Below, piece after piece: positions 1-64,000 of a stretch of 64,000 nt of DNA; the stretch's first letter is position 1, and each line of letters starts with the position of its first letter. The DNA is taken from positions 39,677,469 to 39,741,468 of the forward strand of contig OZ020485.1 of the NCBI GenBank assembly GCA_963971405.1, in the 5' to 3' direction. The stretch comes from Psococerastis gibbosa (lineage: Eukaryota; Arthropoda; Insecta; Psocodea; Psocidae). The notes below the pieces were generated by a model. It saw only the letters and a program-made list of their open reading frames with translations, had not been told where the DNA came from and searched no databases. The position numbers and the translations under genes were made by a program.

Positions 1-305
1 TTTGGACAGGCTATTTTGCGGAGTTATGAAAGGTTTGGTAGCAGCTGTCGTGTGGTATGAAAGAACAGCTGTTCTCGTGAAAGCCGTGGCTGTGAGATCC
101 GCGTGCAGTGTTACAAACCAGCTGATGGCAGAGCAGATGGGACCACAAAAAACAGGGTCGCGTCGCCTATTCACCAACCAGCGGCGGCCTAGCCCGCATT
201 CATGTATACTGCTCTAATGTAGCCCATAAGCATATTATGCGCAGTTGAGTAAAGCGTATAGAGACAATGTGGGCATCCTAACTTGACGTGTTAGGCCCTT
301 GCAAG
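1..305. other. No gene recognised
   Basis: A short open frame at 2-217 (+) has no domain, splice context or compositional support. I see no repeat copy elsewhere in the window. The last 8 bases are the left flank of the next element. Confidence 0.5.
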
Positions 306-926
306 TAGAGGTGGGGCGTGACAGATATTTCCAGTACCAACAGTGACCGGTGACAGTGACTCGACAGTCACCAATACAAATACCGGTGATTTCTGTCACT
401 GGAGTTACTACTTTTGTTCCTGCTATCTAAGTAATCTTGGTACATCTTGGTATGAGTAATCAAAAGTCACTGTCACTTCTCTTACATGACAGTGATTTAT
501 ACAAGTTACATAGACTTATTCGTTTCTCTTAACAATTAAAGTCGGTTATTCTTTTGTTTAGTTATGCTAAGAAATTTAAGAAGTAGTAATATATATATAA
601 ACTAAAAGGTAGCCAGTTATGGAGCAGTCACGGTGACAGCCTCGGGCATACCTTATGTTTAGCTTACGTGAGACGATCGGAAAGCATTTTGGGGAATTTC
701 GCTTAACACTGTCTAGTGCATAGGCTAAACCTGAGCGAGTTACTTGCTCTTGCATGCGACTATCAGAGTATTAGAAACAAAGATATTTAAAATATAGTCT
801 AAATCGGTGACAGTGAGACAGTGACCCAAATCACCAGTATTTTTTTTGGGGTAGGAACGGGTGGTTGCAGTGACCATCGTAGTCACGGTGATAAATCACA
901 GTGACTGAAGTAACGCCCCACCTCTA
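306..926. mobile_element. hAT-like non-autonomous element with TAGAGGTGGGGCG ends
   Basis: The left end reads TAGAGGTGGGGCGTGAC and the right end is its inverted copy (the complement reads TAGAGGTGGGGCGTTAC), a terminal inverted repeat of about 17 bp. The flanks share CTTGC (298-302 and 927-931), but the full 8-mers match at only 5 of 8 positions, so the duplication is weak. The interior is filled with scattered GTGACAGTGAC-like subrepeats in both orientations and has no coding frame. The ends resemble hAT superfamily termini; that assignment is an inference. Confidence 0.6.
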
Positions 927-1160
927 CTTGCCTAGTGCTTGCCGATATTAAATTATGCTATATAGTAGTACAGTAGACACTGGCGGTTTCAAGGGGGGGG
1001 GGGCACAGTTCACAGGAGCATTTTAGTATACTCCTTTTGAAAAAAAAAATTGAAAAGTGTTTGGAAAACCCCAGTATTAAACTAGTGGGTCTGATCTCTT
1101 GTCAATGCCCCTACCCCCTTTTGAAAATTCTAAAACCGCCACTGACTGTAGAATCCTTAC

Positions 1161-1265
1161 CAAGGACGGATACAAACCGGGGGTTTTCATTAAGTCTCGA
1201 TACTAAATACGTTTATTATATTTTGACTAACACTACTCCCCCAAATTGGGCTGGATCCGTTCCTG
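1161..1265. mobile_element. hAT-like MITE (CAAGGACGGAT family)
   Basis: Ends are CAAGGACGGATAC on the left and the inverted CAGGAACGGATCC on the right. The flanks form an 8-bp duplication with one mismatch: ATCCTTAC at 1153 and ATCCCTAC at 1266. Similar copies lie at 33501 and 40119. It is too small to encode a transposase. An 8-bp duplication plus a CA-starting terminus fits the hAT superfamily. Confidence 0.7.
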
Positions 1266-1319
1266 ATCCCTACTATGATATACCATGGCCAAAGCTCACT
1301 ATTTTGCGCCTATAGTTTC

Positions 1320-1745
1320 AAAATTTTTCTTCGGGGAAGACCCCCGGGCTCCCCTCAGTGGTAAGTTTGGTTGACTTTTTTTTTTTTTTCCTTCGTGGGG
1401 CCTACTCATTTGAGTTCCTATAAGCGTCGACCTAGAAGGTCTTTTGCTTCCACGTTTGCCGTCTACGCCCATCTCATAACACCAGTCTTCTTGATAAATT
1501 CTAGTGTTTTTGTGATGGGATTAGATCGGATGGTTTCCTCTTCAGACCTAGGTTGACTTAGTATTAGAACAACAAAAAGTCAAGATTTATTTATTTATAT
1601 TTATTCGTCTCTCAAATCTGTACTGCTTGCAAAATGCGTAAAACCTCCCTAATTTGGGCCTATTCATCAATTTTTTTTCTCCGGGCGATCAAAGTCTTGG
1701 GGTCCTAAAGCCCTCCCCAGAAATTTTGGGAATTTACGCCAATAC
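1320..1745. mobile_element. Degenerate repeat block with a SINE tail fragment
   Basis: Positions 1546-1608 match the 3' part of the tRNA-derived SINE seen at 53723 (GGTTGACTTAGTATTAGAAC followed by a TTTA-rich tail). The flanks hold poly-T and CCCCGGG-type stretches like those of the non-autonomous DNA elements near 13.7 kb. The element boundaries cannot be set by eye. Confidence 0.4.
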
Positions 1746-3200
1746 CCCCGGATTTTAGGATAAAGGCAATGTGACTAATTGTTTGCATTCAAAACCGTTG
1801 TGTAAATATTGTAATATTATGATTTAGTCAGTATATCCGCATAATTTTATCTGGCTATGTCCGCAATGAACACATTACCTACCTAAAATTGACTTTTGAT
1901 ATGCACTTAAATATCTGAATTTTGATTTTTTTTTACAGATATTTATATCTGTGGCAATTAAATACTCGATACACAGTATTTTTATTTCTAAAGCTGCCCT
2001 CGCCAGTGTTGTTTTGAACGCAGGCATAGCATCTTACATTGTTGGATGGTGTGTGACTGTGTGAGTGAGAGTGTTGCGTAACTTTCAAGATTTGGGGGAT
2101 ACGAAGAGCTCAGGTCTCAACCTGTAAACCAGTAGGGGTGTGTTGTACTGAATCTCAACCTTCAACCTCCGTCCTCCAGGCTACGTTATACCTGCTCCTT
2201 TGATATCCTTTTCTGACCATACTTGTGTTATTGTATCTATCACTATCATGCCTCTAATCCTCCAGCCGGGGTATAGGCTATAATATAAATTTTCATGACA
2301 GTAATTACTAAATGATTTTTCACCCCGATGGAAGGCGTCAACTACCCGACCACGATAGGATGGTACTTGGAACACTTTGTTTATTCAAAAACTAGCATAA
2401 GCTACGGCCATGGTAGCAGAAATAATGAATTTCGGGAGGCACTGGGTAAATTCTTGAGCAGTGGCAATGCAATGAGTCAAATTGTAAATTATTGCAACTT
2501 AAATGGATGTAGCCCGTTGACAAACAGACAAAGGAAATGCTGTCAAAGGACATAATGCATTACTATGGCTGAAACTACCAAAACTTGTTAGAAATCAAGC
2601 AATTTCATTGGTACAACAGCAAGAGCTATTCATCTTGAGTAATTTCGTAATTCAAACTCGGCAGCAGTTGCGATTAGTTTGCTCTAATTCTAGCCAATGG
2701 CTCCGTGTATGGGGTAGACAGAGTGAGCAATATGTATGACGCTCACGTTCGCAATCTTGTATCTTTGACTCTGCCCTCACTTATCTCTAGCCCAGGACTT
2801 TATCATAAAATTAGTTATGAGGGAAAAGGGAACAATTTTCGTGAGAAATGCCCCACAATGCTGCACAGCAAATGAAAAACTGTTCGTGTCATCCACTCAG
2901 CATTAAATGATGGTCTAGAGTAAAAGGTAACTTCGGGTTTGTTCTCCTTTTGTCGGGAGAGGGGGGGGCGCTTTGTAAAAAAATTAAGGTTATGTCATAA
3001 ATAATTAAGATATCCACAATAGCAAAACGATTTCGAAACAATCGGGCCGTACAGCGTGCTTGCGCTTTAAAGCTGAGCTTCACAACATATACAGTACCGA
3101 GTATTTATTACTCTTGTTATGGTTCTATTTGACCAAATAAACAAAACTTAATGATTAATATATACAATACCTATTATAATATTGTACAATATCAACACAC
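1746..3200. other. No gene recognised
   Basis: AT-rich sequence with only short chance frames. I found no repeat family with a second copy in the window and no exon-like signal. Confidence 0.4.
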
Positions 3201-3204
3201 TTAC

Positions 3205-3408
3205 CCTAATCACATCATGAAGTCACTCTCTCTTCTCAATCTGCTTCTTGGGAAATGCCTCGGAATTGCCTTCTAACGTTCTAAGGCGCCGTTTAAAGTC
3301 TTTTATCACATCAGGGAGCCTACCCATCAGCAGTCTAAAAGACATATAACTAGCGCTTTGATTGGCTAATAACGACGCACAATTGATAACTGCAGGCCAT
3401 AGGTGCAC
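3205..3408 (-). CDS. Possible exon, unknown protein (weak)
   Basis: A 61-codon minus-strand frame stops at 3223. Its last part, from about LMGRLPDVIKDFKRRL to KKQIEKRE, looks like a charged helix. On the minus strand a canonical-looking donor (AGG|GTAAGTG) sits just past the stop, at about 3204. If real, this would be a last coding exon followed by a spliced 3' UTR, which is unusual. I recognise no family, and chance is at least as likely. Confidence 0.15.
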
Positions 3409-3759
3409 TGGAACACACGTGTATTACCTTTAGACCTAGCTGTCCAGAGTGAGGACAATTGTCAGCACAACACTCCAATGGGGCTCAAGCGTGCTTGGGC
3501 TAAAATTAAAAGTGGCTAAAACACTGATAATGGTGAAAAACGAGAAAAACAGAGCTTTTTAAGTTTCACAATATCCTTATTGCTCTTTCTCTTCATGTAC
3601 ACAAAGTCTGTGTTTATGCAAGGAGCCATGTGTCCGAATTTATGAGAAACAATCAAGTCCTTTGATACTCTACGAGGGGTAGCATCAGACTCCGAACCGT
3701 TCGCGTCGACATAGCTATCGCATAGAGGATGTTTCCCCACATCACTATAGATATGCATA

Positions 3760-3850
3760 CTAGGACGGATAGAGGGGGGCAGGGGGGTATAAAAAAAAAA
3801 ATAAAAAAAATGGGCTGGATCATTTTATTCGCACCTGTAATTTAAAAAAA
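3760..3850. mobile_element. Degenerate hAT-like MITE remnant (CAAGGACGGAT family)
   Basis: TAGGACGGATAGAGGGGGG and, downstream, ATGGGCTGGATC match the two ends of the family present at 33501 and 40119. Both termini are eroded and no target duplication can be read. Confidence 0.4.
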
Positions 3851-4137
3851 AAAATCACTCAAAGCAATTTCCCTGACAAATTACTCTTTCTCTCTTTGAG
3901 ATGGGGAGTTTATTTCTCTTTTACTCCCCTTTGCCAACTCCTTACACCTGTGTTAAGTTATTGAGGTAAAAGTCAGGGAAATAGAAAAAAAAGGTATGCA
4001 AAGGAACAAAAATGACCAAAATTTAGTTTATTTATTTCCTTTTGATTCCTATTTTCACTGACTGTTCCCACGGTACCGCGTGTATATGAGTGTACTATGG
4101 GCACAATTACTGTTACCAACGAGTACATATTGGGGCG

Positions 4138-4229
4138 GTTCCCATCATCTCTTGAAAAGTATCGGTAAGGAATACTTCACGGCACCGTCATGCATTGATT
4201 ACTTACCGATACTTTTGAAGCGATGGTGG
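4138..4229. repeat. Imperfect inverted repeat (hairpin)
   Basis: A left arm containing GAAAAGTATCGGTAAG pairs with a right arm containing CTTACCGATACTTTTGAAG. Arms are about 27 bp with a few mismatches and the loop is about 32 bp. No coding content; a miniature palindromic repeat is one explanation. Confidence 0.55.
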
Positions 4230-4820
4230 GACTGGGTTTTAACTATGGTTTCTTTAGAGAAATGAGATGTTGTGGGTATGGGGGTCACGCATCGGAATCA
4301 TCTGAAACTACAGAATTTCTTAGACAATAAATTGAAACTAGTTCTAGCAATCTCCGCGATTAGTGATGCGCCTTTGGCAACACGGAATGTGCCAGATGGC
4401 CGGGACAAAATAAAAATACTCTATTTCGGAAGAATGTTAGGGTCCCTTTGTAAATTAATTTAAGTAAGCTAACTGGCCGTGGACCGTTTTATAGAGGTGC
4501 GACACCCAATCATAGCTATGGTACTGCCAATTCTCATTAATATATCGCCATATACAGGACAGAACGCTTCTTCCGGATTCTATTATTTTTTGCAATGGCT
4601 TTCATTTAAAGCAAACAAAGACATCCTCACTACGCGTTTTTTGTAAAAATTCGAAATTGTCATGAATTATCGATAACCATAAGTGAGAGGGGAAGAAGCA
4701 GATGAAATGCTCCTCTACATTTTGATGTATTATGTACGTAGCCGGCACTTACACCGTTTAACTTCAGTTTTAGAAGGCGTGAAAACAATGCAAGGCTCGG
4801 TTATGTCCTCGCGTTCAAAA

Positions 4821-4876
4821 ACTGTGGTCACACGGCATTAGCGCCGAGACTGTGGTCACACGGCATTAGCGCCGAG
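4821..4876. repeat. Perfect tandem duplication, 28-bp unit x2
   Basis: The unit starts ACTGTGGTCACACGGC and ends GCGCCGAG. Two identical copies are joined head to tail (4821-4848 and 4849-4876). Perfect identity suggests a recent duplication. Confidence 0.85.
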
Positions 4877-4921
4877 TACATAAATAATAAATAAATAATT
4901 TATTTCCTTTCTTCATACAAC

Positions 4922-5120
4922 CAAGGGCGGATCCAGCCGAAAATTTAGGGGGGGTTCACAAGTTTTTTGTAAGTTTAAAAGTTTTGTTTATTGTTTGTTG
5001 AAAAGTTTAGTTTTATTCAATTTTTTTTACTAGGTATCATGAATTCACTATGAATTTACTCATTTAGGGGGGGGGGGGGTCATGACCCCCCTGACCCCCC
5101 CCCCCGTGGATCCGCCATTG
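4922..5120. mobile_element. hAT-like MITE (CAAGGGCGGATCC family)
   Basis: The left end is CAAGGGCGGATCCAGC and the right end complements to CAATGGCGGATCC. The 8-bp flanks are CATACAAC (4914) and CATACAAT (5121), 7 of 8 identical. The interior holds long G and C runs and no coding frame. Other family members are at 29793 and 37310. Confidence 0.75.
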
Positions 5121-5484
5121 CATACAATATACAATAAATCAACTTAACAAATAGTACGATTTCACTTATTATTTTCTTAGTACTGTAGTACTATCCTAAT
5201 GCTTCGAGTTTACATCAGTAAAGGAAGGTAGGGATTTATAGATTTAGATTTGTCTGTGATAGGCGGGACAGGCCCCTACTTTGTAATGTATATTAAACTC
5301 TTTCTGCTTCTTAAACTTTCATTTATGGCTCATTGATCGATTTTTCAAAAAACAAAATCGACTACACGAAAAACACATATTGGGGGTCCCTATAATTTCT
5401 CCTAAAATACGATTGGAAACTGCTAACTCAATGAAATAAATGAAATAAATGAAAACTTCATAGACTACGTACTAGGCACCCCAT

Positions 5485-5794
5485 CAGTGGCGTAGCCAAG
5501 GGGGGGGGGGTCAGCGAGGTCCGGACCCCCCCCCCCCCCCGAAGCAAATTTTTTAATATTTATCTAAAAAAAATCGCCGGGGAGACCTTGGACCCCTCTT
5601 TTTCAAGTTTTGTTAATGAAGTTATCGTCTGCAAAATCAAAACTTTGCCGACAAACTATTTTAGGCCTATCTTTTTTTAAAACAATCCCGGGGGGGAGTG
5701 CCAAATGAAACACCACCCCATTCGAAAACCTATCGTAAGCAGGCCAACTTTATGAAAACTGGACCCCCAAAAAAAAATTCTTTCTACGCCACTG
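5485..5794. mobile_element. hAT-like MITE (CAGTGGCGTAG ends) with perfect 8-bp TSD
   Basis: The left terminus is CAGTGGCGTAGCC; the right terminus complements to CAGTGGCGTAG. It is flanked on both sides by the identical 8-mer CACCCCAT (5477-5484 and 5795-5802). CAGTGGCGTAG is a common hAT-type terminus in animals. The element is 310 bp, non-coding, with G and C runs next to the left end. Confidence 0.85.
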
Positions 5795-6094
5795 CACCCC
5801 ATAAACTTCAGAACTCCTCTACTGAAGAAATCTGAACTCCTGCACAGACCCACAGTGCACATATTTCATTGGTTGTAAACACAGATAGGTATAGTATACA
5901 TATTTATTAGCAAATATTAAATTAATTTATTGTGCGACTATAAGTCCTATCCAACTGGTATAGTAAATTGAATGCACGACTCAGGCTCTTCCACACTACA
6001 GCAAACTTGGTAGTGTGTACAGCGTTGGCAGGGGAACATTGTGGAACATGATAACATGCAGAGACTACCAGTCATTCAAAGTGCGTGTCGAGTC

Positions 6095-6165
6095 CGAATT
6101 AATATGTAATGTGTTGCCCAAGTGGTATGTGATCCACTGTAATCAGGAGGTCCACCCTGTCAGTC
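6095..6165 (-). repeat. Diverged fragment of the 232-bp repeat G
   Basis: GTGTTGCCCAAGTGGT and AATCAGGAGGTCCAC match, in inverse orientation, the repeat found intact at 46199-46430 and 44876-45112. Identity is clearly lower than between those two copies, so this is an older insertion. Confidence 0.55.
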
Positions 6166-6199
6166 AACTCCCCTTCTCCATGAGCTGATGGAGTCTGCC

Positions 6200-7005
6200 C
6201 TTAGGGTACCTTAAGTTAATAAACAGACTCACTTCCCCCGCCATGCTGATAGGGTTGCTTAAAGTAGGAGAGCGGAAAGCTGGCGTTGAAAAACAAACAA
6301 TTCCCCACAACAAATGAAAGAAAAATTGCCAATTTCACTGAACCGACAATTTGCGCCGCGCTGTAAATTCTGTTATGAAGACACATTCCCCGACCTGGTT
6401 TGTTCACAGGCCACATGACATTGGGGAGATCCCGAGAACATTTAAAACTGTACGGTAGGAACCCTCCCAAATCCTCTCTGAAACGTTCTGTCACGACTAA
6501 TTAGTGTTGCTGGTTCCTGTTCCGATACTGAGGTCATTAGGTGTGTTACATTTTCGATGCCTCTTCTGTTAGCTTCCTCATTTACAGAGCCAAGGTGAAC
6601 AAACCTAGGAGGACCGTTCCAGACTGGCCAGCACGAGGAAATGCCGAGGAGTTTATGACAAATTATGTTATTAATGTCTATGAATAGAGCCGTTAAAATG
6701 AGGAAGTGACCCCATCCTCAGGTTTAAGTTCATCCTACTCACAATGACGTAAACATATGCCTGAGATAGCCTAAGTAGCCTAGTGACAATACTTGGTTTT
6801 GTGCATTTCACCTTGAATGAATAACGTGTTTGTTTATTGGCAATAGTTGCTTGCTTTGGCAAGGAGCTCTGGAGAGACATCTGACAATTATATCGTAGCA
6901 TACGATGATAAAACAGCTGGCATAGCACGAGGTACCAAGTCAAGGCTGAGATATCTATTTGTACTTATCTAGCAATTCAAAACCATAATGATGAGTTAAA
7001 TAAAT
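6200..7005. other. No gene recognised
   Basis: Open frames of about 90 codons on the minus strand (6216-6494 and 6671-6943) lack domains, exon signals or compositional contrast. They read as chance frames. Confidence 0.4.
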
Positions 7006-7007
7006 AA

Positions 7008-7180
7008 TAAATATAAATAAATAATTTGTATTTTTTCTTCAAGTACAATACAATTATAATTTAATTACATTTGGAAGGGGAGCCCAAAGGAGAAGTCCCA
7101 TGCTGGGCCCCCCTTTTACAAAGGTAAAGTGAAATATAATAAATTTAAAATCTATAATCTTTAGAACAATAAGTTTAATG
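7008..7180 (-). mobile_element. Retroposon 3' end, family H
   Basis: On the minus strand this reads GGGCCCAGCATGGGACTTC, then CTCCCCTTCCAAATG, then an A-rich tail with ATTTATTTAT repeats. A second minus-strand copy is at 32140-32300. A simple-repeat tail following a conserved body is typical of LINE or SINE 3' ends; no coding part is attached. Confidence 0.6.
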
Positions 7181-7798
7181 AAAAGGCTCAGAACAAAAAG
7201 GTATTTTAGTGATTAATAGCAATACAAGCAATTGAATGGATGTATTCCAATAACCCCTTCAGTTGCCTCTGTAGCTGTACAGATAAGATATACCGAACCT
7301 GTTCCCCAGTACCAGAACCTCAAAATCAAAAACCAGATGTGAAGTCACATTTTCAAAAAATCGTGTGTAAGTGATATGAGTTATGTAGCAGCTTTAATGA
7401 CATATCATTGAAAAGCCTGAAATATCTTCTCTTTTATGGTGTAAATTAAAAATATGGGTAAAACAAGAAATAGATGCATAAGATAGACAAAAAAATAAAT
7501 AACACACAGAATATCTCCAACCTTTTACGCACACAATACTAACATATTACTAATTACTAATACACTAACATGAGGAGACGGAGGAGTACGAGCGGATCGA
7601 CCACGGCCTATTAGCTCGCATCCCTTTGTCTCCTCACCAGACTCCGGCCAGGGAAGCCTACGTGATTATACTAATATACTAACACAACAACAAAACTAGC
7701 ATAATTCAACTTTGGTTTCCATACAGTTATTTGTAGTTATTGAGTTATTTGTATAAAAGCCTAAACCGCACACGGACTAGTCCTGCGGTCAGTCACCC

Positions 7799-7952
7799 CT
7801 ATAATTGTAAAAAAAAAAACTTGTAAAAATATACAGCTTTTTGATTTGATTTGATTTGAATAAACAAGCTATTAATTCCTGTGAAACTAGTGTTCCTCAA
7901 GTAAGTTATATTTTGAATGAACTTCCTTGGAATGCGCAAGAGTGGTTTCATA
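7799..7952. other. Intervening AT-rich sequence
   Basis: Contains short GATTT tandem repeats near 7842-7858 and no supported gene. Overlapping minus-strand frames here extend from the neighbouring inverted repeat. Confidence 0.4.
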
Positions 7953-7961
7953 TTTGGAACT

Positions 7962-8248
7962 GCAAAGGCTTTCACGGCCGGAGTCAAATGAAGAACCAGT
8001 AGAATCCGGGCTGATGGGCCGTGGTCGAATTGAAAGTGAACTTCCAAACGTTTCGTCAACATCTGCGGTCGACATCTTCAATGGCGCTGCGTAGACTTCG
8101 AAGGTTGTACCTCGGTGGCTCCGTAGCTGTAGCTCCGTAGCTCGCTATGTCGACCGCAGAAACGTTTGGAAGTTCACTTTCAAATCGACCACGGCCCATC
8201 AGCCCGGATTCTACTGGCTCTTCATTTGACTCCGACCGTTTCATATTT
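7962..8248. repeat. Large inverted repeat F with about 100-bp arms
   Basis: The left arm (about 7962-8076) and right arm (about 8146-8248) are inverted copies. Both carry CCCGGATTCTACTGG, CGACCACGGCCCATCAGC and ACGTTTGGAAGTTCACTTTC, read in the same sense on opposite strands. The loop is about 70 bp. Fragments of the same sequence lie at 16905, 24485, 25063 and 42650, the last beside a Penelope-like element. No protein is encoded; the open frames here are arm artefacts. Confidence 0.75.
8049..8081 (-). ncRNA. Hammerhead-ribozyme-like core in repeat F
   Basis: The minus strand reads TTGAAGA-TGTC, a 13-nt loop, then GAC-GAAA-CG. This follows the hammerhead pattern CUGANGA, stem II, GAAA, with the first C changed to U. 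Stem II would be GUC/GAC. Hammerhead motifs are known from Penelope-like elements. Stems I and III and the cleavage site cannot be set by eye, and the C change argues against activity. Confidence 0.35.
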
Positions 8249-8249
8249 A

Positions 8250-8925
8250 TTAGTACGCCCAACTGTCGCATCATAAATGTTCACACCAGCTAACTTATGT
8301 CTTAGACGTCTTTCTTACTTTTTAATTCACTCCAGTTTCAGTGGAACGTGGATTTAATAACGTAGAGTGAAGTTAAGTTGAAGTCAAGAAATACTGGTGA
8401 GTGGTACGAATAAAAATGAAATCACTCTTGCGCATTCGAGGGCAGTTTTTTTTTCAAAATCTAAGAGATCTGGATATCCACTATTTATACTATAAAACAG
8501 AAGACATTTCAGGCTTTTTAATGACATATCATTAAAGCTGCTATGACCTTTTATGACCTTTTTACACGAGATTTTTTATTGAAAATTTGACTGATTTTGA
8601 TGCTGGGCTCATTTACCGTACCGTATTTTTTGGTACGAAAGCACATTGCACTATTTGCACATTAGAGTTGCAGCATTCTCTCTTTATACCGCTTATTAAC
8701 CGGATTCCCATTTGAATGTTTTGCTACTGCTAGGCCTATATCAGTTATATTCATGCCATTTTCAAGCTAGCTAGGGCTAGCTTCTGGGCGTCCTCATCAA
8801 TTTCTGTCGTCTGAAACAAAATAATAGTAAATAAATAAAGAGCATAATCACCGTATTATCGGGTTCGTCAAAAATTCCCCAATCGAGTAGGGAACTTGTT
8901 CCAACAGTAGCCGACGGACGGCCCC
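8250..8925. other. No gene recognised
   Basis: Unique-looking AT-rich sequence. ACATATCATTAAAGCTGC at 8524 is an inverted partner of GCTTTAATGACATATCAT near 7390, a loose long-range inverted similarity. No coding signal. Confidence 0.4.
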
Positions 8926-9445
8926 TGGAAAAATCTTTACCTCATCCAGTGTCCTAATCTCCCGGGGTTGTTTGTCAAACAACCGGATCCCCATCTCCCT
9001 AGGAGACCTAAGGGTAACCGTAAGACGACTGCTCTCCCGGAGGAAGCAGTCCCTATTGCCGGTCCCATCTTCTTCTTCAAATCACAGCCTGGTTAGCAGC
9101 AACATGTGACTTCGATGCCTCGAATTATACATGATTGCTGGTTCTTGGGATGCCACTTGGGCCTACAATGCGGTGGTTTCCCCTTGCCTTCCGCATCCTA
9201 TGCCGTTAACCGTCACCTGTCGCCAGGTGCCAGTTCGTCCGCCTTTAGGGAGCTTTTCGGCTCCCATGGACAAGAGGGGGCCCATGCCCTAACTCCACGG
9301 AGTTATAGGCGGGGGGTCTTTGACCGAACCCCACTCGGTACCTGCCTGTGTTAGCCGTCATTGAATGTTGACGTTGCCCGCCCCTCACCGCGAGGAGGTA
9401 TAGGTCAGGAGTTTGCTGAGGGGCAAATAGGTATGGGGGGGCGGG
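8926..9445. repeat. GC-rich block with hairpins, origin unclear
   Basis: The base composition is much richer in GC than the surroundings. Self-complementary parts include GTTGTTTGTCAAACAAC near 8967 and GGAGCTTTTCGGCTCC near 9250. Frames on both strands (9106-9354 +, 9245-9592 -) show no domain. It could be the 5' untranslated part of a non-LTR retrotransposon on the minus strand, but I have no second copy in the window to prove that it is repeated. Confidence 0.35.
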
Positions 9446-9884
9446 TTTTTCCGCAAGTGCACTAATGTCTCCAAGATATATAGAGCTGGTATAGAACTGG
9501 TAGAGCTGGTAGAGCTTTTCACTTTCCCAACCCATTATACGATATATAAGTACAATAGTTATGGCACACCCGGGCATAGCATTGTAAATCACTTAATGAT
9601 ACAATTTTAAAATTGTACACTTCAACACAAAACCCAGATAGAAATGAAATTCACAGTTGTGCAACAGTGCTGTAGGGTGGTGTCGCCATGCCGTGAATGG
9701 CCATCTGCGATTGGCGTACTTGGATCAGCTGTATTAAAGGACTTTACCTTTTTGAACTTGAACTGTGTGAACTGGGAGAGGACCTCACAGAGACAGATCT
9801 TGGATCCCTGCATTCAATACCAAACCGTACGTATAGGGTTGAACTGTTGAACCAAGAAGAAAAATCTGTTATGCACAATTACAT
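9446..9884. other. No gene recognised
   Basis: Short frames on both strands (for example 9644-9850 + and 9622-9813 -) overlap each other and show no domain. Near 9480-9515 there is a short AGCTGGTAGA tandem stutter. Confidence 0.35.
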
Positions 9885-10036
9885 TTTCTAAATTTTCTGG
9901 CCATGCTTCGGAGGGCATGTAAAGCAGGCGGTCCCGGGCCTTCCTGGTTGAGTGTAAGAGAGGGCTTTATTGCCCTAACTCCTCTAGGTTGGCTTAGTAA
10001 TAGAACAAAAAAGTATTTTTTTATTTATTTATTTAG
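9885..10036 (+). mobile_element. tRNA-derived SINE (family A), 5'-truncated
   Basis: It carries the SINE body: ACATTTTCTAAATTTTCTGG, GGAGGGCATGTAAAGCAGG, CTTCCTGGTTGAGTGTAAG, TAGGTTGGCTTAGTAATAG, then a TTTATTTA tail. The tRNA-like head present at 53723 is missing. Confidence 0.8.
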
Positions 10037-10039
10037 TGG

Positions 10040-10838
10040 TTATTACGGAGTATCTGCAAAACCGTGATGGCTCCCTATCTCCCACGTGGAGATGACTTAT
10101 CCTGCAGCCGCTCCTAGCCGTGCAGCTGTTGGGTAGGTGCTGCGCCCTCCTGGTGAGTTTGGTAGTTGCGTGCCTCGCGTGTTCCATGAGGGCGAATACA
10201 ACTTCAGTCAGTGGCCGAAGTCCGTGTTGTGAGGTTTGTGCAAAGTGCTCTGTACCAGTGCTCAAAGTGCCTCTACATCATTGTATATGCTTCTACAATA
10301 TTAAGAATGTAAGTATACCTTGAAATTATTAAACCATTTTTAATTCCCCTGAGTCCTTAAATTTTTGAGCAATGCCAATTAAGTTAAAATAGAGTAGCTC
10401 CCTTAGATTTCTTGACGTGACACATGTTTTTAATTTGGGGACCCCCATCCCAATCGCATAAACATAAATAACGGTTGAACTTAAATGGTTTTTACACCCC
10501 TCTGGAGTATTTTAAAATTTTAATGTATGTTCTGGTTTAGTTAATAAATTTTTGTCTTATAAACAATTTTACACTTTTATCCCAGCAGCGGGGTTTGAGT
10601 TGTTCTTAATTGGGGGCCGGAGGTAGTGGGGGAGGAGCCTTCGGTTTGAAACCTATGAAATATTTTCCCCTGTCTTCTTACATCCTGTTTAGTGATCAAT
10701 CGTTGACAGAGTTGTTTGGATAGTCTTATCTTAAGTTGCATAATACATTATTTACATAAGCATAGCAAACCAAAACATACTTTTTTAAGTTTGCCTACCC
10801 TTTAATAACAATTACAGAAGTTGAGCTTACCTAAATAA
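10040..10838. other. No gene recognised
   Basis: The segment at 10060-10320 is relatively GC-rich with overlapping frames on both strands (10120-10323 + and 10029-10265 -), but neither shows a recognised domain or splice-site pair. The rest is AT-rich. Confidence 0.35.
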
Positions 10839-10925
10839 AAAAATATTGACTTTTTGTTCTTTTACAAAGCCAACCTAGCGGAGTTAGGGCCATAAAGACC
10901 TCTCTTACTCTCAGCTAGGAAAGCC
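10839..10925 (-). mobile_element. SINE family A fragment
   Basis: AAAAAATATTGACTTTTTGT, GCCAACCTAGCGGAGTTAGG and CTCTCTTACTCTCAGCTAGG are the inverse of the 3' body and tail of the SINE at 53723. Only the 3' half is present. Confidence 0.75.
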
Positions 10926-10944
10926 CATGTTTTTGTTGTTGTTT

Positions 10945-11065
10945 GATCGGAGACGTGTCGTAACTCGACACATGTACCTATTAAGGTTACGTGGTGAGGC
11001 GATTGATGAAGTCAATCGGATACATTTATTAAATATATTAAATTCTTTGTACGCGATTAACCTTT
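10945..11065 (+). repeat. Dispersed repeat family B
   Basis: It contains GATCGGAGACGTGTCGTAAC, CAATCGGATACATT and TGTACGCGATTAACC. Copies recur at 12478, 19560, 19668, 22985, 23102, 36175 and 42340 on both strands. No coding frame is conserved between copies. The class (SINE or MITE) is undetermined. Confidence 0.7.
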
Positions 11066-11388
11066 TATTTAAAACAAAAAAATAATAATTGGATTTTCTT
11101 CAGAAGTACCACGATTTTGCTAACTAAATTTCATTCGAATGCTCCATGATTGCGTAGCGTAGCCCTGTGCAGATATGGTCAGGTCGCCCCCTAAGAAAAC
11201 AGAAAAGACTTATAAGGGCATTGGCAACTGTCAAGCTATGGGGGGGGGGGGGGGAAGTAATGGTCATTTTAAAGGTCATTTTAAAATACTGGCTGGGTTG
11301 ATCTAGGCACGCACGCCTACATTATTAAATAGGGTATGACCTGCTGGTTGCTGGTAACTTGTAAGAAAGAATTACGGAACACTAGTTA

Positions 11389-11712
11389 GGCGAGATTTCC
11401 ACCGACCTCTCATGGCAGAATGCAAATGACATTGACGGAAATTTGAATGTTTCTTTTTAAAGAAATCTATTAAAATGTTTGTACTTAACATATCCCATGA
11501 CGCCATTTTTTAATTTTAATTTGTTTGTTTGTGATATTACTGTATGATCATTGATCAATTTTAACTATGGCATGGAGTATAACAAAAATTTCCGTCAATG
11601 TCATTTGCATTCTGCAATGAGAGGTCGGTGGAATATCCTCCTAAGTCTTGAATGTCTGGTACCACGTAAATGACTTTGCATTCTGAAATGAGAGGTCGGT
11701 GGAAACCCCGTC
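11389..11712. mobile_element. PIF/Harbinger-like MITE, copy 1
   Basis: The left end GGCGAGATTTCCACCGACCT and right end (complement GACGGGGTTTCCACCGACCT) form the terminal inverted repeat. TTA flanks both sides (11386-11388 and 11713-11715), the 3-bp duplication expected of PIF/Harbinger insertions. The subterminal repeat continues through TGCAAATGACATTGACGG. The right end is internally duplicated at 11625-11712. The core, with AAAAATGGCGTCATGGGATA on the minus strand, is shared with three other copies. No transposase. Confidence 0.8.
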
Positions 11713-11715
11713 TTA

Positions 11716-12360
11716 ACAAGTGAAAACCAATACCATTTTTAAATCGAATCTACTTTTCAAAGTAATGGTTTAACCTCAAAGAGGGGGCCCTTCCTACCTG
11801 CAGCTGGTGACGCCTATATGGTAGATGAGGAAATTCGTAAATTTCGATTCGGGCTAGCCAGATCTCTTCCTTCACAGGTCGAGTTTTTATTACCTGCTAG
11901 CGCTAACCGGTCTCCTTCAACCTTCAGCCTGGTAGAAGACCTATTTCCATTTGTTTATGATCCCAACTACGAACTACCGTATCTGCAATAGTATCTGGAA
12001 TACTTCTATACTTAGCCTACTTGTTACTACGCGGTCAAATGTGGCCATATAGGCCTACGCAGGTCGATGTGAAGAGCCTTGGGTTTTGCGGCCTGGCATT
12101 GAAACCAGATAACCGAAATCAAGTTGGGTTCTTCTTCCGCGGCTCATATCAGACCGTCAATTACGTACCTCCCTCAACACTGCCTATTGTTCAGGCTCAG
12201 CAATTAGTTGGGGCTACCACCAAATTATAGCAGTTCTGATGCTAATTTTCGGCACGGTTATTTCAATGGAATCCTTGAATTGTTCGCCGAAACCGTCTCA
12301 GACCAGGGAATGGGCTAATGGCTACAGTTTGGACGTGTTCTTTCCAAATGTCATTCCTAC
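11716..12360. other. No gene recognised
   Basis: The frame at 12021-12230 (+) runs 69 codons in moderately GC-rich sequence, but it has no domain and no flanking splice sites that I could pair. I leave it uncalled. Confidence 0.35.
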
Positions 12361-12477
12361 TACTTAAGGGCGTTGCCAGCTGCAACCCCCGTTCCAGCAA
12401 AAATTATTTTCCAGTATAAGAATTACAATGGTTTTCACTTTTTACAAGTGTTTCTACTTCATGACATACTTTATTTA

Positions 12478-12650
12478 GGCTTCGATGGCAAGATGGTAGC
12501 ATGCTTGTACTTGTGTGAGTCCCTACACGCCATGCGATCGGAGACGTGTCGTAACTCAACACGGGTACTAACATACAAAGGCGTAGGAAGAGGTAAATCG
12601 GATATATTCATTAAATTGTTTGTATGGGTACCTTGTACCTTTTTAAAAAA
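12478..12650 (+). repeat. Dispersed repeat family B, long copy
   Basis: GCTTCGATGGCAAGATGGTA, CACGCCATGCGATCGGAGAC and TCGGATATATTCATTAAATT match the minus-strand copy at 36150-36355 end to end, giving a family length of at least 170 bp. Confidence 0.7.
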
Positions 12651-12692
12651 GACCAAGAATCAAAGACCAAGGTATGTATACATATATCCCTA

Positions 12693-12960
12693 AAGTCTTC
12701 ATTGTCCTTCTTCTGGCTCTACAGCCCATGATGGGTTTTGGCCTGCTCAACAACACTCCTCCCATCATCTTGGTTTTGTACTTGACACTCCACCTTCTAC
12801 GGGCTCCCAACTCGCAAAGATCAGTTTCTAAGTTTGCCCTTCTCTCCCAGTGGCTTCGTGCACGCCCATTCAGTCTTCTTTCCTTCGTACATTTCGTTCG
12901 GCATGTCGTTCTCTGACATTCTTGCGACGTGTCCCAGCCAACATAGGTGGACAAGGGTCC
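12693..12960 (-). mobile_element. Non-LTR retrotransposon tail, degraded
   Basis: The minus strand reads, with frameshifts, like the C-terminus of the LINE copy at 16316: LETDLCELGARRRWS resembles LETDLREFGARRWWS there. It lacks the upstream reverse transcriptase and the frame is broken, so it is a dead 5'-truncated copy. Confidence 0.65.
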
Positions 12961-13572
12961 ATATTGATTCTCCTTATTTTGCACAGTACCAGCTATTGTA
13001 GTATTGTAAATATGGCCCCTACTATTCCCCTTCCCCCTAGTTCCAAAGGCGAGAGCTGGCGATGCCACTGTCTTGTCCAATTATTGAGAAAATATACCTA
13101 TCCTCTCTGCGGGCGCAGTGATAACAGTTCAGGCAAATAGAAAATACTTTCACTACAAACCTTTTCATGATTTCAATTTGTTCTAGTGAGGTAGAATTCA
13201 AACAATGCCACCTAACGGTCTTCAGCTTTTTGTCCCTTTTTTAGTTCTTATGTTATTGGACATTGCACAATTTTATGATTGTATCACAGCGGGACAGACT
13301 CGTTGAAAAAGGGAGACAAGTTTGAAACGGGAGATGATTCTATAGAAAATAACATACTAGTAGTTTATAGGAACAAAATGGGTGGACAGGAATTGAAGAT
13401 AACAAAACACTGGGTTTCTTCGATTTCATAATTGTATATTAATTCTGGAATAAACAAAGTTTTTCATTATCTTTATGTTTTATTAATATTATCTTCAATT
13501 AATGGTCCGACAGTAATATGACGTGTTCTTCTGTAGGAGTAGGGCTGATTCTAATATCAATTACAACATAAA

Positions 13573-13694
13573 CAGGTCAGACTGTTACGAGGGGCAAGAC
13601 CGTACCCTGGGGAGAGGGGGGGCAGCCGGTTGAAACCCCCCCCCCCCTCTCCCCTGGGTACGGTCTTGCCCCTGACAACAGTCTGACCTGTTTT
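13573..13694. repeat. Near-perfect hairpin with about 45-bp arms
   Basis: The left arm runs ACAGGTCAGACTGTT, then GGGGCAAGACCGTACCC, then a G-rich run. The right arm is its inverse: a C-rich run, GGGTACGGTCTTGCCCC, AACAGTCTGACCTGT. The loop is about 15 bp. This is probably a miniature DNA element; no clear target duplication is visible. Confidence 0.8.
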
Positions 13695-13721
13695 TGCAAT
13701 TGATAGTAGATGATAGTAGGT

Positions 13722-13960
13722 TGTAACACCCCCCCCCCCATGCTATTTTTGCCAAAAATGCGTAATTTTTACACATTTCTCCCGGAAAGACCCCGGGACC
13801 CCCTGCTTGGATTTGGATTCGGCCATTCAGGGGCTCAGCCGGTCTTAACACCCCCCCCCCCTCTCCTCGAAGAAGATGCTGCTTTTGGAAAAAACGTTAA
13901 CCCCCACAATTTTTACACATTTCTCCCTGGAAGACGAAGACCCCGGGACCCCCTGCTTGG
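13722..13960. repeat. Directly duplicated C-rich segment
   Basis: Two direct copies of about 85 bp share AATTTTTACACATTTCTCCC and GACCCCGGGACCCCCTGCTT (about 13766-13815 and 13909-13965), each preceded by a run of C. Open frames through here follow the repeat and are not genes. Confidence 0.65.
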
Positions 13961-14308
13961 ATTCGTTTCAGCAAGTCTTGGAGTTACATATACAGTACCT
14001 GAACGTTGAATACATCGGCTATAATTTTGCTACATTTTATGCGTGTATTATCTACTAATGGGAGGGTTTTAGTGAGGGGTGTGTTCTCAATACATCAAAT
14101 ACGAGAAAATAAAACTTCAAAGACATGTCCCAACTTGCATCCCTTTTTATTGAAATGCGGGGTTCCCCTAACCGTGACAAATCCTTGAAACCTAGGGCCA
14201 TTGTACACATAAGCCAATACAAGCCCCATTGGCCTCAAGCCCCAAACCTGATCGCCTTTAGCAATCAACTTCTTGCTTTGAATTTACCAACCAAACTGAA
14301 ACCGCTTA

Positions 14309-14692
14309 GGTGCCCATTCCATTGACCGGCTAGGGATATTTCCAAAAACGGTGACGTGGTAGCAGACATTCAAGACTTAGGTGGCGTTTCCACCGACCTC
14401 GCATTGCAGAATTGACGGAAATGTTTATTTTCTTCTATGCCAAAGTTAAAATTGATCAATGATCATACAGTAAAATCACAAACAAACAAACTAAAATTAA
14501 AAAATGGCGTCATGGGATATGTTAAGTACAAACATTTTAATAGATTTCTGTAAAAAGAAAAATTCTAATTTCCGTCAATGTCATTTGAATTCTGCAATGC
14601 GAGATCGGTGGAAACGCAACCTAAGTCTTGAATGTCTGCTACCACGTCACTGTTTTTGGAAATAGCTCTAGCCGGTCAATGGAATGGGCGCC
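14309..14692. mobile_element. PIF/Harbinger-like MITE, copy 2, TIR of about 100 bp
   Basis: The left end is GGTGCCCATTCCATTGACCG; the right end complements to GGCGCCCATTCCATTGACCG. The inverted repeat continues for about 100 bp through TGACGTGGTAGCAGACATTC and GTTTCCACCGACCTC. TTA flanks both sides (14306-14308 and 14693-14695). The core is the same as at 11.4, 40.4 and 44.3 kb. Confidence 0.85.
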
Positions 14693-14699
14693 TTACCTC

Positions 14700-16310
14700 A
14701 CTGTTGAGCAGTACATCGATTAGATCTGGCAAATTGACAACAACCCATAATACGGTATAGCCTAGTTAATTTCGTCTTACATTTTCCCATTTCGGAAAAG
14801 CCCAAGGCCCTTGCTCCCCCCCCCCTTCTTTGCATGCGCCACTGACAAGCTCATACTGTAAATATAGTATTTTGAAATGCTATCTGCTAATATTACCTTC
14901 TATGTGTATATTATTAATGCCTTCTATGTATTTTTTCTGGTGAATGATATTTGGAAAGCCTTGGCACATGCAGTGAGAACTTTGGTTACCTTATGCCATC
15001 TCGAAATTTATTAGCTTGGTGGGGTTAATAATAATAATAATAAACTTCTTATATATATGGGGGGAGACTTAAGACTAGAAAGACTTTTTCTGCCTAACCC
15101 ACGTCCAAAAACAATACAATTTCCAAAATACCTACATACGCTTAACTTAAACAATCTTATTCTAACAATGCATAAAAAGAACTTATTCTAAAGTTAAAGA
15201 ATAAAGTAACCCGGCAATGTGTGCAAGTGTAGGCTCTCTACATCTATCAATATTGATGACTGGGAATAAGGGTTTTTAAGTTATCGATTTTTCGGTGGCT
15301 CATAATCGAATTCAGTACCGACGAATGACATTTAATTAAAGTTTATTATGTATATATTTAATTAAATAATTTTGAGGATTTTTTGCAAAGTTATTGCAGT
15401 CGGCCATTTCTTGCCTAACTGTTTAGATGAAATTGCATGTACAGTAATGTTGATACCATAAATATGCAGGTATCTAAGTACGGTTCTTACTGTACGAAGA
15501 CCCGATGTAATATCTAATTAGTATATCATTGCCGGTTGTTCGCGGGAACTAACTACTAGCACTAGAGACAGCCCTAGGTCTAGGTGAAGAGTCATGACCT
15601 CAAAGGCTGCTGTCTTGAGTAGCAAGACTGAAGAAGTACCCTCTTACAGCGGACAGTACACTTATCATCCATTCAATAAGCGTTTTTCCACAACAATGTC
15701 TTGGAAAATACAGCTCCTGTCAGAAATGACAGTAAGAACGGTACTACTCGCAAAGACCTTTTGTTATGGATAATTCGTTTGGATTGACATCTGGATTCTA
15801 AGACTTGGATGATTTGTTTACTTGCAACTCCGGGGAAGACTAGATTTTTCTGGGTTGACTGGGACCAGCAGAAAGCGAACTGTAGAATCAATATGAGTCT
15901 TACTAAGAGCGTTGCGTTGGAGAGATGAATACTTTAATCTCTGCCCTATGTCACTTAAGGCCTATTCGAATTAAGTACGATAATGTAGGTTAACTGCGTA
16001 GTCCGTTCTAAGTTACTAGTTTTCACCAATTCTTTGCCAGGATGTGACCAACTCGGAATCCGTCAATAAGGTCAACGCATCCTTCGTGTCTTCTAAGTTC
16101 TAAGGTTCATTAATTAATGGAACCTTAGCGGCTACAAAATTAGGTCTTCACTACCGCACAACACATCCAACTTTTATGAACTGTCGAAAAGTCGTCACTA
16201 AAAAATGGCGACAATTTTGAAGTTTCAAGAGACTGCGACAGCCGGGCTTTTTATAACTATTTTTCAATAACCTGATTCATAAACGTATAGTGTCCAAGTT
16301 AAATATACTA
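14700..16310. other. No gene recognised
   Basis: AT-rich, apparently mostly single-copy sequence with a short ATA run near 15030. The minus-strand frame at 15673-15891 (72 codons) has no domain or splice support. Confidence 0.4.
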
Positions 16311-16315
16311 ATAAT

Positions 16316-16560
16316 CTTCTTCTTCTGGCTGTACAGCCCCTGCTGAGCTTCGGCCTGCTCGACAACACTCCTCCAGTTATCTCGGTTTTGAACAGCGCTC
16401 CACCATCTACGGGCTCCAAACTCGCGAAGGTCAGTTTCCAACTCTTCCTTCCAGCCTTTTCGAGGACGTCCCGCCAGTCGTCTTCCTGTCATCCTTGTAT
16501 TGTACATCTTTTTCGGGATGAGGTCGCCTGCCATTCTTACGACGTGCCCCAACTTTCTTA
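16316..16560 (-). mobile_element. Non-LTR retrotransposon C-terminal fragment
   Basis: The minus-strand frame includes GHVVRMAGDLIPKK, GRRLAGRPRKGWKEELETDL and W...VQNRDNWRSVVEQA. GH(V)xRM...GRPRxxWxxxLxxDL...W is the usual tail of LINE reverse-transcriptase polyproteins in animals. No catalytic RT motif is present, so this is only the 3' end. A SINE abuts it on the right. Diverged relatives are at 12693 and 59945. Confidence 0.85.
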
Positions 16561-16562
16561 TG

Positions 16563-16672
16563 CGTTACGCCTTCCTAGTTGAGTGTAAGTGAGGGCTTTA
16601 TAGCCCTAACTCCGCTAGGTTGGCTTAGTAATAGAAACAATAAAAAGTCCTTATTTATTTATTTATTTATGA
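16563..16672 (+). mobile_element. SINE family A, 3' half
   Basis: CTTCCTAGTTGAGTGTAAG, CCCTAACTCCGCTAGGTTGG and CTTAGTAATAG precede a TTATTTATTTATTTAT tail, matching the copy at 53723. The 5' half is missing and the body starts directly against the LINE fragment. Confidence 0.8.
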
Positions 16673-16904
16673 ACCGGGCTATGTCTTCTCCACTGAGTAT
16701 TGCTTCTATGCGTCTTGCGTCAAGATTAAACTATAATCTTGGTTTGCCACGTCCGCGTCCGAATTCCCTAAAATTGTTTCTATTCCTTCACTTTGTATGG
16801 TAAATTTAACGGATTATGCGTAATATAATTACGCTCAGGAACAAAATACCAAGGTCTGTCTCCCCACTGACTTTCCGGTGCAAACATATTATTATAATTA
16901 CTAA

Positions 16905-16965
16905 GACGCTTTCAGAACGACCACGGCCTATCATCCCGGATTCCACTGCTTCAAGCCATTTAAAT
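16905..16965 (+). repeat. Fragment of repeat F
   Basis: CGACCACGGCCTATCATCCC and GGATTCCACTGCTTC match the arm of the inverted repeat at 8146-8248. It is short and eroded. Confidence 0.6.
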
Positions 16966-17277
16966 ATTGAAGTGATTATTCTTTTTGGTGTATGCATTTC
17001 TTCAAAAATTCTAAGGAAACAGATTAATTGGGAGATGGGCGGTTTGTCATTGGCGTTTGTACAAGTATTTTTAGCGATATTAAGATGTGAAGTGGCGTAA
17101 CTCCCCCCCTGACGCGCACTACAAGCTACTCCTTTGTGTACGTTTTCAGCTCATCACTAAGGGCCCTTTACTCTCCATTTTTCTTCCTTGGGCTGTTGCA
17201 CTCATTTGTGCCTAATGAACTTGTATTTCCATTCTGTTTACTACGACGAGTCCCCATTCTTCTCCATCGTCGTTATA

Positions 17278-17445
17278 AAGAAATAAATAAATATTGACTT
17301 TTTGTTCTATTACTAAGCCAACCTAGCGGAGTTTGGGATATAAAGCCCTCTCTTACACTCAACCAGGAAGGCCCAGGACCGCCTGCTTTACATGCCCTCC
17401 GAAGAAAATGTAGCAAGTGTGCGACTCGAACTTGATGATTCCTGC
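17278..17445 (-). mobile_element. SINE family A
   Basis: In inverse orientation it shows the tail AAATAAATAAATATTGAC, CCAACCTAGCGGAGTTTGG, CCTGCTTTACATGCCCTCC, and at its head a B-box relic (GACTCGAACTT, complement AAGTTCGAGTC). The A-box region is not clear. Confidence 0.8.
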
Positions 17446-17854
17446 AATGTGGGGTGACATTGCCCTGCCCCTATAATAGGTGGCTACGCCACTGCTGTTG
17501 ATAATATGTATGAGTACTGTACATGCATAGCCCTAATCACGCGACATGCATGGGTTACATAATTTATCGGCAGTTAGATTTTAGCTGCGCACTTCCTCCG
17601 ATTCTATATAACGGTGTAATGTACACATGTTATATTTACTGAGAGGCCAAGCCATCAGCCTAGTCTGATAGCTATGGAGACTTTACAAGAGACAATAATA
17701 ATATGGTAGTTTTTAGATAGATCTAAACAGACACTTTAAAAACTAGATCTACAGATCTACCCCTGTGTCTCACACACCATAATTCTTAAAATCAAGCAAG
17801 TATGGAGTATTTTTTTTTTTAAATTACGCCCTAGCATTAGGCTTGCGCTTTAAG

Positions 17855-18160
17855 CGATATACGAAGAACCTACGAGTCTTGCCAAAATCAAGGTCTTGCC
17901 AAAATCAGGTGGAACGAATGCCAGGTGGAACACCAGGTGGAACGAATGCCAGACAATGGGGCAACATGAGCAGCCTCACAGAAGGTGCCCCATGGAAGAA
18001 GACTAGTGGGACGACCACGGATGCGATGGCTGGACGACGTCGATGTGGAGCTGCCGACCCTTGGCGTCGATGACTGGCGAAGGAGAGCGCAGAGCCGTGC
18101 AGGCTGCCGCAATGTGGCAGGGTAGGCCAAGGTCCTTCAGCGCCAAGGAGTAAGCAAGTA
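17855..18160 (+). mobile_element. Non-LTR retrotransposon tail, frameshifted
   Basis: The +-strand frames contain GRRLVGRPRMRWLDDVDVEL followed by TLGVDDWRRRAQSRAGC, closely matching the tails at 24745 and 52241. Upstream, a CCAGGTGGAAC segment is locally repeated and the frame is lost. It ends near AAGGAGTAAGCAAGT, comparable to the AGTAAGTAAGTGAG tail at 52525. Confidence 0.75.
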
Positions 18161-18169
18161 TTAGGCTTC

Positions 18170-19555
18170 TGCCATCAGCTTTCTTGCAGCCCAATGCAAC
18201 ACAAAATCTAGTAAACCTTTGCTTTTGAATACAGCAGAGCACGACTGAATTGTTTTCTGTCAATTTCTTCCCGGATGTCGCACAGAGTGCAGAAAGGTTC
18301 CGGTTCTACACCTATACGGTGAAGGTGTTTTTGAAGATAAACTCCGCCACTGACGGGCATCTTTGTAAGTATGGAGTGAACCTTTCAGTTTCTACTGTTG
18401 GACCCTGTAATTTGAATGTACATGATACATTGTTCGATTTTGTGGTCATGGATACTTGGAATTCAATTTCGGCAAGCCTACCATGCCGTTGTTATGGTTT
18501 TTACAGTTTTGTGGGGTCGGCTTCACGCCAGCTGGTAAAATCATCGAGAAAAGGACAAGAAATCTTCTGCTAGTCCAATGACTACATTGACGTCTACAAT
18601 GAGGCCTAAAAGACGTCGCGACTGGCAGAATCGCCCGTATGTCTCTGACCTTATGTTACGAATGGTTATAAACGGCGCTTAATTCTCTGTCTTGTACGAT
18701 ATCAACTCACGGCAACAATTTATTTAAAACTGGACTCAGCTCATGACCAAGTTCCTAGAATCACGGTTGAATGCTGGCGAAAGATTGAAGCGATAGAAAT
18801 AATTAGAGTCACGATGATTGGCAAGAGAAGAGGAAGAAGACTTGTTACAGGCGCTGGCCAGACTCGTTTCCAGACTGGTCTCGCCTATTTTTAGCCTAAT
18901 GGTCGGGGCTTGCACGATACCGATGATCGGCTTGTTACGCAGCACAGGCCCCAAGTGACGCCGATGCATTATTTCAGGTTTCGGGCCGCTGGAAATCCAA
19001 ATGATCGCTCTTCCTGCCCCGGTATTTTATTTGGCAGTTAGTGATTTTTGTACCATACTTACACGATTCTCAGGTCCCATTCCCATGTGAAAACTTACGG
19101 AAATAAACTGAATGCCCATAGGTACGAACGTCATACTGGATTTGAAAATGTTATCCAAGTGAAATTATGTCTATAACTCACCATCGGGATTGTCAGCAAG
19201 CGACTTAGCATTGCAGTTATCTGCTAGGTTGTTTCCTACCCCTATTCATGGCTGCTTTCTTTGGATTCCACTTTCCCATATCCAAGGTGCTATAGCAAGG
19301 TTTAACTGATATTTTGATAATACGATACGTATCGAAAAGAGAAATAAACAAAATCAATAATAATTTATACAAAGAATATAATAGTTTATAACTTTTTTTT
19401 TGGGGGGGGGGGGGCAATACCTGATCACATAATACGATAGACGATGCGACGTTGAATTCGACCATCCAAACCGCTTACCACTCGATCCGAACATCTATTA
19501 GATCTGCATTGGATGGTATAATGGTAGCTTCCTCGAACTTTTGCTAGTCTCTACA
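18170..19555. other. No gene recognised
   Basis: A 107-codon + frame at 18250-18573 and a minus frame at 18736-18969 lack domains. The sequence has intermediate composition and no repeat partner that I can see. A G run lies at 19400-19414. Confidence 0.35.
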
Positions 19556-19559
19556 TATC

Positions 19560-19775
19560 ATGCGATCGGACACCTGTCGTAACTCAACTGTTTACCTACA
19601 GAGGTGACTGAAGATAATATTCGGATACATTCATTGAATTGCTTGTATGCGATTATTCTGTCGTAACTCAACAACACAGATTTACCTATACACAGGCGAC
19701 TGAAGAAGTTTTTTCGGATACATTCATTGAATTGTTTGTATGCGATTAAGCTTTTCATAAAATGATGCATTAACT
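19560..19775 (+). repeat. Dispersed repeat family B, two copies in tandem
   Basis: Two head-to-tail copies (about 19560-19655 and 19664-19765) share TGTCGTAACTCAAC, GTTTACCTA or ATTTACCTA, TCGGATACATTCATTGAATT and TGTATGCGATTA. The minus-strand pair at 22985-23215 has the same arrangement. Confidence 0.75.
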
Positions 19776-20451
19776 CACATTAGTTAACTTCGTCTTAAAT
19801 AATTTTCCCATTTTGGACGGGGGGGGGGGGCACTGTATACAGAGGCCTCTTAATACAATATTTATGCCTGAAATTTAATTTCTAATAGGTGAGCAAGGAG
19901 TCGAAAAGCCGAAAACAAAACTTGTTGTTACATATGGTACAGTATATTCAATTCAATTACATTATGCCCTCTGAGAATTTTCACTCTCAATTTTTTTTCA
20001 TTGACTAAAAATTTACAGAGTGTGAATTAATGAGATGGGAGAGGGTGCGATGAAAATATATACATTTTCGAGATGCTTTTATTTTTCTTGTGAACTGTGT
20101 GAATATTTTAAACATCAAAGGGTGGGCAGAAGTTGGGGTAAAAAGGGGGGGGGGGAGTGGTTCATAAAGAGTTTTCAAGTCTTTGTGGTTTGAATTTCAT
20201 AAAAATGAAACATGGAGTGATAAATTTAGAAAGGTGCCGAGAAATAATTCATTTTTAAATTGTGCGAACTTGCACGGATAGTCTCGAACTTTCAACTTTG
20301 TGTAGTACCGTATAAATTACTTGCCAACTGCCAACGTGGTTTAACATAAAATTTGACAAGACTGCAATGCTGCCAGCCCCTAGAGCTACATCCAGGACCC
20401 GGTAAGAGACGCAGTCGGGATGTCCATTTGTGGCCAGTTTAGGGAGACAAG

Positions 20452-20612
20452 GCCGTGCCCAGGTTTAGATTTGGGGGGGGGGGGGTCCAATTTTATTTTT
20501 TAAACGTAATTTATTAATGAATTAATGGATGAGTTCTTCAAACAATACAGGCTTACATAAGAAAATCTATTTCGAGGGGGGGGGGTCCGGACCCCTTGGA
20601 CCCCCCACCCAA
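20452..20612. mobile_element. Poly-G/poly-C DNA element, family E, copy 1
   Basis: It begins near AAGGCCGTGCCCAGG, has a G run, then ACGTAATTTATTAATGAATT, CTTCAAACAATACAGG, a second G run and GGTCCGGACC. Copies are at 26718 and 61340. Its right terminus is eroded and no target duplication can be read. Confidence 0.65.
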
Positions 20613-20756
20613 GGGGAGATTCATCTACCTATTGAGACGGCGACTCATCTTCAAGTTCCGCAAAATTTCTTCACAACTTTCCATTTTATGACCCCCTGAG
20701 CCTAAAACCATCCCTCGTTAAATGTTATGTATTGTATATATATTACCCGACGACCC

Positions 20757-20911
20757 AAGGCCGTAGGCAGGGGGGTCCAGGGGGTCCGGACCCCTCCCGA
20801 AAAATTTGCAACGTGCACTAGATAGAATGGAGTTTTAAATATATGTAGGTTACCTCACCTCAGGTGAAGTCAGATGAACACCTCCCGAAAAAAAATTCTG
20901 GCTACGGCCGT
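20757..20911. mobile_element. hAT-like MITE (AAGGCCGTAG family), eroded
   Basis: The left end AAGGCCGTAGGCAGG and right end CTGGCTACGGCCGTG are inverted relatives. The interior has GGGGGTCCGGACCCC. The expected 8-bp flanking duplication is not convincing here. Relatives with clear duplications are at 20963 and 48668. Confidence 0.55.
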
Positions 20912-20962
20912 GACCCGACCACATGGAACACTTTGTTAATTCGAAGACTTGATAAGCGGAAC

Positions 20963-21035
20963 CAAAGCCGTAGCCGAGGGGGGTTCATTGGGGTTCAACC
21001 CCCCCCCCCCCGGAAAACTCCTGGCTACGGCCTTG
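20963..21035. mobile_element. Short hAT-like MITE beside the PLE
   Basis: Ends are CAAAGCCGTAGCC and, inverted, CAAGGCCGTAGCC. The 8-bp flanks AGCGGAAC (20955) and AGCGGAAA (21036) match at 7 of 8. At 73 bp it consists almost entirely of termini plus a G run and a C run. It lies immediately upstream of the Penelope-like fragment. Confidence 0.75.
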
Positions 21036-21067
21036 AGCGGAAAACCCAGTTTATTCGTTTTGTATAA

Positions 21068-21424
21068 CTTTGTAACGCAATTTACATAGGCCAAACAGGC
21101 AGAAGCTTTAAAACTAGGGTCAAAGAACATATAACCGGTGTAGGAGACACCAACACCAACAGCACATTCGCGAAACACCTTAACTCGGAAAATCACACAT
21201 TCGATCCTCACAATTGGACAGCCCTACACAAAATAAAGAAAAGTTACACTTTAAATTTTTTTGAAAATGTTGAAATCAAAAGAGCTTTACACAATAGGGA
21301 AAAATTAACAAACGACATAACATTCACACAATCATCCCCTCTAATAGATCTAGCTAGTAGGTTAGGAATAGGTAACCAGCCACGCCCCCTCCCACCCTCT
21401 CCCCCCGCTCCCAGTCCTATATAA
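21068..21424 (+). pseudogene. Penelope-like element, GIY-YIG endonuclease C-terminus
   Basis: The frame opens after a stop at 21065 and reads CNAIYIGQTGRSFKTRVKEH, then TFAKHLNSENHTFD, then IKRALHNREKLTND, ending at TAA 21422-21424. IYIGQTGRSxxxRxxEH is the second half of a GIY-YIG nuclease domain with its conserved arginine, and this arrangement (with an AKHL...H segment) is typical of the C-terminus of Penelope-like retroelement polyproteins. The first GIY strand and the whole reverse transcriptase are missing, so the copy is 5'-truncated at about 21060. The tail is proline-rich. There is no in-frame stop in the 118 codons that remain. A second, shorter copy in opposite orientation lies at 42972-43260. 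Confidence 0.85.
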
Positions 21425-21680
21425 ACCAAGGTTTCCTCTCCCTAGTCACATTAGCATCTTCTCCTCGAGTTGAGCAAGTCTCAAATCGCAGATAAGGTGT
21501 AACTGTGCTAGTGGGTTTCCCTCTGTAGATGGCAGTTCTTGCCGAAAGCGCTCAGGGTTTTATACTAACACAAGTGGGTTTCTTAGACAAAGTTAATTTC
21601 TTAACGATTATTTGGGTTTTAATAATTCGGGTTGTTATAACAAGTTTTTCTAAAACTAAAAAAGTTTTTGTTATTTTTTG
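21425..21680 (+). mobile_element. Penelope-like element 3' non-coding region
   Basis: It continues from the GIY-YIG stop codon. The segment from AACCAAGGTTTCC through GTTGAGCAAGTCTCAAATCG, GGCAGTTCTTGCCGAAAGCG and TTCTTAGACAAAGTTAATTT is repeated nearly identically in inverse at 42713-42971. A short peptide frame (21529-21936 +) merely crosses this region. Confidence 0.8.
21519..21556 (+). ncRNA. Hammerhead-ribozyme-like core in the PLE 3' region
   Basis: It reads CTGTAGA-T-GGC-AGTTCTT-GCC-GAAA-GCG. This fits CUGANGA, stem II (GGC/GCC with a 7-nt loop), GAAA, with one change in the first box (A6 to U). The same segment is present inverted at 42846-42873. Hammerheads are documented in Penelope-like elements; activity of this copy is doubtful because A6 is conserved in active ribozymes. 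Confidence 0.4.
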
Positions 21681-21689
21681 TTTATTGTA

Positions 21690-22975
21690 TAACTGTTGCA
21701 AGTGCCATCCTATATATAGTACGATGGGTATACCTTATTTTGTGCGTATGTGTGTACTGTATACTGTACCTAGGTACATCGAGATTAGGAAAAACTGTAA
21801 CTCCCGTGGATATTATGCGATTTTGATGAAACTTGGCACAAAAACTTATCATACAAATGTCTTGATCGAGTTTGTTAACAAGCGTGATCCACAATTGTGT
21901 TTGAAGATGGCGGCCGATCAAAAACGTAAAAATTAATTTCTCAGTTAATATGGGTCGTAGAGGGTTAGGAAAACAACTGAAAGCGTAGTTATATCGACAG
22001 CAATTGTAAACATCACTTTTTACAAAAAAATCAACGATTTCAACATGGCGACCAGTCAAAGGGAAAATGATGTGACGCGTGCACATAAGTTCAATCGTCT
22101 ACAAAGTACTGTAAAATGAGGAACCAGACTACCCCGTATTAACATAACAGTTCCAAGATTAATCAAAGCACTGAATTAACTTACAATAGGCAGTAACAGG
22201 CTTACTAAATTTTGGGGCGCAACTACCCCCTCTGCCCTCCCCCTCCTGTATCCGTCTTTGCGTTTGAGTGAGAGTCAGAGTCTGTGACACCACTATGCCG
22301 GGCACGTCCAAATTGTCTGTGAAGTAAACAAACCGTGTCCTCGACTTTGACCGATCAGTCCTGTGGCAGTATTAATGCTTAGGGGTATCAGCTACCCCTC
22401 CCAAGAAACCCAAATTACTGTCCAGCTGGCGACAGCTACAGCGTATATCTCTGCAGAAAGTTAATAGAGTAATTAATAGCTCTAGTTTCACGGCTGGTTC
22501 TTGGGAAAAACTTGGGCAATCAGTTGCATAGTAAAACGACTGTTGCCCCGGGTTACGGTTCAATTACAATGAGCCATGGTTCAATTGGACCAAGTCAAGG
22601 TCACGTGGTCTACCATCATTGTTTAATATTAATCAAGTAAATTGCATTTCAAATTACTGCATTTCCCCGTGTTGTTTGATTGCTACGAGTTTTTCATGTC
22701 AACTTGTTTGTTTTCCGTTCCGTGAGAGCAACTTCATTTTTTTTCAACATACGAGTATCACATGCTATATTTTAATTTTCCACTGAATTCTGAAGTAGTA
22801 CTCATTATTGCTATTTGTCTTCCTGTAATTTGTCTGCCTGAAGAACTGTCAATTATAGGTGCGATGTCTGCTTTTTTTTCACCGAGAAAAATATTATGTC
22901 TCAAGTGCATTCATTTTTCTTCCGATAATTTACATGGTTTTGTTTTGTTTATGTAGTCTAAATAATTATACAAAT
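21690..22975. other. No gene recognised
   Basis: Around 21815-21845, ATTTTGATGAAACTTGGCA resembles a phrase in the 700-bp repeats at 27.1 and 58.7 kb, so a very diverged relative may be present. The frames at 21682-22086 (-) and 22372-22563 (-) lack domains. Confidence 0.4.
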
Positions 22976-22984
22976 TTTATAAAT

Positions 22985-23215
22985 ATTTTTTTTTAAACAA
23001 TTGAGTGTATGTATCCGATTGACCTCTTCAGTAGGTTAGTACACGTGTTGTGCTACGACTCGAATTTTATAAATTTTATATGTTATATAATTTTATATAA
23101 ACTATTTAGTGAATGTATCCGATTGACCTCATTAGTCACCTTTGTAGGTTAGTACCCGTGTTGAGTTACGACACTTCTCCGATGATCGCATGGTGTGAGA
23201 GACTCGCACAAGTAA
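22985..23215 (-). repeat. Dispersed repeat family B, two copies in tandem
   Basis: In inverse orientation, two copies (about 22985-23065 and 23090-23215) contain GAATGTATCCGATTGACCTC or GTATGTATCCGATTGACC and GTTGAGTTACGACAC or its variant. The outer copy extends to GAGACTCGCACAAGTA. Confidence 0.7.
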
Positions 23216-23304
23216 AAGCTAACTACCACCTTATACCCTTTCCGTGCTAATAAGTAGTACCTAGACATTAGGTGTCACTTTTCGGACAAAACTTGCGTTG
23301 TGAT

Positions 23305-23512
23305 TGCCATGCAGAGTAGTGGTGAGTTCTTTCAGCCTAAAGGTTCTTGGTTCGAGTCCCACACTTGCTACATTTTCTGAACATGCTCTGAGGGCATGTA
23401 AAGCAGGAGGTCCCGTCCCTTGTTGAGTGTAAGGGGGAACTTTTTAGCCCTAAGTCCGCTATTAATGTGTTACAAAAACTCATTATTTATTTATTTATTT
23501 ATTTATGTTTCA
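23305..23512 (+). mobile_element. SINE family A with tRNA-like head
   Basis: The head has an A-box-like GCAGAGTAGTGG and a B box GGTTCGAGTCC about 40 bp apart. The body follows: CTACATTTTCTGAACATGC, GGCATGTAAAGCAGGAGG, TGTTGAGTGTAAGG, then a TTATTTATTTATTTATTTAT tail. The middle is slightly shortened relative to the copy at 53723. Confidence 0.85.
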
Positions 23513-23725
23513 AGTTTTCCTTACTTATCAACTATCCCTATTTGCAATCTTATAAGTGAACAAACTTAGCTTATGCTTATCGTTTATCGTTTGAATATTT
23601 ATTTACCATTGAACTGGCCCAAAATTGGCCCATATGAAAAATAAAGACAATTTTCTTCTTTCTTTCTTCAAACTTCAAGAATAACTAGGTGACAACTGAC
23701 AATGTACAGTACCTTATTTACTTAC

Positions 23726-24067
23726 TTAACGTGTCCGGGCCCAGAACGCGATGATCCAATACACTGCAGCCTGGATGGCCTTGTCATTGGCATCTGAGAG
23801 ATCTGTCTGGAACCCAGCTTCTGCTAGTCTTTGGCAAACCAGAAGGTCGTCTTCTTGTTGTCCGCATTCGCAAGTCGGGTCCTCCGCCAGTCCGCACCTA
23901 CACAGGTTCGCGCGGCATCTTGTAACCCCCGTTCGTAGCCTATTGAGGCTCCGCCAGGCAGGGTACGGTAGGTGACCTCCGGGCGCTATTTCTTCCTGGA
24001 TGTTTGGAGTTAGGTTCTTCCACCTGTCGATGCGATTTGAGGTGACTGCTCCCTCAACCCGTGTGGT
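23726..24067 (-). mobile_element. Non-LTR retrotransposon C-terminus with zinc knuckle
   Basis: An unbroken minus-strand frame between a TGA (24068-24070) and the TAA at 23726-23728 encodes about 113 residues. It reads NRIDRWKNLTPNIQEE, then LPYPAWRSLNRLRTG, then CRANLCRCGLAEDPTCECG, QQEDDLLVCQ and a hydrophobic end AVYWIIAFWARTR. LNRLRTG followed by C...CxCG...(H/D)LLxC is the cysteine-rich region that closes Jockey- and I-like LINE polyproteins; here the usual H before LL is D. No upstream reverse transcriptase is seen. The open frame suggests a fairly young 5'-truncated insertion, ended by short TAAG-type repeats. Confidence 0.85.
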
Positions 24068-24070
24068 TCA

Positions 24071-24480
24071 GCTGAGAAAACTCAATACCTTGATATCCGT
24101 TTAAGTACGATCTTTGTATAACGTGTAGCATAGCTGGACAAGAGCTGCGGGAAGTCATGAAAGATTATGGAAGTGAAAGGACAGACAGGAGCGGTGGAGG
24201 GTCATATATCACAACTCTGCTGATTACAGATAGCAGCAATGATTTACTAACATGTATTATGTAGGTATACTACTTACAAATTGTAATATTTGAACGAAAC
24301 CTCTGATAATGGAAGATTCCAAGTTCCACTCATGGCCACTTCCCAAGGCAACCGTCCGCCACTGATGCACCGTCAGAAGGTCATTAGTGCCGCGCGTCAT
24401 TCACCTCTCTTAACAAATTAATTTAAATCTCAACGAGACCCTAGGTAGATTTCATCGTCCAAATAGGTAGTAACGATGAT
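24071..24480. other. No gene recognised
   Basis: I see neither coding signal nor a repeat partner in this segment. Confidence 0.35.
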
Positions 24481-24520
24481 GAAGCGGCCGAATCCGGGCT
24501 GATGGGCCGTGGCTCCGAGA
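24480..24520 (-). repeat. Fragment of repeat F
   Basis: GAATCCGGGCTGATGGGCCG followed by TGG matches the left arm at 8000-8022. Only about 35 bp is preserved. Confidence 0.55.
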
Positions 24521-24744
24521 CTCCGAGATAGAATCTTAGAAGTCCATGGGCGTAGGCCCTTAAAGATTTGACGAGTTAACACTAGGTAGAATTGGGGTTT
24601 CTTTGATGGATTTACGTAACATAAAAAAGTGTGGGGAATTTAAACTAGACGTACAATATAATGAATAAGATTTTAATGTTAATATTCGAAAACTATTAAA
24701 AAAAAACCCGCGAAAACTTATCAATGTAATCGAACAGAGAGAGT

Positions 24745-24982
24745 GGCGTATCCGTAGAAATGATGAGATCTACGCGATATACCGAGAACCTCCGATAGTT
24801 GCCGAAATCAAGAGAGCCCGCATCAGGTGGCCAGGACAATAGAACTACAGGAGCAGCCTTACACAAGGGAGAAGACGAGTGGGACGACCACGGATGCGAT
24901 GGCTGGACGATGTCGAGGTGGATCTGGTGACCCTTGGCGTCGATGACCGGTGATGTGCGCGATGTGGCAGAGCAAGCCATGC
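24745..24982 (+). mobile_element. Non-LTR retrotransposon tail with frame breaks
   Basis: The + strand reads RRNDEIYAIYREPPIVAEIK, then RARIRWPGQ and a stop, then TQGRRRVGRPRMRWLDDVEV, closely similar to the fragment at 52241. A stop and a small deletion interrupt the frame. It ends in a C run at 24985. It is a 5'-truncated dead copy. Confidence 0.8.
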
Positions 24983-25062
24983 CCCCCCCCCCCCCTATAT
25001 CCTGCCAGCCCCGCTGGATCCAATCCTAGTTACGCCCATGTAGAAGTCTATCCGTAGTACCC

Positions 25063-25165
25063 CTGAAGATGTCCATAGCAGATGAAGCGTTTGGAAGTGC
25101 GCATTCAGATCGACCAATCAGCCAGGATTCAACAGTTTTATCATCTGACTCCGACCGTGAGATGT
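25063..25165 (+). repeat. Repeat F fragment with hammerhead-like core
   Basis: It begins CTGAAGA-TGTC and reaches GATGAAGCGTTTGGAAGTGC, CAGATCGACCAATCAGCC, AGGATTCAACAG and CTGACTCCGACCGTGAGATG, colinear with the arm at 8146-8248. The first box CUGAAGA is a perfect CUGANGA match, but the GAAA box is changed to GAAG. Confidence 0.6.
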
Positions 25166-25439
25166 CATTTTCAAAAAGGGTTAGGTTACCTAAAGCTTGG
25201 TATCAGCATAGGGGTGCACTCGCGGATCTGCTGTGTTTCCCTGCCCAGGCCTTCTGTGCTCCGCTGGTCGCCCATCCAAATGAAGTATATAAGTTTAATT
25301 AATTGCCACAAAAAAAGTTAGAGCGAAAATGACCAATGTTTTTTTTTTTTTTTTTTTAATATGGGACATAATCTATGAAATTCATGTAAGATTGCTTCAA
25401 AAGCAAAGGTAGGAGAAAAATATGATGGTATTCATATAA

Positions 25440-25740
25440 CCTATAGAAAGACAGTTAGTAGCCCAGATACGAATCAGGAGAGCGAAATGGATGGGGCATT
25501 TGCTAAGGCACGAAAATCTGGTACACACTATTATCGAAGGCACAGTAGAGGGAAATAACCGAAGAGGACGGCCGAAGAAGGAATTCATGGATCAAGTAAA
25601 AGAAGACGCAGGAGCAATATCATATGAAGAACTGAAGAGGAAGATCGAGGACCGAGTAAACCGGAGGACGATATGCAGGGAGTTGCTGCCAACCAATCGA
25701 AAAGATTGTAACCTTAAGAAGATAGGCCTACCACTTGATC
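25440..25740 (+). mobile_element. Non-LTR retrotransposon tail
   Basis: The frame reads RRAKWMGHLLRHENLVHTII, then RRGRPKKEFMDQVKEDAG, then ISYEELKRKIEDRVNRRT and a short end. R..KWxGHxxRHExLxxxIxEG...GRPxxxxxDQ is a common LINE tail in invertebrates. A diverged copy of the same family lies on the minus strand at 41230-41620. Only the C-terminus is present. Confidence 0.85.
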
Positions 25741-25759
25741 AATTGCATCAAGTACAGAA

Positions 25760-25842
25760 CCCACCTTTCCCTCCTCAAACCCACCTTTCCCTCCTCAAAC
25801 CCAACTTTCCCTCCTCGAACCCATCTTTCCCTCCTCGAACCT
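25760..25842. repeat. Minisatellite, 20-bp unit, four copies
   Basis: The unit CCCACCTTTCCCTCCTCAAA is repeated four times head to tail; the last two copies carry variants (CCAACTTT, CCATCTTT, CTCGAA). It follows the LINE tail directly. Confidence 0.85.
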
Positions 25843-25899
25843 TCTACTTCTGGAGCATTTGCTCGAAATTTGTGAAAAATAAAAATTTACTCTCATGAA

Positions 25900-26395
25900 T
25901 TCCACTGAAATAACTGAGTATATTCTTCCACTCCTCCCATAACGAAACTTTTGGCATTTGAACGGAAATAAAACTATGCAAGAATTTATTAACTCGGCAA
26001 TGGCGGGCTGTGGTTGTTGTCGAGAATTCCGGCTTACCATTTAAAAATACCGCTCTCTGAAAATTTCAATTTCCCATTTCTTAATTATATTTCCTATTAA
26101 TTTTTACTCAAATATACCCCATCCCAGTTTCGCTCAGAGAAGTAATGGGTTGGTAAAGCGCATTCTGTAGTCATACCTTCCGGTCTGGCAGCTGTGCAGT
26201 ATTTTTCTGCATTACTGAGGCCATCAAGTTATATGTTTAATTACTGAAAACATGCTGAGCCGTTTAAGAGGATGCGTTCCGCCAATTTAACTGTGGCCAC
26301 ATGCAAGGTCGTATGAAGGGCATTTTTTATTATTGCATAATTTGAAAATTTCTGTCCCCAATAAAGAATCAAGAAATTCTGGACACTTCTTCTTC
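25900..26395. other. No gene recognised
   Basis: AT-rich sequence. The 81-codon minus-strand frame at 25795-26040 starts in unique sequence and ends inside the minisatellite; it has no domain. Confidence 0.35.
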
Positions 26396-26412
26396 TTTAA
26401 CTGCCCCTTCTA

Positions 26413-26705
26413 TCAAAGATTGACGATCATCATGGCAATTTTGACCTTGAAGACTGCTGCCATGAAAAGGGAAGTCGTGCTCTTGCCAAACCACCGCCTC
26501 AGGTTTTTCAACCAGGATGTTCTTCCTCTCCCGGGAGCCTTCTATCTTCCCTGGATTGTTACATGCAGATTTTCATGTCTCATCACATGGCCCAAGTATG
26601 TTAGTTTCCGTTTCTTAACCGTTAGCAACAACTCGTCTTCTGTATCCATTCACTTCAGCAGTAGGGACACGATCTCTCCAGGGTATGCGCAGCATTCGTT
26701 TGTAT
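26413..26705 (-). mobile_element. Non-LTR retrotransposon tail with one internal stop
   Basis: The minus strand reads KKRKLTYLGHVMRHENLHVT, IQGR-stop-KAPGRGRTSW, LKNLRRWFGKSTTSLFMAAV and KVKIAMMIVNL, ending TGA at 26413. K(R)xLxYLGHxxRHE...GRxRxSWLKNLRxW is a well-known RTE-like LINE tail. One TAG interrupts it. A + strand relative is at 49700-49871. Confidence 0.85.
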
Positions 26706-26717
26706 ACCCTCATTTCC

Positions 26718-26897
26718 AAGGCCGTGCCCAGGTTTTGATTTCGGGGGGGGGGGGGAGGGGTGTCCAAATTTTTTTGACGTAATTTATTAATGAATTAATG
26801 GATGAATTCTTCAAACAATACAGGTTTACATATAAAAAAATATTTCGGGGGGGGGGGGGGTTACGGACACCTTGAACCACCCCCCTGGGCACAACTA
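26718..26897. mobile_element. Poly-G/poly-C DNA element, family E, copy 2
   Basis: It starts CAAGGCCGTGCCCAGG and ends CCCCTGGGCAC, with the interior ACGTAATTTATTAATGAATT and two G runs shared with the copies at 20452 and 61340. Overlapping frames are shadows. Confidence 0.7.
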
Positions 26898-27074
26898 TGC
26901 ACATTTCATTACACTGATTCTGTTCCCCATAGCGTGTCTCAACGTCCATCCCTCCATACTAAATAGAACGATTGGTATCACGTATGTAACCGGACACCAC
27001 TGGCCTCGAACCCAATATCTGTACCTTTCCGGAGTATAGTGGTATAGATGGATACGTGTCCCGCGTCGCTCTGT

Positions 27075-27803
27075 CTGTCTGTCTGTCTGTTCATCGATTT
27101 CCGGGCAGACTACCCAGCCGATTTTGATGAAATTTTGCATGTAGGTTTACAAAAATCATACCTCAGGACAATTTTTTTTATTTTGGGCTGACTCAATTTG
27201 GGGGGGTTTTATTCTCAAAAAACTCCAAAAAAAACACGTCTAAAACAAATATTTCTCAAAAACGGCTCCAACGATTTCTTTTAAATTCACATATATTGTA
27301 GTCATTATTAATGTTAACAAAATGCAGGGAATCGCTTGCCCCTTGATAGTCTGCTTCTGGGAGTAAAAAAATAAAAATAACTCAATTTTCATGAAAAATG
27401 ACTAAAAAATCATTTTTCTGCGGAACCTTTCCACCGATGATTTCTACCTTCAGGTATGTTGTAGATGTTCAATAGAGTAACAAAACCGGACAGGTTGCAT
27501 TCCCAAAAAAATATTTTATTCTGTGCAAAAAATTATTTTTTGAAGAAATTATGGAAAATTCACGCTCCAATACATTACGTGCCATGTGTCATTGATACTA
27601 CTGTTACAATGTATTGGTCTGTTCGTTCCAGAATATGCAATTGAGTTTTAAGGGGTTTTTAATATATTGAGGTGGACCCCCCCCCCCCCTCGAGGGATCT
27701 GAAATTTAACCATAGGGAAATTATTTACTATGAAATTTCAAATTATGTCTATCTACTAATTTATAAATTGGAAAGCATGTTCGAGTAAACTCGGACCGGT
27801 TCT
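27075..27803 (+). repeat. About 700-bp dispersed repeat R, copy 1
   Basis: It starts in CTGTCTGTCTGTCTGTTCAT, continues CGATTTCCGGGCAGACTAC, GATGAAATTTTGCATGTAGG and TCTCAAAAACGGCTCCAACG, and ends AAATTGGAAAGCATGTTCGA and AAACTCGGACCGGTTCTT. The copy at 58628-59433 is colinear to exactly that end. No conserved open frame. The class is unknown. Confidence 0.8.
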
Positions 27804-28344
27804 TTTCGGATTTGTCTTTCACGCCGTGCCGCCTAGTAGAGCTGAACCATTCCCCCCCCCCCCCCCCCCCCCGTGTCGTAGTTCGGTTTTCTACCTCAAT
27901 GCCAGTGCAGCTGGATAGGCGATCGGCATTTCCTTCCCTTCAGCTGCTAGATGTTAAGTCTCTTTATACTAGAGTCGCATGCCCACCAGCTATCTGTATC
28001 GTAAATGACCTGATGAGGTGCCGTTAGTGCTATAAGTGTATGGTGACGAATATTAGTATCACGAACTGCTGCTAATGTGTCCCATATCACAGGACGTTGT
28101 TCTTGTTTTTAACTTGTTCCTGGAGAAATTTAACAACTCAAGGTTAATTTAGGTACTTTAACTGATATACCTAGATTTGTCTAAAGAGCAATAATCCTGG
28201 CACTGTTTCTGGTATCCTAATCTGATGACCTTGTGAATCCGTTAGCCTAGATAACTAGGGAGTTACTAAAATACTTTCTTATATCCTTCAATGACTGATA
28301 TGAAAAAGCAATGAGGTGATAATGCGAATAGTACCTACCCTTAT
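27804..28344. other. No gene recognised
   Basis: Holds a run of about 20 C at 27852-27872 and mostly single-copy sequence. CTGATGA near 28009 is followed by no proper hammerhead stem. Confidence 0.35.
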
Positions 28345-28548
28345 TGTAAATAAATAAAATAAATAAAATAAATAAATATTGACTTTTTTGTTCTACTACT
28401 AAGCCAACCTAGTTGGGGATATAAATCCCTCATACACTCAACTAGGAAGGCCCAGGACCGCCTGCTTTACATGCCTTCCGAAGCAGAAAATGTTTTTTTT
28501 CTGGTGAAAGTCAGAGTCCGTACCACTACTCTACATCTCTGGCTATGC
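28345..28548 (-). mobile_element. SINE family A, near full length
   Basis: In inverse orientation it runs from an AAATAAATAAATATTGAC tail through AAGCCAACCTAG, CCTGCTTTACATGCCTTCC and GAAAGTCAGAGTCCGTACCA to CCACTACTCTACAT, whose complement TGTAGAGTAGTGG is the A box. The B box is lost to a T run and a small deletion. Confidence 0.8.
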
Positions 28549-28934
28549 AATGAGCTATGAGGCCATAATGCGAATAGCTCCTACACTTATTGTACTGCGT
28601 GGACATGTACAATTGTTTATGTACAATATTCAGTAAGTTTAAAGAAGGAAAGCAATATTACAACAACCCCAATAACGCAACAACCATATCCGTTAGATTG
28701 GCTACATCAGGGGGCGTTCTTTGGGGTCCTAGGGGGGGGGGGGTCAATTGCCCTCCTTCTTGGTTTTCCAAATGGAATGATTACAGTAATAAATAATAGT
28801 AAAAAGTATGTGGATACAATATATTGTTTAAAGCTTTAAAACCATGTATTTAAGTTGCTTCCCTTCTTTCCTCTGAATAAGGAAAGGCGAAGAATGATCT
28901 GCACGACATGAAACGTAATTACTGCCTACTGTAC

Positions 28935-29000
28935 TGATAGATAAATAATGACTTTATTTTTAGCGGAGTTAGGACCCTCTTACACTCAACTAGGGGTCCG
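28935..29000 (-). mobile_element. SINE family A, short fragment
   Basis: AAATAATGACTTTATTTTTA, GCGGAGTTAGGACC and TCTTACACTCAACTAGG are the inverse 3' part of the SINE. Confidence 0.6.
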
Positions 29001-29306
29001 CAACAAACATAGTAGAAAAATTAAAAGTACCATTTAAAACCGAATTGCTATTTCCTTAATCACACTCACTCACTCACATACACAAACATGGGGCGGTTTA
29101 AATAAATCCTAGCCTATATTATGTTTGAAATTAGATGCTCCTTGAGCGAATATTACTATTTATTAATATTCATATTTTTATTTATAAAAATATTTCTAAC
29201 TACAGCCTCATGAAGGCCTGGGAATACCCGTTTATTTAGAGCCCAGGAATTAAGTGTACAGCTGAAGCCCAATAAATTATTTTACCAGAACATAATTGAT
29301 TGGCCA

Positions 29307-29346
<40 letters not shown>

Positions 29347-29790
29347 GTGTAATTCCCAAAATAAATTCAGTTACCTAAATTTAGATAATACATTTTTCTT
29401 TTTTGGGCCCCTTGCCATGGTGTAACATAAACAAGTTGTACGCGAGTAGCTTTGGCGTGGTCGACAACCTTAATTTGGTGAACATTGCAATAGCTCAGCG
29501 AGTTGTAAACTTAACGAAAACTAATTAGAGATCGTTGTAATATAAAGCCCGCCCACGCCTTCCCACAACGCCCTAGCCTAATTACTGTATTCTATGATTT
29601 TGATTAAGACTACACTGCCTTGTGATAGCGTTGCGTATAGTTTATTTCTGGAGGAAAAAAAAAGTCAGAAATTATGGTCGCCAGAGATAATGAGTGAGCC
29701 ACTGGCTATATAGTGGCCTGGACTGATTTGGCGTCCCATTCCATTAAAGTATTGTCCCATTAAGTTCATTTTCATAATAAGCCTGCCTGA
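29001..29790. other. No gene; contains an AAT microsatellite
   Basis: An ATA/AAT run fills 29308-29345. The remainder is AT-rich with no coding signal. Confidence 0.45.
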
Positions 29791-29792
29791 GC

Positions 29793-30144
29793 CAATGGCG
29801 GATCCACGAGGTCATGACCCCCCTAAATAAGTAAATTCATAAGATTTTCTTCTTCTTCTTCGGCCGGTACTCCCCTGCGCCGAAGGAATATATTTATAAA
29901 TTAACAATTATACCCTTATAATACAAATAACCTGTGGGCCCCCAAGTTAATCAACTTGTCGGGGGCTCGCACAGTAAATGCTGTAGATGATGCAACATGT
30001 TTTCTATTTCACGTCTGTGTTAGCAAAAAAACTTAGTTTTAATTTCAAATCAGTTTAATTCATACCATTTAAAATTGTAAGTTAACGTAAAGAGTAATTA
30101 TAGTAAAGTAAAATAATAAAGTAAAAAATAAAGTAAGTTTTAGA

Positions 30145-30195
<51 letters not shown>

Positions 30196-30284
30196 TGGAT
30201 TTAAAACTCAACTTTTCAAAAAAAAAAAAAAAAATACATTTTAAACTTGAACACAACTTGTGACCCCCTAAATTTTCGCCCTTG
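29793..30284. mobile_element. hAT-like element with nested retroposon tail
   Basis: The left end CAATGGCGGATCC and the right end (complement CAAGGGCGAAAAT) resemble the 4922 family. Flanks are GCCTGAGC (29785) and TCCTGAGC (30285), 7 of 8. Inside, 29848-30000 matches in inverse the segment 57140-57266 (GGTACTCCCCTGCGCCGAAG, CCCCCAAGTTAATCAACTTG), and an AAT run occupies 30148-30195. The nested piece looks like a retroposon 3' end with a GAA tail. Confidence 0.65.
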
Positions 30285-30831
30285 TCCTGAGCCTGCTGCT
30301 GGGCAAAACTGAAAATTATTAAGCCCTTTATTAATTAATCGATGGAAGAAAATTTTTGTTAGTTATCGTATAGCCTATACTGTAGGTGCGTTTCGTATAT
30401 TAAAGTTATGATTTTAATTTTAAAGTTCTTTTTAGCCGAAAAATCCATTCCGACTTAGTCACTTGCAGATCTGGTTGAGGGGGAAGTAAATAGAACATTC
30501 AGTCCGGAACAAAGAACTATAAATATATTAACCATAATGTTATAATGAAATGCACTTAATGAATTGACGCTCACCTATACGGCTATTCTACCCCATTAAC
30601 CAATTCCCCCCCCCCCCCTCCTATGAATATATATTTACAAGGTTAGGTACCTGGTGTACCGCTGTAAGGTAAGGTTGCTCACGTCTTCATAGTGCGTGGT
30701 AGCAAAGCCAGTGGCGTAAGTGGAGTGGAGGATAATCAGCTGTGTCTGTTTACAGCTGTCAGCTGTTCGAGAGCAAGACCTCATGGAACACGGCGAGTGA
30801 ATCCGAACTTGGCCGAGTATTGCCAGTAGTG

Positions 30832-30865
30832 TCAGTGCGCGCCCGACTCTCGGAGCGCTAGGTCG
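30832..30865 (+). promoter_or_regulatory. TATA-less core promoter: Inr plus DPE
   Basis: TCAGT at 30832-30836 matches the arthropod initiator, with A+1 at 30834. GGTCG at 30861-30865 then falls exactly at +28 to +32 and matches the DPE consensus RGWYV at all five positions; +24 is G, as preferred in DPE promoters. No TATA box is seen about 30 bp upstream. The surrounding 30700-31000 is GC- and CpG-rich against an AT-rich background. The DPE spacing rule is established for Drosophila; applying it here is an inference. The putative leader is 61 nt before the ATG at 30895. Confidence 0.5.
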
Positions 30866-30894
30866 GAGTTCGATGTGAGTGAGCTTACAGTAGC

Positions 30895-30999
30895 ATGGTG
30901 CCGCAGCAAAGCGAGGCTGGCCGATCGTCCAGCCCCGTACAGTTTGGGTCCCAGCTTGTGGATAAACACTCATCAACCCCTTATACAGATGCAACACAG
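30895..30999 (+). CDS. Candidate first coding exon, unknown protein
   Basis: The ATG at 30895 has G at +4 and an in-frame stop five codons upstream (30880-30882), so it is the first start in its frame. It encodes exactly 35 codons, MVPQQSEAGRSSSPVQ onward to STPYTDATQ, and ends CACAG|GTATGTAA, a canonical donor, in phase 0. It is polar, Ser- and Gln-rich, as in disordered N-termini of regulatory or membrane proteins; I do not recognise the family. It lies 61 nt downstream of the Inr/DPE pair. Two other open frames cross it (30875-31099 + and 30635-30997 -); neither is supported by both a promoter and a donor. Later exons were not found; the intron may exceed the window. Confidence 0.5.
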
Positions 31000-32138
31000 G
31001 TATGTAATTTTTATATACAAATTAATCATAGCAATTAATTTCTTAAATTTTTTATTGACAATATTTACGTCAACGGATTGGTCAAACAGTCCCATCTAAC
31101 ATTATCACTTTCGGGTAATTTGACATAACACATCTATGTCATGTCTGTAATGTTTTTTGGTCCAATTGCACCATCTTGGCTCCATCCTATTGCTGGCTTG
31201 AGTTGCTTCACCAAGCTAACTTTGATAATTCATGGTTCCATCCAAGTCAGTGATTCTGATTGTCTAACCAGGTAGGTAAAGTCAATTCAGTTATCAATAA
31301 TCAATTTCATTGAGTGAAATTTTTTCCTCCAAATTTGAGCTCGTAGCATAGACCTGTAGCCCGAGAACTTTATTGTATATTACAAAGTCGCATCCTTCCT
31401 AAAATGTGGTAGGCAGCCTATCTATTGGAAATGCATTCAAGGTCAAGCCCATGCATATTTTTTAGAATATAGGCCTACACAGGCTACAATTTTCAAAATT
31501 CAATATTAGCGTTGTAAGGAAATGGAAATTTGGGTTCTAGGCGTATTAGCCAAGTATAGACTACTATTCTTGCTGACTTTAATGGTTAGGCTTATTTCAC
31601 AACATTGACTTCATATTCTTATTAGCCTAGAGATCATAGTTTTTCCATTACCTATCAAAATTATGAGGGTACTTACAAATATTTAGTACTCCTCTAAAAT
31701 CTATGCATCTTTCTTTAAATCTATTAACATTGCTTTTTTAACTAACTTTCATGTTTAATTCTTTGTTTTACCTATTTTGTTAAATTATTCAAATAAACTA
31801 AATTTAGGCCTTTTAAACGAACTGTTCAGTGTTACGTTTGTGCAGTTTCCACTAGATGAGCTTCTATCGTCTACAAAAGCATTTTCAACGAACTGTTCAG
31901 TGTTTCCACTAGACGAGCTTGTGTCGTGCTATAGGCTGTTTTTGCTCCTCTTTTGGGCTTTCAATATGCTACCACCTCTTTAAGGTTTTGGATTACGTTT
32001 CATTAGTTGCTAATGAAAATAAATAAATGAAAATAAAGGAAATGTCCAGATATGTGCTCTATCTATAGAATACTTACTGTATGTACTCTTTCCGTCACCA
32101 ATATGGCTACAACAATGAAATTACCAATACCTAATATG
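31000..32138 (+). other. Putative start of intron 1, mostly single-copy
   Basis: If the exon at 30895 is real, this is intron sequence. It is AT-rich and low in repeats compared with the rest of the window. A local direct duplication lies at 31822-31925 (CGAACTGTTCAGTG, TTTCCACTAGA.GAGCTT). Confidence 0.4.
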
Positions 32139-32139
32139 A

Positions 32140-32300
32140 TAATAATAATAATAATAATATTAATAACAACTTTTATTTTCCCTCAAGTATACAAATTACA
32201 ATATAATCACATTTGGAAAGACCCCCTTCTACAAAAGATAAAGTAAAATAAAATAAATGTACAATCTAATATTCAAACAATTAGATATATACAGTATCTG
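32140..32300 (-). mobile_element. Retroposon 3' end, family H, copy 2
   Basis: In inverse it matches 7008-7180: CTTTTATTTTCCCTCAAGTA, CACATTTGGAAAGACCCCC and ACAAAAGATAAAGTAAAAT. It is preceded by an ATA/AAT run that would be its tail on the minus strand. Confidence 0.6.
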
Positions 32301-32567
32301 AAAAAATAGTAAAACAAACAAGGTAATAATAAAACAAACAATAAAGTGCAAAACATAGGAAAGTAGTAGATGAGTAGAATTGTAGGTGAAACATCAATAT
32401 TACGTCTTAAGCACGTTTAATATGTATTACAATATTAATATATAGTAATTAAATAAGATAACTGTAGTAGTAAAATCCATGCTATAGCAACTAGTAGGCA
32501 TGTATTTACGTTATCGGTTGTAAAATGCGCCTGCGAATGTACGATTATGCAATTTACGTGTTGTTAT

Positions 32568-32835
32568 TCCTGGAGAATATTTCCATCTGTTGCAATGCAC
32601 AGGATAGGGCCATGGAATGTCTATTTGCCCATTTGCTGGTTAAGCAGCCCATTCACAGCCCGGCAATGAGTTCTATGAACCAATCTTCGGCATCTAGAGT
32701 TTTTCCAGGAAAATATATCCATCGGTTACAATGCAAACAGGATAGGGAATGTTTATTTCCCTATTTGCTGATTAAGCAGCCCATGCACAGCCCGACAATG
32801 AGTTCTACAAACCAGCCTTGGGCACCCAGGGTCAT
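32568..32835. repeat. Tandem duplication, about 136-bp unit
   Basis: Copy 1 (32568-32703) and copy 2 (32704-32835) share TTAAGCAGCCCAT, CACAGCCC and AATGAGTTCTA, with about 15-20% divergence by eye. The 107-codon + frame across both copies may be fortuitous: the unit has no recognised domain. Confidence 0.7.
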
Positions 32836-33500
32836 AAGTGTTGGGTAGTGATTTATGCGAGTGATTCATTGGCGGACCATGATAGGGCTTTTTTGGCTCC
32901 TTCTACTTGGATTGAGGCGTCAATTTCTCAGTTTCGAACACCACAGTCCCTTGATTGATCTATCGTTGGTAGCAAAATGGGAATGCCCCCGCTATGCGCT
33001 TTTTTTGTATAAATTCGATTTCACAGGAAATAACGATCATAGAGCCACCAAAAATCCATTGAAGAAATACTCCTCTACATTTCAATATACTATGACATGT
33101 AGCACTCACTATCGCCAATGGGCCACAATTCTTGAACTCCTTACTCGGGAATACCACACCTATCTTTTTTTAAGCAAATCAAATTGAATAATTACGGCGA
33201 ATCTGTGTTAGAAAGATGTACATCTTATCATGTATTGAAATGCTCAGAAAAATTTGTTCTGTTTGTCCTGATGTTTTTGACAGATTGATATTTCACGAGA
33301 TATTATTTGATGTTTACACTAACAGGTATAATAGTGATTTTTCCTCATCGGATTGTCTCTTAATATAGATCACAGATCCGGGAATTTTACTGACTGACAT
33401 TCATTTTGATATACTGTACATTGCATTGCGATATTGGATTTTTCTCCCGCAGTCCAAGTCTGTTTTATCTGCTGTCACTCCAACAGTTTTCTGTGTAAGG

Positions 33501-33676
33501 CAAGGACGGATACAGGAGGGGGGAGGTGGGGGGGGGGGTAGCTGCCCCCCAAAATTTGGTAAATCTATTGTAAATTAAGTTATTACGCTCTAATTTAGTC
33601 GATCCTACATAAGTTTTTCCTATTTTGACCCTCAGCTACCCCCCCCCCCCCCAAAAATGGGCTGGATCCGTCCCTG
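33501..33676. mobile_element. hAT-like MITE with perfect 8-bp TSD
   Basis: The left end is CAAGGACGGATAC; the right end complements to CAGGGACGGATCC. The flanks are identical: GTGTAAGG at 33493-33500 and 33677-33684. It contains G and C runs and no coding frame. Confidence 0.85.
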
Positions 33677-33919
33677 GTGTAAGGACTATGTATGCAAAAG
33701 GCGATATGTTCCATGAAGCTGTAAATACATAGACAAAATACTTCTAAAATGTAAATGCTTAGCTACATTGTGGGGCACAATATTTCAATTAATATTCCTT
33801 GATAATATATAAATTGAATTAGACTTTTTACAAAAAAAAAAAAAAAAAAAAATGTAGCTGTCAATGTGACGATTCCAGTGATACCAACGCAAGAAATAAT
33901 GTTATGCGACAAATCGATA

Positions 33920-34140
33920 AAGATTTGTACTTGGATAAGTCATGCTTCCATCTGTCACACTGCGCCAATGGTAAGCTTGTCACAGCTTACCCATTATTGG
34001 CTTGTAGCCGGTGAAGGTTGACATCGAGAACGCATACCATACCAGTTTGCCAATGGCCCAAAATTCTTACGGAAACAATAATGTCCGAAACCCATGGGGT
34101 CGTTGGCATTGGATAAGGGATCAATGGACCACTATTAGTA
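33920..34140 (+). repeat. Dispersed repeat family K, copy 1
   Basis: It contains GTACTTGGATAAGTCATGCT, TGACATCGAGAACGCATACC, CAGTTTGCCAATGGCC and GGGGTCGTTGGCATTGGATA. Colinear copies lie at 53470-53700 (+) and 48455-48866 (-). No protein frame is conserved among the three. Confidence 0.75.
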
Positions 34141-34149
34141 GGCTTATTG

Positions 34150-34780
34150 AAGTGAAAACTTCTTAAGAGGCGTTGAGCACTTTTGTATTATTTAGATTTT
34201 AGATGAGTGATAAAAAGGAAAATTGTGATCAAAGGAATTGCAATGTAAGAAGACTGCATCTTGAGTGTGTTCAATGATAACCGCCTGATTAATTTATGTG
34301 ACAAATCGCCTTCTGCATGCATGCTCCTCAGTCCTCACTCCTCATGTAAAGGAGGACAACAGGAGGTGTGTCAGACGACTTTGCTGTCCGCGCATTACCG
34401 TTGTCCCATTGAGCATCGGAATGTCGACATACCCGACAAAGTTATTTTGTTTACCATGATGCTGTTCGCCATCATTGAAAATTTCGCAATCCTTTTGCCT
34501 ATGTTGACACAGGCACATTTACGTTTCTACTTGTATACGCTAACCTTGACCGGAGCGTTTCCTTCTTTATTAGCATGTAGTTGACACACTATCGGAGTTA
34601 CCATTATTCCCGACATTTTTTCTCAATTACCCGTTGTATGTGCGGTATTCTTGGAGGTACATGCTTTTACGTTGCCGCGTTTATGCCAGAACCGCGTTCC
34701 CCTAAACGTTTTCTCAGGCACTGTTCACATAAATGGGCAGACAGGGCATTTGCTGCCCAGGGCGCCAAGCTTCAGGGGGG
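34150..34780. other. No gene recognised
   Basis: The 107-codon frame at 34261-34584 (+) has hydrophobic stretches near its end but no upstream or downstream support; I do not call it. Confidence 0.35.
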
Positions 34781-34784
34781 GGGG

Positions 34785-35080
34785 CGCAATTCTTCTTCCG
34801 CTTCACCCTTAGTGCCGCGTGCACAGGGGGGGGGGGGGGTCGCCCCGAACCTATTTCCTGAACTCGCTCCGGTCGGACGCTGGAGCCTTCAGCTCGGCCA
34901 TTGTTTTCCCTCTTGCTGTGGCAAGTTGTTCAATCCTTTCCTCGAGGGGTGTCCTCGTATGGGTCTTCTTTCTTGTGGCCTTGCTTCTGCCAACCTGATG
35001 GTCGTGTTCTCGTCAATCCTCTGCACGTGGCCCAACCATTGCAGCTGCTGCTTGTTCTCCATTCTTCCCCCTGGGCGCTA
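34785..35080 (-). mobile_element. Non-LTR retrotransposon tail, degraded
   Basis: The minus strand reads NKQQLQWLGHVQRIDENTTI, RLAEARPQERRPIRGHPS and RKGLNNLPQQEGKQWPS. LQWLGHVxRxDE is a standard LINE tail motif, and the following part parallels the fragments duplicated at 55.1-55.6 kb. A G run near 34824 and stops end the frame. Confidence 0.75.
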
Positions 35081-35081
35081 G

Positions 35082-36148
35082 TCGAAATGAAATAATACCG
35101 AAAAGATAAATGTGTTGTTTTAATGACCTAGGTTATACCATTGTTATAATCTGAAATACAATGCATTAACTCTCCGTAACAATTTAAAGACCAGGTTCTA
35201 AGCATTTTTAACTCCATCTCCATTATGGTGTAGCCAAAAGGACACTAAGTGAAACCCCAAGTTGCATTAAGGCAAAGGCAGAAGTAAGGGCTGCGAAACC
35301 CGACTGGCTTAGACTTGTAAAAACTGTCGTATGGTTCCTCAGATTCAGAGGTCAGGGGCCGGTGACTCTGAGGTACCATATAACACTTAAATAATAAAAA
35401 TATTTAAAAAGGATGTGAAACATTATAAAGAAGAAGGCGGGTTTTAAGTGTTCCAAGTATGTATTTGAAACCTACAAAACATTTTGGCATTGTAATATTT
35501 GTCCACGAAGGGAATATCTGCAACAATTGATGGAGGATATACGTACGTACGCGGAGCTGAAGAGGGTGCGTGCCAGGATTGATGCCACATGTTGCTACCA
35601 ACCAGCCAGCTGGCTGTAACTTGAAGAAGAATAGTTGCAGTTAGTTGTAAAATGAAACAAATAAATAAACGCATTATCAGACTGGATTACAACTTAAGTT
35701 TTCATATCCCATATATTCCACGAGCCATTTCACATTTGAGAAGGAAGAAAATAACATTCCAAGTGATAATTCCCGTAGAATATTCAGCGAAGTGTTCTCT
35801 TTGTAATAGAAATAAATAAACTCGCACACTTGGCTGCATATGCTAAGCATTAATGCGAATGCTTTACTTCTCCCCGCATAATAACGTCATTAAGTTTGAA
35901 GATAACGGCCCAGAGCAGAGGTGAAAGTGCCTGGCAGCTTTTATGGTTGTGTGCAGCGGTTCACATGTTCCGATACTTGGCTCCAAAGTTATAGCTCACC
36001 CCCCCCCCCCTCCAGTTGTGCCTATTATTACGATAGATTCAGGTCATGGATAAACTAACATATTGGTGTACTTGTGGTTTATTGCATTGGCAAGAAAATG
36101 TAGGTAATCCCTTTCATATTTTATTTTCGTTGCTCCATTCGTATCCAG
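35082..36148. other. No gene recognised
   Basis: AT-rich; frames at 35404-35674 (-) overlap each other. A C run at 36000-36010 may mark an eroded DNA element. Confidence 0.35.
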
Positions 36149-36149
36149 C

Positions 36150-36355
36150 ATATTGGTGGTTGACTTTTTTTTTTAAAAAAAGGTTAATCCCATACAAACA
36201 ATTCAATGAATGTATCCGATTAACCTCTTCAGTCACCTCACTAAGTTACCTAAACGGTACTTGTGTCGAGTAACGACACGTCTCCGATTGCATGGCGTGT
36301 ACAGACTCGCACATATACAGGCACGCTACCACCTGGCCATCGAAGTCGATGTCGA
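36150..36355 (-). repeat. Dispersed repeat family B, long copy
   Basis: The inverse of 12478-12650: AATGAATGTATCCGATTAACC, GAGTAACGACACGTCTCCGA, TGCATGGCGTGTACAGACTC and CTACCACCTGGCCATCGAAG are all colinear. A run of T and A flanks the left side. Confidence 0.7.
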
Positions 36356-36406
36356 CTTACATTGAATAAACATAATAGTTTCCTTAGTAACTTTGTAAAA
36401 CTTGCT

Positions 36407-36557
36407 GTCACTCATTGTTAAAATTAACTTACGTAAACAGATCTGTTTTCAATCGCACTTGACGATGGCGTGAGTCGAAACCGGTGGTGTATTTTTTTAA
36501 TTTTATTTTATTACGAAAAAACTATACGAAGTTAATTTTAACAATGAGTGACTTACA
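36407..36557. repeat. Short inverted-repeat element with PLE-like centre
   Basis: Arms GTCACTCATTGTTAAAATTA (36407) and TAATTTTAACAATGAGTGAC (36537) are perfect inverted copies of at least 20 bp. The centre contains a hammerhead-like core (36459-36485). The whole is 151 bp. Confidence 0.75.
36459..36485 (+). ncRNA. Hammerhead-ribozyme-like core
   Basis: It reads TTGACGA-T-GGC-GTGA-GTC-GAAA-CCGGT. The first box differs from CUGANGA only by U for the first C; stem II would be GGC/GTC (with a G-U pair) closed by GTGA. The trailing GAAACCGGT also occurs at 48981, where the first box is lost. This pattern is characteristic of Penelope-like terminal regions; catalysis is unproven. Confidence 0.4.
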
Positions 36558-36559
36558 TT

Positions 36560-37300
36560 GAATTTAATTGAAAACCAAAAGGCGAACAATAAGACTATAA
36601 AGTCTTGTTTTCATGCTAACCCTACATTGTGAACGAGCCTTCGGTGGAAAGCATATTATAAAACAGTTATTTTTCAGACAATACGAGTTGATAAATAATT
36701 ACACTGTCAGCGACTAAATTATTTGAATATGTTATTGCTGAGGACTAATTTTCGTGCAATTAAGCCCGGTACACGACACACGGACGATTGTGTCAGTCGC
36801 GATTTGCCAACGTCTTTTCCATGTAGCCATAAGACTAGCAGAAGATTTCTTCTGAAACGCATTTCTGAGTTGGTTAACTTTGTTATATAGCTATTATAAT
36901 ATTATTATATTATATAATTGCTTTGTAATATTTACATTTATTTCAATTATTTATTATATCACAAGCAATAACTGTAAATTTTTAACAGTAGAATAACCAA
37001 AATTAACAAAACCTATAAACAAACGTGGTAGGCTGCTAAAATAGAGTTCTGCCACTCATTAAACAGTGCCACGAACGTCCTGACTCTTACTACGTTGTTT
37101 AGTCTGTAAAATATTTTCGATTTAGCATTATAACTCACCCCGAGGTCCGCTTACGATTGTGTGTTAACTTGGATAACACTTTTAACAATCTAACTCGATA
37201 ACACCGACATTGTGAAGTCCCTTAAAATTTTATTGCTTGCTTGCTTTAATGCTTACGGGGTGTAAGATATTGTTTGGACTTACATTCGGTGCAAGTATTT
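36560..37300. other. No gene recognised
   Basis: AGACTATAAAGTCTTGTTTT at 36592 and TTCATGCTAACCCTACAT recur as AGACTATAAAGTCTTCTTTT inside the element at 37310, so an unnamed retroposon tail is shared. No coding signal. Confidence 0.4.
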
Positions 37301-37309
37301 CGTTGGAAC

Positions 37310-37759
37310 CAAGAGTGGATCCAGCAGAAAATTTAGGGGGGGGGGGGCACAAGTTGTATGTAAGTTTAAAAGGTAATTGTTTTGAATTGAATTCGACTTT
37401 ATTGAATAAAAACAAAACAAACGGCGAAGAATAAGACTATAAAGTCTTCTTTTCATGCTAACCTTAAAAACAAACATATTGCATATTAATACATAGATGC
37501 TTAAAATTAAACAGAGAAGAAACAAGAGAAGAAGAGGGGGGAAGAAGGTTAAGGGGGGGGGGCAAAGGGAATCCATTGTCGTCACCATTATGAGACCGGA
37601 GAGTCTCAAGCGTTATCTACAATATGTTGTTTAATAATTTTCTTGCAGCTACTGAGTGAACTAGCTAGAATTTTGTTTAAAATTTGAGTTTTATTAATTT
37701 TTTTATTATTATCATATGAATATACACCCCCCCCCCCCCCCCCCGTGGATCTGCCATTG
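37310..37759. mobile_element. hAT-like element (CAAGAGTGGATCC family)
   Basis: The left end CAAGAGTGGATCC and right end (complement CAATGGCAGATCC) match the 4922 family. Flanks GTTGGAAC (37302) and CTTGGAAC (37760) agree at 7 of 8. The interior includes a retroposon-like segment shared with 36.6 kb and several G and C runs. Confidence 0.7.
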
Positions 37760-37764
37760 CTTGG

Positions 37765-38508
37765 AACCTACTACCTACTGCGTGTCCTCAAATGCATGTT
37801 ATTATTTAATGTTGGTTTGTAAATTTTAACCCAGGGCAATGAGCGGTTTTACGCGATCGTAGATAGCTTCGATTGAGGCGTTGAAGTGCGAAACGTCATT
37901 AATTGAGGTCACTGGCCCTGTTCAATTAAATGAGTCATAACACCGTTTTCATGAAGTAGAGTTTGATGTTACCGCTTCTTCTTCTGACGGTGTTCTCGTG
38001 TCGCCGTGGAGGGAACATGACTCACCCATTTTTAGCTTGTGACTGATGACATTATGAGCCAGATTTATCCAGACTCATTTTTTGCAGTCCTTATTATTCT
38101 CTTTTGTGGAGGGCTTTAAAATGTATAAATTTTAAAATAAAGTTCGAAATATACTTCATATAATGAGTAATGAATATTAAATATTATATTGAACGACAAT
38201 AAAGTAATTTATAAAAAAAAAAAAACAGTCAAATTCAAATCAGTCGAGATCAAATTGGACGAAAACAAATGCCTATGGGGGCCCCTAAGGATTTCCCGTG
38301 TTTTTTAAGTAAAGAATATTATAGTCATTGTTAAATGCTCAATAAACCCTCAATAGCTGCACACCTACACTTGTTCAACTTGCCCCTTCAACTTGCGTTT
38401 CAACAACGAATCAGCTACGTGAGATTCTTGTCGCTCATTGGTTACTCACATGTGAGGACGTCGAACTGACAACGCAAAAGGATATACAGAAAAATAAACA
38501 AAGAAATA
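37765..38508. other. No gene recognised
   Basis: TTGAAGTGCGAAACGTC near 37880 loosely resembles the right half of the hammerhead-like motif but lacks a usable first box. Otherwise AT-rich single-copy sequence. Confidence 0.35.
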
Positions 38509-38511
38509 ATA

Positions 38512-38645
38512 ATAATCTTTCTTTCTTTCTTTCTTTTCCTTGTTCAGTATTCCCTGGACAAGGAGCATATATTACAAAAATACAATACATAATAATACCA
38601 TCCTGCATCCCCAAGCTAACGCTTATTAGGGACAAAAGACTCATA
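38512..38645 (-). mobile_element. Retroposon 3' end, family J, copy 1
   Basis: In inverse it shows CTTTCTTTCTTTCTTT, TATTCCCTGGACAAGGAGCA, AATACAATACATAATAATAC and CATCCCCAAGCTAACGCTTA or close variants. Copies are at 38905-39065 (-) and 56860-57018 (+). GAAA repeats mark the 3' tail. Confidence 0.7.
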
Positions 38646-38751
38646 CAGTGCTGCTAAACAAGGCTTAATCATTTATTTTTGTTATTTATTTATAATGTTT
38701 ATTTTATTTTATTTTAACTTGTTATTTTAATGTCAGTTTTTATTATTATTA

Positions 38752-38905
38752 TTAACTCCCATTGACCAGCCATCTTTTTATACCCGCTTTTAAGTCACCC
38801 ATCTGTTTAAATTTTTTCATTTGTGGAGGAAGTTCATTAAATATCTTTGGTATAAGTACTTTGTTTAATCTCTCTCCGTATTTGTTATATGTTATCTCAA
38901 ACTTA
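38752..38905 (-). mobile_element. Non-LTR retrotransposon C-terminal fragment (CR1/L2-like, tentative)
   Basis: The minus-strand frame reads KFEITYNKYGERLNKVLIPK, then IFNELPPQMKKFKQMGDLKA, then GIKRWLVNGS and a stop at 38752. T.YG.......P.IFNELP.......F...K..WL is the typical closing segment of many invertebrate LINE reverse transcriptases. Family J sequence abuts it upstream. The clade call is tentative. Confidence 0.65.
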
Positions 38906-39065
38906 ATAATCTTTCTTTCTTTCTTTCTTTTCCCTGTCCAGTATCCCCTGGACAAGGAGCATATATTTACAAAATACAATAACTTACATAATAATACCAT
39001 AATATTATAATAATAACATCCCGCATCCCCAAGCTAGCGCTTATTTGGGACATAAGACTCATAAT
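38905..39065 (-). mobile_element. Retroposon 3' end, family J, copy 2
   Basis: CTTTCTTTCTTTCTTTTCCC, GTATCCCCTGGACAAGGAGC and CATCCCCAAGCTAGCGCTTA match copy 1 about 390 bp away in the same orientation. Confidence 0.7.
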
Positions 39066-39287
39066 AATAATAATACGTGTATTTAACCAAAAAAAACATT
39101 TGACATTCTTCTAATAACCTGTGCCACAAAGCCAATAAATGAATAAATAAATGAACCCAATGTGAATGAGAAACGATTAAGAGTTGTTATTAATGAGTTG
39201 TTATTAATGTATCTTGTTATTTTTTATAGCATTAATATTCACTCAAATCGTCCCTAGACTAACCTACAACTTAAATAGGCCCCCCCA

Positions 39288-39405
39288 GGCGCGGATCTAC
39301 GGGGGGCTATGGGGCTATAGCCCCCCCCCCCCCAATTTGGGTCCTCAAAATGCGTAAAACCCCAATATTTCAGCCCTATTTAAAAAAAAAAAAAAAAAAA
39401 AAACT
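39288..39405. mobile_element. Remnant of a poly-C DNA element
   Basis: CAGGCGCGGATCTACGGGGG, GGGGCTATAGCCCC and TTGGGTCCTCAAAATGCG followed by an A run. The left terminus is hAT-like; no right terminus is visible. Confidence 0.4.
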
Positions 39406-39714
39406 AAACTAACTATTCCGGTCCCACATGTCCAAGTCCGGCACTGAAAAGACAATTAAACTACATAATAAGCAAGACATTACAAGGTGAAACTGCTCCA
39501 GCCTTTAGCCTTCAGACTCTCCCAAGAAGAACTGTCCTTGGAAGTTGGAACTAGGAAAGAAAGACGAGCACAAAAAAAAATGTGGGGTTGCGCGACAGGG
39601 GTGAAACAGTTCCGACCCCCTGCTAGGTCCATCGCTACCTGCACCAACACCAAATAAAACCGGGTGAAGGAATGGCTCCATAAGACCAAAAATCATAACG
39701 TTCTCGCTCTTAAG

Positions 39715-40085
39715 GGCAAGCCGGAGTCGCCTATATTCCATTTTCTGTTCAAACTTTAATGTCTCATGAAATATGGAACGCAGAACAATGAAAAAATGCT
39801 GAATGGCAAGAAGAATTTTTTCTCCTAATTTTGATGTGGCCTTAACTAACCCCAATTCGCCACAGTCGATGAACTCCTTCAGCTTGAACTCCTGAGTGAC
39901 CGTTATTTTTTACTTATCAAGTTCACTAACTATAGCCGATCAGTATTGATGATTGCAACATACTATGCATCAAAATTAGGGGAAAAAAATTCTTCTTTCC
40001 ATTCAGCATTTTTTCATTGTTTTGCGTTCCATATTTCATGAGAAATTAAAGTTTGCACAGAAATATCGGCGACTGGGGTTTGCCG
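39715..40085. repeat. Large inverted repeat, about 125-bp arms
   Basis: The left arm (39715-39840) contains TCATGAAATATGGAACGCA, CAATGAAAAAATGCTGAATG and TCCTAATTTTGATG; the right arm (39958-40085) contains their inverses CATCAAAATTAGG, CATTCAGCATTTTTTCATTG and TGCGTTCCATATTTCATGA. The loop is about 115 bp. The minus-strand frame 39505-39855 partly lies in the left arm and is not supported as a gene. Confidence 0.8.
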
Positions 40086-40118
40086 TTAAATTATGCATTC
40101 ACTTAGGTGAGGCCTTAC

Positions 40119-40248
40119 CAAGGACGGATACAGGGGGGGGGGGGGCAGGAGGGTTGCTGCCTTTATTACGCTTTGATTTAATCGATCCTACATGTGTTTT
40201 TCCTATTTTGACACACCACTCCCCCCAAATGGGCTGGATCCGTCCCTG
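40119..40248. mobile_element. hAT-like MITE with perfect 8-bp TSD
   Basis: The left end CAAGGACGGATAC and right end (complement CAGGGACGGATCC) are flanked by identical GGCCTTAC at 40111-40118 and 40249-40256. A G run of about 13 bp follows the left end. Confidence 0.85.
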
Positions 40249-40387
40249 GGCCTTACCTTAAATCAACCCGGACTTTCAGCCATCATCTTAGTAAATACAA
40301 TGCGACACTGTACGAAGATTTAACATCATATTAATATATAATCCTTCAGTGGATTACTTAAATGCGTTATTTGTACGTACTATCTAA

Positions 40388-40826
40388 GGCCCCCATTCCA
40401 CATACGTACAACGTCAATGAAAATTATGAAATTGAAGGACATTTCAATTCCTCATGGATGGGGGCCATTCCATATGTTTTTTCAAAAATTGACGATTTTC
40501 AATTGAAGCATATGCGCCAAATTTTTGAAATTTGTTTGCATTTGTTTCTTGAAATTGTATTTGTTTTCTTCGTCGCCTTATTATTTAAACCTTATTATAA
40601 TTTTTATACAGAAATGCTTTCTTTTTAGAGAAATCAATTAAAATAGTTGTACTTGTCATATCCCATGACGCCATTTTTTAATTTTAGATTGTTTGTTTCA
40701 TTGTTTGTGATTTTACTCTATGATCAATTGATCATTGATCAATTTTAACAATGGCATAGAGTAAAATTGAAATGTCCTTCAATTTCATAATTTTCATTGA
40801 CGTTGTACGTATGTGGAATGGGCGCC
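40388..40826. mobile_element. PIF/Harbinger-like MITE, copy 3
   Basis: The left end GGCCCCCATTCCACATACG and right end (complement GGCGCCCATTCCACATACG) continue as a TIR of about 65 bp through ACGTCAATGAAAATTATG and ATTGAAGGACATTTCAAT. Flanking TAA at 40385-40387 and 40827-40829. The core around 40640-40760 is shared with the copies at 11.4, 14.3 and 44.3 kb. The 88-codon frame inside is fortuitous. Confidence 0.85.
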
Positions 40827-41229
40827 TAAGCCCGAGCAGCCGATCTTAGTGAAATGCCATAAAAAATGTTCCTTCATGTAATTATTATGCATGACGATGT
40901 CTGGTCAATGGTCAGCCTTATGGGCAGCATATTGCACAATGTTGACTTATTCCATTACTTCCCATGGCAACACGACCGCTGATAACCTAACCCCAGTGCA
41001 ATACTATTAAATTGGATTATGTCCTATATAGGAAGTGTTTTGCGATAAGATAAGGGAATAATATTTCTTGTTGTGTCTGGATCATTTTCTGCGGTATGAT
41101 GAATATATATACTATGTTATTGAAGGATTCATTTCTTTTAATTTTATTCACTTCAACAAATTGGGCGGCTTAATTGTTGTGTTAGTCTTTGCCCAAAAAA
41201 TGGGAAATGGTGCAATTGTGATGAGTTTT

Positions 41230-41640
41230 TCTCACATTTTTATTTCCATCATTGGTACCAATCCTTCTTCCGAGGTCCGAATCTCAACGGTTGGCACCGG
41301 CATATCATCATCCAGCTCTCTCAGTCCTGCGTCTTCCTCTTCAGCTCTTGGCACGTTCGAGCTCCAGCGTCGTCCTTCAGTTAGTCCATGAATTGCTTCT
41401 TCGGCCGGCCTCTCTGTTGGTTCCTCCCGCTGTGCCATCAATGATGGTGTGTACCTAGATTTTGGTGTTTTAATAAATGCACTACCCATTTCGCTCTTCT
41501 ACTTTTTATATGAGGTAGCAGCTGTCTCTCTTCTCCAATGTCCAAATTCTATCATTGGTCACGTGGTCCCTCCAGCTGATCTGTGGCATCCTTCTGTAAC
41601 ACCAAACGCTTCAATCCTATCAGAAGTTAAAGTTATCCAA
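41230..41640 (-). mobile_element. Non-LTR retrotransposon tail, frameshifted
   Basis: Across several frames the minus strand gives RIEAF, YRRMPQISWRDHVTNDRIW, then RRAKWVVHLLKHQNLGTH, then QQRGRPKKQFMD, colinear with the fragment at 25440 (RRAKWMGHLLRHENLV, RRGRPKKEFMDQ). At least two frameshifts and several stops show it is dead. The 85-codon open frame at 41232-41489 is the wrong frame. Confidence 0.8.
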
Positions 41641-41644
41641 TTAT

Positions 41645-42335
41645 AAAAGTCCCCCTCTTTTTTTTCTATTTTGGGGTGCGTTTTTTGCGTATACACTTAA
41701 ACCTTGTGGTCTTTTGTGGCCCCTAGTTCACAACACCCATTCCTTTATAATATAAAGGGTCTAGAAATAAAGGAAGCTAGGGTCTTGCGGGAATGTACCT
41801 TTTTCAGGGTGAACTTTTTGTAGCCAAAGGTAGCTGAACTAAGTCTATTATACGGTATACTGTACGTTGGCTTCGCTATGGTCGGGATATTCCTTACTAA
41901 AGCGTAGCCTCTCAACCGTCCCACAAAATTATGTACCAATCCCATAAGACTAGCAATTGTTTACTGTACGGCAGGTTTATGCAATCATGAATCATTGAGA
42001 CTGTTGGAAATAGCAGAAAAAGGGTGTACAGCGTTCAAATTGCTGGGTCTGCATGTTGCTGCCAGTCGTTTCTTACAAGAAGCACTGTCCATTGTCTACT
42101 GACTATGCCCCCATCCCTGTAAGCTTTAAGCTGGAAGGTATATAGTACAGTTCAGAAGAAAACTAAAACAACATCTTCTTGAGAAATGCTGGTATGTTGA
42201 GGACATGATGTGGAACTAGGCAACCATTTGTGATAGCCGATATATTCTTCTTATTTTTCTCATTGCTGATAGTATTGATAACTGATATTTGTCGTGTTTT
42301 GTACGTTGTCGGTATATATAAATTATAGTTGTTTT
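41645..42335. other. No gene recognised
   Basis: AT-rich, short chance frames only. Confidence 0.35.
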
Positions 42336-42337
42336 TT

Positions 42338-42392
42338 AAGGTTAATCGCATGCAAACAAAGTAATGAATGTATCTGATTTACCTCTTGGACT
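42338..42392 (-). repeat. Dispersed repeat family B, short fragment
   Basis: AAGGTTAATCGCATGCAAAC, TAATGAATGTATCTGATTTA and CCTCTTG match the inverse of the family's 3' end. Confidence 0.6.
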
Positions 42393-42504
42393 TTTATTCA
42401 AAATGAATCAATAGAGATATTTTCTATGATATTCTATACAATAAATTATTAAACATATTAAAATGTGTGTTTAAATGCAATCAAAGTCAAACACAATTTC
42501 CAGC

Positions 42505-42535
42505 CATAATATAATATAATATAATATAATATAAA
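42505..42535. repeat. Microsatellite (ATAAT)n
   Basis: About six head-to-tail ATAAT units. Confidence 0.8.
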
Positions 42536-42644
42536 TATAATACCTTAGTGTCCGTGTTCCATTCAATTTCAGAGTTACTACTACTATGCGATAATATTAA
42601 TATTGGCTTTGCAGTATGATAAAATCGCGTAAAAATTATTATTG

Positions 42645-42690
42645 AAGAACCAGTAGAATCCGGCCGTGAAAGCCTTTGCAGTTACAAAAT
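42645..42690. repeat. Rearranged fragment of repeat F
   Basis: GAAGAACCAGTAGAATCCGG is joined directly to CCGTGAAAGCCTTTGCAGTT, two pieces also present at 7957-8010 but there in a different arrangement. It sits about 20 bp from the end of the inverted Penelope-like copy. Confidence 0.55.
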
Positions 42691-42699
42691 TATTATTAT

Positions 42700-42971
42700 T
42701 ATGATATTATCAATAAACAAAAAATAACAAAAACTTAGAGTTTTAGAAAAACTTGTTATAACAACCCGAATTAGTAAAACCCAAATAATCGTTAAGAAAT
42801 TAACTTTGTCTAAGAAACCCACTTGTGTTAGTATAAAACCCTGAGCGCTTTCGGCAAGAACTGCCATCTACAGAGGGAAACCCACTAGCACAGTTACACC
42901 TTATCTGCGATTTGAGACTTGCTCAACTCGAGGAGAAGATGCTAATGTGACTAGGGAGAGGAAACCTTGGT
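42700..42971 (-). mobile_element. Penelope-like element 3' region, inverted copy
   Basis: In inverse it is nearly identical to 21425-21680, including TTGAGCAAGTCTCAAATCG, the hammerhead-like core (42846-42873) and TTCTTAGACAAAGTTAATTT. It ends in ATT-type repeats near 42700. Confidence 0.85.
42846..42873 (-). ncRNA. Hammerhead-ribozyme-like core, second PLE copy
   Basis: The minus strand repeats the 21523 core unchanged: CTGTAGA-T-GGC, AGTTCTT, GCC-GAAA-GCGC. Both copies share the A-to-U change in the first box, so it was in their common source. Confidence 0.4.
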
Positions 42972-43260
42972 TTATATAGGACTGGGAGGAGGGGGTGGGA
43001 GGGGGCGTGGCTGGTTACCTATTCCTAACTTACTAGCTAGATCTATTAGAGGGGATGATTGTGTGAATGTTATGTCGTTTGTTAATTTTTCCCTATTGTG
43101 TAAAGCTCTTTTGATTTCAACATTTTCAAAAAAATTTAAAGTGTAACTTTTCTTTATTTTGTGTAGGGCTGTCCAATTGTGAGGATCGAATGTGTGATTT
43201 TCCGAGTTAAGGTGTTTCGCGAATGTGCTGTTGGTGTTGGTGTCTCCTATACCTGTTACT
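42972..43260 (-). pseudogene. Penelope-like element GIY-YIG fragment, inverted copy
   Basis: From about 43256 the minus strand reads TGIGDTNTNSTFAKHLNSEN, then HTFDPHNWTALHKIKKSY, then IKRALHNREKLTNDITF, ending with a TAA at 42972-42974. It matches 21140-21424 almost residue for residue, but the YIGQTGR strand is cut off by the breakpoint at about 43258. The proline-rich end is shortened by a few residues. The open frames called in the opposite direction here are shadows. Confidence 0.8.
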
Positions 43261-43276
43261 GTTACCTGTTACTGTT
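43248..43276. repeat. Breakpoint with short tandem filler
   Basis: CCTGTTACTGTTACCTGTTA and CTGTTACC repeat a CTGTTAC unit at the junction between the inverted and forward Penelope-like copies. Confidence 0.6.
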
Positions 43277-43400
43277 ACCACAAGTGGGTTTCTTAGACAA
43301 AGTTAATTTCTTAACGATTATTTGGGTTTTACTAATTCAGGTTGTTATAACAAGTTTTTCTAAAACTCTAAGTTTTTGTTATTTTTTGTTTATTAAAATG
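43277..43400 (+). mobile_element. Penelope-like element 3' end, forward piece
   Basis: ACAAGTGGGTTTCTTAGACA, TTAACGATTATTTGGGTTTT and TTTTTCTAAAACTCTAAG are the exact inverse of 42712-42835, so the two form inverted arms of about 120 bp around the GIY-YIG fragment. Confidence 0.8.
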
Positions 43401-43699
43401 AAATACCACGATGTCACGAGCAATCTAATTATTTATGATATTATCAAGTCTATACTCATTTGGACATGGAAATCCCCCAACGTAAAATATACAAAGGGCT
43501 TGAATCGTCAAGATCAAGAAACTCTTGTGATAGACCGTTTCTTATCAGCAAATATCGTAAATTTTACCCGTTGAGTTTAGTTATTTCATTTCGTTGATAA
43601 CCATAATGAATGTAAAAATTATTTTAGTCAGGCTACTTAACCTGAGTAGCTTTTCAATTGCCAATTAATTTTTTAATTAGCAATAAAGCACGACTGGTT

Positions 43700-43885
43700 A
43701 GATAATTAATACTTCAGCTTTTGCAAAATTGAGAGTCAAACGTATTAAGAGGACATACTACGTGGATAATAATTAGCACCCCTAATTGTGTTATTTTTAT
43801 TTACTTTTTTATTTTGGGGTGTCAATTTTCTTCCTCTTAATTACACTTCAGCTGTTGCAAAATCGAGAGTTAAACGTGTTAACTG
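43700..43885. repeat. Diverged direct duplication
   Basis: ACTTCAGCTTTTGCAAAAT with GAGAGTCAAACGTATTAA (about 43711-43750) recurs as ACTTCAGCTGTTGCAAAAT with GAGAGTTAAACGTGTTAA (about 43845-43884), a direct repeat at about 134-bp spacing. Confidence 0.6.
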
Positions 43886-44251
43886 CATTAGGAAAATAAT
43901 TGGAAAATCATTGTATTGCAGAGTTGAAGCAGAAACTGAGTGGGTGTGGTCACCTAAGAATGTCAGTCGCATGAGACGTTTTGTTTGGTTAAATTCTTGG
44001 TGATTTTCCGAATCAGAGGATTTGGATAGTGAGTTTCAAAAATTGGGTGTCCAACGAAAGTTGTGGGTGACTTTGTCATTTTCTATAGTTTTGTAATTTT
44101 AGCTTCCCAAAAAATGCTGTAAACATCAGTATTAAGATTAATTACGCTTTCTAAGTTAGCCAGCAGCCAATAGCTTTTAATTATTATAAAATCCGCAAGC
44201 TTTGGCGTCTCTATAACTTACTTCGCAAAGTGGCTCGATATACTGTACTTA

Positions 44252-44678
44252 GGCGCCCATTCTACATACGTACAACGTCAATGAAAATTATGAAATTGAA
44301 GGACATTTCAATTTCTCATTGATGGGGGCCATCCATATGTTTTTCAAAAATTGACAATTTTCAATTGAAGCGTATGCGCCAAATTTTTGAAATTTCTTTC
44401 TTGAAATTGTATTTGTTTTCTTCGTCGCCTTATTATTTAATCCTTGTTATAATTTTTATACAGAAATGCTTTCTTTTTAGAGAAATCAATTAAAATAGTT
44501 GTACTTGTCATATCACATGACGCCATTTTTTAATTTTATATTGTTTGTTTCATTGTTTGTGATTTTACTCTATTATCAATTGATCATTGATCAATTTTAA
44601 CAGTGGCATAGAGTAAAATTGAAATGTCCTTCAATTTCATAATTTTCATTGACGTTGTACGTATGTGGAATGGGCACC
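44252..44678. mobile_element. PIF/Harbinger-like MITE, copy 4
   Basis: The left end GGCGCCCATTCTACATACG and right end (complement GGTGCCCATTCCACATACG) are flanked by TTA at 44249-44251 and 44679-44681. The sequence is colinear with copy 3, apart from a deletion of about 15 bp on the left side. Their high similarity suggests a recent common source. Confidence 0.85.
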
Positions 44679-44875
44679 TTATATCGTTCCGTATTGTGGT
44701 TGTTTTTTCTCATGTTTATTGTGTTTTTCTCCCTTCTTTTTTTGCATTTATTCAGCCATATTTTATGTATCATATTATTCTAACATTCTAAACTGTTTTA
44801 AATTAATATCCTTGGGGGACCCCCTACCACTAATTAATGTAATATGCTGTTGACCTGATGTAATGCTGTAGTAGT

Positions 44876-45112
44876 AGTAGTATGGTTGGACACAGTCCCA
44901 GGCCACGGTGTGGGCCCATAGGACTCCAGTGGACCTCCTGATTATAGTGGATTCCGAACCACTTGGGAAACACATTGAAGTCACACGATTAGTTCGGAGG
45001 TGACCAGGACAAGTCCTACCATGTTTCCCTACCGGCACTATGCACACGCCCAATTTATCTGCAGCTTTGAACCTGCTCTGGTCCGCTGGATTCAACTTGG
45101 TATGGCGGCCGG
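44876..45112 (+). mobile_element. Repeat G (232-bp retroposon-like element), copy 1
   Basis: It runs from GTATGGTTGGACACAGTCCC through ATTCCGAACCACTTGGGAAA and TCCTACCATGTTTCCCTACC to CAACTTGGTATGGCGGCCGG. It is nearly identical to 46199-46430. An AGTAGTAGTAGT stutter precedes it. The minus-strand frame 44775-45095 is a shadow. Confidence 0.8.
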
Positions 45113-45124
45113 CTAAATAATGCT

Positions 45125-46078
45125 GTAAAGTTCTTATATTATTGTATTAGGTGTTCTCATGTAAAAGTTCTTGCACAGTATTATGACAGCCAGTCTTTCC
45201 TGATGCTGAGCCTGCCACTCTACAAAGTCTTGTTTATTTGACCTTGTAAACGTCAAACATCCGTTTGTTTGAGGAGGACCGTTGTGATAAGCGTTCAGGT
45301 ACCGTACTCAACTGAGTACCAAGTACCGACTTGCACCGAGCACTGGTATACTTCCCATCCATGTTTTTGTTGACGTAAATGGGTTATGGGTTCAAATACC
45401 AGCGTTTACCACACACAATGAAATCATAAATTAATATTATTAAATTGATGAAAAATAAAAAATGGTTTCAAACAAATTTTTCGAATATTTTACTCTGTAA
45501 AAAAAAAAATTAAATAATTTATAAGGAAGTTGATTGTTGATATTGTAGGATACATAATATACACCCCTTGATCCCTCAATTGTTTTGTTGTTTTATGTAT
45601 TTATGTATTTATGTATAATGTATTTATGTTTTATGTATTTTTTTTAAATTTAATATGTAAAGGATTTTGTCTAACATTGATTCGATTTAATATTTATTCG
45701 ATCGAAGAAATATTTGGATTGTCTATTATTTATATCCGATTTATCTGATTTTTTTGAATTCAGATATTAAACGTTTCAATTTTTCTTAGAACCATATTTA
45801 TTGGATCAAATATTAGAACAATATTATATAAGTGGGTAATCAGGTGGTAATGTAAAGGATTATTTCCGACATATACTACTATTATAATACGATAAATATA
45901 TTATATTGAGTATATATTGTAGTATATTATATATTTTAGTTTTGGTGCAGGAAAAATTATAACACAAAAATTAAAAATACGTTATAAGTGGCGTATAACG
46001 CAGTTCTCTATGCAACGTATAAATAAACCAAATCATTATAATTTACGTAGCCTATTAAATGAAATAAAAAATATAAAT
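45125..46078. other. No gene; very AT-rich
   Basis: Contains TGTATTTATG tandem stutters near 45594-45640 and TATATA-type runs near 45890-45940. No coding signal. Confidence 0.45.
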
Positions 46079-46198
46079 CGAGTTCGAGTCCTACACTTCC
46101 TACATTTTCTTCGGAGGGCATGTAAAGCAGGCGGTCCCGGGACTTCCTAGTTGAGTGTTGAGGCTATATAGCCCTAATTCCGCTAGGTTGGCTTAGTA
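46079..46198 (+). mobile_element. SINE family A, left part of a split copy
   Basis: CGAGTTCGAGTCCTACAC (B box GTTCGAGTCC), CGGAGGGCATGTAAAGCAGG and CTTCCTAGTTGAGTGTTGAG lead to CGCTAGGTTGGCTTAGTA, where repeat G interrupts. The right part resumes at 46431. Confidence 0.85.
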
Positions 46199-46430
46199 GT
46201 ATGGTTTGACACAGTCCCAGGCCACGGTGTGGGCCCATAGGACTCCAGTGGACCTCCTGATTACAGTGGATTCCGAACCACTTGGGAAACACAGTAAAGT
46301 CACACGATTAGTTCGGAGGTGACCAGGACAAGTCCTACCATGTTTCCCTACCGGCACGTGCACACGACCAATTTATCTGCAGCTTTGAACCTGCTCTGGT
46401 CCGCTGGATTCAACTTGGTATGGCGGCCGG
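46199..46430 (+). mobile_element. Repeat G inserted in a SINE, 18-bp TSD
   Basis: The 232-bp repeat is flanked by two identical copies of CGCTAGGTTGGCTTAGTA (46181-46198 and 46431-46448). A perfect 18-bp duplication points to target-primed (LINE-driven) retroposition. On the minus strand it holds GGTTCGGAATCC, loosely like a tRNA B box, but I cannot place an A box. The insert ends GGCGGCCGG with no A tail. The frame at 46319-46552 is a shadow. Confidence 0.85.
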
Positions 46431-46482
46431 CGCTAGGTTGGCTTAGTAATAGAACAAAAAAGTCAATATTTATTTATTTATT
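46431..46482 (+). mobile_element. SINE family A, right part of a split copy
   Basis: CGCTAGGTTGGCTTAGTAAT, AGAACAAAAAAGTC and a TATTTATTTATTTATTT tail complete the SINE interrupted at 46198. Confidence 0.85.
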
Positions 46483-46489
46483 TAAATCA

Positions 46490-47224
46490 ACAGATTTTGA
46501 GGTGATTGAGGGGTGGTCAATAAGTACGGTCAGTTTCCTTTTAGCAACTTAAAATATGGGGTAGCAGTTTATGCTATTTTTTATGCCCAAATTGGGAAAA
46601 GGGTAGGCTACATAGCAATTTATTTAAGGTTAGTGAAATCACTATCATCTTCCCTCCCAACTCAGCACTCTAGGGGTAATAAAGGTTCTATATATCTGTC
46701 ACTATCTTTATTTATTTCCATTAACCAGTGAGGAAGTTCTCACAGGCAAGTGTTTTCTTGTTTACTTTAGTGGTACTTTTCCACCAATACACAGATACTT
46801 TTATTGCAGGTTGAACTGTAGACCTACTTTTTTTTTTTACTTTAAAGAGACGATTGTTCATCTCTGACTATACAGTGCTACCTGAGTGCCTAACCCTACT
46901 GCAAAAATGGATTAATAGGGGGGGGGGGGGGCGTGCATTAACGAAAAGAAACGCATAATCGCCTGTTTAAGTCCATGAAGATATTTACTTGGAGAGATAA
47001 GGGTTGGGTGGCGGTTTTGTGCTCAGTAGGATGTAAAAAATAGATATTGATAATAATAATAAAGTCTTTATGGAAAATAATAATAATGTAGATACAGCGA
47101 GATTAGGGCCTATGGACCTCTCTTACACCTAACTGTACATTTCACCCCTAGATCACTCAAAATCAGTCAGTTTCTATTATATACTTAATTAACTACGTAA
47201 GCTATATTGGTCTATCCATGTTGA
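46490..47224. other. No gene recognised
   Basis: A G run lies at 46918-46932, and near 47050-47150 there is a weak AATAATAAAGTCTTTATGG segment resembling 61255-61330, a short retroposon tail. No coding signal. Confidence 0.4.
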
Positions 47225-47227
47225 AGA

Positions 47228-47428
47228 AGACTACATGATACAAAATCCCGAAAGGTTGTTGGTTTGAGTCCCACATTACCTACATTTTCTGGCCATGCTA
47301 CGGAGGACATGTAAAGCAGGCGGTCCCGGGCCTTCCTAGTTGAGTGTAAGAGAGGGCTTCATAGCGCTAACTCTGCTAGGCTGGCTTAGTAATAGAACAA
47401 AACATTCAATCTTTATTTATTTATTTAA
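47228..47428 (+). mobile_element. SINE family A with B box
   Basis: CCCGAAAGGTTGTTGGTTTG (B box GGTTTGAGTCC, one change), CTACATTTTCTGGCCATGC, GGACATGTAAAGCAGGCGG, CTTCCTAGTTGAGTGTAAG, CTGGCTTAGTAATAG and a TTTATTTATTTATTT tail. The A box is eroded. Confidence 0.85.
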
Positions 47429-47744
47429 TTTAATATCATAGGGTATTTTTACTTTTTGCTGCTGCCATTTCTCCATAAACTCTATAATGCCTGAAATGTT
47501 ATTTCATTAAATAATTACAAAACCAAAAAATTAAAAATACCATACGATATTTTTGTATGAAGTAGCCCTTTACAACTAGCATAGACCAAATCTTTACAAC
47601 TTACATTGTTGATAGTAAATGAAATAAAAATTAAAAACCGATTCATCCGGGAATAACCTCATAATCCTCATTATTTCCAGATTAGAAATAAATTGGTTGC
47701 AATTGGTTGGCTTACCTTCTCCGTTATAAACAACAAATGCCTTG

Positions 47745-47982
47745 CAGCCCCCCCCCTCCCCCAAAATTTAGTAAACATATTATTGTAAGTTAATTAGTAC
47801 ACGGGAACCTTTGGAATACCCCCTTCACAATTGTAAAACTACCTAATTATTAATTGTACATTTATGTTGATAAATATACGATTTTCATTTCATTTTCACA
47901 CTCTAATTTAATCGAAACTACATATGTTTCTTCTATTTTGACCCACAAATGCCCCCCCCCCCAATGGGCTGAATCCGCCCCT
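47745..47982. mobile_element. hAT-like remnant lacking its left end
   Basis: The right side reads CCAATGGGCTGAATCCGCCC and CTG like the 33501 family, and the left side has AAAATTTAGTAAACATATTA as in that copy. The left terminal repeat is missing and no duplication is visible. Confidence 0.45.
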
Positions 47983-48454
47983 GGCCCCACCCCCATCCTA
48001 TAATGTCAAGTGCCAGCACCACCCACCATAGTAACGTAGCGACAACAATGCATAGTAATATTGGAAAGCGAAATGACTATGGTAATGTGAGTGAAGGCAT
48101 GTTCTCCAGTGATTGGCGGGTTGGATCAATTTCAAGGCCAGGTACACGGTTGACTCATTGGCCTTCACCTCAACACTGACCTCTGTATGTGCGACGATTA
48201 ATTATTACGGGAAGTGGGGCGTAAGCGAGCATTACCGCGTTGCCAACTATTGGCAGGCAGTGGTAGTGCTTTAGTTTTTTTCTTAAACAGAAAGTCCCCC
48301 ACAAGAACGATAGGGGATAATTTATAGCACATTAATATCGGACGCAACTCACTCGAGACGAGTATAGACTCGTCACCTCGTAAAATTGAGTTTCTATCTA
48401 GTAAATAACTTATCAGGAGGTAATAGTAGTAGTTATAATGACCTCAAGGACTTT

Positions 48455-48667
48455 TTATGAACCCATAGGTCCCTTGTCCAATGCCGACGACCCCATGGAT
48501 TTCGGACGTTATTTGTATTGTTTCCGTATACATTTTTGGTCATTGGCAAATTGGTACACGTCCTCGATGTCAACCTACACCGGTTACAAGCGCGATAATG
48601 GATACGCTGAGACAAAGCTTACCATTGACGCAATGAAACAGACGAAAGTATGGCTTAACCAAGTACA
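48455..48667 (-). repeat. Dispersed repeat family K, copy 2 (interrupted)
   Basis: It is the inverse of 53470-53700: CCATAGGTCCCTTGTCCAAT, GCCGACGACCCCATGGATTT, GGCAAATTGGTACACGTCC and AAGCTTACCATTGACGCAAT. The copy continues after the hAT-like insert as CAAGTACAGATACGAG (48836-48866). A + frame of 94 codons (48438-48722) runs through it, but its reading is not conserved in the other copies. Confidence 0.75.
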
Positions 48668-48835
48668 CAAGGCCGTAGCCAAGGGGGGGGGTTCATGGGG
48701 GTTCAACCCCCCCCCCCTATGAAATGGCTTGATACTAGATAGAATCGGATTTTGAGAGAAAAAATAAAAACCACTTTGTGAAATTTCCACCCCCCCCCCC
48801 CCCCCGCGCCAAAAAAAATCCTGGCTACGGCCTTG
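48668..48835. mobile_element. hAT-like MITE with perfect 8-bp TSD inside repeat K
   Basis: The left end CAAGGCCGTAGCC and right end (complement CAAGGCCGTAGCC) are identical 13-bp inverted repeats. It is flanked by CAAGTACA at 48660-48667 and 48836-48843. Three G or C runs are internal. Removing it restores the repeat K sequence seen at 53470, which proves the insertion polarity. Confidence 0.9.
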
Positions 48836-48959
48836 CAAGTACAGATACGAGTCGAAATGGCTAGGGATCGAGGGATATTGTATTTCTATAGTGTTTTGTT
48901 TATAACGTGACAATCTTAATGTAAAGCCAATAACTTTTTTAATTTTAATTTTTATCTGC

Positions 48960-49010
48960 TCACTTGACAGTTACAATTAGCCGAAACCGGTTGTGATGAA
49001 TGTTTTTTTA
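48960..49010 (+). repeat. PLE-like terminal motif, degraded
   Basis: TTGACAGTTACAATTAGCC followed by GAAACCGGTTGTGATGAATG parallels the core at 36459 (GAAACCGGT), but the CUGANGA box is destroyed. Confidence 0.4.
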
Positions 49011-49014
49011 TGTA

Positions 49015-49698
49015 ATATTTTTATTAACTTATACCTATTACAATGGCCTCTGGATAAACTACTCATTAGTTTGGGAGGAGTCAAAATGCCGAAAGCTTCG
49101 TCCTTGTGGCCTAATTATATCAGAAAAATTTCTACAATTACCTTGAAAATCAATTGACGTGTTTGCCTGTGGCCTATAAGAACTTCATTGAGAATCATTA
49201 GCCTTGATCCTAACTACGTAAAGCCAACTTTAAAGTACTCTATAATGCCCTTTGCGATATCACCTGCAGCCCATCTAAAGCACGCCCCCCCCCCTCTCTC
49301 TTTCGAGATTGCTCCCCTTCGGTTGCTGGTCGTTAACGTATCTTCTTTAAGCAATCGTCTCCCTAAACAGCTATTTGTCGAAATAAATGGGGTCCATTAA
49401 GAATGGATATTATGTTGAACCGACGACCTATTGGAGGAGGCTCATATTCACAAAATTTATTGATTGAAGCTATACTTTATTGGTACTTATTGCTTTCCTT
49501 TTTATTTTTAAGTTGTGCTTATATAGCCGGGGGTTTAAAATAGATTGCGTAGGTACGTAGCCTTCAACGGTACTTACTGTATTTTTTTTTAATGATAATT
49601 TTATTCATGATTATCGTATCATATCGTAATTCCTTGGAAGAACTTCAATGTCAAAATTAACCAGTTACACATAACATTTTTTTTTTATCATTATCGCT
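49015..49698. other. No gene recognised
   Basis: A 70-codon + frame at 49188-49400 includes CACGCCCCCCCCCCT and shows no domain. No repeat partner. Confidence 0.35.
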
Positions 49699-49699
49699 T

Positions 49700-49871
49700 T
49701 CTGCATGTAATAATCCAAGGGAATGTAGAAGGATTTGGGGCTCCCGGCAGCAGAAGAACATCCTGGTTGAAAAATTTGAGGCAGTGGGTTAGAAAGAGCA
49801 GCCGTCTTCAAGGTCTAAATTGCCATGATGATCGCCTATCTTCGATAGAACTGGCATTCAAAGAAGAGTAA
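49700..49871 (+). mobile_element. Non-LTR retrotransposon tail
   Basis: The + frame reads FGAPGSRRTSWLKNLRQW, then VRKSSRLQGLNCHDDRLSS, then IELAFKEE and a stop at 49869. GxRRTSWLKNLRxW is shared with the minus-strand fragment at 26413, placing both in one RTE-like family. Confidence 0.75.
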
Positions 49872-50214
49872 CAATTATATATTTAATTTCGACTGCAAGA
49901 TTGGGTTCGCTTCTACGCCTAAAGAGTTTGTGTATGGCATTGGAAACCGCTAGCTGCAGGCAACTGAAAAGTTTTCAAGAGCCCGTCTAAAACAGTTTGC
50001 TTTCGCCTATATTTCTAGGAGTGTGTCAAATTTCTTGTGTGTTTGTGGTGGTCTATTGAGAGGATACAAAGGATAAATATTGGCTTGCTAGTAGATACAC
50101 TGAGCTTCTGTAAGCCATGCCGCCTCGTTGGACAATGAATGTTACCACCAACAACTAAAGGCTTTCTGGGTGAAAGCAGTTTTCCTTTATTTTCACTGCA
50201 TATATATATTGTAC

Positions 50215-50493
50215 ATGACTCCATGTAGCGATAGTAGCGCAGTACAAAACAAGCAGGCTTCGGTGGGTAGGGCACCTGGAAAGAATGCTTGGAAGCCAGA
50301 AGGACGCCGCAGCCTCGGAAGGCCGAGACCTGGATGGGAGGATGAAGTGAGGGTAGATCCCAGGCAGCTGGGAATACCATGGTGGAGGCACGTTGCCCAG
50401 GACCGCTCTGCATGGGGAAATGTTGTCGACCAAGCCCGAATCATCCATGGGTTGCTGAGCTACGGCGTAAGCGTAAGCAATACTCAATACTGA
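50215..50493 (+). mobile_element. Non-LTR retrotransposon C-terminal fragment
   Basis: The + frame contains GRRSLGRPRPGWEDEVRVD, PRQLGIPWWRHVAQDRSAW and GNVVDQARIIHGLLS, ending at TGA 50491-50493. GRPRxxWxDxVxxD...W..AQDRxxWxxxVxQA is a conserved LINE tail. The frame is open for its last 80 or so codons. The several overlapping minus-strand frames (50015-50607) are shadows. Confidence 0.8.
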
Positions 50494-50759
50494 AAGGGGA
50501 GGTTGAGAGGGCTGATTTTCCGGGTAAAAGTATTTACCGATTATTGGATTACGTTCATTTAAGCACTGATAAGCCAATAAAAGCTGAGTCAGCAATGGAG
50601 TAGACAATATGTCAGCTGTTTGCTTTGGTATTACAGTGAGAGCCCAAGGACAGGTTGATGATTTTATGTCAACAATAATATATTGCGGTGTTATATGGTC
50701 TATAACACTAACTTTGGTTGAAGAGGTAACCTCCTCGTTATAATATAAATTAGAGAAAA

Positions 50760-50875
50760 TAGGAAAAACTGGACTTGGCAGGATTTGAACCCACGATCTA
50801 AGCCTGTCTATGGCATATCAATAATGGCCCCACTGCACTGCTTCGAAGCCTACAGTGCCAATTTATGACCGTGGC
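50760..50875 (-). mobile_element. tRNA-derived SINE-like fragment
   Basis: On the minus strand GGGTTCAAATCCTGCC is a good B box followed by AAGTCCAG, with an A-box-like GCAGTGCAGTGG about 50 nt upstream. There is no clean cloverleaf, so it is not a functional tRNA. A similar head is at 52545. Confidence 0.5.
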
Positions 50876-50879
50876 TTTC

Positions 50880-52235
50880 TTACAGTAGCTGATATTTGGC
50901 TTGGTTTGAAGAAGGGGAGTTATGAAAACGCGAATGCATAAAGAAACGGATGTAGCCAAAAATGGGTGACTTTATTCCTGAGGAATCCAACAAGTTCTGG
51001 GTGGGATCGAGACGATTTTTATGTATGACTAAACCTAGACTCCTTTTTAGTTTCTATCAGCAACAGCCGGTACGGATTTGTTATAGGAAGGTGGCATCCA
51101 TACCGGTCTGGGTCGATGTCCGGGATTTTGGGAGGTAGGTTCGTACCTTACCTTTCATGTTTCGGGGTTCTTTAAAATGCAACTAGCTTTCTTCGTGTGA
51201 ATTGCGGACTTGGTGTGCGTCCGACCCCTTGGTTGTGGGCGGCAATGAGCTCATGAGCCGTTGACAATCTTGTTTCAATCGCCGACATTATCATTAGACG
51301 TCCATTAATTTCGGCCTTGGAGAATATACCCACTAACCGCAGCCAATGACGTTAGGCCTACATGCTACATGTGTTCGGTGGACGCGTTGTTCGACTGTTT
51401 ACCCTACTGCGAACCTATTAGTACCGCCTGCTGACTTTTCGTTAAATTAGCAGTTCTGCTAAAGATTTGCACTAAGCCATCCGCAGAGAAAGGCCATGTT
51501 GGGTAGGCAGAGCCGCTTGTTGCATGCTTTGACATTGGTGAAGTTACGCAATTTCATTATTTTTATATTTATTTTATTCTGGGCATTTATAATAATTGTA
51601 TTTTACAATATTTAAATAGCATATATCAGCTGAAGTGTTCTTTATAATATTGAAAACTTACTTGAAAGTACCATGCGAACTACTTTAATATAGAAAAGTG
51701 TCGCATCGCCCTGGATTTGAGTGGTCTTTGATCAGACAACAAACAAGATAATGAAACGAGTCGTGCTAGTTTTTTGCACTTTGCTAAACTTTTTATCTGG
51801 CTGAGTCAATAGTGTAAACTGCTGTTGTTCTGTTTGTTTGTAACGATTTCCTTTATTTTATTCCATTGTAAATTGTTTTTCAACCATGTTGTACATAGTC
51901 AGCTTTTGCCAAGTCATACCTCTAGAATGTTGACCTGTCTTAAGTACCAAGTGCAAGGCTGCGCAGTGACTCACTGGTTAAAATAAAGTACCGCCCACAA
52001 TTACTCGAGTACTACTACGTACTATGTTGACTTCTTTCCAATTGAAACCTTGACAAAGTTGACGCATGCGCCCATATTAATGTATGCTTCACTTCTCGGG
52101 ATTTTTGCTTTTCTAGTTCTACTATTTAATCACCTCTTGTACTCATAAAACCTAAGATAATTAGCCTATTATAATTCATCAGTTGCAAACAACCCCACTT
52201 GTTATACTAACTGAAATTAGAGGACGAGTGACGGA
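50880..52235. other. No gene recognised
   Basis: About 1.3 kb of intermediate composition without long frames, recognised repeats or exon signals; one of the larger single-copy stretches here. Confidence 0.4.
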
Positions 52236-52240
52236 TCTGA

Positions 52241-52534
52241 AGAAATGACGAGCTCTATGCGATATACCGGGAACCTCCGATAGTAGCCGAAATCAATAGA
52301 GCCCGCATCAGGTGGCTAGGGCACGTGGAACGAATACCAGACAATAGGGCTACAAGAGCAGCCTTACACAAGGTGCCCCAAGGGAGACGACGAGTGGGGC
52401 GACCACGGATGCGATGGCTGGACGACGTCGAGTCGGATCTGGCGGCGATGACTGGCGAAGGTGAACGCAGGCTGGCGCTATGTGATAGAGCAGGACAAGG
52501 CCCTTCACGGGCAGTAGCGCCAAAGAGTAAGTAA
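52241..52534 (+). mobile_element. Non-LTR retrotransposon C-terminal fragment, intact frame
   Basis: An open frame of 97 codons, from after a TGA at 52238 to TAA at 52532, reads RNDELYAIYREPPIVAEIN, RARIRWLGHVERIPDNRAT, GRRRVGRPRMRWLDDVESDL and further. RxRWLGHVxRxxxxR...GRPxxRWxDDV is a classic LINE tail. It ends AGTAAGTAAGTGAG, a short tandem tail. Diverged copies are at 17855 and 24745. The reverse transcriptase is absent. Confidence 0.85.
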
Positions 52535-52544
52535 GTGAGTAAAA

Positions 52545-52612
52545 AAATCTGGACTTGGCGGCATTCGAACCCTTGTTTGATTAAAATAGTCTTAACCGCT
52601 GTTAGTTTAGTG
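52545..52612 (-). mobile_element. tRNA-derived SINE head
   Basis: On the minus strand AACAGCGGTTAAGACT resembles an A-box region and AAGGGTTCGAATGCCGCC a B box, about 30 nt apart, then AAGTCCAGATTTTTT. It directly follows the LINE tail, tail to tail. Confidence 0.55.
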
Positions 52613-53289
52613 TTACTGTTTGTTACTACTGTCAAGTAGCCTAATATTAGAGTTTGCCTAGTGACGTCATTCACCCCAACTGACTGGGGCTTCCACTTCA
52701 TGGAAGTTCCAATGTGATTTTATAGCTAAAGGAAAACAACCTTATTTCATTTATTGCCGGTAGTCACGTGATCCTGAAACCCAGGAAATTATAGAAATAG
52801 TTTTTCGGCAACGAGGTTTCCGTTTTATGGCCCTAAACATGAGAAATGGGACTTTTCGAGGGGAATCTATAACACTGTATTAGTTTTCCCCGCTCCCCCT
52901 TATTCTATTTTTGCTGGCATATCCCAAATAATTTCCTAAATTGTATTATGGATACTGCCTTTAAAGGCCGGCATCTTATGGCCTACGAACGTAACGCAAT
53001 CTGTCCGAAGAGCAGCTACAGTATGTAAGCAAGTAGACTAATGTTATGAAGTGGCCATGAAACGGAAATTACGAACAGTTCGTATTGGGACAAGCTTACA
53101 GAGTAGCAGACGCTTGTAAACAAGGCTTTCAGAGACAATTAGAGGGGGGGGGGGACTCACACAATCAACTTAAATCAAATGACGATAGTAGAGCTGTCAA
53201 ACATATCACATCCCTTAGAAGAAATGTGCCTCAGCATTTTGATATATGAAATGAATATAAGAAAGAAAAATGTCTTTTACATATGTGCG

Positions 53290-53392
53290 AATTATATTGT
53301 CTTTTTGTTCTACTGCTATGCCAACTCAGCGGATTTTGGGCTATAAAGACCTCTCTTACACTCAATGATGGTGTGTACCAGATTTTTCGTGT
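53290..53392 (-). mobile_element. SINE A fragment joined to a LINE scrap
   Basis: 53295-53365 is the inverse of the SINE 3' half (GTCTTTTTGTTCTACTGCTA, CTCTCTTACACTCAA). It runs straight into TGATGGTGTGTACCAGATTT, which matches the LINE sequence near 41440 (minus strand). Confidence 0.6.
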
Positions 53393-53469
53393 AATATAGA
53401 CGAGTACTGGATAAGTTGAATTAATATTGTCCCGTACAGTGACATTAATTTACTGCTCTTAGGTGTATT

Positions 53470-53700
53470 CTCTAGACTCGTATCTGTACTTGGTTAAGTC
53501 ATGCTTCCGCCTGTTACATTGCGTCAATGGTAAGCTCGTCTCAGTTTGCCCACTATCGCTAGCAGCCGGCCTGGGTTGACATCGAGGACTTATACCAGTT
53601 TGCCAATCGCCAACAATTCGTACGGAAACAATGTAAATAATGGTCGAAATCCATAGGGTCGTTGGCATTGGACAAGGGACCAATGGACCACTACTAGTTG
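53470..53700 (+). repeat. Dispersed repeat family K, copy 3
   Basis: CTCGTATCTGTACTTGGTTA, TTGACATCGAGGACTTATAC, CCAGTTTGCCAATCGCC and GGTCGTTGGCATTGGACAAG are colinear with 33920-34140 and the inverse of 48455-48866. The minus-strand frame 53459-53683 is not conserved in the other copies. Confidence 0.75.
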
Positions 53701-53722
53701 GGCTAGGGTTATAAAATGTCCT

Positions 53723-53935
53723 TCAGGACATGTAGCGTAGTGGTATGGACTCTGACTTTCACCCGAAAGGTTGTTGGTTCGAGTCTCACACTGGCTACAT
53801 TTTCCGGCTATGCTTCGGAGGGCATGTAAAGCAGGCGTCCCGGGCCTTCCTAGTTGAGTGTAAGAGAGGGCTTTATAGCCCTAACTCCGCTAGGTTGGCA
53901 TAGTAATAGAAACAATAAAAAGTCCTTATTTAAAT
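53723..53935 (+). mobile_element. SINE family A, best copy, with A and B boxes
   Basis: This is the reference copy for the family. It has a tRNA-like head with A box TAGCGTAGTGG (53733-53743) and B box GGTTCGAGTC (53776-53785), 33 nt between them, consistent with an internal RNA polymerase III promoter. The body follows (CTACATTTTCCGGCTATGC, GGAGGGCATGTAAAGCAGG, CTTCCTAGTTGAGTGTAAG, CTCCGCTAGGTTGG) and then AGTCCTTATTT. It encodes no protein and would need a partner LINE for mobility. Confidence 0.9.
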
Positions 53936-54454
53936 AGTCGACACTAGGAGATTTCTTCTGGAGGCGATTTCTCCGCTGTTTTATAACATGTCGTAATTTA
54001 TCAAAACATGCGCAATCAGTTGCAATTTCCGATGTAGAGGTTCCCTGTCCATCATTAGCTTGGCTACCCAATAAATGATGAAACGCGGGATTTTGTTTGA
54101 GAATCGAGTTGTGTAGGCAATATTATTGGATTACTGCCAACGGATGTGATTATTATCGTCGCTTTCATCGTCTCTGGTCCCACGTCTGTTATACCTGGAC
54201 TCTTTTACCTTTTGTTAAATTGGATAGTATCTGTCGGCGATTATGTGGTTACATTTTGAACACAAAAACCTACAATATCTTGAGATCTTAAAATGGTTGC
54301 GGTGATGTATCTAATTTCAGTTTTTGAGATACCTCTAGCGGCCACCAATGATTTCATAAGTACCTGTGTTTGCATTACAATTTATTTGGTGTAGGTAGTG
54401 GGCCTAATAATAACGCAAGTAGTTTTTGGCTTCCTTCAACGTACGCAGTGTGCG
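53936..54454 (-). other. Single-copy stretch with a weak exon-like frame
   Basis: The minus-strand frame 53850-54071 contains GSQANDGQGTSTSEIATDC, FDKLRHVIKQRRNRLQKK and SPSVDYLN before running into the SINE. The amino-acid mix looks protein-like, but there is no domain and no clear splice pair. It could be a scrap of a transposon or host exon; I do not call it. Confidence 0.25.
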
Positions 54455-55054
54455 TTTAGTATTAACCTATTCCTGGGGTTAAAAATGTAAACAAACCTAT
54501 TTTGAATAGTACTTTCCATTGTAAAATGATCTTGTCTTGCAGTTTTAATCCCATGTTAAGATTAAAAATACTCGCCACTGCTCCATCAGCTGAGGTAGTA
54601 TATTGTTTTTCAAATTCATCCCAAAAGCTGCTGTACCACATTAATGTAAAAGTTATTAATATGCGGTAAAACTGGAGTCCTATGCAATCAGGATCTGTAT
54701 TTGTATAAAGTTTTTTTTTCTTCTAAATTTACGAATGCTGCGAATATCTTCGTCTTCTGGACTACTTCTCAGGCTCTTGCGGCATATTTGGTGGGGTGGG
54801 ACTCTGTGCCTGCAATAGTTCTGTCACCTTTACTTACTTAAGTCATTGTTTTCTTTACAAAAAACACTCGCCCTAACCTCAAACGCAATGAGATCGTTAA
54901 ACTTTCCCAACTTTCCTCGTCTTTAGTGGCTGTTACAAATCTTTTAATGTACAGTAGGTGTTTTAGCTTAAAATATTCAGTTCCAAACATTATTGCATTA
55001 ATTTTATACTAATTGTCATTGTAATCTTTTATCACTTTGGATGTAGTATTCGAC

Positions 55055-55570
55055 AACTCTTCTTTTGAGCCTTCAGCTTCTTTTTCTTCTTTCCCAATCC
55101 TCTTCCCTCTTAGTGCCGCATGCACAGCGTGACCCCGGACCCATTCATTTCATGTACCCGACCCAGTCTGACGCTAACGTTGTTTTTCCTCTTGCTCCGG
55201 CAAGTTATTTAATTCTTTTCTCGAGGGTTGTCCTCTTCTACCTTTTGGCCTTGCTTCCGCCAACCTCCGGATTCTCATCCATCATTGCAGCTGCTTCTTT
55301 TGAGTCTTCAGCTTCTTCTTCTTCTTTTTCTTCTTCCCCAATCCTCTTCCCTCTTAGTGCCGCATGCGCAGCGTGACCTCCGACCCATTCATTTCATGTA
55401 CTCGAACCAGTCGGACGCTAACGTTGTTTTTCCTCTTGCTCCGGTAAGTTGTTCAATTCTCTCCTCGAGGGTTGTCCTCTTCAACCTTGTGGCCTTGCTT
55501 CCGCCAACCTCCGGGTTCTCATCCATCATTGCAGCTGCTTCTTTTGAGTGTTTTGCAAATTGCCTAAATC
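55055..55570 (-). mobile_element. LINE tail duplicated in tandem (about 257-bp unit)
   Basis: The two units (about 55055-55310 and 55311-55567) share TCAGCTTCTT, CCTCTTAGTGCCGCATGC, CATTCATTTCATGTAC and CTCGAGGGTTGTCCTCTTC. On the minus strand each reads MMDENPEVGGSKAxRxKRTT, LEERIEQLTGARGKTTLAS, DWFEYMK, then stops; a +1 shift continues VGGHAAHAALRGKRIG. A related tail is at 34785-35080. It is a LINE-derived segment, and the 91-codon frame at 55389-55664 is part of it. Confidence 0.7.
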
Positions 55571-56205
55571 GTGACGTGTAGATGGAAGGGGAGGGGGTTA
55601 TTGACCTAGCAAAGTATGGACACTGACCTCGTGGCTTGCGAGGGTCATGCTGACTCTGCAGCATGACTCTGGAAACTCCAGACCACCAGTCACTACTTCA
55701 CGGAAGGCGGTGCATAGTTTAGCAAATAATCATGCAATAACGTAGCTCCGCCGGTTTTGTACTTGTGTTGGTGATGCACGCTCTTATTGATACTAGAAAC
55801 ACCAATGAGGTTCTGTAGGGATAGTTTTGGTCACTAGGTTCACTGACGACATACCGATATCCATATTATCCAAATTGGCCGCCGTTTGCATGTGAAAACT
55901 AAGCTCTTAGCATCTAATTAATTCTTTTTATATTTTTTATAATATTTTTACTATGCCTGGACCTTATTTCGCTGCATATAATTTAATATATATATATTCT
56001 CCATGATTTATAGAAAAATATCACTTAAAAATAATACATAAATAAAATAATTTTAAAATATCATTGAGGCTTATGGAAAAATCAACGCTTTGATATCATT
56101 GCAACTGGCGCTGCCATCTACTAAATGACGTCACAAATGAATCTCATTTTGGACATGTGACATGAATTGAAATGGGTTAGAAGCCATAGTAGGCCCGCTG
56201 AGATT

Positions 56206-56262
56206 AAAAATGTAAACAAGATAACAATGGGTTATTCAAAATTCTCTTGTTTACATTTTTTT
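56206..56262. repeat. Short perfect inverted repeat
   Basis: AAAAATGTAAACAAGA and TCTTGTTTACATTTTT are inverted 16-mers around a loop of about 22 bp, at the right end of the tentative TIR element. Confidence 0.7.
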
Positions 56263-56310
56263 ACCCCAAGAATACTAAACGGTATTGTAGGCTGTCAGTA
56301 AGACCTGCAG

Positions 56311-56805
56311 CCTGATCATGGCGATTATAATACCGGGGGTAATATAATGCCATGTCACGTGATGGTGTTAATTCAATCGTTTAAAATAAATGAACAGCAA
56401 ATTTCAGAATTTTTTAAATTGTGATGTTGGCAATACTGAAGAACTGAACTGACGCGACGCTGCCTTAGCAAATATAAATAACAAATATAAACACATATCG
56501 CCCTAGAAATAATTAAGTTTTAATTTTGAATTATTATATTAAGGATTATAAATAATTTGTCTAAATCTAAGGCAGAAACAATTAAGAAACTCACCAAAAA
56601 TATAGCTGATGATCATTCAATTGTTTAAATAGACACAATTTGAATTTTCCACGCTTAGCACTCTTGCGACGATTACCAACATCAAAAATTAAAAAATTCT
56701 AAAATATGCTGTTCATTTATTTTAAACAATTGAATTAATACCAGCATCATGTGACATGGAATTATATAAACCCGGTATTAAAATCACCATGATCAGGCTG
56801 CTGTT
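56311..56805. mobile_element. Palindromic element, about 130-bp inverted arms
   Basis: The left end GCAGCCTGATCATGGCGATT pairs with AATCACCATGATCAGGCTGC or near match on the right; both arms continue through CATGTCACGTGATGGTGTTA, TTCAATCGTTTAAAATAAATG and AACAGCA against their inverses. The loop of about 230 bp has no coding frame. It looks like a non-autonomous DNA transposon; no duplication could be fixed. Confidence 0.75.
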
Positions 56806-56859
56806 TGGGGGTGTTTTTCTAGGTAGTTGCTTTAATTGCTTGTGTCATATTATTATTAT

Positions 56860-56973
56860 TATTCAATAAGCGCTAGCTTGGGGATGCGGGATGGTATTAT
56901 TATGTATTGTATTTTTGTAATATATGCTCCATGTCCAGGGAATACTGGACATGGAAAAGAAAGAAAGAAGAAG

Positions 56974-57017
<44 letters not shown>

Positions 57018-57018
57018 C
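56860..57018 (+). mobile_element. Retroposon 3' end, family J, with GAAA and ATT tails
   Basis: AATAAGCGCTAGCTTGGGGA, TATTATGTATTGTATTTTTG and GCTCCATGTCCAGGGAATAC lead to GAAAAGAAAGAAAG and a run of about 14 ATT units. The frames at 56836-57203 pass through the ATT run and are not genes. Confidence 0.75.
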
Positions 57019-57139
57019 AACTAACAACATACTTAATAAAAAATAAAATTATACATAGCAGACAATATGGTTTTCAGAAAGCGAAAAGTGCTGAACAATG
57101 CCTTGGAGATTTTTGTGATTATTGCAATCAATCTACAGC

Positions 57140-57278
57140 GTTTACTGTGCGAGCCCCCGACAAGTTGATTAACTTGGGGGCCCACAGGTTATTTGTATTA
57201 TAAGGGTATAATTGTTAATTTATAAATATATTCCTTCGGCGCAGGGGAGTACCGGCCGCAGAAGAAGTAAAAGAAGAA
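57140..57278 (+). mobile_element. Retroposon 3' end with GAA-type tail
   Basis: GTGCGAGCCCCCGACAAGTT, AACTTGGGGGCCCACAGG, TTCCTTCGGCGCAGGGGAG and TACCGGCCGCAGAAGAAG match, in inverse, 29848-30000. Confidence 0.7.
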
Positions 57279-57904
57279 AAAAAATTGAATTCTAAACTAC
57301 TGAACTGAATTATATAGGGGGCCCTTCAAGTTCATTCCATGACAATTTGGTTCACTGCGTAAATTTGGAGGAACCCCCCCCCCCCCCCTAAAATTCCATT
57401 CAATTTTGGGACCAAAGTAAAGGTGGAATTGAAAGCTGTGGCGATTGAAACTGGAAACTCGTGCACAACAGGGATTACCTTAATCTCAATGACGGGTTTT
57501 GCAGATTTAGGAGAAAACTTTGGGAACATTCCGTACATCCTGTCAGCAATAAGCCTACACCGAGGTCAACTGTTGCTGTTTTTAATACGATGTACCTTGC
57601 GATAGGGTTCTTTGACCTACCACCCCAGTGATACAGGTCTCTTTGATTACCCCAGTGATACAAGTCTCTTTGAGTACTTAGTACTGGGGTAGATTTTGTA
57701 AACTGCACAAGAAAAACTGTAATATACTATTTACTTACTTACTTACTTACCTGACACCTGTGATTCCATAATTTTCTTGATAGTATGAAAGAACCGTTAC
57801 GAGTGAACCCGTACATGTTCATATTCATCAATTAGTATAAGTACCGAGATAGATAATAAATAAATAATAATAATATATATAACAAATAATAATAGTAATA
57901 TATA

Positions 57905-58139
57905 ACAAAGGCTTCTCCCCTGTGTGTGTTCTAATATGGTCCTGTAAGTTTCTTTTGACATAGAAAAGCAATGTAAACAGATGTCACACTGATAAGGTTT
58001 CTCCCCCGTATGAGTTCTATAATGATTGTCCAATGTTTTCATTTGCGCGTAATGTTTGAGACATAGATGACACTGGAACGGTTTCTCTCCCGTGTGGATT
58101 CTTATGTGACTCTTCAATTGATTCGGTTCAGTGAAGCTT
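57905..58139 (-). pseudogene. C2H2 zinc-finger exon with a one-base frameshift
   Basis: On the minus strand a likely acceptor (TGCTTTAG at 58147-58140) precedes SFTEPNQLKSHIRIHTGEKP, the second half of one finger. A full C2H2 finger follows, CHLCLKHYAQMKTLDNHYRTH, with canonical linkers TGEKPFQ and TGEKPYQ. The third finger begins CDIC; the frame is then lost at a run of four T (57964-57967 as A on +). Dropping one T gives a perfect C-x2-C-x12-H-x3-H finger and another TGEKP. So either the gene is a relic or the run is miscounted. TGEKP-linked arrays are sequence-specific DNA-binding nuclear proteins; a name cannot be given. Beyond 57905 the sequence is low-complexity. Confidence 0.7.
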
Positions 58140-58627
58140 CTAAAGCAGTGTATAATGTGAATCACAGTTGTCAAAACAATCTAAAACGATCACATTTACA
58201 ATATACACCAGGGTTCTTTCAGTACACATATGCATATTTAAGTTTAAATAACAGCAGAAAGCATGAGTATGAAGTTCCTCACTCTGTTGCCATTTCCACA
58301 TAAAAACAGTCACCCGATCTGTCAGACTGTAAGTTTTAGACTATTAATGGCATACCTTTTAGTTCAAAATACCTGATTTTTATTTCACTGCGAACAATGG
58401 AAATGATGAGACCAATTACGGTGCTTTTGTGCCAGCCTCATGGAAGAAATTATTAACTCCCCTAATGTAATTATCATTCCCTCTTGTCTCTTTCTGATCT
58501 TTGAGCGGGTAAGCCCCATCCCGTCCCCTCTTGCTCCATAAGTACAAGTATTCCGGTTAAATTTGCTCATTCTTTTCAAAGCACTTTGTGAAATATTTAA
58601 TTTTTGGTTTCCAATTTATACGTAGTA

Positions 58628-59433
58628 TAAGGAAAGCTTTGTGATGGTCGAAATTTTCGATTCCGAGATTTCAACGGATTTACACGTTTTGAGGTCCCAG
58701 GAACCAAAAAAAGTGGTTTTTACGAAAAGTCTGTCTGTCTGTCTGTTCATCGATTTCCGGGCAAACCACTCGGTCGCTTTTGATGAAATTTAGCATGTAG
58801 GTTCACAAACATCATGCCTCGGAACTATTTTTTATTATTTTGGGCTAACTCAATTTGAGGGGGGGGGGGGTTTAATCTCAAAAAATTCCAAAAAAAACGT
58901 CTAAAAAATTATTTCTCAAAAACGGCTCCAACTATTTCTTTTAAATTCACACAGATTGTAGCCGTTATTAATGTTAATAAAATGCGGGGGTCGCCTGCCC
59001 CTTGATTGTTTGCTTCTGAGGGTAAAAAAATAAAAATAACTAAATTTTAATGAGAAATGACTAAAAAATTATTTTTCTGCGTAACCTTTCGATCGGTGAT
59101 TTTTACCTTCAGGCATGTTTTAGGTGTTAAATTGAGTAACGAAACCGGACAGGTTTTAAATTTTTTTTTTTTTTTTTTTTTTAAATGATAGAAAATTCAC
59201 GGTCAAATACATTGCGTGCCCTGCCATTATTACTGTGTGGTAATGTGTTGGTCTGACCTATCTAGAATTTTCCTCACCTCCAGTGACGTCAGGTGGACAA
59301 CCACCCCCCCCCCCCTCCGAGATATCAGAAAATTAACCATAGGAAAATTATTTACCACAAAATTACTCATTTTCACTATCTACTAATTGATAAATTGGAA
59401 AGCATGTTCGAGTAAACTCGGACCGGTTCTTTG
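58628..59433 (+). repeat. About 800-bp dispersed repeat R, copy 2
   Basis: It is colinear with 27075-27803 from CTGTCTGTCTGTCTGTTCAT to AAACTCGGACCGGTTCTT, and extends about 100 bp further 5' (GAAAGCTTTGTGATGGTCGA, TTTGAGGTCCCAGGAACC). It holds a G run, a T run and no long frame. The shared abrupt 3' boundary suggests a defined element. Confidence 0.8.
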
Positions 59434-59446
59434 ATGTATGATGGTG

Positions 59447-59522
59447 AGGTCAGGGGTAGTTGGTAGACAACTAGACTATGAAACGGAAGGCTGGGGTTCG
59501 AACGCACTCAGCATATAAGAAA
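59447..59522 (+). mobile_element. tRNA-like SINE head
   Basis: GGGGTAGTTGGTAGACAAC (A-box-like) and GGGGTTCGAACGC (B box GGTTCGAAC) are about 30 nt apart. The structure does not close as a cloverleaf. It begins just after the end of repeat R. Confidence 0.55.
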
Positions 59523-59560
59523 AACATTTCTCCGCCGAACCCTAATGGTACCTTTATTGA

Positions 59561-59850
59561 TAAGGGAAGAACGCGACTGCCAGACATGTTGCTGACCACA
59601 ACATAACAAATATACTACGAATAGGCCATACAAGGTTGACCCATGGCCATCTGATGTGCGTCGAATCAGCTCCTCTTTGTGGTCATTGTAACACCAGTCT
59701 CACAATTGAACACCTACTTCTGAACTGAATTAATCAATTCAAGCAAACCCTACCACCAGCTCACACTCTACCCTATCTTCTCGGCAATAGCACTGTCGTC
59801 AACTCCACAATTCAATTTTTTAAAGGTTTTAACCTTCATATACAAGTGTA
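59561..59850 (+). mobile_element. Non-LTR retrotransposon C-terminus, one internal stop
   Basis: The + frame reads ARHVADHNITNILRIGHTRL, THGHLMCVESAPLCGHCNTS, LTIEHLLLN, then TGA in place of a residue where the family has Cys, then INQFKQTLPPAHTLPYLLG and a stop at 59848. RIGHTRLTHGxLM...P.CxxCxxxLTxEHLLxxC is the hallmark end of I/Jockey-type LINEs with an RNase H domain. Only the C-terminal 95 or so codons remain, and the cysteine of the final knuckle is lost to the stop. Confidence 0.85.
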
Positions 59851-59944
59851 ACTTTTAATCAGACATCCGGGTCAATTACCTCAAACACAGACCATAACAT
59901 AGTATCCGAGACAGTCCCTGGGCTACCTCGCTCTCCAGTCTTTC

Positions 59945-60085
59945 ATCTTCTGGCTCTACAGCCCTTGATGGGCTTGGCCTGCAAGATAACAGTCCTCCAT
60001 TCATCTCGGGTTTGTACAACGCTCCACCATCTACGGACTCCCAACTCGCGAAGGTTAGTTTCCTACTCATCCTTCCAGCGTTGTC
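59945..60085 (-). mobile_element. Non-LTR retrotransposon tail, degraded
   Basis: TTCTGGCTCTACAGCCCTTG, CCTCCATTCATCTCGG and AACGCTCCACCATCTACGGA are the near inverse-coded match of 16322-16425. The frame is broken by small deletions. Confidence 0.7.
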
Positions 60086-60089
60086 AAGG

Positions 60090-61335
60090 GCACTCCTAAA
60101 AACCGGCACCACCCATCAGAAATTCCCACGTAACTGCACAAATATCCGCTAGGATCCCGCGCCTTAAAAAATAAAAGAAAACGTAACAAATGGCGCGGTA
60201 GTCACGAGAGAGGACTCCCTACCGGTCCTGAGGCCCAGACCTTGATAGGGTTACCGTGCCACGGCCTTTCTATAGATTGCATTTTATTAAGAGATTTTAT
60301 GTAAATGCGATGATCTTCGGGATTCGCGGTGATTACTAGCAGTGATGCAATGCAATAGGTGAATGCGCTCATCGCGTCATGGCTATTACGGTAAGATCCT
60401 GTCCCAACTTGCATCCAGGGTCGTTCAGTCAGATAACGCCTGTGAGGCTTGTAAGGTAGCCAACTTTTTTATGAAAATGGTAAGTTTTTATTGTTAATCA
60501 GAACGCAATTATGCGCAGGGCCGTGCGGTCTTAGGCGGTGGTGAGGCGACCGCCTCCAAAAGCGCCTCAAGACACCCTAAGGTTTTACTGTGTTTATTCT
60601 TGGCAGTGAAAACGAAAAACTACTAAAAAAAAATCCGGCGACAGAAGTTGAACGAATGTGACGAATTGACGATTTTATTTTATACTTTCTTGTCGATTAC
60701 TTAACTTGATTGTATAATTCAACAGAAATATTTATAATATTAAATATTTATTAATTTATTTAACGTCTGACTGTACTGTATTTATACTGTGAAATGCAGT
60801 GAAAACGAAATGGTCGTGTATGTATGATTGCTCTGATGAAAAATTCATAAAAAAATGCAAGTTTCGCAGGAATTTTTCATTTTCTCATCTGAAATGGTAG
60901 TACTTCAGAGAAACCCGATAAAGTGCATTAAGGAAGCAGCATTTATACAATACTCCTAATAAATCAATTGGAGAAATAGACAGCTTTTGGGAAAAGTTAA
61001 TTTTTTATATGACCACTCTGGGCAACCTCGTTGTCCAGTGAGCTCCCGATAGCAGTCTTTTGCCAGATTGGATTAGGCTGTATACCCTTAAGCAAAAAAA
61101 AAAAAAAAAAATCTGACCACTCATATCATAGCGGCTGTGAGACGAGAAATTAATTAATTTCGTCAAAAATACACAATTCCTTGTTTACAAATATATTTTA
61201 AAATCTATCACTTAGTAGCATGTACCCTAAGCAACTTAATTTTGTAATAAAATAATAATAATAATAATAGCTTCTTTATTGAAAAAAAAATGTTGATACA
61301 GCAGCTAAAGGCCCCTCTCTTATTACACCTAACTG
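60090..61335. other. No gene recognised
   Basis: The segment 60180-60420 is moderately GC-rich, with only a 70-codon minus frame. The rest is AT-rich; 61250-61330 looks like a retroposon tail (AATAATAATAATAGCTTCTT). Confidence 0.35.
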
Positions 61336-61337
61336 CA

Positions 61338-61516
61338 TGGCCGTGCTCAGGTTTTGATTTCGGGGGGGGGGGGGGGGATCCAACCATTTTTTTAAACGTA
61401 ATTTATTAATGAATTAATGGATAAATTCTTCAAACCATACAGGTTAACATACAAAAATTTATTTCGGGGGGGGGGGGGTCCGGACCCAATGGACCACCCC
61501 CCTGGGCACGGCCATG
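61338..61516. mobile_element. Poly-G/poly-C DNA element, family E, copy 3
   Basis: The left end CATGGCCGTGCTCAGG and right end (complement CATGGCCGTGCCCAGG) are 16-bp inverted repeats with one mismatch. The interior ACGTAATTTATTAATGAATT and two G runs match 20452 and 26718. The flanking 8-mers agree poorly, so duplication length is not established. Confidence 0.75.
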
Positions 61517-61791
61517 TCTAAAACTGTACTTATCAATGATAGTTTAATTAATTGAAATATTTGTAAACTATAGGTTCATTCATACCGAATATCTTTCATA
61601 CCTTCTATTGAAAATAACAGCCACACTAATTCAAATTCGCTACCATCCACGTTCATAATAATATGGAAACCAGGGTAAAAATAGCAGCGCCTTAGCCAAA
61701 ATATACAATTGCTAAGCACAAACACCACCATTTTATTATAAGAAATATTTTGTTAGACCGGGTGAGAGGATATTAGTTAGTAAGCTCGGGA

Positions 61792-61921
61792 CTGGGGAGC
61801 TCGTAGCAGAAACGTCAGTTTGGGGGAAACGGCTTAAAAGCGCTTAAACTTCCATTTCGCTTAATAGACATTCTCTCCCAATTGGGGGTTTAAATTTTTG
61901 TTTCCAGTCAACCGTTTCTGC
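61792..61921 (+). ncRNA. Hammerhead-like core inside a short inverted repeat
   Basis: CTGGGGA-GCT-CGT-AGC-A-GAAA-CGTC (61792-61817) follows the CUGANGA, stem, GAAA layout with A6 changed to G and one extra base. The inverse CGTTTCTGCT at 61912 pairs with AGCAGAAACG at 61805. This is the weakest of the set and may be chance. Confidence 0.25.
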
Positions 61922-62212
61922 TGTACTCATGTGCGGCGACGATAAACTGTTCTCATTTTATAAATTGGCTGTATCGTTTAGATGCTTGAATATTTAAAAC
62001 GATAGGCTCATTTTTACATCGACAGTTGTAAGGAAGTCTATAATGTCTCAAATGGGGCAATGCATGTATTTTGATTTAGTGCACCGGGCTTTGAAGATAC
62101 ATGAAATTGAATGTCAATTTGTCATTTGTTGCGTGTACTGTATGTACTGTTTCTATATTAATAATGAGACTTCCCTCCTAATTACCTATAGAAAGAACGG
62201 GTTGGTAGGTAC

Positions 62213-62374
62213 TAGGGCCGTAGTCAGAGGGAGTCCAGGTGGTCCGGACCCCCCCCCCCCCCCCCCGAAATATTTGCAGCTTACACTAGATAGCATGGTA
62301 TTTTAAATATATTAATTTTTGGAGGTTACGTTAGACGGACCCCCCCACCCGAAAAAAAAGTCTGGCTACGGCCT
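62213..62374. mobile_element. hAT-like MITE (AAGGCCGTAG family)
   Basis: The left end TAGGGCCGTAGTCAGAG and right end (complement CAAGGCCGTAGCCAGAC) are inverted relatives, flanked by GTAGGTAC and CTGGGTAC (6 of 8). It contains GGTCCGGACC and a C run, as at 20757 and 5485. Confidence 0.65.
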
Positions 62375-62523
62375 TGCTGGGTACCTTGAATAGGAATGCA
62401 CCCATTTATAAAGTATTTTTTGGTACAACTCTGTTATTAAACGGAATAACACGAACCGAATAAACGAAGAAGCAGGCTATCACGTGAACGGAAGCTGCGC
62501 TTCAAGATGATTCAGGTACGCAC

Positions 62524-62678
62524 CCGCAGGCACCGGCATGGCCATTTTCGTAGTCCACTTTTGCTGTGACCTTGAGAACGAGTCCTATATTTGGCCGTTC
62601 ATCACTGTAAACCTGTTCGGAATCGACCGGTCGCGGAGGTGTGTCGGAAACACAGACTTTTGGGCCGGAGCCTTGGAG
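62524..62678 (-). CDS. Possible internal exon, unknown protein
   Basis: The minus-strand frame (62502-62753) contains LQGSGPKVCVSDTPPRPVD, SEQVYSDERPNIGLVLKV and TAKVDYENGHAGACG, which reads as ordinary protein. A donor-like CTGCGG|GTGCGTAC closes it at 62524; the proposed acceptor (TTGAAG at 62679) is only moderate, with a weak pyrimidine tract. GC content is above the local background. I recognise no family. It is on the same strand as the zinc-finger exon 4.4 kb away, but nothing links them. Confidence 0.3.
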
Positions 62679-62759
62679 CTTCAAGATTTGTAATTGCACA
62701 GTTAGGTGTGGCAGGATGTCGGGTCTTTGAATTTTACGACTGTAATATACCATCTTGTT

Positions 62760-64000
62760 ATAATCTCAAGAATTAAGTGGCCATTATTTAAAAAAAAAAA
62801 AAGAATAAAGCAAGTCTGCGGGTCGTCCTCGTGCGTCTAATGCTGGCTTACCTGATAACTTCCGTGGATTATAATTGAAATGCGCGGTTTCTTCAGCTGG
62901 GGGTCACAATCTCAACGATTGGTTGGCAGCAACTCCCTGCGTGTCATCCTCCCGATTTTTTATGCGGTGCTCAGTAATCTGTTAATATCATTGACCTTGT
63001 TATAATTTGGTCGAAAATTCCAAACAATTAAATTCTTAGCTAATATTTTTTTTTTTTTTTTTGCTCGTTGCATGAATCCTACTTAAATCTGTCTCGCCTC
63101 TGAAAATCACATAAAGAGAGGGGTTTTAGATCACAGCTATTTTGGGATGTTTTGGCTATGCTGAAGGACATTATATCTACAATGGAGAATCAAGAAAAAT
63201 CTAGACAATCGCTTTACATTTTTAACCCCAAGAATAAGTTAATACTAAATGGCAAAGTAGACCCGCTTTGATAAAACCAGAATATTTAAAAAATTTAAAA
63301 AAAAACTCGTACTATTATTTGTAGAGAGGTCTTCGACTTGTATCTGATAAAGCAGCGCAGCATTACTAAGCACTTTTATATTATCTTCTATCGGACTGTA
63401 CTTTACTGGCAGGCATGTTGACTCTCCTCGTAATTTATTCCATGAAATACGTACGGTAGACCTACGTATTGTATCAGTGCGGCTGTACCAGCTCAGCCCA
63501 GCTGCTTATCTACTGCACATACATATTTTAATCTTGACTCTTGAGATAAGTATGATATCATACTTTATTAGGCATATAATAGTCTCGGTGGAGTGGACTC
63601 TCAAAATTACTGTATAGACTGTAGAGAATGCAAATGCATAAAAAATACATGATAAATGCAGAGGCTGCATGTTTGCAGTGGGTAATGCCACGGGATCATT
63701 TTTTTTTTTTTTTAATTGCAAGCGAGAAGTCTTATAATAATAGTGGATGTGAGTAAGCAACGGGGTAAAACGCGCCCCGCTCATCATACGACGCTCGGTG
63801 GTTAAAAATACCGCTTATCTCGCTCACACTATCAGCTTAACACGAGCTGCTTGTGTACAGAAAGGGAAGCCTGCAATTGTCGCTACACAACTTCGTAGTT
63901 AACAATCAATGCTTCGTATAACTGACGCCAAGCCGATCGATATGACAGTATTATTACTAGCACACTGCTAACTGCTACTATTGCAGATACTCAAATTCAT
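62760..64000. other. No gene recognised
   Basis: At 63212-63245, TTTACATTTTTAACCCCAAG and AATAAGTTAATACTAAA match the ends of the tentative element at 54455-56281. Poly-A/T runs lie at 62789, 63048 and 63699. Minus frame 63506-63787 has no domain. Confidence 0.4.

Follow-up and report, generated by a model that had tools for sequence, protein, structure and literature searches.

Does a short open stretch in this DNA, preceded by promoter-like letters and closed by a splice donor, mark the 5′ end of a live host gene, and if so, of which gene? The window, i.e. the whole stretch of 64,000 nucleotides that was analyzed, was placed by genome search at C2:39677469-39741468 of the 409-Mb assembly. 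An earlier note had proposed an initiator (Inr) and a DPE at exact spacing ahead of a 35-codon first exon with a canonical donor and a long first intron, all of this in the one CpG-rich island of the window.

Signals from the proposed start to the splice donor

Inspection letter by letter confirmed the described signals. TCAGT at 30832-30836 places A+1 at 30834, a G is present at +24 (30857), and GGTCG at 30861-30865 conforms to the DPE consensus RGWYV at +28 to +32, exactly 27 bp from A+1. Downstream, an in-frame TGA at 30880 precedes an ATG at 30895, from which 35 open codons run to 30999 and end in CAG/GTATGT, with the GT at 31000 and in phase 0. The letters of the earlier observation thus stood, and its claim of a single CpG-rich island did not, as several stretches of similar strength exist. 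Among 250-bp windows, 30691-30940 holds 19 CpGs and is tied with those at 34631 and 23861; more CpGs (20-23) were counted in non-overlapping windows at 52231, 8021, 62441 and 24731, all of them except 62441 consisting mostly of in-window repeats. The GC-rich stretch spans about 30566-30962. Over the coding part of exon 1 GC content is 55%, and over the next 61 bases, past the donor, it is 15%, a contrast at the 99.98th percentile, although the likeliest breakpoint lies at 30962 with an interval of 30938-31005 that includes position 31000.

Table 1. Features of the proposed gene in window coordinates
Feature	Position	Strand	Remarks
Three CAGCTG E-box sites	30737..30765	.	69 to 97 bp ahead of the putative A+1
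47-bp segment with Inr, DPE and uORF ATG	30831..30877	+	43/47 copy elsewhere
Initiator-like TCAGT	30832..30836	+	proposed A+1 at 30834
DPE-like GGTCG	30861..30865	+	+28 to +32
ATGTGA start-stop uORF	30873..30878	+	in the proposed leader
Coding part of exon 1 (predicted)	30895..30999	+	35 codons, N-terminus MVPQQSEAGRSSSPVQFGSQLVDKHSSTPYTDATQ
Intron 1 (predicted)	31000..64000, on to 77489 beyond the window	+	donor GTATGT at 31000, acceptor before 77490

The ATG of exon 1 has an A at -3 and a G at +4. With a matrix for donor sites, 9 of the 3567 GT sites on the plus strand, the donor itself included, score as high as GTATGT at 31000 or higher. When codon usage was trained on the Sox HMG exon described below, exon 1 ranked fourth among the 375 ATG-opened stretches of 35 open codons in the window. 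Several results count against the exon. Its amino-acid likelihood was only mildly better than that of shuffles, 16% of which reach it, and RNY codons were fewer in the coding frame (7) than in the other frames (9 and 11). Searches of PDB and Pfam gave no match to the 35-residue peptide, and strings taken from it were not found in literature text.

The full set of signals (Inr, DPE, ATG exon and donor) occurs once in the window, each signal being weak alone. By chance, TCAGT plus DPE should turn up about 1.0 times on a 64-kb strand, and it was found once on the plus and twice on the minus strand; the pair alone is at chance level. Shuffles of 30640-31012 contained an ATG-opened run of at least 35 codons in 42%, Inr plus DPE in 2.5% and at least 20 codons leading to a good donor in 0.7% of cases, and the whole set together in 0 of 5000. 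All chance tests were framed post hoc, with the case already seen, and they are therefore supporting evidence and not proof. A chance alignment of these signals in a GC-rich stretch is very unlikely. Such a reading can draw on the frequency of each signal alone, on the 24 of 150 block-shuffled windows that held a phase-0 ATG exon of at least 30 codons ending in a good donor, and on looser full sets, which appeared in 3 of 50 simulated strand pairs (whole-window control with Inr plus DPE, ATG and at least 20 codons to a donor) and in 2 of 20 block-shuffled windows under looser core-promoter rules. It is opposed by the finding that Inr plus DPE accompanied an exon of at least 30 codons in 0 of the 150 shuffled windows and by a same-strand, phase-compatible HMG exon downstream.

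The downstream HMG exon and the gene model

The flanking DNA examined comprised 100 kb downstream and 40 kb upstream of the window, together with 10 kb around a 47-bp match elsewhere in the genome. The longest open reading frame in the 140 kb of flanks, L004:3367-4422 on the plus strand (352 codons), encodes a complete Sox HMG box (PF00505, positions 1-69; 91.1 bits against a cut-off of 25.4; E 6e-26). The whole box lies in one open frame, that is, without an intron inside it. The HMG-coding exon begins at L004:3490 (77490 in window numbering), 13.5 kb beyond the window end and on the same strand as exon 1; after the box follows a long tail, which no Pfam model matched, and a stop codon at L004:4423-4425. 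The acceptor in front of it, TTCTTTTGTTTCAG/ACC, ranks 9 among 2363 AG sites by a matrix for acceptors, and a TAAC is located 22-25 nt ahead of the exon start.

Donor and acceptor are both in phase 0, and joining them yields a frame of 346 residues closed by a stop codon (...SSTPYTDATQ/TKKHNPNHIKRPMNAFMVW...). Between 1 and 77489 the plus strand holds only two ATG-opened phase-0 exons that are at least 10 codons long and have such a donor at their end; the second, at 12624, has 16 codons and poor codon usage. The assumption of a live host gene with a long first intron is thus supported by a same-strand HMG exon with a strong acceptor and matching phase 46.5 kb downstream, and the gene call of the earlier note is very likely right. 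With high confidence we assign 30895-30999 to SoxC as its first coding exon, connected by a predicted splice. In the proposed course of expression, a TATA-less promoter would be used by Pol II, which would probably initiate near 30834 and produce a leader with a start-stop uORF. Translation from 30895 would provide a 35-codon N-terminus. By a phase-0 splice across a predicted intron of 46,490 bp, which takes up all of the right half of the window, this N-terminus would be joined to a single large exon (window numbering 77490-78425) that supplies the HMG box and the tail.

If the SoxC promoter were instead situated near the HMG exon, translation would begin at the in-frame ATG L004:3469 (MGFLLFQTKK...) and 30832-30999 would have no part in the gene. 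The frame is indeed open from L004:3367, and this ATG has an A at -3 and a G at +4. The six codons past it, however, make up the pyrimidine tract and the CAG of a strong acceptor; in a real N-terminus this would be a strange coincidence, and we regard this arrangement as very unlikely.

A further exon could lie within the 46.5-kb interval between the predicted first coding exon and the HMG exon. None of the 102 plus-strand ORFs of at least 50 amino acids starting right of 31000 contained a believable Pfam domain, and neither did the 150 longest of the 211 ORFs of 30-49 amino acids. A DUF2953 match right of 31000 (E 0.0043) and the one NCBIfam match among the 102 ORFs (E 0.0042) were taken as chance. 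No published description of SoxC intron length was found in the article text searched.

The assignment to SoxC is based on the HMG box. Its best PDB matches were SOX4 (132 bits), SOX11 (131), SOX2 (117), SOX9 (107), SOX17 (103) and SOX5 (99), with identities of 62/77 to SOX4, 61/77 to SOX11 and 50/77 to SOX2. The genome yielded 27 HMG matches, four of which span the whole model (L018-L021); the comparison with SOX4, SOX11 and SOX2 covered 20 of the 27, the other seven being left out. Among the four full-length matches, only the SoxC candidate (L020; 339 against SOX4, 291 against SOX2) was nearer SOX4/SOX11 than SOX2, while the other three were nearer SOX2. Several partial boxes (L027-L031, L034-L037) were also nearer SOX4 or SOX11 than SOX2, but reached at most 163 against SOX4. 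Five of these (L027, L034-L037) are not Sox-like, and the remaining four (L028-L031) look like what we take to be members of Sox groups D, E and F with a box split by an intron. Because the other full boxes are nearer SOX2 and the partial ones score far lower or are not Sox-like, L020 is, as judged by similarity, the one clear SoxC gene among the HMG matches examined.

Two further groups of HMG boxes were observed. Four boxes nearer SOX2 than SOX4 (L019, L021, L022 and L026) are located on one strand within about 240 kb (C3:33527795-33768085), consistent with a Group B Sox cluster. Two similar boxes on opposite strands, 46 kb apart (L028 and L029; C12:18399446 and 18352946), both match HMG positions 1-41, each with one TAA inside, and perhaps represent duplicated SoxE genes in which the box is split.

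The predicted protein shares with known SoxC members (vertebrate SOX4, SOX11 and SOX12; Drosophila Sox14) the box with 62 of 77 residues identical to SOX4 and the lack of an intron in the box. A conserved transactivation domain at the C-terminus is a mark of the group. In vertebrates, SoxC proteins start with MVQQ and have a short acidic domain at their end, which MVPQQ and GSHFDFNPDASDML of the predicted joined protein may resemble. Vertebrate SoxC genes are intronless, whereas here a short N-terminal exon would be separated by a 46.5-kb intron from the HMG exon. Some genes of Sox groups D, E and F have an intron inside the HMG box, and Drosophila has a single SoxC gene, Sox14 (PMC6307133). 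In a moth, a SoxC study targeted exon 2, and the SoxC gene of this moth therefore has at least two exons (PMC9309532). In flies SoxC is described as responding to ecdysone, and in other arthropods as being expressed in neural tissue (PMC6307133, PMC5994082). The likely 5′ coding end of SoxC is placed by our model 46.5 kb upstream of the HMG exon, where it would easily be missed by gene predictors. Reading raw sequence for core-promoter and donor signals can thus find a short first exon that is very likely real. The biology is ordinary, another instance of a known gene, and of mild interest for its very long first intron and an odd partial copy of its promoter.

The proposed core promoter and its partial copy

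The initiator fits TCAKT but not the full TCAKTY, its sixth base being G instead of Y, and no TCAKTY plus DPE pair exists on the plus strand of the window. With G at +2 the motif has the Inr-G form, which in Drosophila has been tied to a stably paused polymerase (PMC6483594). GGTCG includes G(A/T)CG, the DPE motif rated as most trustworthy in Drosophila, where a 27-bp spacing between Inr and DPE is required (PMC1538597). The arrangement thus resembles Drosophila TATA-less Inr-DPE promoters in TCAGT, in the G(A/T)CG core and in the spacing (PMC1538597, PMC6483594), and differs from them in the sixth Inr base and in an Inr base that is changed in the 47-bp copy described below. Use of this Inr-DPE pair as a core promoter is plausible, and transcription probably starts at the putative site 30834.

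Alternatively, exon 1 may belong to SoxC with transcription starting elsewhere, either upstream or dispersed over about 30566-30962, so that the Inr-DPE spacing is coincidental. This reading, which is compatible with the rest of the SoxC explanation, is a possibility of real weight, though somewhat doubtful. The expectation of about one Inr plus DPE pair per strand by chance, the G in place of the Inr A in the other 47-bp copy and the incomplete match to TCAKTY speak for it, while the exact 27-bp spacing, the G(A/T)CG core, the location just upstream of a coding exon and the low share of shuffles of the stretch containing the pair speak against it.

Assuming a start at 30834, the leader contains an AUG that the earlier note had missed, in ATGTGA at 30873, 16 nt before the main ATG; this start-stop uORF may affect translation. 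The three CAGCTG E-boxes (30737, 30753 and 30760) are possible proximal regulatory sites, a function suggested by motif and position. Three copies within 30 bp occurred in 0 of 60 controls, which were unmatched for CAGCTG abundance, and CAGCTG is a common word in the window (31 against 7.9 expected).

The earlier note had also raised the prospect that the same 170 bp is found many times in the genome as a repeat. A genome search of 30640-31020, in which match counts are lower bounds, listed no match elsewhere other than one 47-bp piece, which argues against a many-copy repeat. The copy lies on the minus strand at C1:30689040-30689086 (L002 1501-1547) and is identical at 43 of 47 positions to window 30831-30877. 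At three of the differences the window has CpG and the copy TpG; the fourth concerns the Inr A, where the window reads CAG and the copy CGG. Each of the four thus lies at a CpG/TpG/CpA step. No third copy was present in the window, its 140 kb of flanks, the 10 kb around the copy or among the genome matches listed. A tRNA-derived SINE head, considered by look, was discarded, as neither copy had an Rfam tRNA match at E values up to 10.

The sequence within 400 bp of the copy includes stretches repeated elsewhere in the DNA compared. In the 10 kb around it, L013:697-975 and 3273-3575 on the plus strand match successive parts of MutL_C (E 0.0018 and 0.00061, under the curated cut-off), and L013:697-975 matches MLH3 chains in PDB at E 0.033. 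Because of these weak successive matches and the MLH3 match, an MLH3-like gene seems to have exons here, some 3 to 6 kb from the copy and on the strand opposite to the copy's sense. The copy may have arisen by stray duplication of the promoter, or it may be what is left of an old dispersed sequence. That the presumed core promoter itself (about -3 to +44) is an old dispersed piece, whose Inr A perhaps arose by decay of TCGGT to TCAGT, is unlikely. If true, the core promoter of a developmental gene would have come from a mobile or duplicated fragment and been completed by a CpG change.

Further content of the window and its flanks

A bidirectional promoter or minus-strand gene was considered and rejected, as scans of the minus strand revealed no equivalent set of signals. 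With Pfam searched up to E 1, a minus-strand ORF overlapping the locus (30638-31021, 128 codons) gave no match. Another minus-strand ORF (L015 7770-8201), some 12 kb upstream of the window, may resemble a nicalin exon but had no significant Pfam match.

Second copies inside the window exist for 24% of its length, and 30279-32562 is the third-longest stretch without one. Dispersed repeats include 27073-27805/58729-59432 and 21132-21692/43258-42707. At 55077-55549, within the predicted SoxC intron, a 244-bp unit is repeated in tandem (1.9 copies, 93% matches).

In the rest of the window, where 142 of 164 ORFs of at least 62 amino acids were scanned, OTOS (E 0.0003), AgrB, GIY_YIG_2 and TRAP_alpha each had a single weak match, which was attributed to chance. 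The only believable Pfam match was a C2H2 zinc finger (zf-H2C2_2, 57 bits) encoded by an ORF at 57800-58180 on the minus strand, antisense within the predicted SoxC intron. This ORF may represent a nested gene or a fragment.

Follow-up and report, generated by a model that had tools for sequence, protein, structure and literature searches.

The first coding exon of a SoxC-type gene and its likely very long first intron in Psococerastis gibbosa

The fly group C Sox gene, Sox14, responds to ecdysone and is required for metamorphosis, and SoxC is expressed in the embryonic nervous system of other invertebrates (PMC6307133). Introns located inside the HMG box are described for groups D, E, and F (PMC6307133), passages of PMC2386450 mention no SoxC intron, and a limited literature search found no description of a SoxC intron before the HMG box. 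In the insect SoxC-type proteins compared here (Zootermopsis P0004, Anabrus P0008, Schistocerca P0018, and Bacillus rossius P0023, together with P0002), the N-terminal segment ends directly before TKK[NH]NPNHIK and the HMG box. The DNA analysed, referred to as the window, is a stretch of 64,000 nt from contig OZ020485.1 of Psococerastis gibbosa, in which position 1 is the first letter. It contains an exon sharing the N-terminal pattern of these proteins, MVPQQ...RS..P...FGSQL..K.S.TPYTDATQ. Compared with the insect proteins, the loop that separates the SP block from the FGSQL block is shorter in the window exon, and the gene is seen through exon 1 alone.

The exon lies at 30895..30999 on the forward strand. 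Its ATG at 30895 opens 35 codons, encoding MVPQQSEAGRSSSPVQFGSQLVDKHSSTPYTDATQ, up to a phase-0 CAG/GTATGT donor, and an in-frame TGA stop precedes the ATG at 30880..30882. All of these elements had been listed in the original prediction and are seen in the sequence. Read past the donor, the frame reaches a stop at 31036. The exon segment is single-copy in a self-repeat comparison within the window, and searches of Pfam and PDB with the 35-residue peptide returned no matches.

A protein search with this peptide had been proposed as a check, and it connects the 35-residue exon to the N-termini of insect SoxC-type HMG-box proteins. When the first 40 codons of the exon frame were used as the query, 23 of 27 candidate proteins passed the cut-off of E<=10 (E 5e-6 to 0.076), with an identity of 63-70% across 88-90% of the 40 residues, and every one of the 23 carries a PF00505 HMG box. 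Thirteen of them, which come from termite, katydid, locust, stick insect, and Lepidoptera, are labelled as Sox-type proteins or sem-2 (Sox-11, Sox-12, SOX-4, SOX-14, sem-2, sox-2-like, and SOX-15-like), and the labels are inconsistent, with sox-2-like and SOX-15-like among them; eight have no source name and two are called only an unnamed product or HMG box. The best-ranking named match among the 23 reached an E-value of 3.6e-4. In the opposite direction, tblastn of the 23 proteins against both strands of the whole window placed all of them on 30895-30999 (E 8e-12 to 4e-7), with one match starting at 30892 and some reaching 31002. The same search gave no match better than E 0.085 beyond the exon and no HMG box in the window. 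In an alignment of 17 rows, consisting of the window peptide and 16 of the 23 relatives, 23 of the 35 positions are invariant. This homology puts the exon of 35 codons well outside what chance would produce. Judged by this homology, the peptide is the conserved N-terminal segment of insect SoxC-type proteins (MVPQQ...FGSQLVDK..TPYTDATQ).

The assignment to group C draws on the labels of the relatives and on three HMG-box comparisons with solved structures. For each of the three HMG boxes compared, those of P0002, P0004, and P0010, the chains of the vertebrate group C proteins SOX-11 and SOX-4 were the top-scoring structures, ahead of SOX-2, SOX-9, SOX-17, and SOX-5, with a margin over SOX-2 of roughly 5 to 15 bits. 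In the insect proteins, these SOX4/SOX11 matches start at residues 43-52, and the N-terminal segment therefore lies outside them. P0002, the closest full-length relative, served as the query of a second search, which was read from the best 120 of 3,899 proteins; among the matches listed, its nearest named relatives came from lice, namely Polyplax (84%), Pediculus (80%), and Menopon (77%). The nematode protein P0042 lacks the insect form of the N-terminal tail. The naming of the gene as SoxC (Sox4/Sox11 group) is thus strongly supported by sequence comparison, with labels that vary. By way of these insect relatives, the window gene would share its Sox group with Drosophila Sox14, a protein not found by name among those listed in the searches.

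The 5' splice site, GTATGT at 31000..31005 in phase 0, ranks 22 of 7,051 GT sites on both strands under a Drosophila-like matrix, and the homology to the relatives ends exactly at this donor. The corresponding position was read from the translated open reading frames of 124 relatives, comprising the 23 proteins of the first search and the best 120 of the 3,899 from the P0002 search with duplicates removed. Among those listed, DATQ is followed directly by TKK, leading into the HMG box, in 95 of 124, while 13 have unrelated residues up to TKK, 15 start inside the HMG box (13 at MNAF and two at MVWSQ), and one, a nematode, differs. Seven of the 13 that change at TKK have a Q just before it, in mostly F/L-rich residues, as phase-0 translation of a pyrimidine tract with its CAG acceptor would give; the six without this Q (Pediculus, Diploptera, Planococcus, and three Timema) are different models. 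A third query, a 47-codon frame running beyond the donor, yielded 17 short database proteins that hold the exon segment (best E 9.5e-11). In 16 of these, V (GTN) directly follows DATQ, extended to VS in 12 of the 16, which is how GTRAGT-like donors would be translated; the exception is P0141, and P0142 lacks the MVPQQ start. The two best-scoring of the 17 look similar to P0002 by eye, a hint of Psocodea for which 35 residues are too short a basis. From the donor-side V and the acceptor-side Q before TKK, we infer an old phase-0 intron at this place. Database proteins likely show this intron from both sides, with the window donor exactly at that place. The phase-0 junction DATQ/TKK is accordingly represented by its exon-1 side in the window and its exon-2 side in the translated frames of the relatives, whose intron likely occupies the identical codon boundary.

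Downstream of the donor, the predicted first coding intron (31000..64000, forward strand) holds several repeat families and no other SoxC exon, and it leaves the window after at least 33,001 bp. No Pfam family was found on the forward strand at 31000-63999 in three frames (E<=0.1) or at 1-30002 (E<=0.01), and on the reverse strand at 31000-61001 nothing besides a zinc-finger fragment was found at E<=0.01, the scan of 61002-63998 on that strand covering one frame. The window contains no Rfam match at gathering thresholds and no tRNA according to ARAGORN. The relatives share a conserved C-terminus, SSSSGSHFEFSC, which has no match in the window and would fall outside it. Since no HMG-box exon is present in the window, an intact gene would likely have a first coding intron of more than 33,001 bp. 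With no further SoxC piece, no forward-strand Pfam family, and several repeat families in the interval, the earlier guess that the first intron covers much of the right half probably holds. The broader claim of a live host gene is sustained for its coding first exon, true donor, and very long first intron, which the homology strongly supports. It is very likely that the window holds the first exon of an insect-type SoxC gene with a donor at a probably conserved place, from which phase-0 splicing is predicted to reach, over more than 33 kb, an HMG-box exon beyond the window.

Several other elements were observed across the window. At 57800-58180 on the reverse strand lies a C2H2 zinc-finger fragment with two open fingers (PF13465, E 1.3e-15) and a third finger that, by eye, is split between two frames; antisense within the predicted SoxC intron, it is probably a relict. 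Repeated fragments at 17934-18080, 24741-24953, and 52226-52468 are 72-89% alike and have no Pfam match; they resemble the end of a LINE reverse-transcriptase open reading frame. Inverted copies at 21132-21677 and 42719-43258, 94-98% alike and about 21 kb apart, are perhaps a young mobile element pair. A 244-bp unit is present in 1.9 tandem copies at 55077-55549 (93% match), with a pyrimidine-rich strand and an AT skew of -0.28. Ecdysone-receptor-like palindromes with one mismatch occur at 6332, 32669, 37906, 55595, 57606, 58125, and 59869 (forward strand), which makes seven against 1.69 expected, a count reached by two of 100 shuffles. Six of the seven fall in the predicted intron, and none is near the SoxC exon.

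Upstream of the exon, an Initiator-like TCAGT at 30832..30836 places a predicted start site (A+1) at 30834, and a DPE-like GGTCG at 30861..30865 falls at +28 to +32, with a G at +24 between them; the coordinates and exact spacing given in the original prediction are as the sequence reads. The consensus sequences in Drosophila are TCAKTY for the Inr and RGWYV for the DPE, of which G(A/T)CG is the most trusted core (PMC1475891, PMC1538597). As in Drosophila DPE-type core promoters, the window has RGWYV at +28 with the GWCG core, here GTCG. Unlike them, it has TCAGTG in place of TCAKTY, failing at the last base, and its start site is predicted from motifs. The looser Inr forms TCAGT and BBCABW are both matched here, and inspection of -40 to -16 by eye showed nothing TATA-like. 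With a start at 30834, the predicted 5' leader would run from +1 up to the ATG, a length of 61 nt (30834..30894), and would contain a start-stop upstream ORF, ATGTGA, at 30873..30878, 16 nt ahead of the ATG. A five-codon upstream ORF at 30783-30800 would belong to the leader only if transcription begins further upstream.

The surrounding CpG-rich stretch, defined by at least 200 bp, GC>50%, and CpG o/e>0.6, extends over 30606..31034 and has no self-repeat. It had been described as the one CpG-rich island of the window, which is wrong: 33 stretches qualify, 11 of them without self-repeats including that of the exon, and its CpG count per 300 bp is equalled or exceeded at seven other places.

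Whether the Inr-DPE pair marks the promoter was considered against chance. Over the whole window, TCAGT with RGWYV at +28 occurs once on the forward strand against 0.97 expected and twice on the reverse strand against 1.1 expected, and BBCABW with RGWYV occurs 12 and 21 times, respectively. TCAGT-DPE pairs thus stand at chance level window-wide, which, like the failure of strict TCAKTY, favours an alternative in which the coding exon is real, the pair is a chance match, and the start site lies elsewhere upstream or a non-coding exon is spliced in. A 5'-UTR intron is made possible by the acceptor-like TGTTTACAG ending at 30755, which ranks 258 of 7,002 AG sites under a crude matrix, and a strong donor-like AAG/GTAAGG at 30669 ranks 3 of 7,051 under the Drosophila-like matrix. 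Against chance speak the after-the-fact dinucleotide shuffles of the local 240 bp (30695-30934), where TCAGT with RGWYV gave P=0.012, the addition of G+24 P=0.0036, and TCAKT with the narrower GWCG core P=0.006; the tighter definitions together span about 0.004-0.015. In the same shuffles, looser Inr definitions gave P 0.03-0.09 for BBCABW, 0.15 for any CA, and 0.41-0.78 for any YR. The exact spacing of Inr, G+24, and DPE, 61 nt before a homology-backed start codon, and the position within a CpG-rich stretch without self-repeats point in the same direction as the tighter tests. The alternative start is a plausible reading that we do not prefer, and the Inr-DPE promoter, predicted from motifs mildly above local chance, is favoured at slightly better than even.

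The coding exon itself could be an orphan, a duplicate or relict of the SoxC first exon that has lost its connection to an HMG box, as the absence of the HMG exon from the 33 kb downstream would allow. However, the open frame, the upstream in-frame stop, the intact donor, and the match to every one of the 16 aligned relatives at 23 of 35 positions suggest continued selection, and a retrocopy would have the HMG box fused on, which makes this reading very unlikely. The window has many open frames (527 that run from stop to stop over 45 codons or more), and the antisense frame at 30638-31021 is also open, over 128 codons, so that a chance frame in a CpG-rich stretch, sense or antisense, might be imagined. 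Its probability is close to nil: Pfam gave nothing for the antisense frame at E<=0.1, the sense frame is homologous to SoxC-type proteins, and for the sense frame chance is refuted by the protein-search and tblastn homology.

For the preferred reading, a SoxC first exon joined to a distant HMG-box exon, transcription would start in the CpG-rich stretch just 5' of the exon, perhaps at position 30834, the A of the Inr-like motif, and exon 1 would be spliced in phase 0 across a repeat-bearing intron of more than 33 kb, removed in one or more steps, to the HMG-box exon. In the protein, the N-terminal 35 residues would form an exon-encoded tail immediately adjoining the HMG box, and the mature protein would bind DNA via the HMG box and may regulate genes of the ecdysone response or of neurons, as described for other group C Sox proteins. 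Roles in the ecdysone response, metamorphosis, and the nervous system may be carried over to the window gene by analogy. A further proposal, which we consider improbable, is that insect SoxC consists of two separable cassettes, a detachable N-terminal tail exon of 34-44 residues and the HMG box, parted by the old phase-0 intron, with alternative first exons yielding SoxC proteins that either have the tail or lack it; a hint of such exons comes from the Timema and Pediculus models, in which the change falls exactly at TKK. If so, an intron of more than 33 kb bearing repeats would part the tail exon from the HMG box in this species.

A motif-based guess has thus become a named gene, whose exon 1 can be placed in the genome annotation, and a 35-codon exon proved identifiable from protein databases alone through the read-through frames that flank a conserved intron. 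SoxC here is an ordinary, well conserved developmental gene of a kind already known; its biology is ordinary, and its first intron is likely very long.
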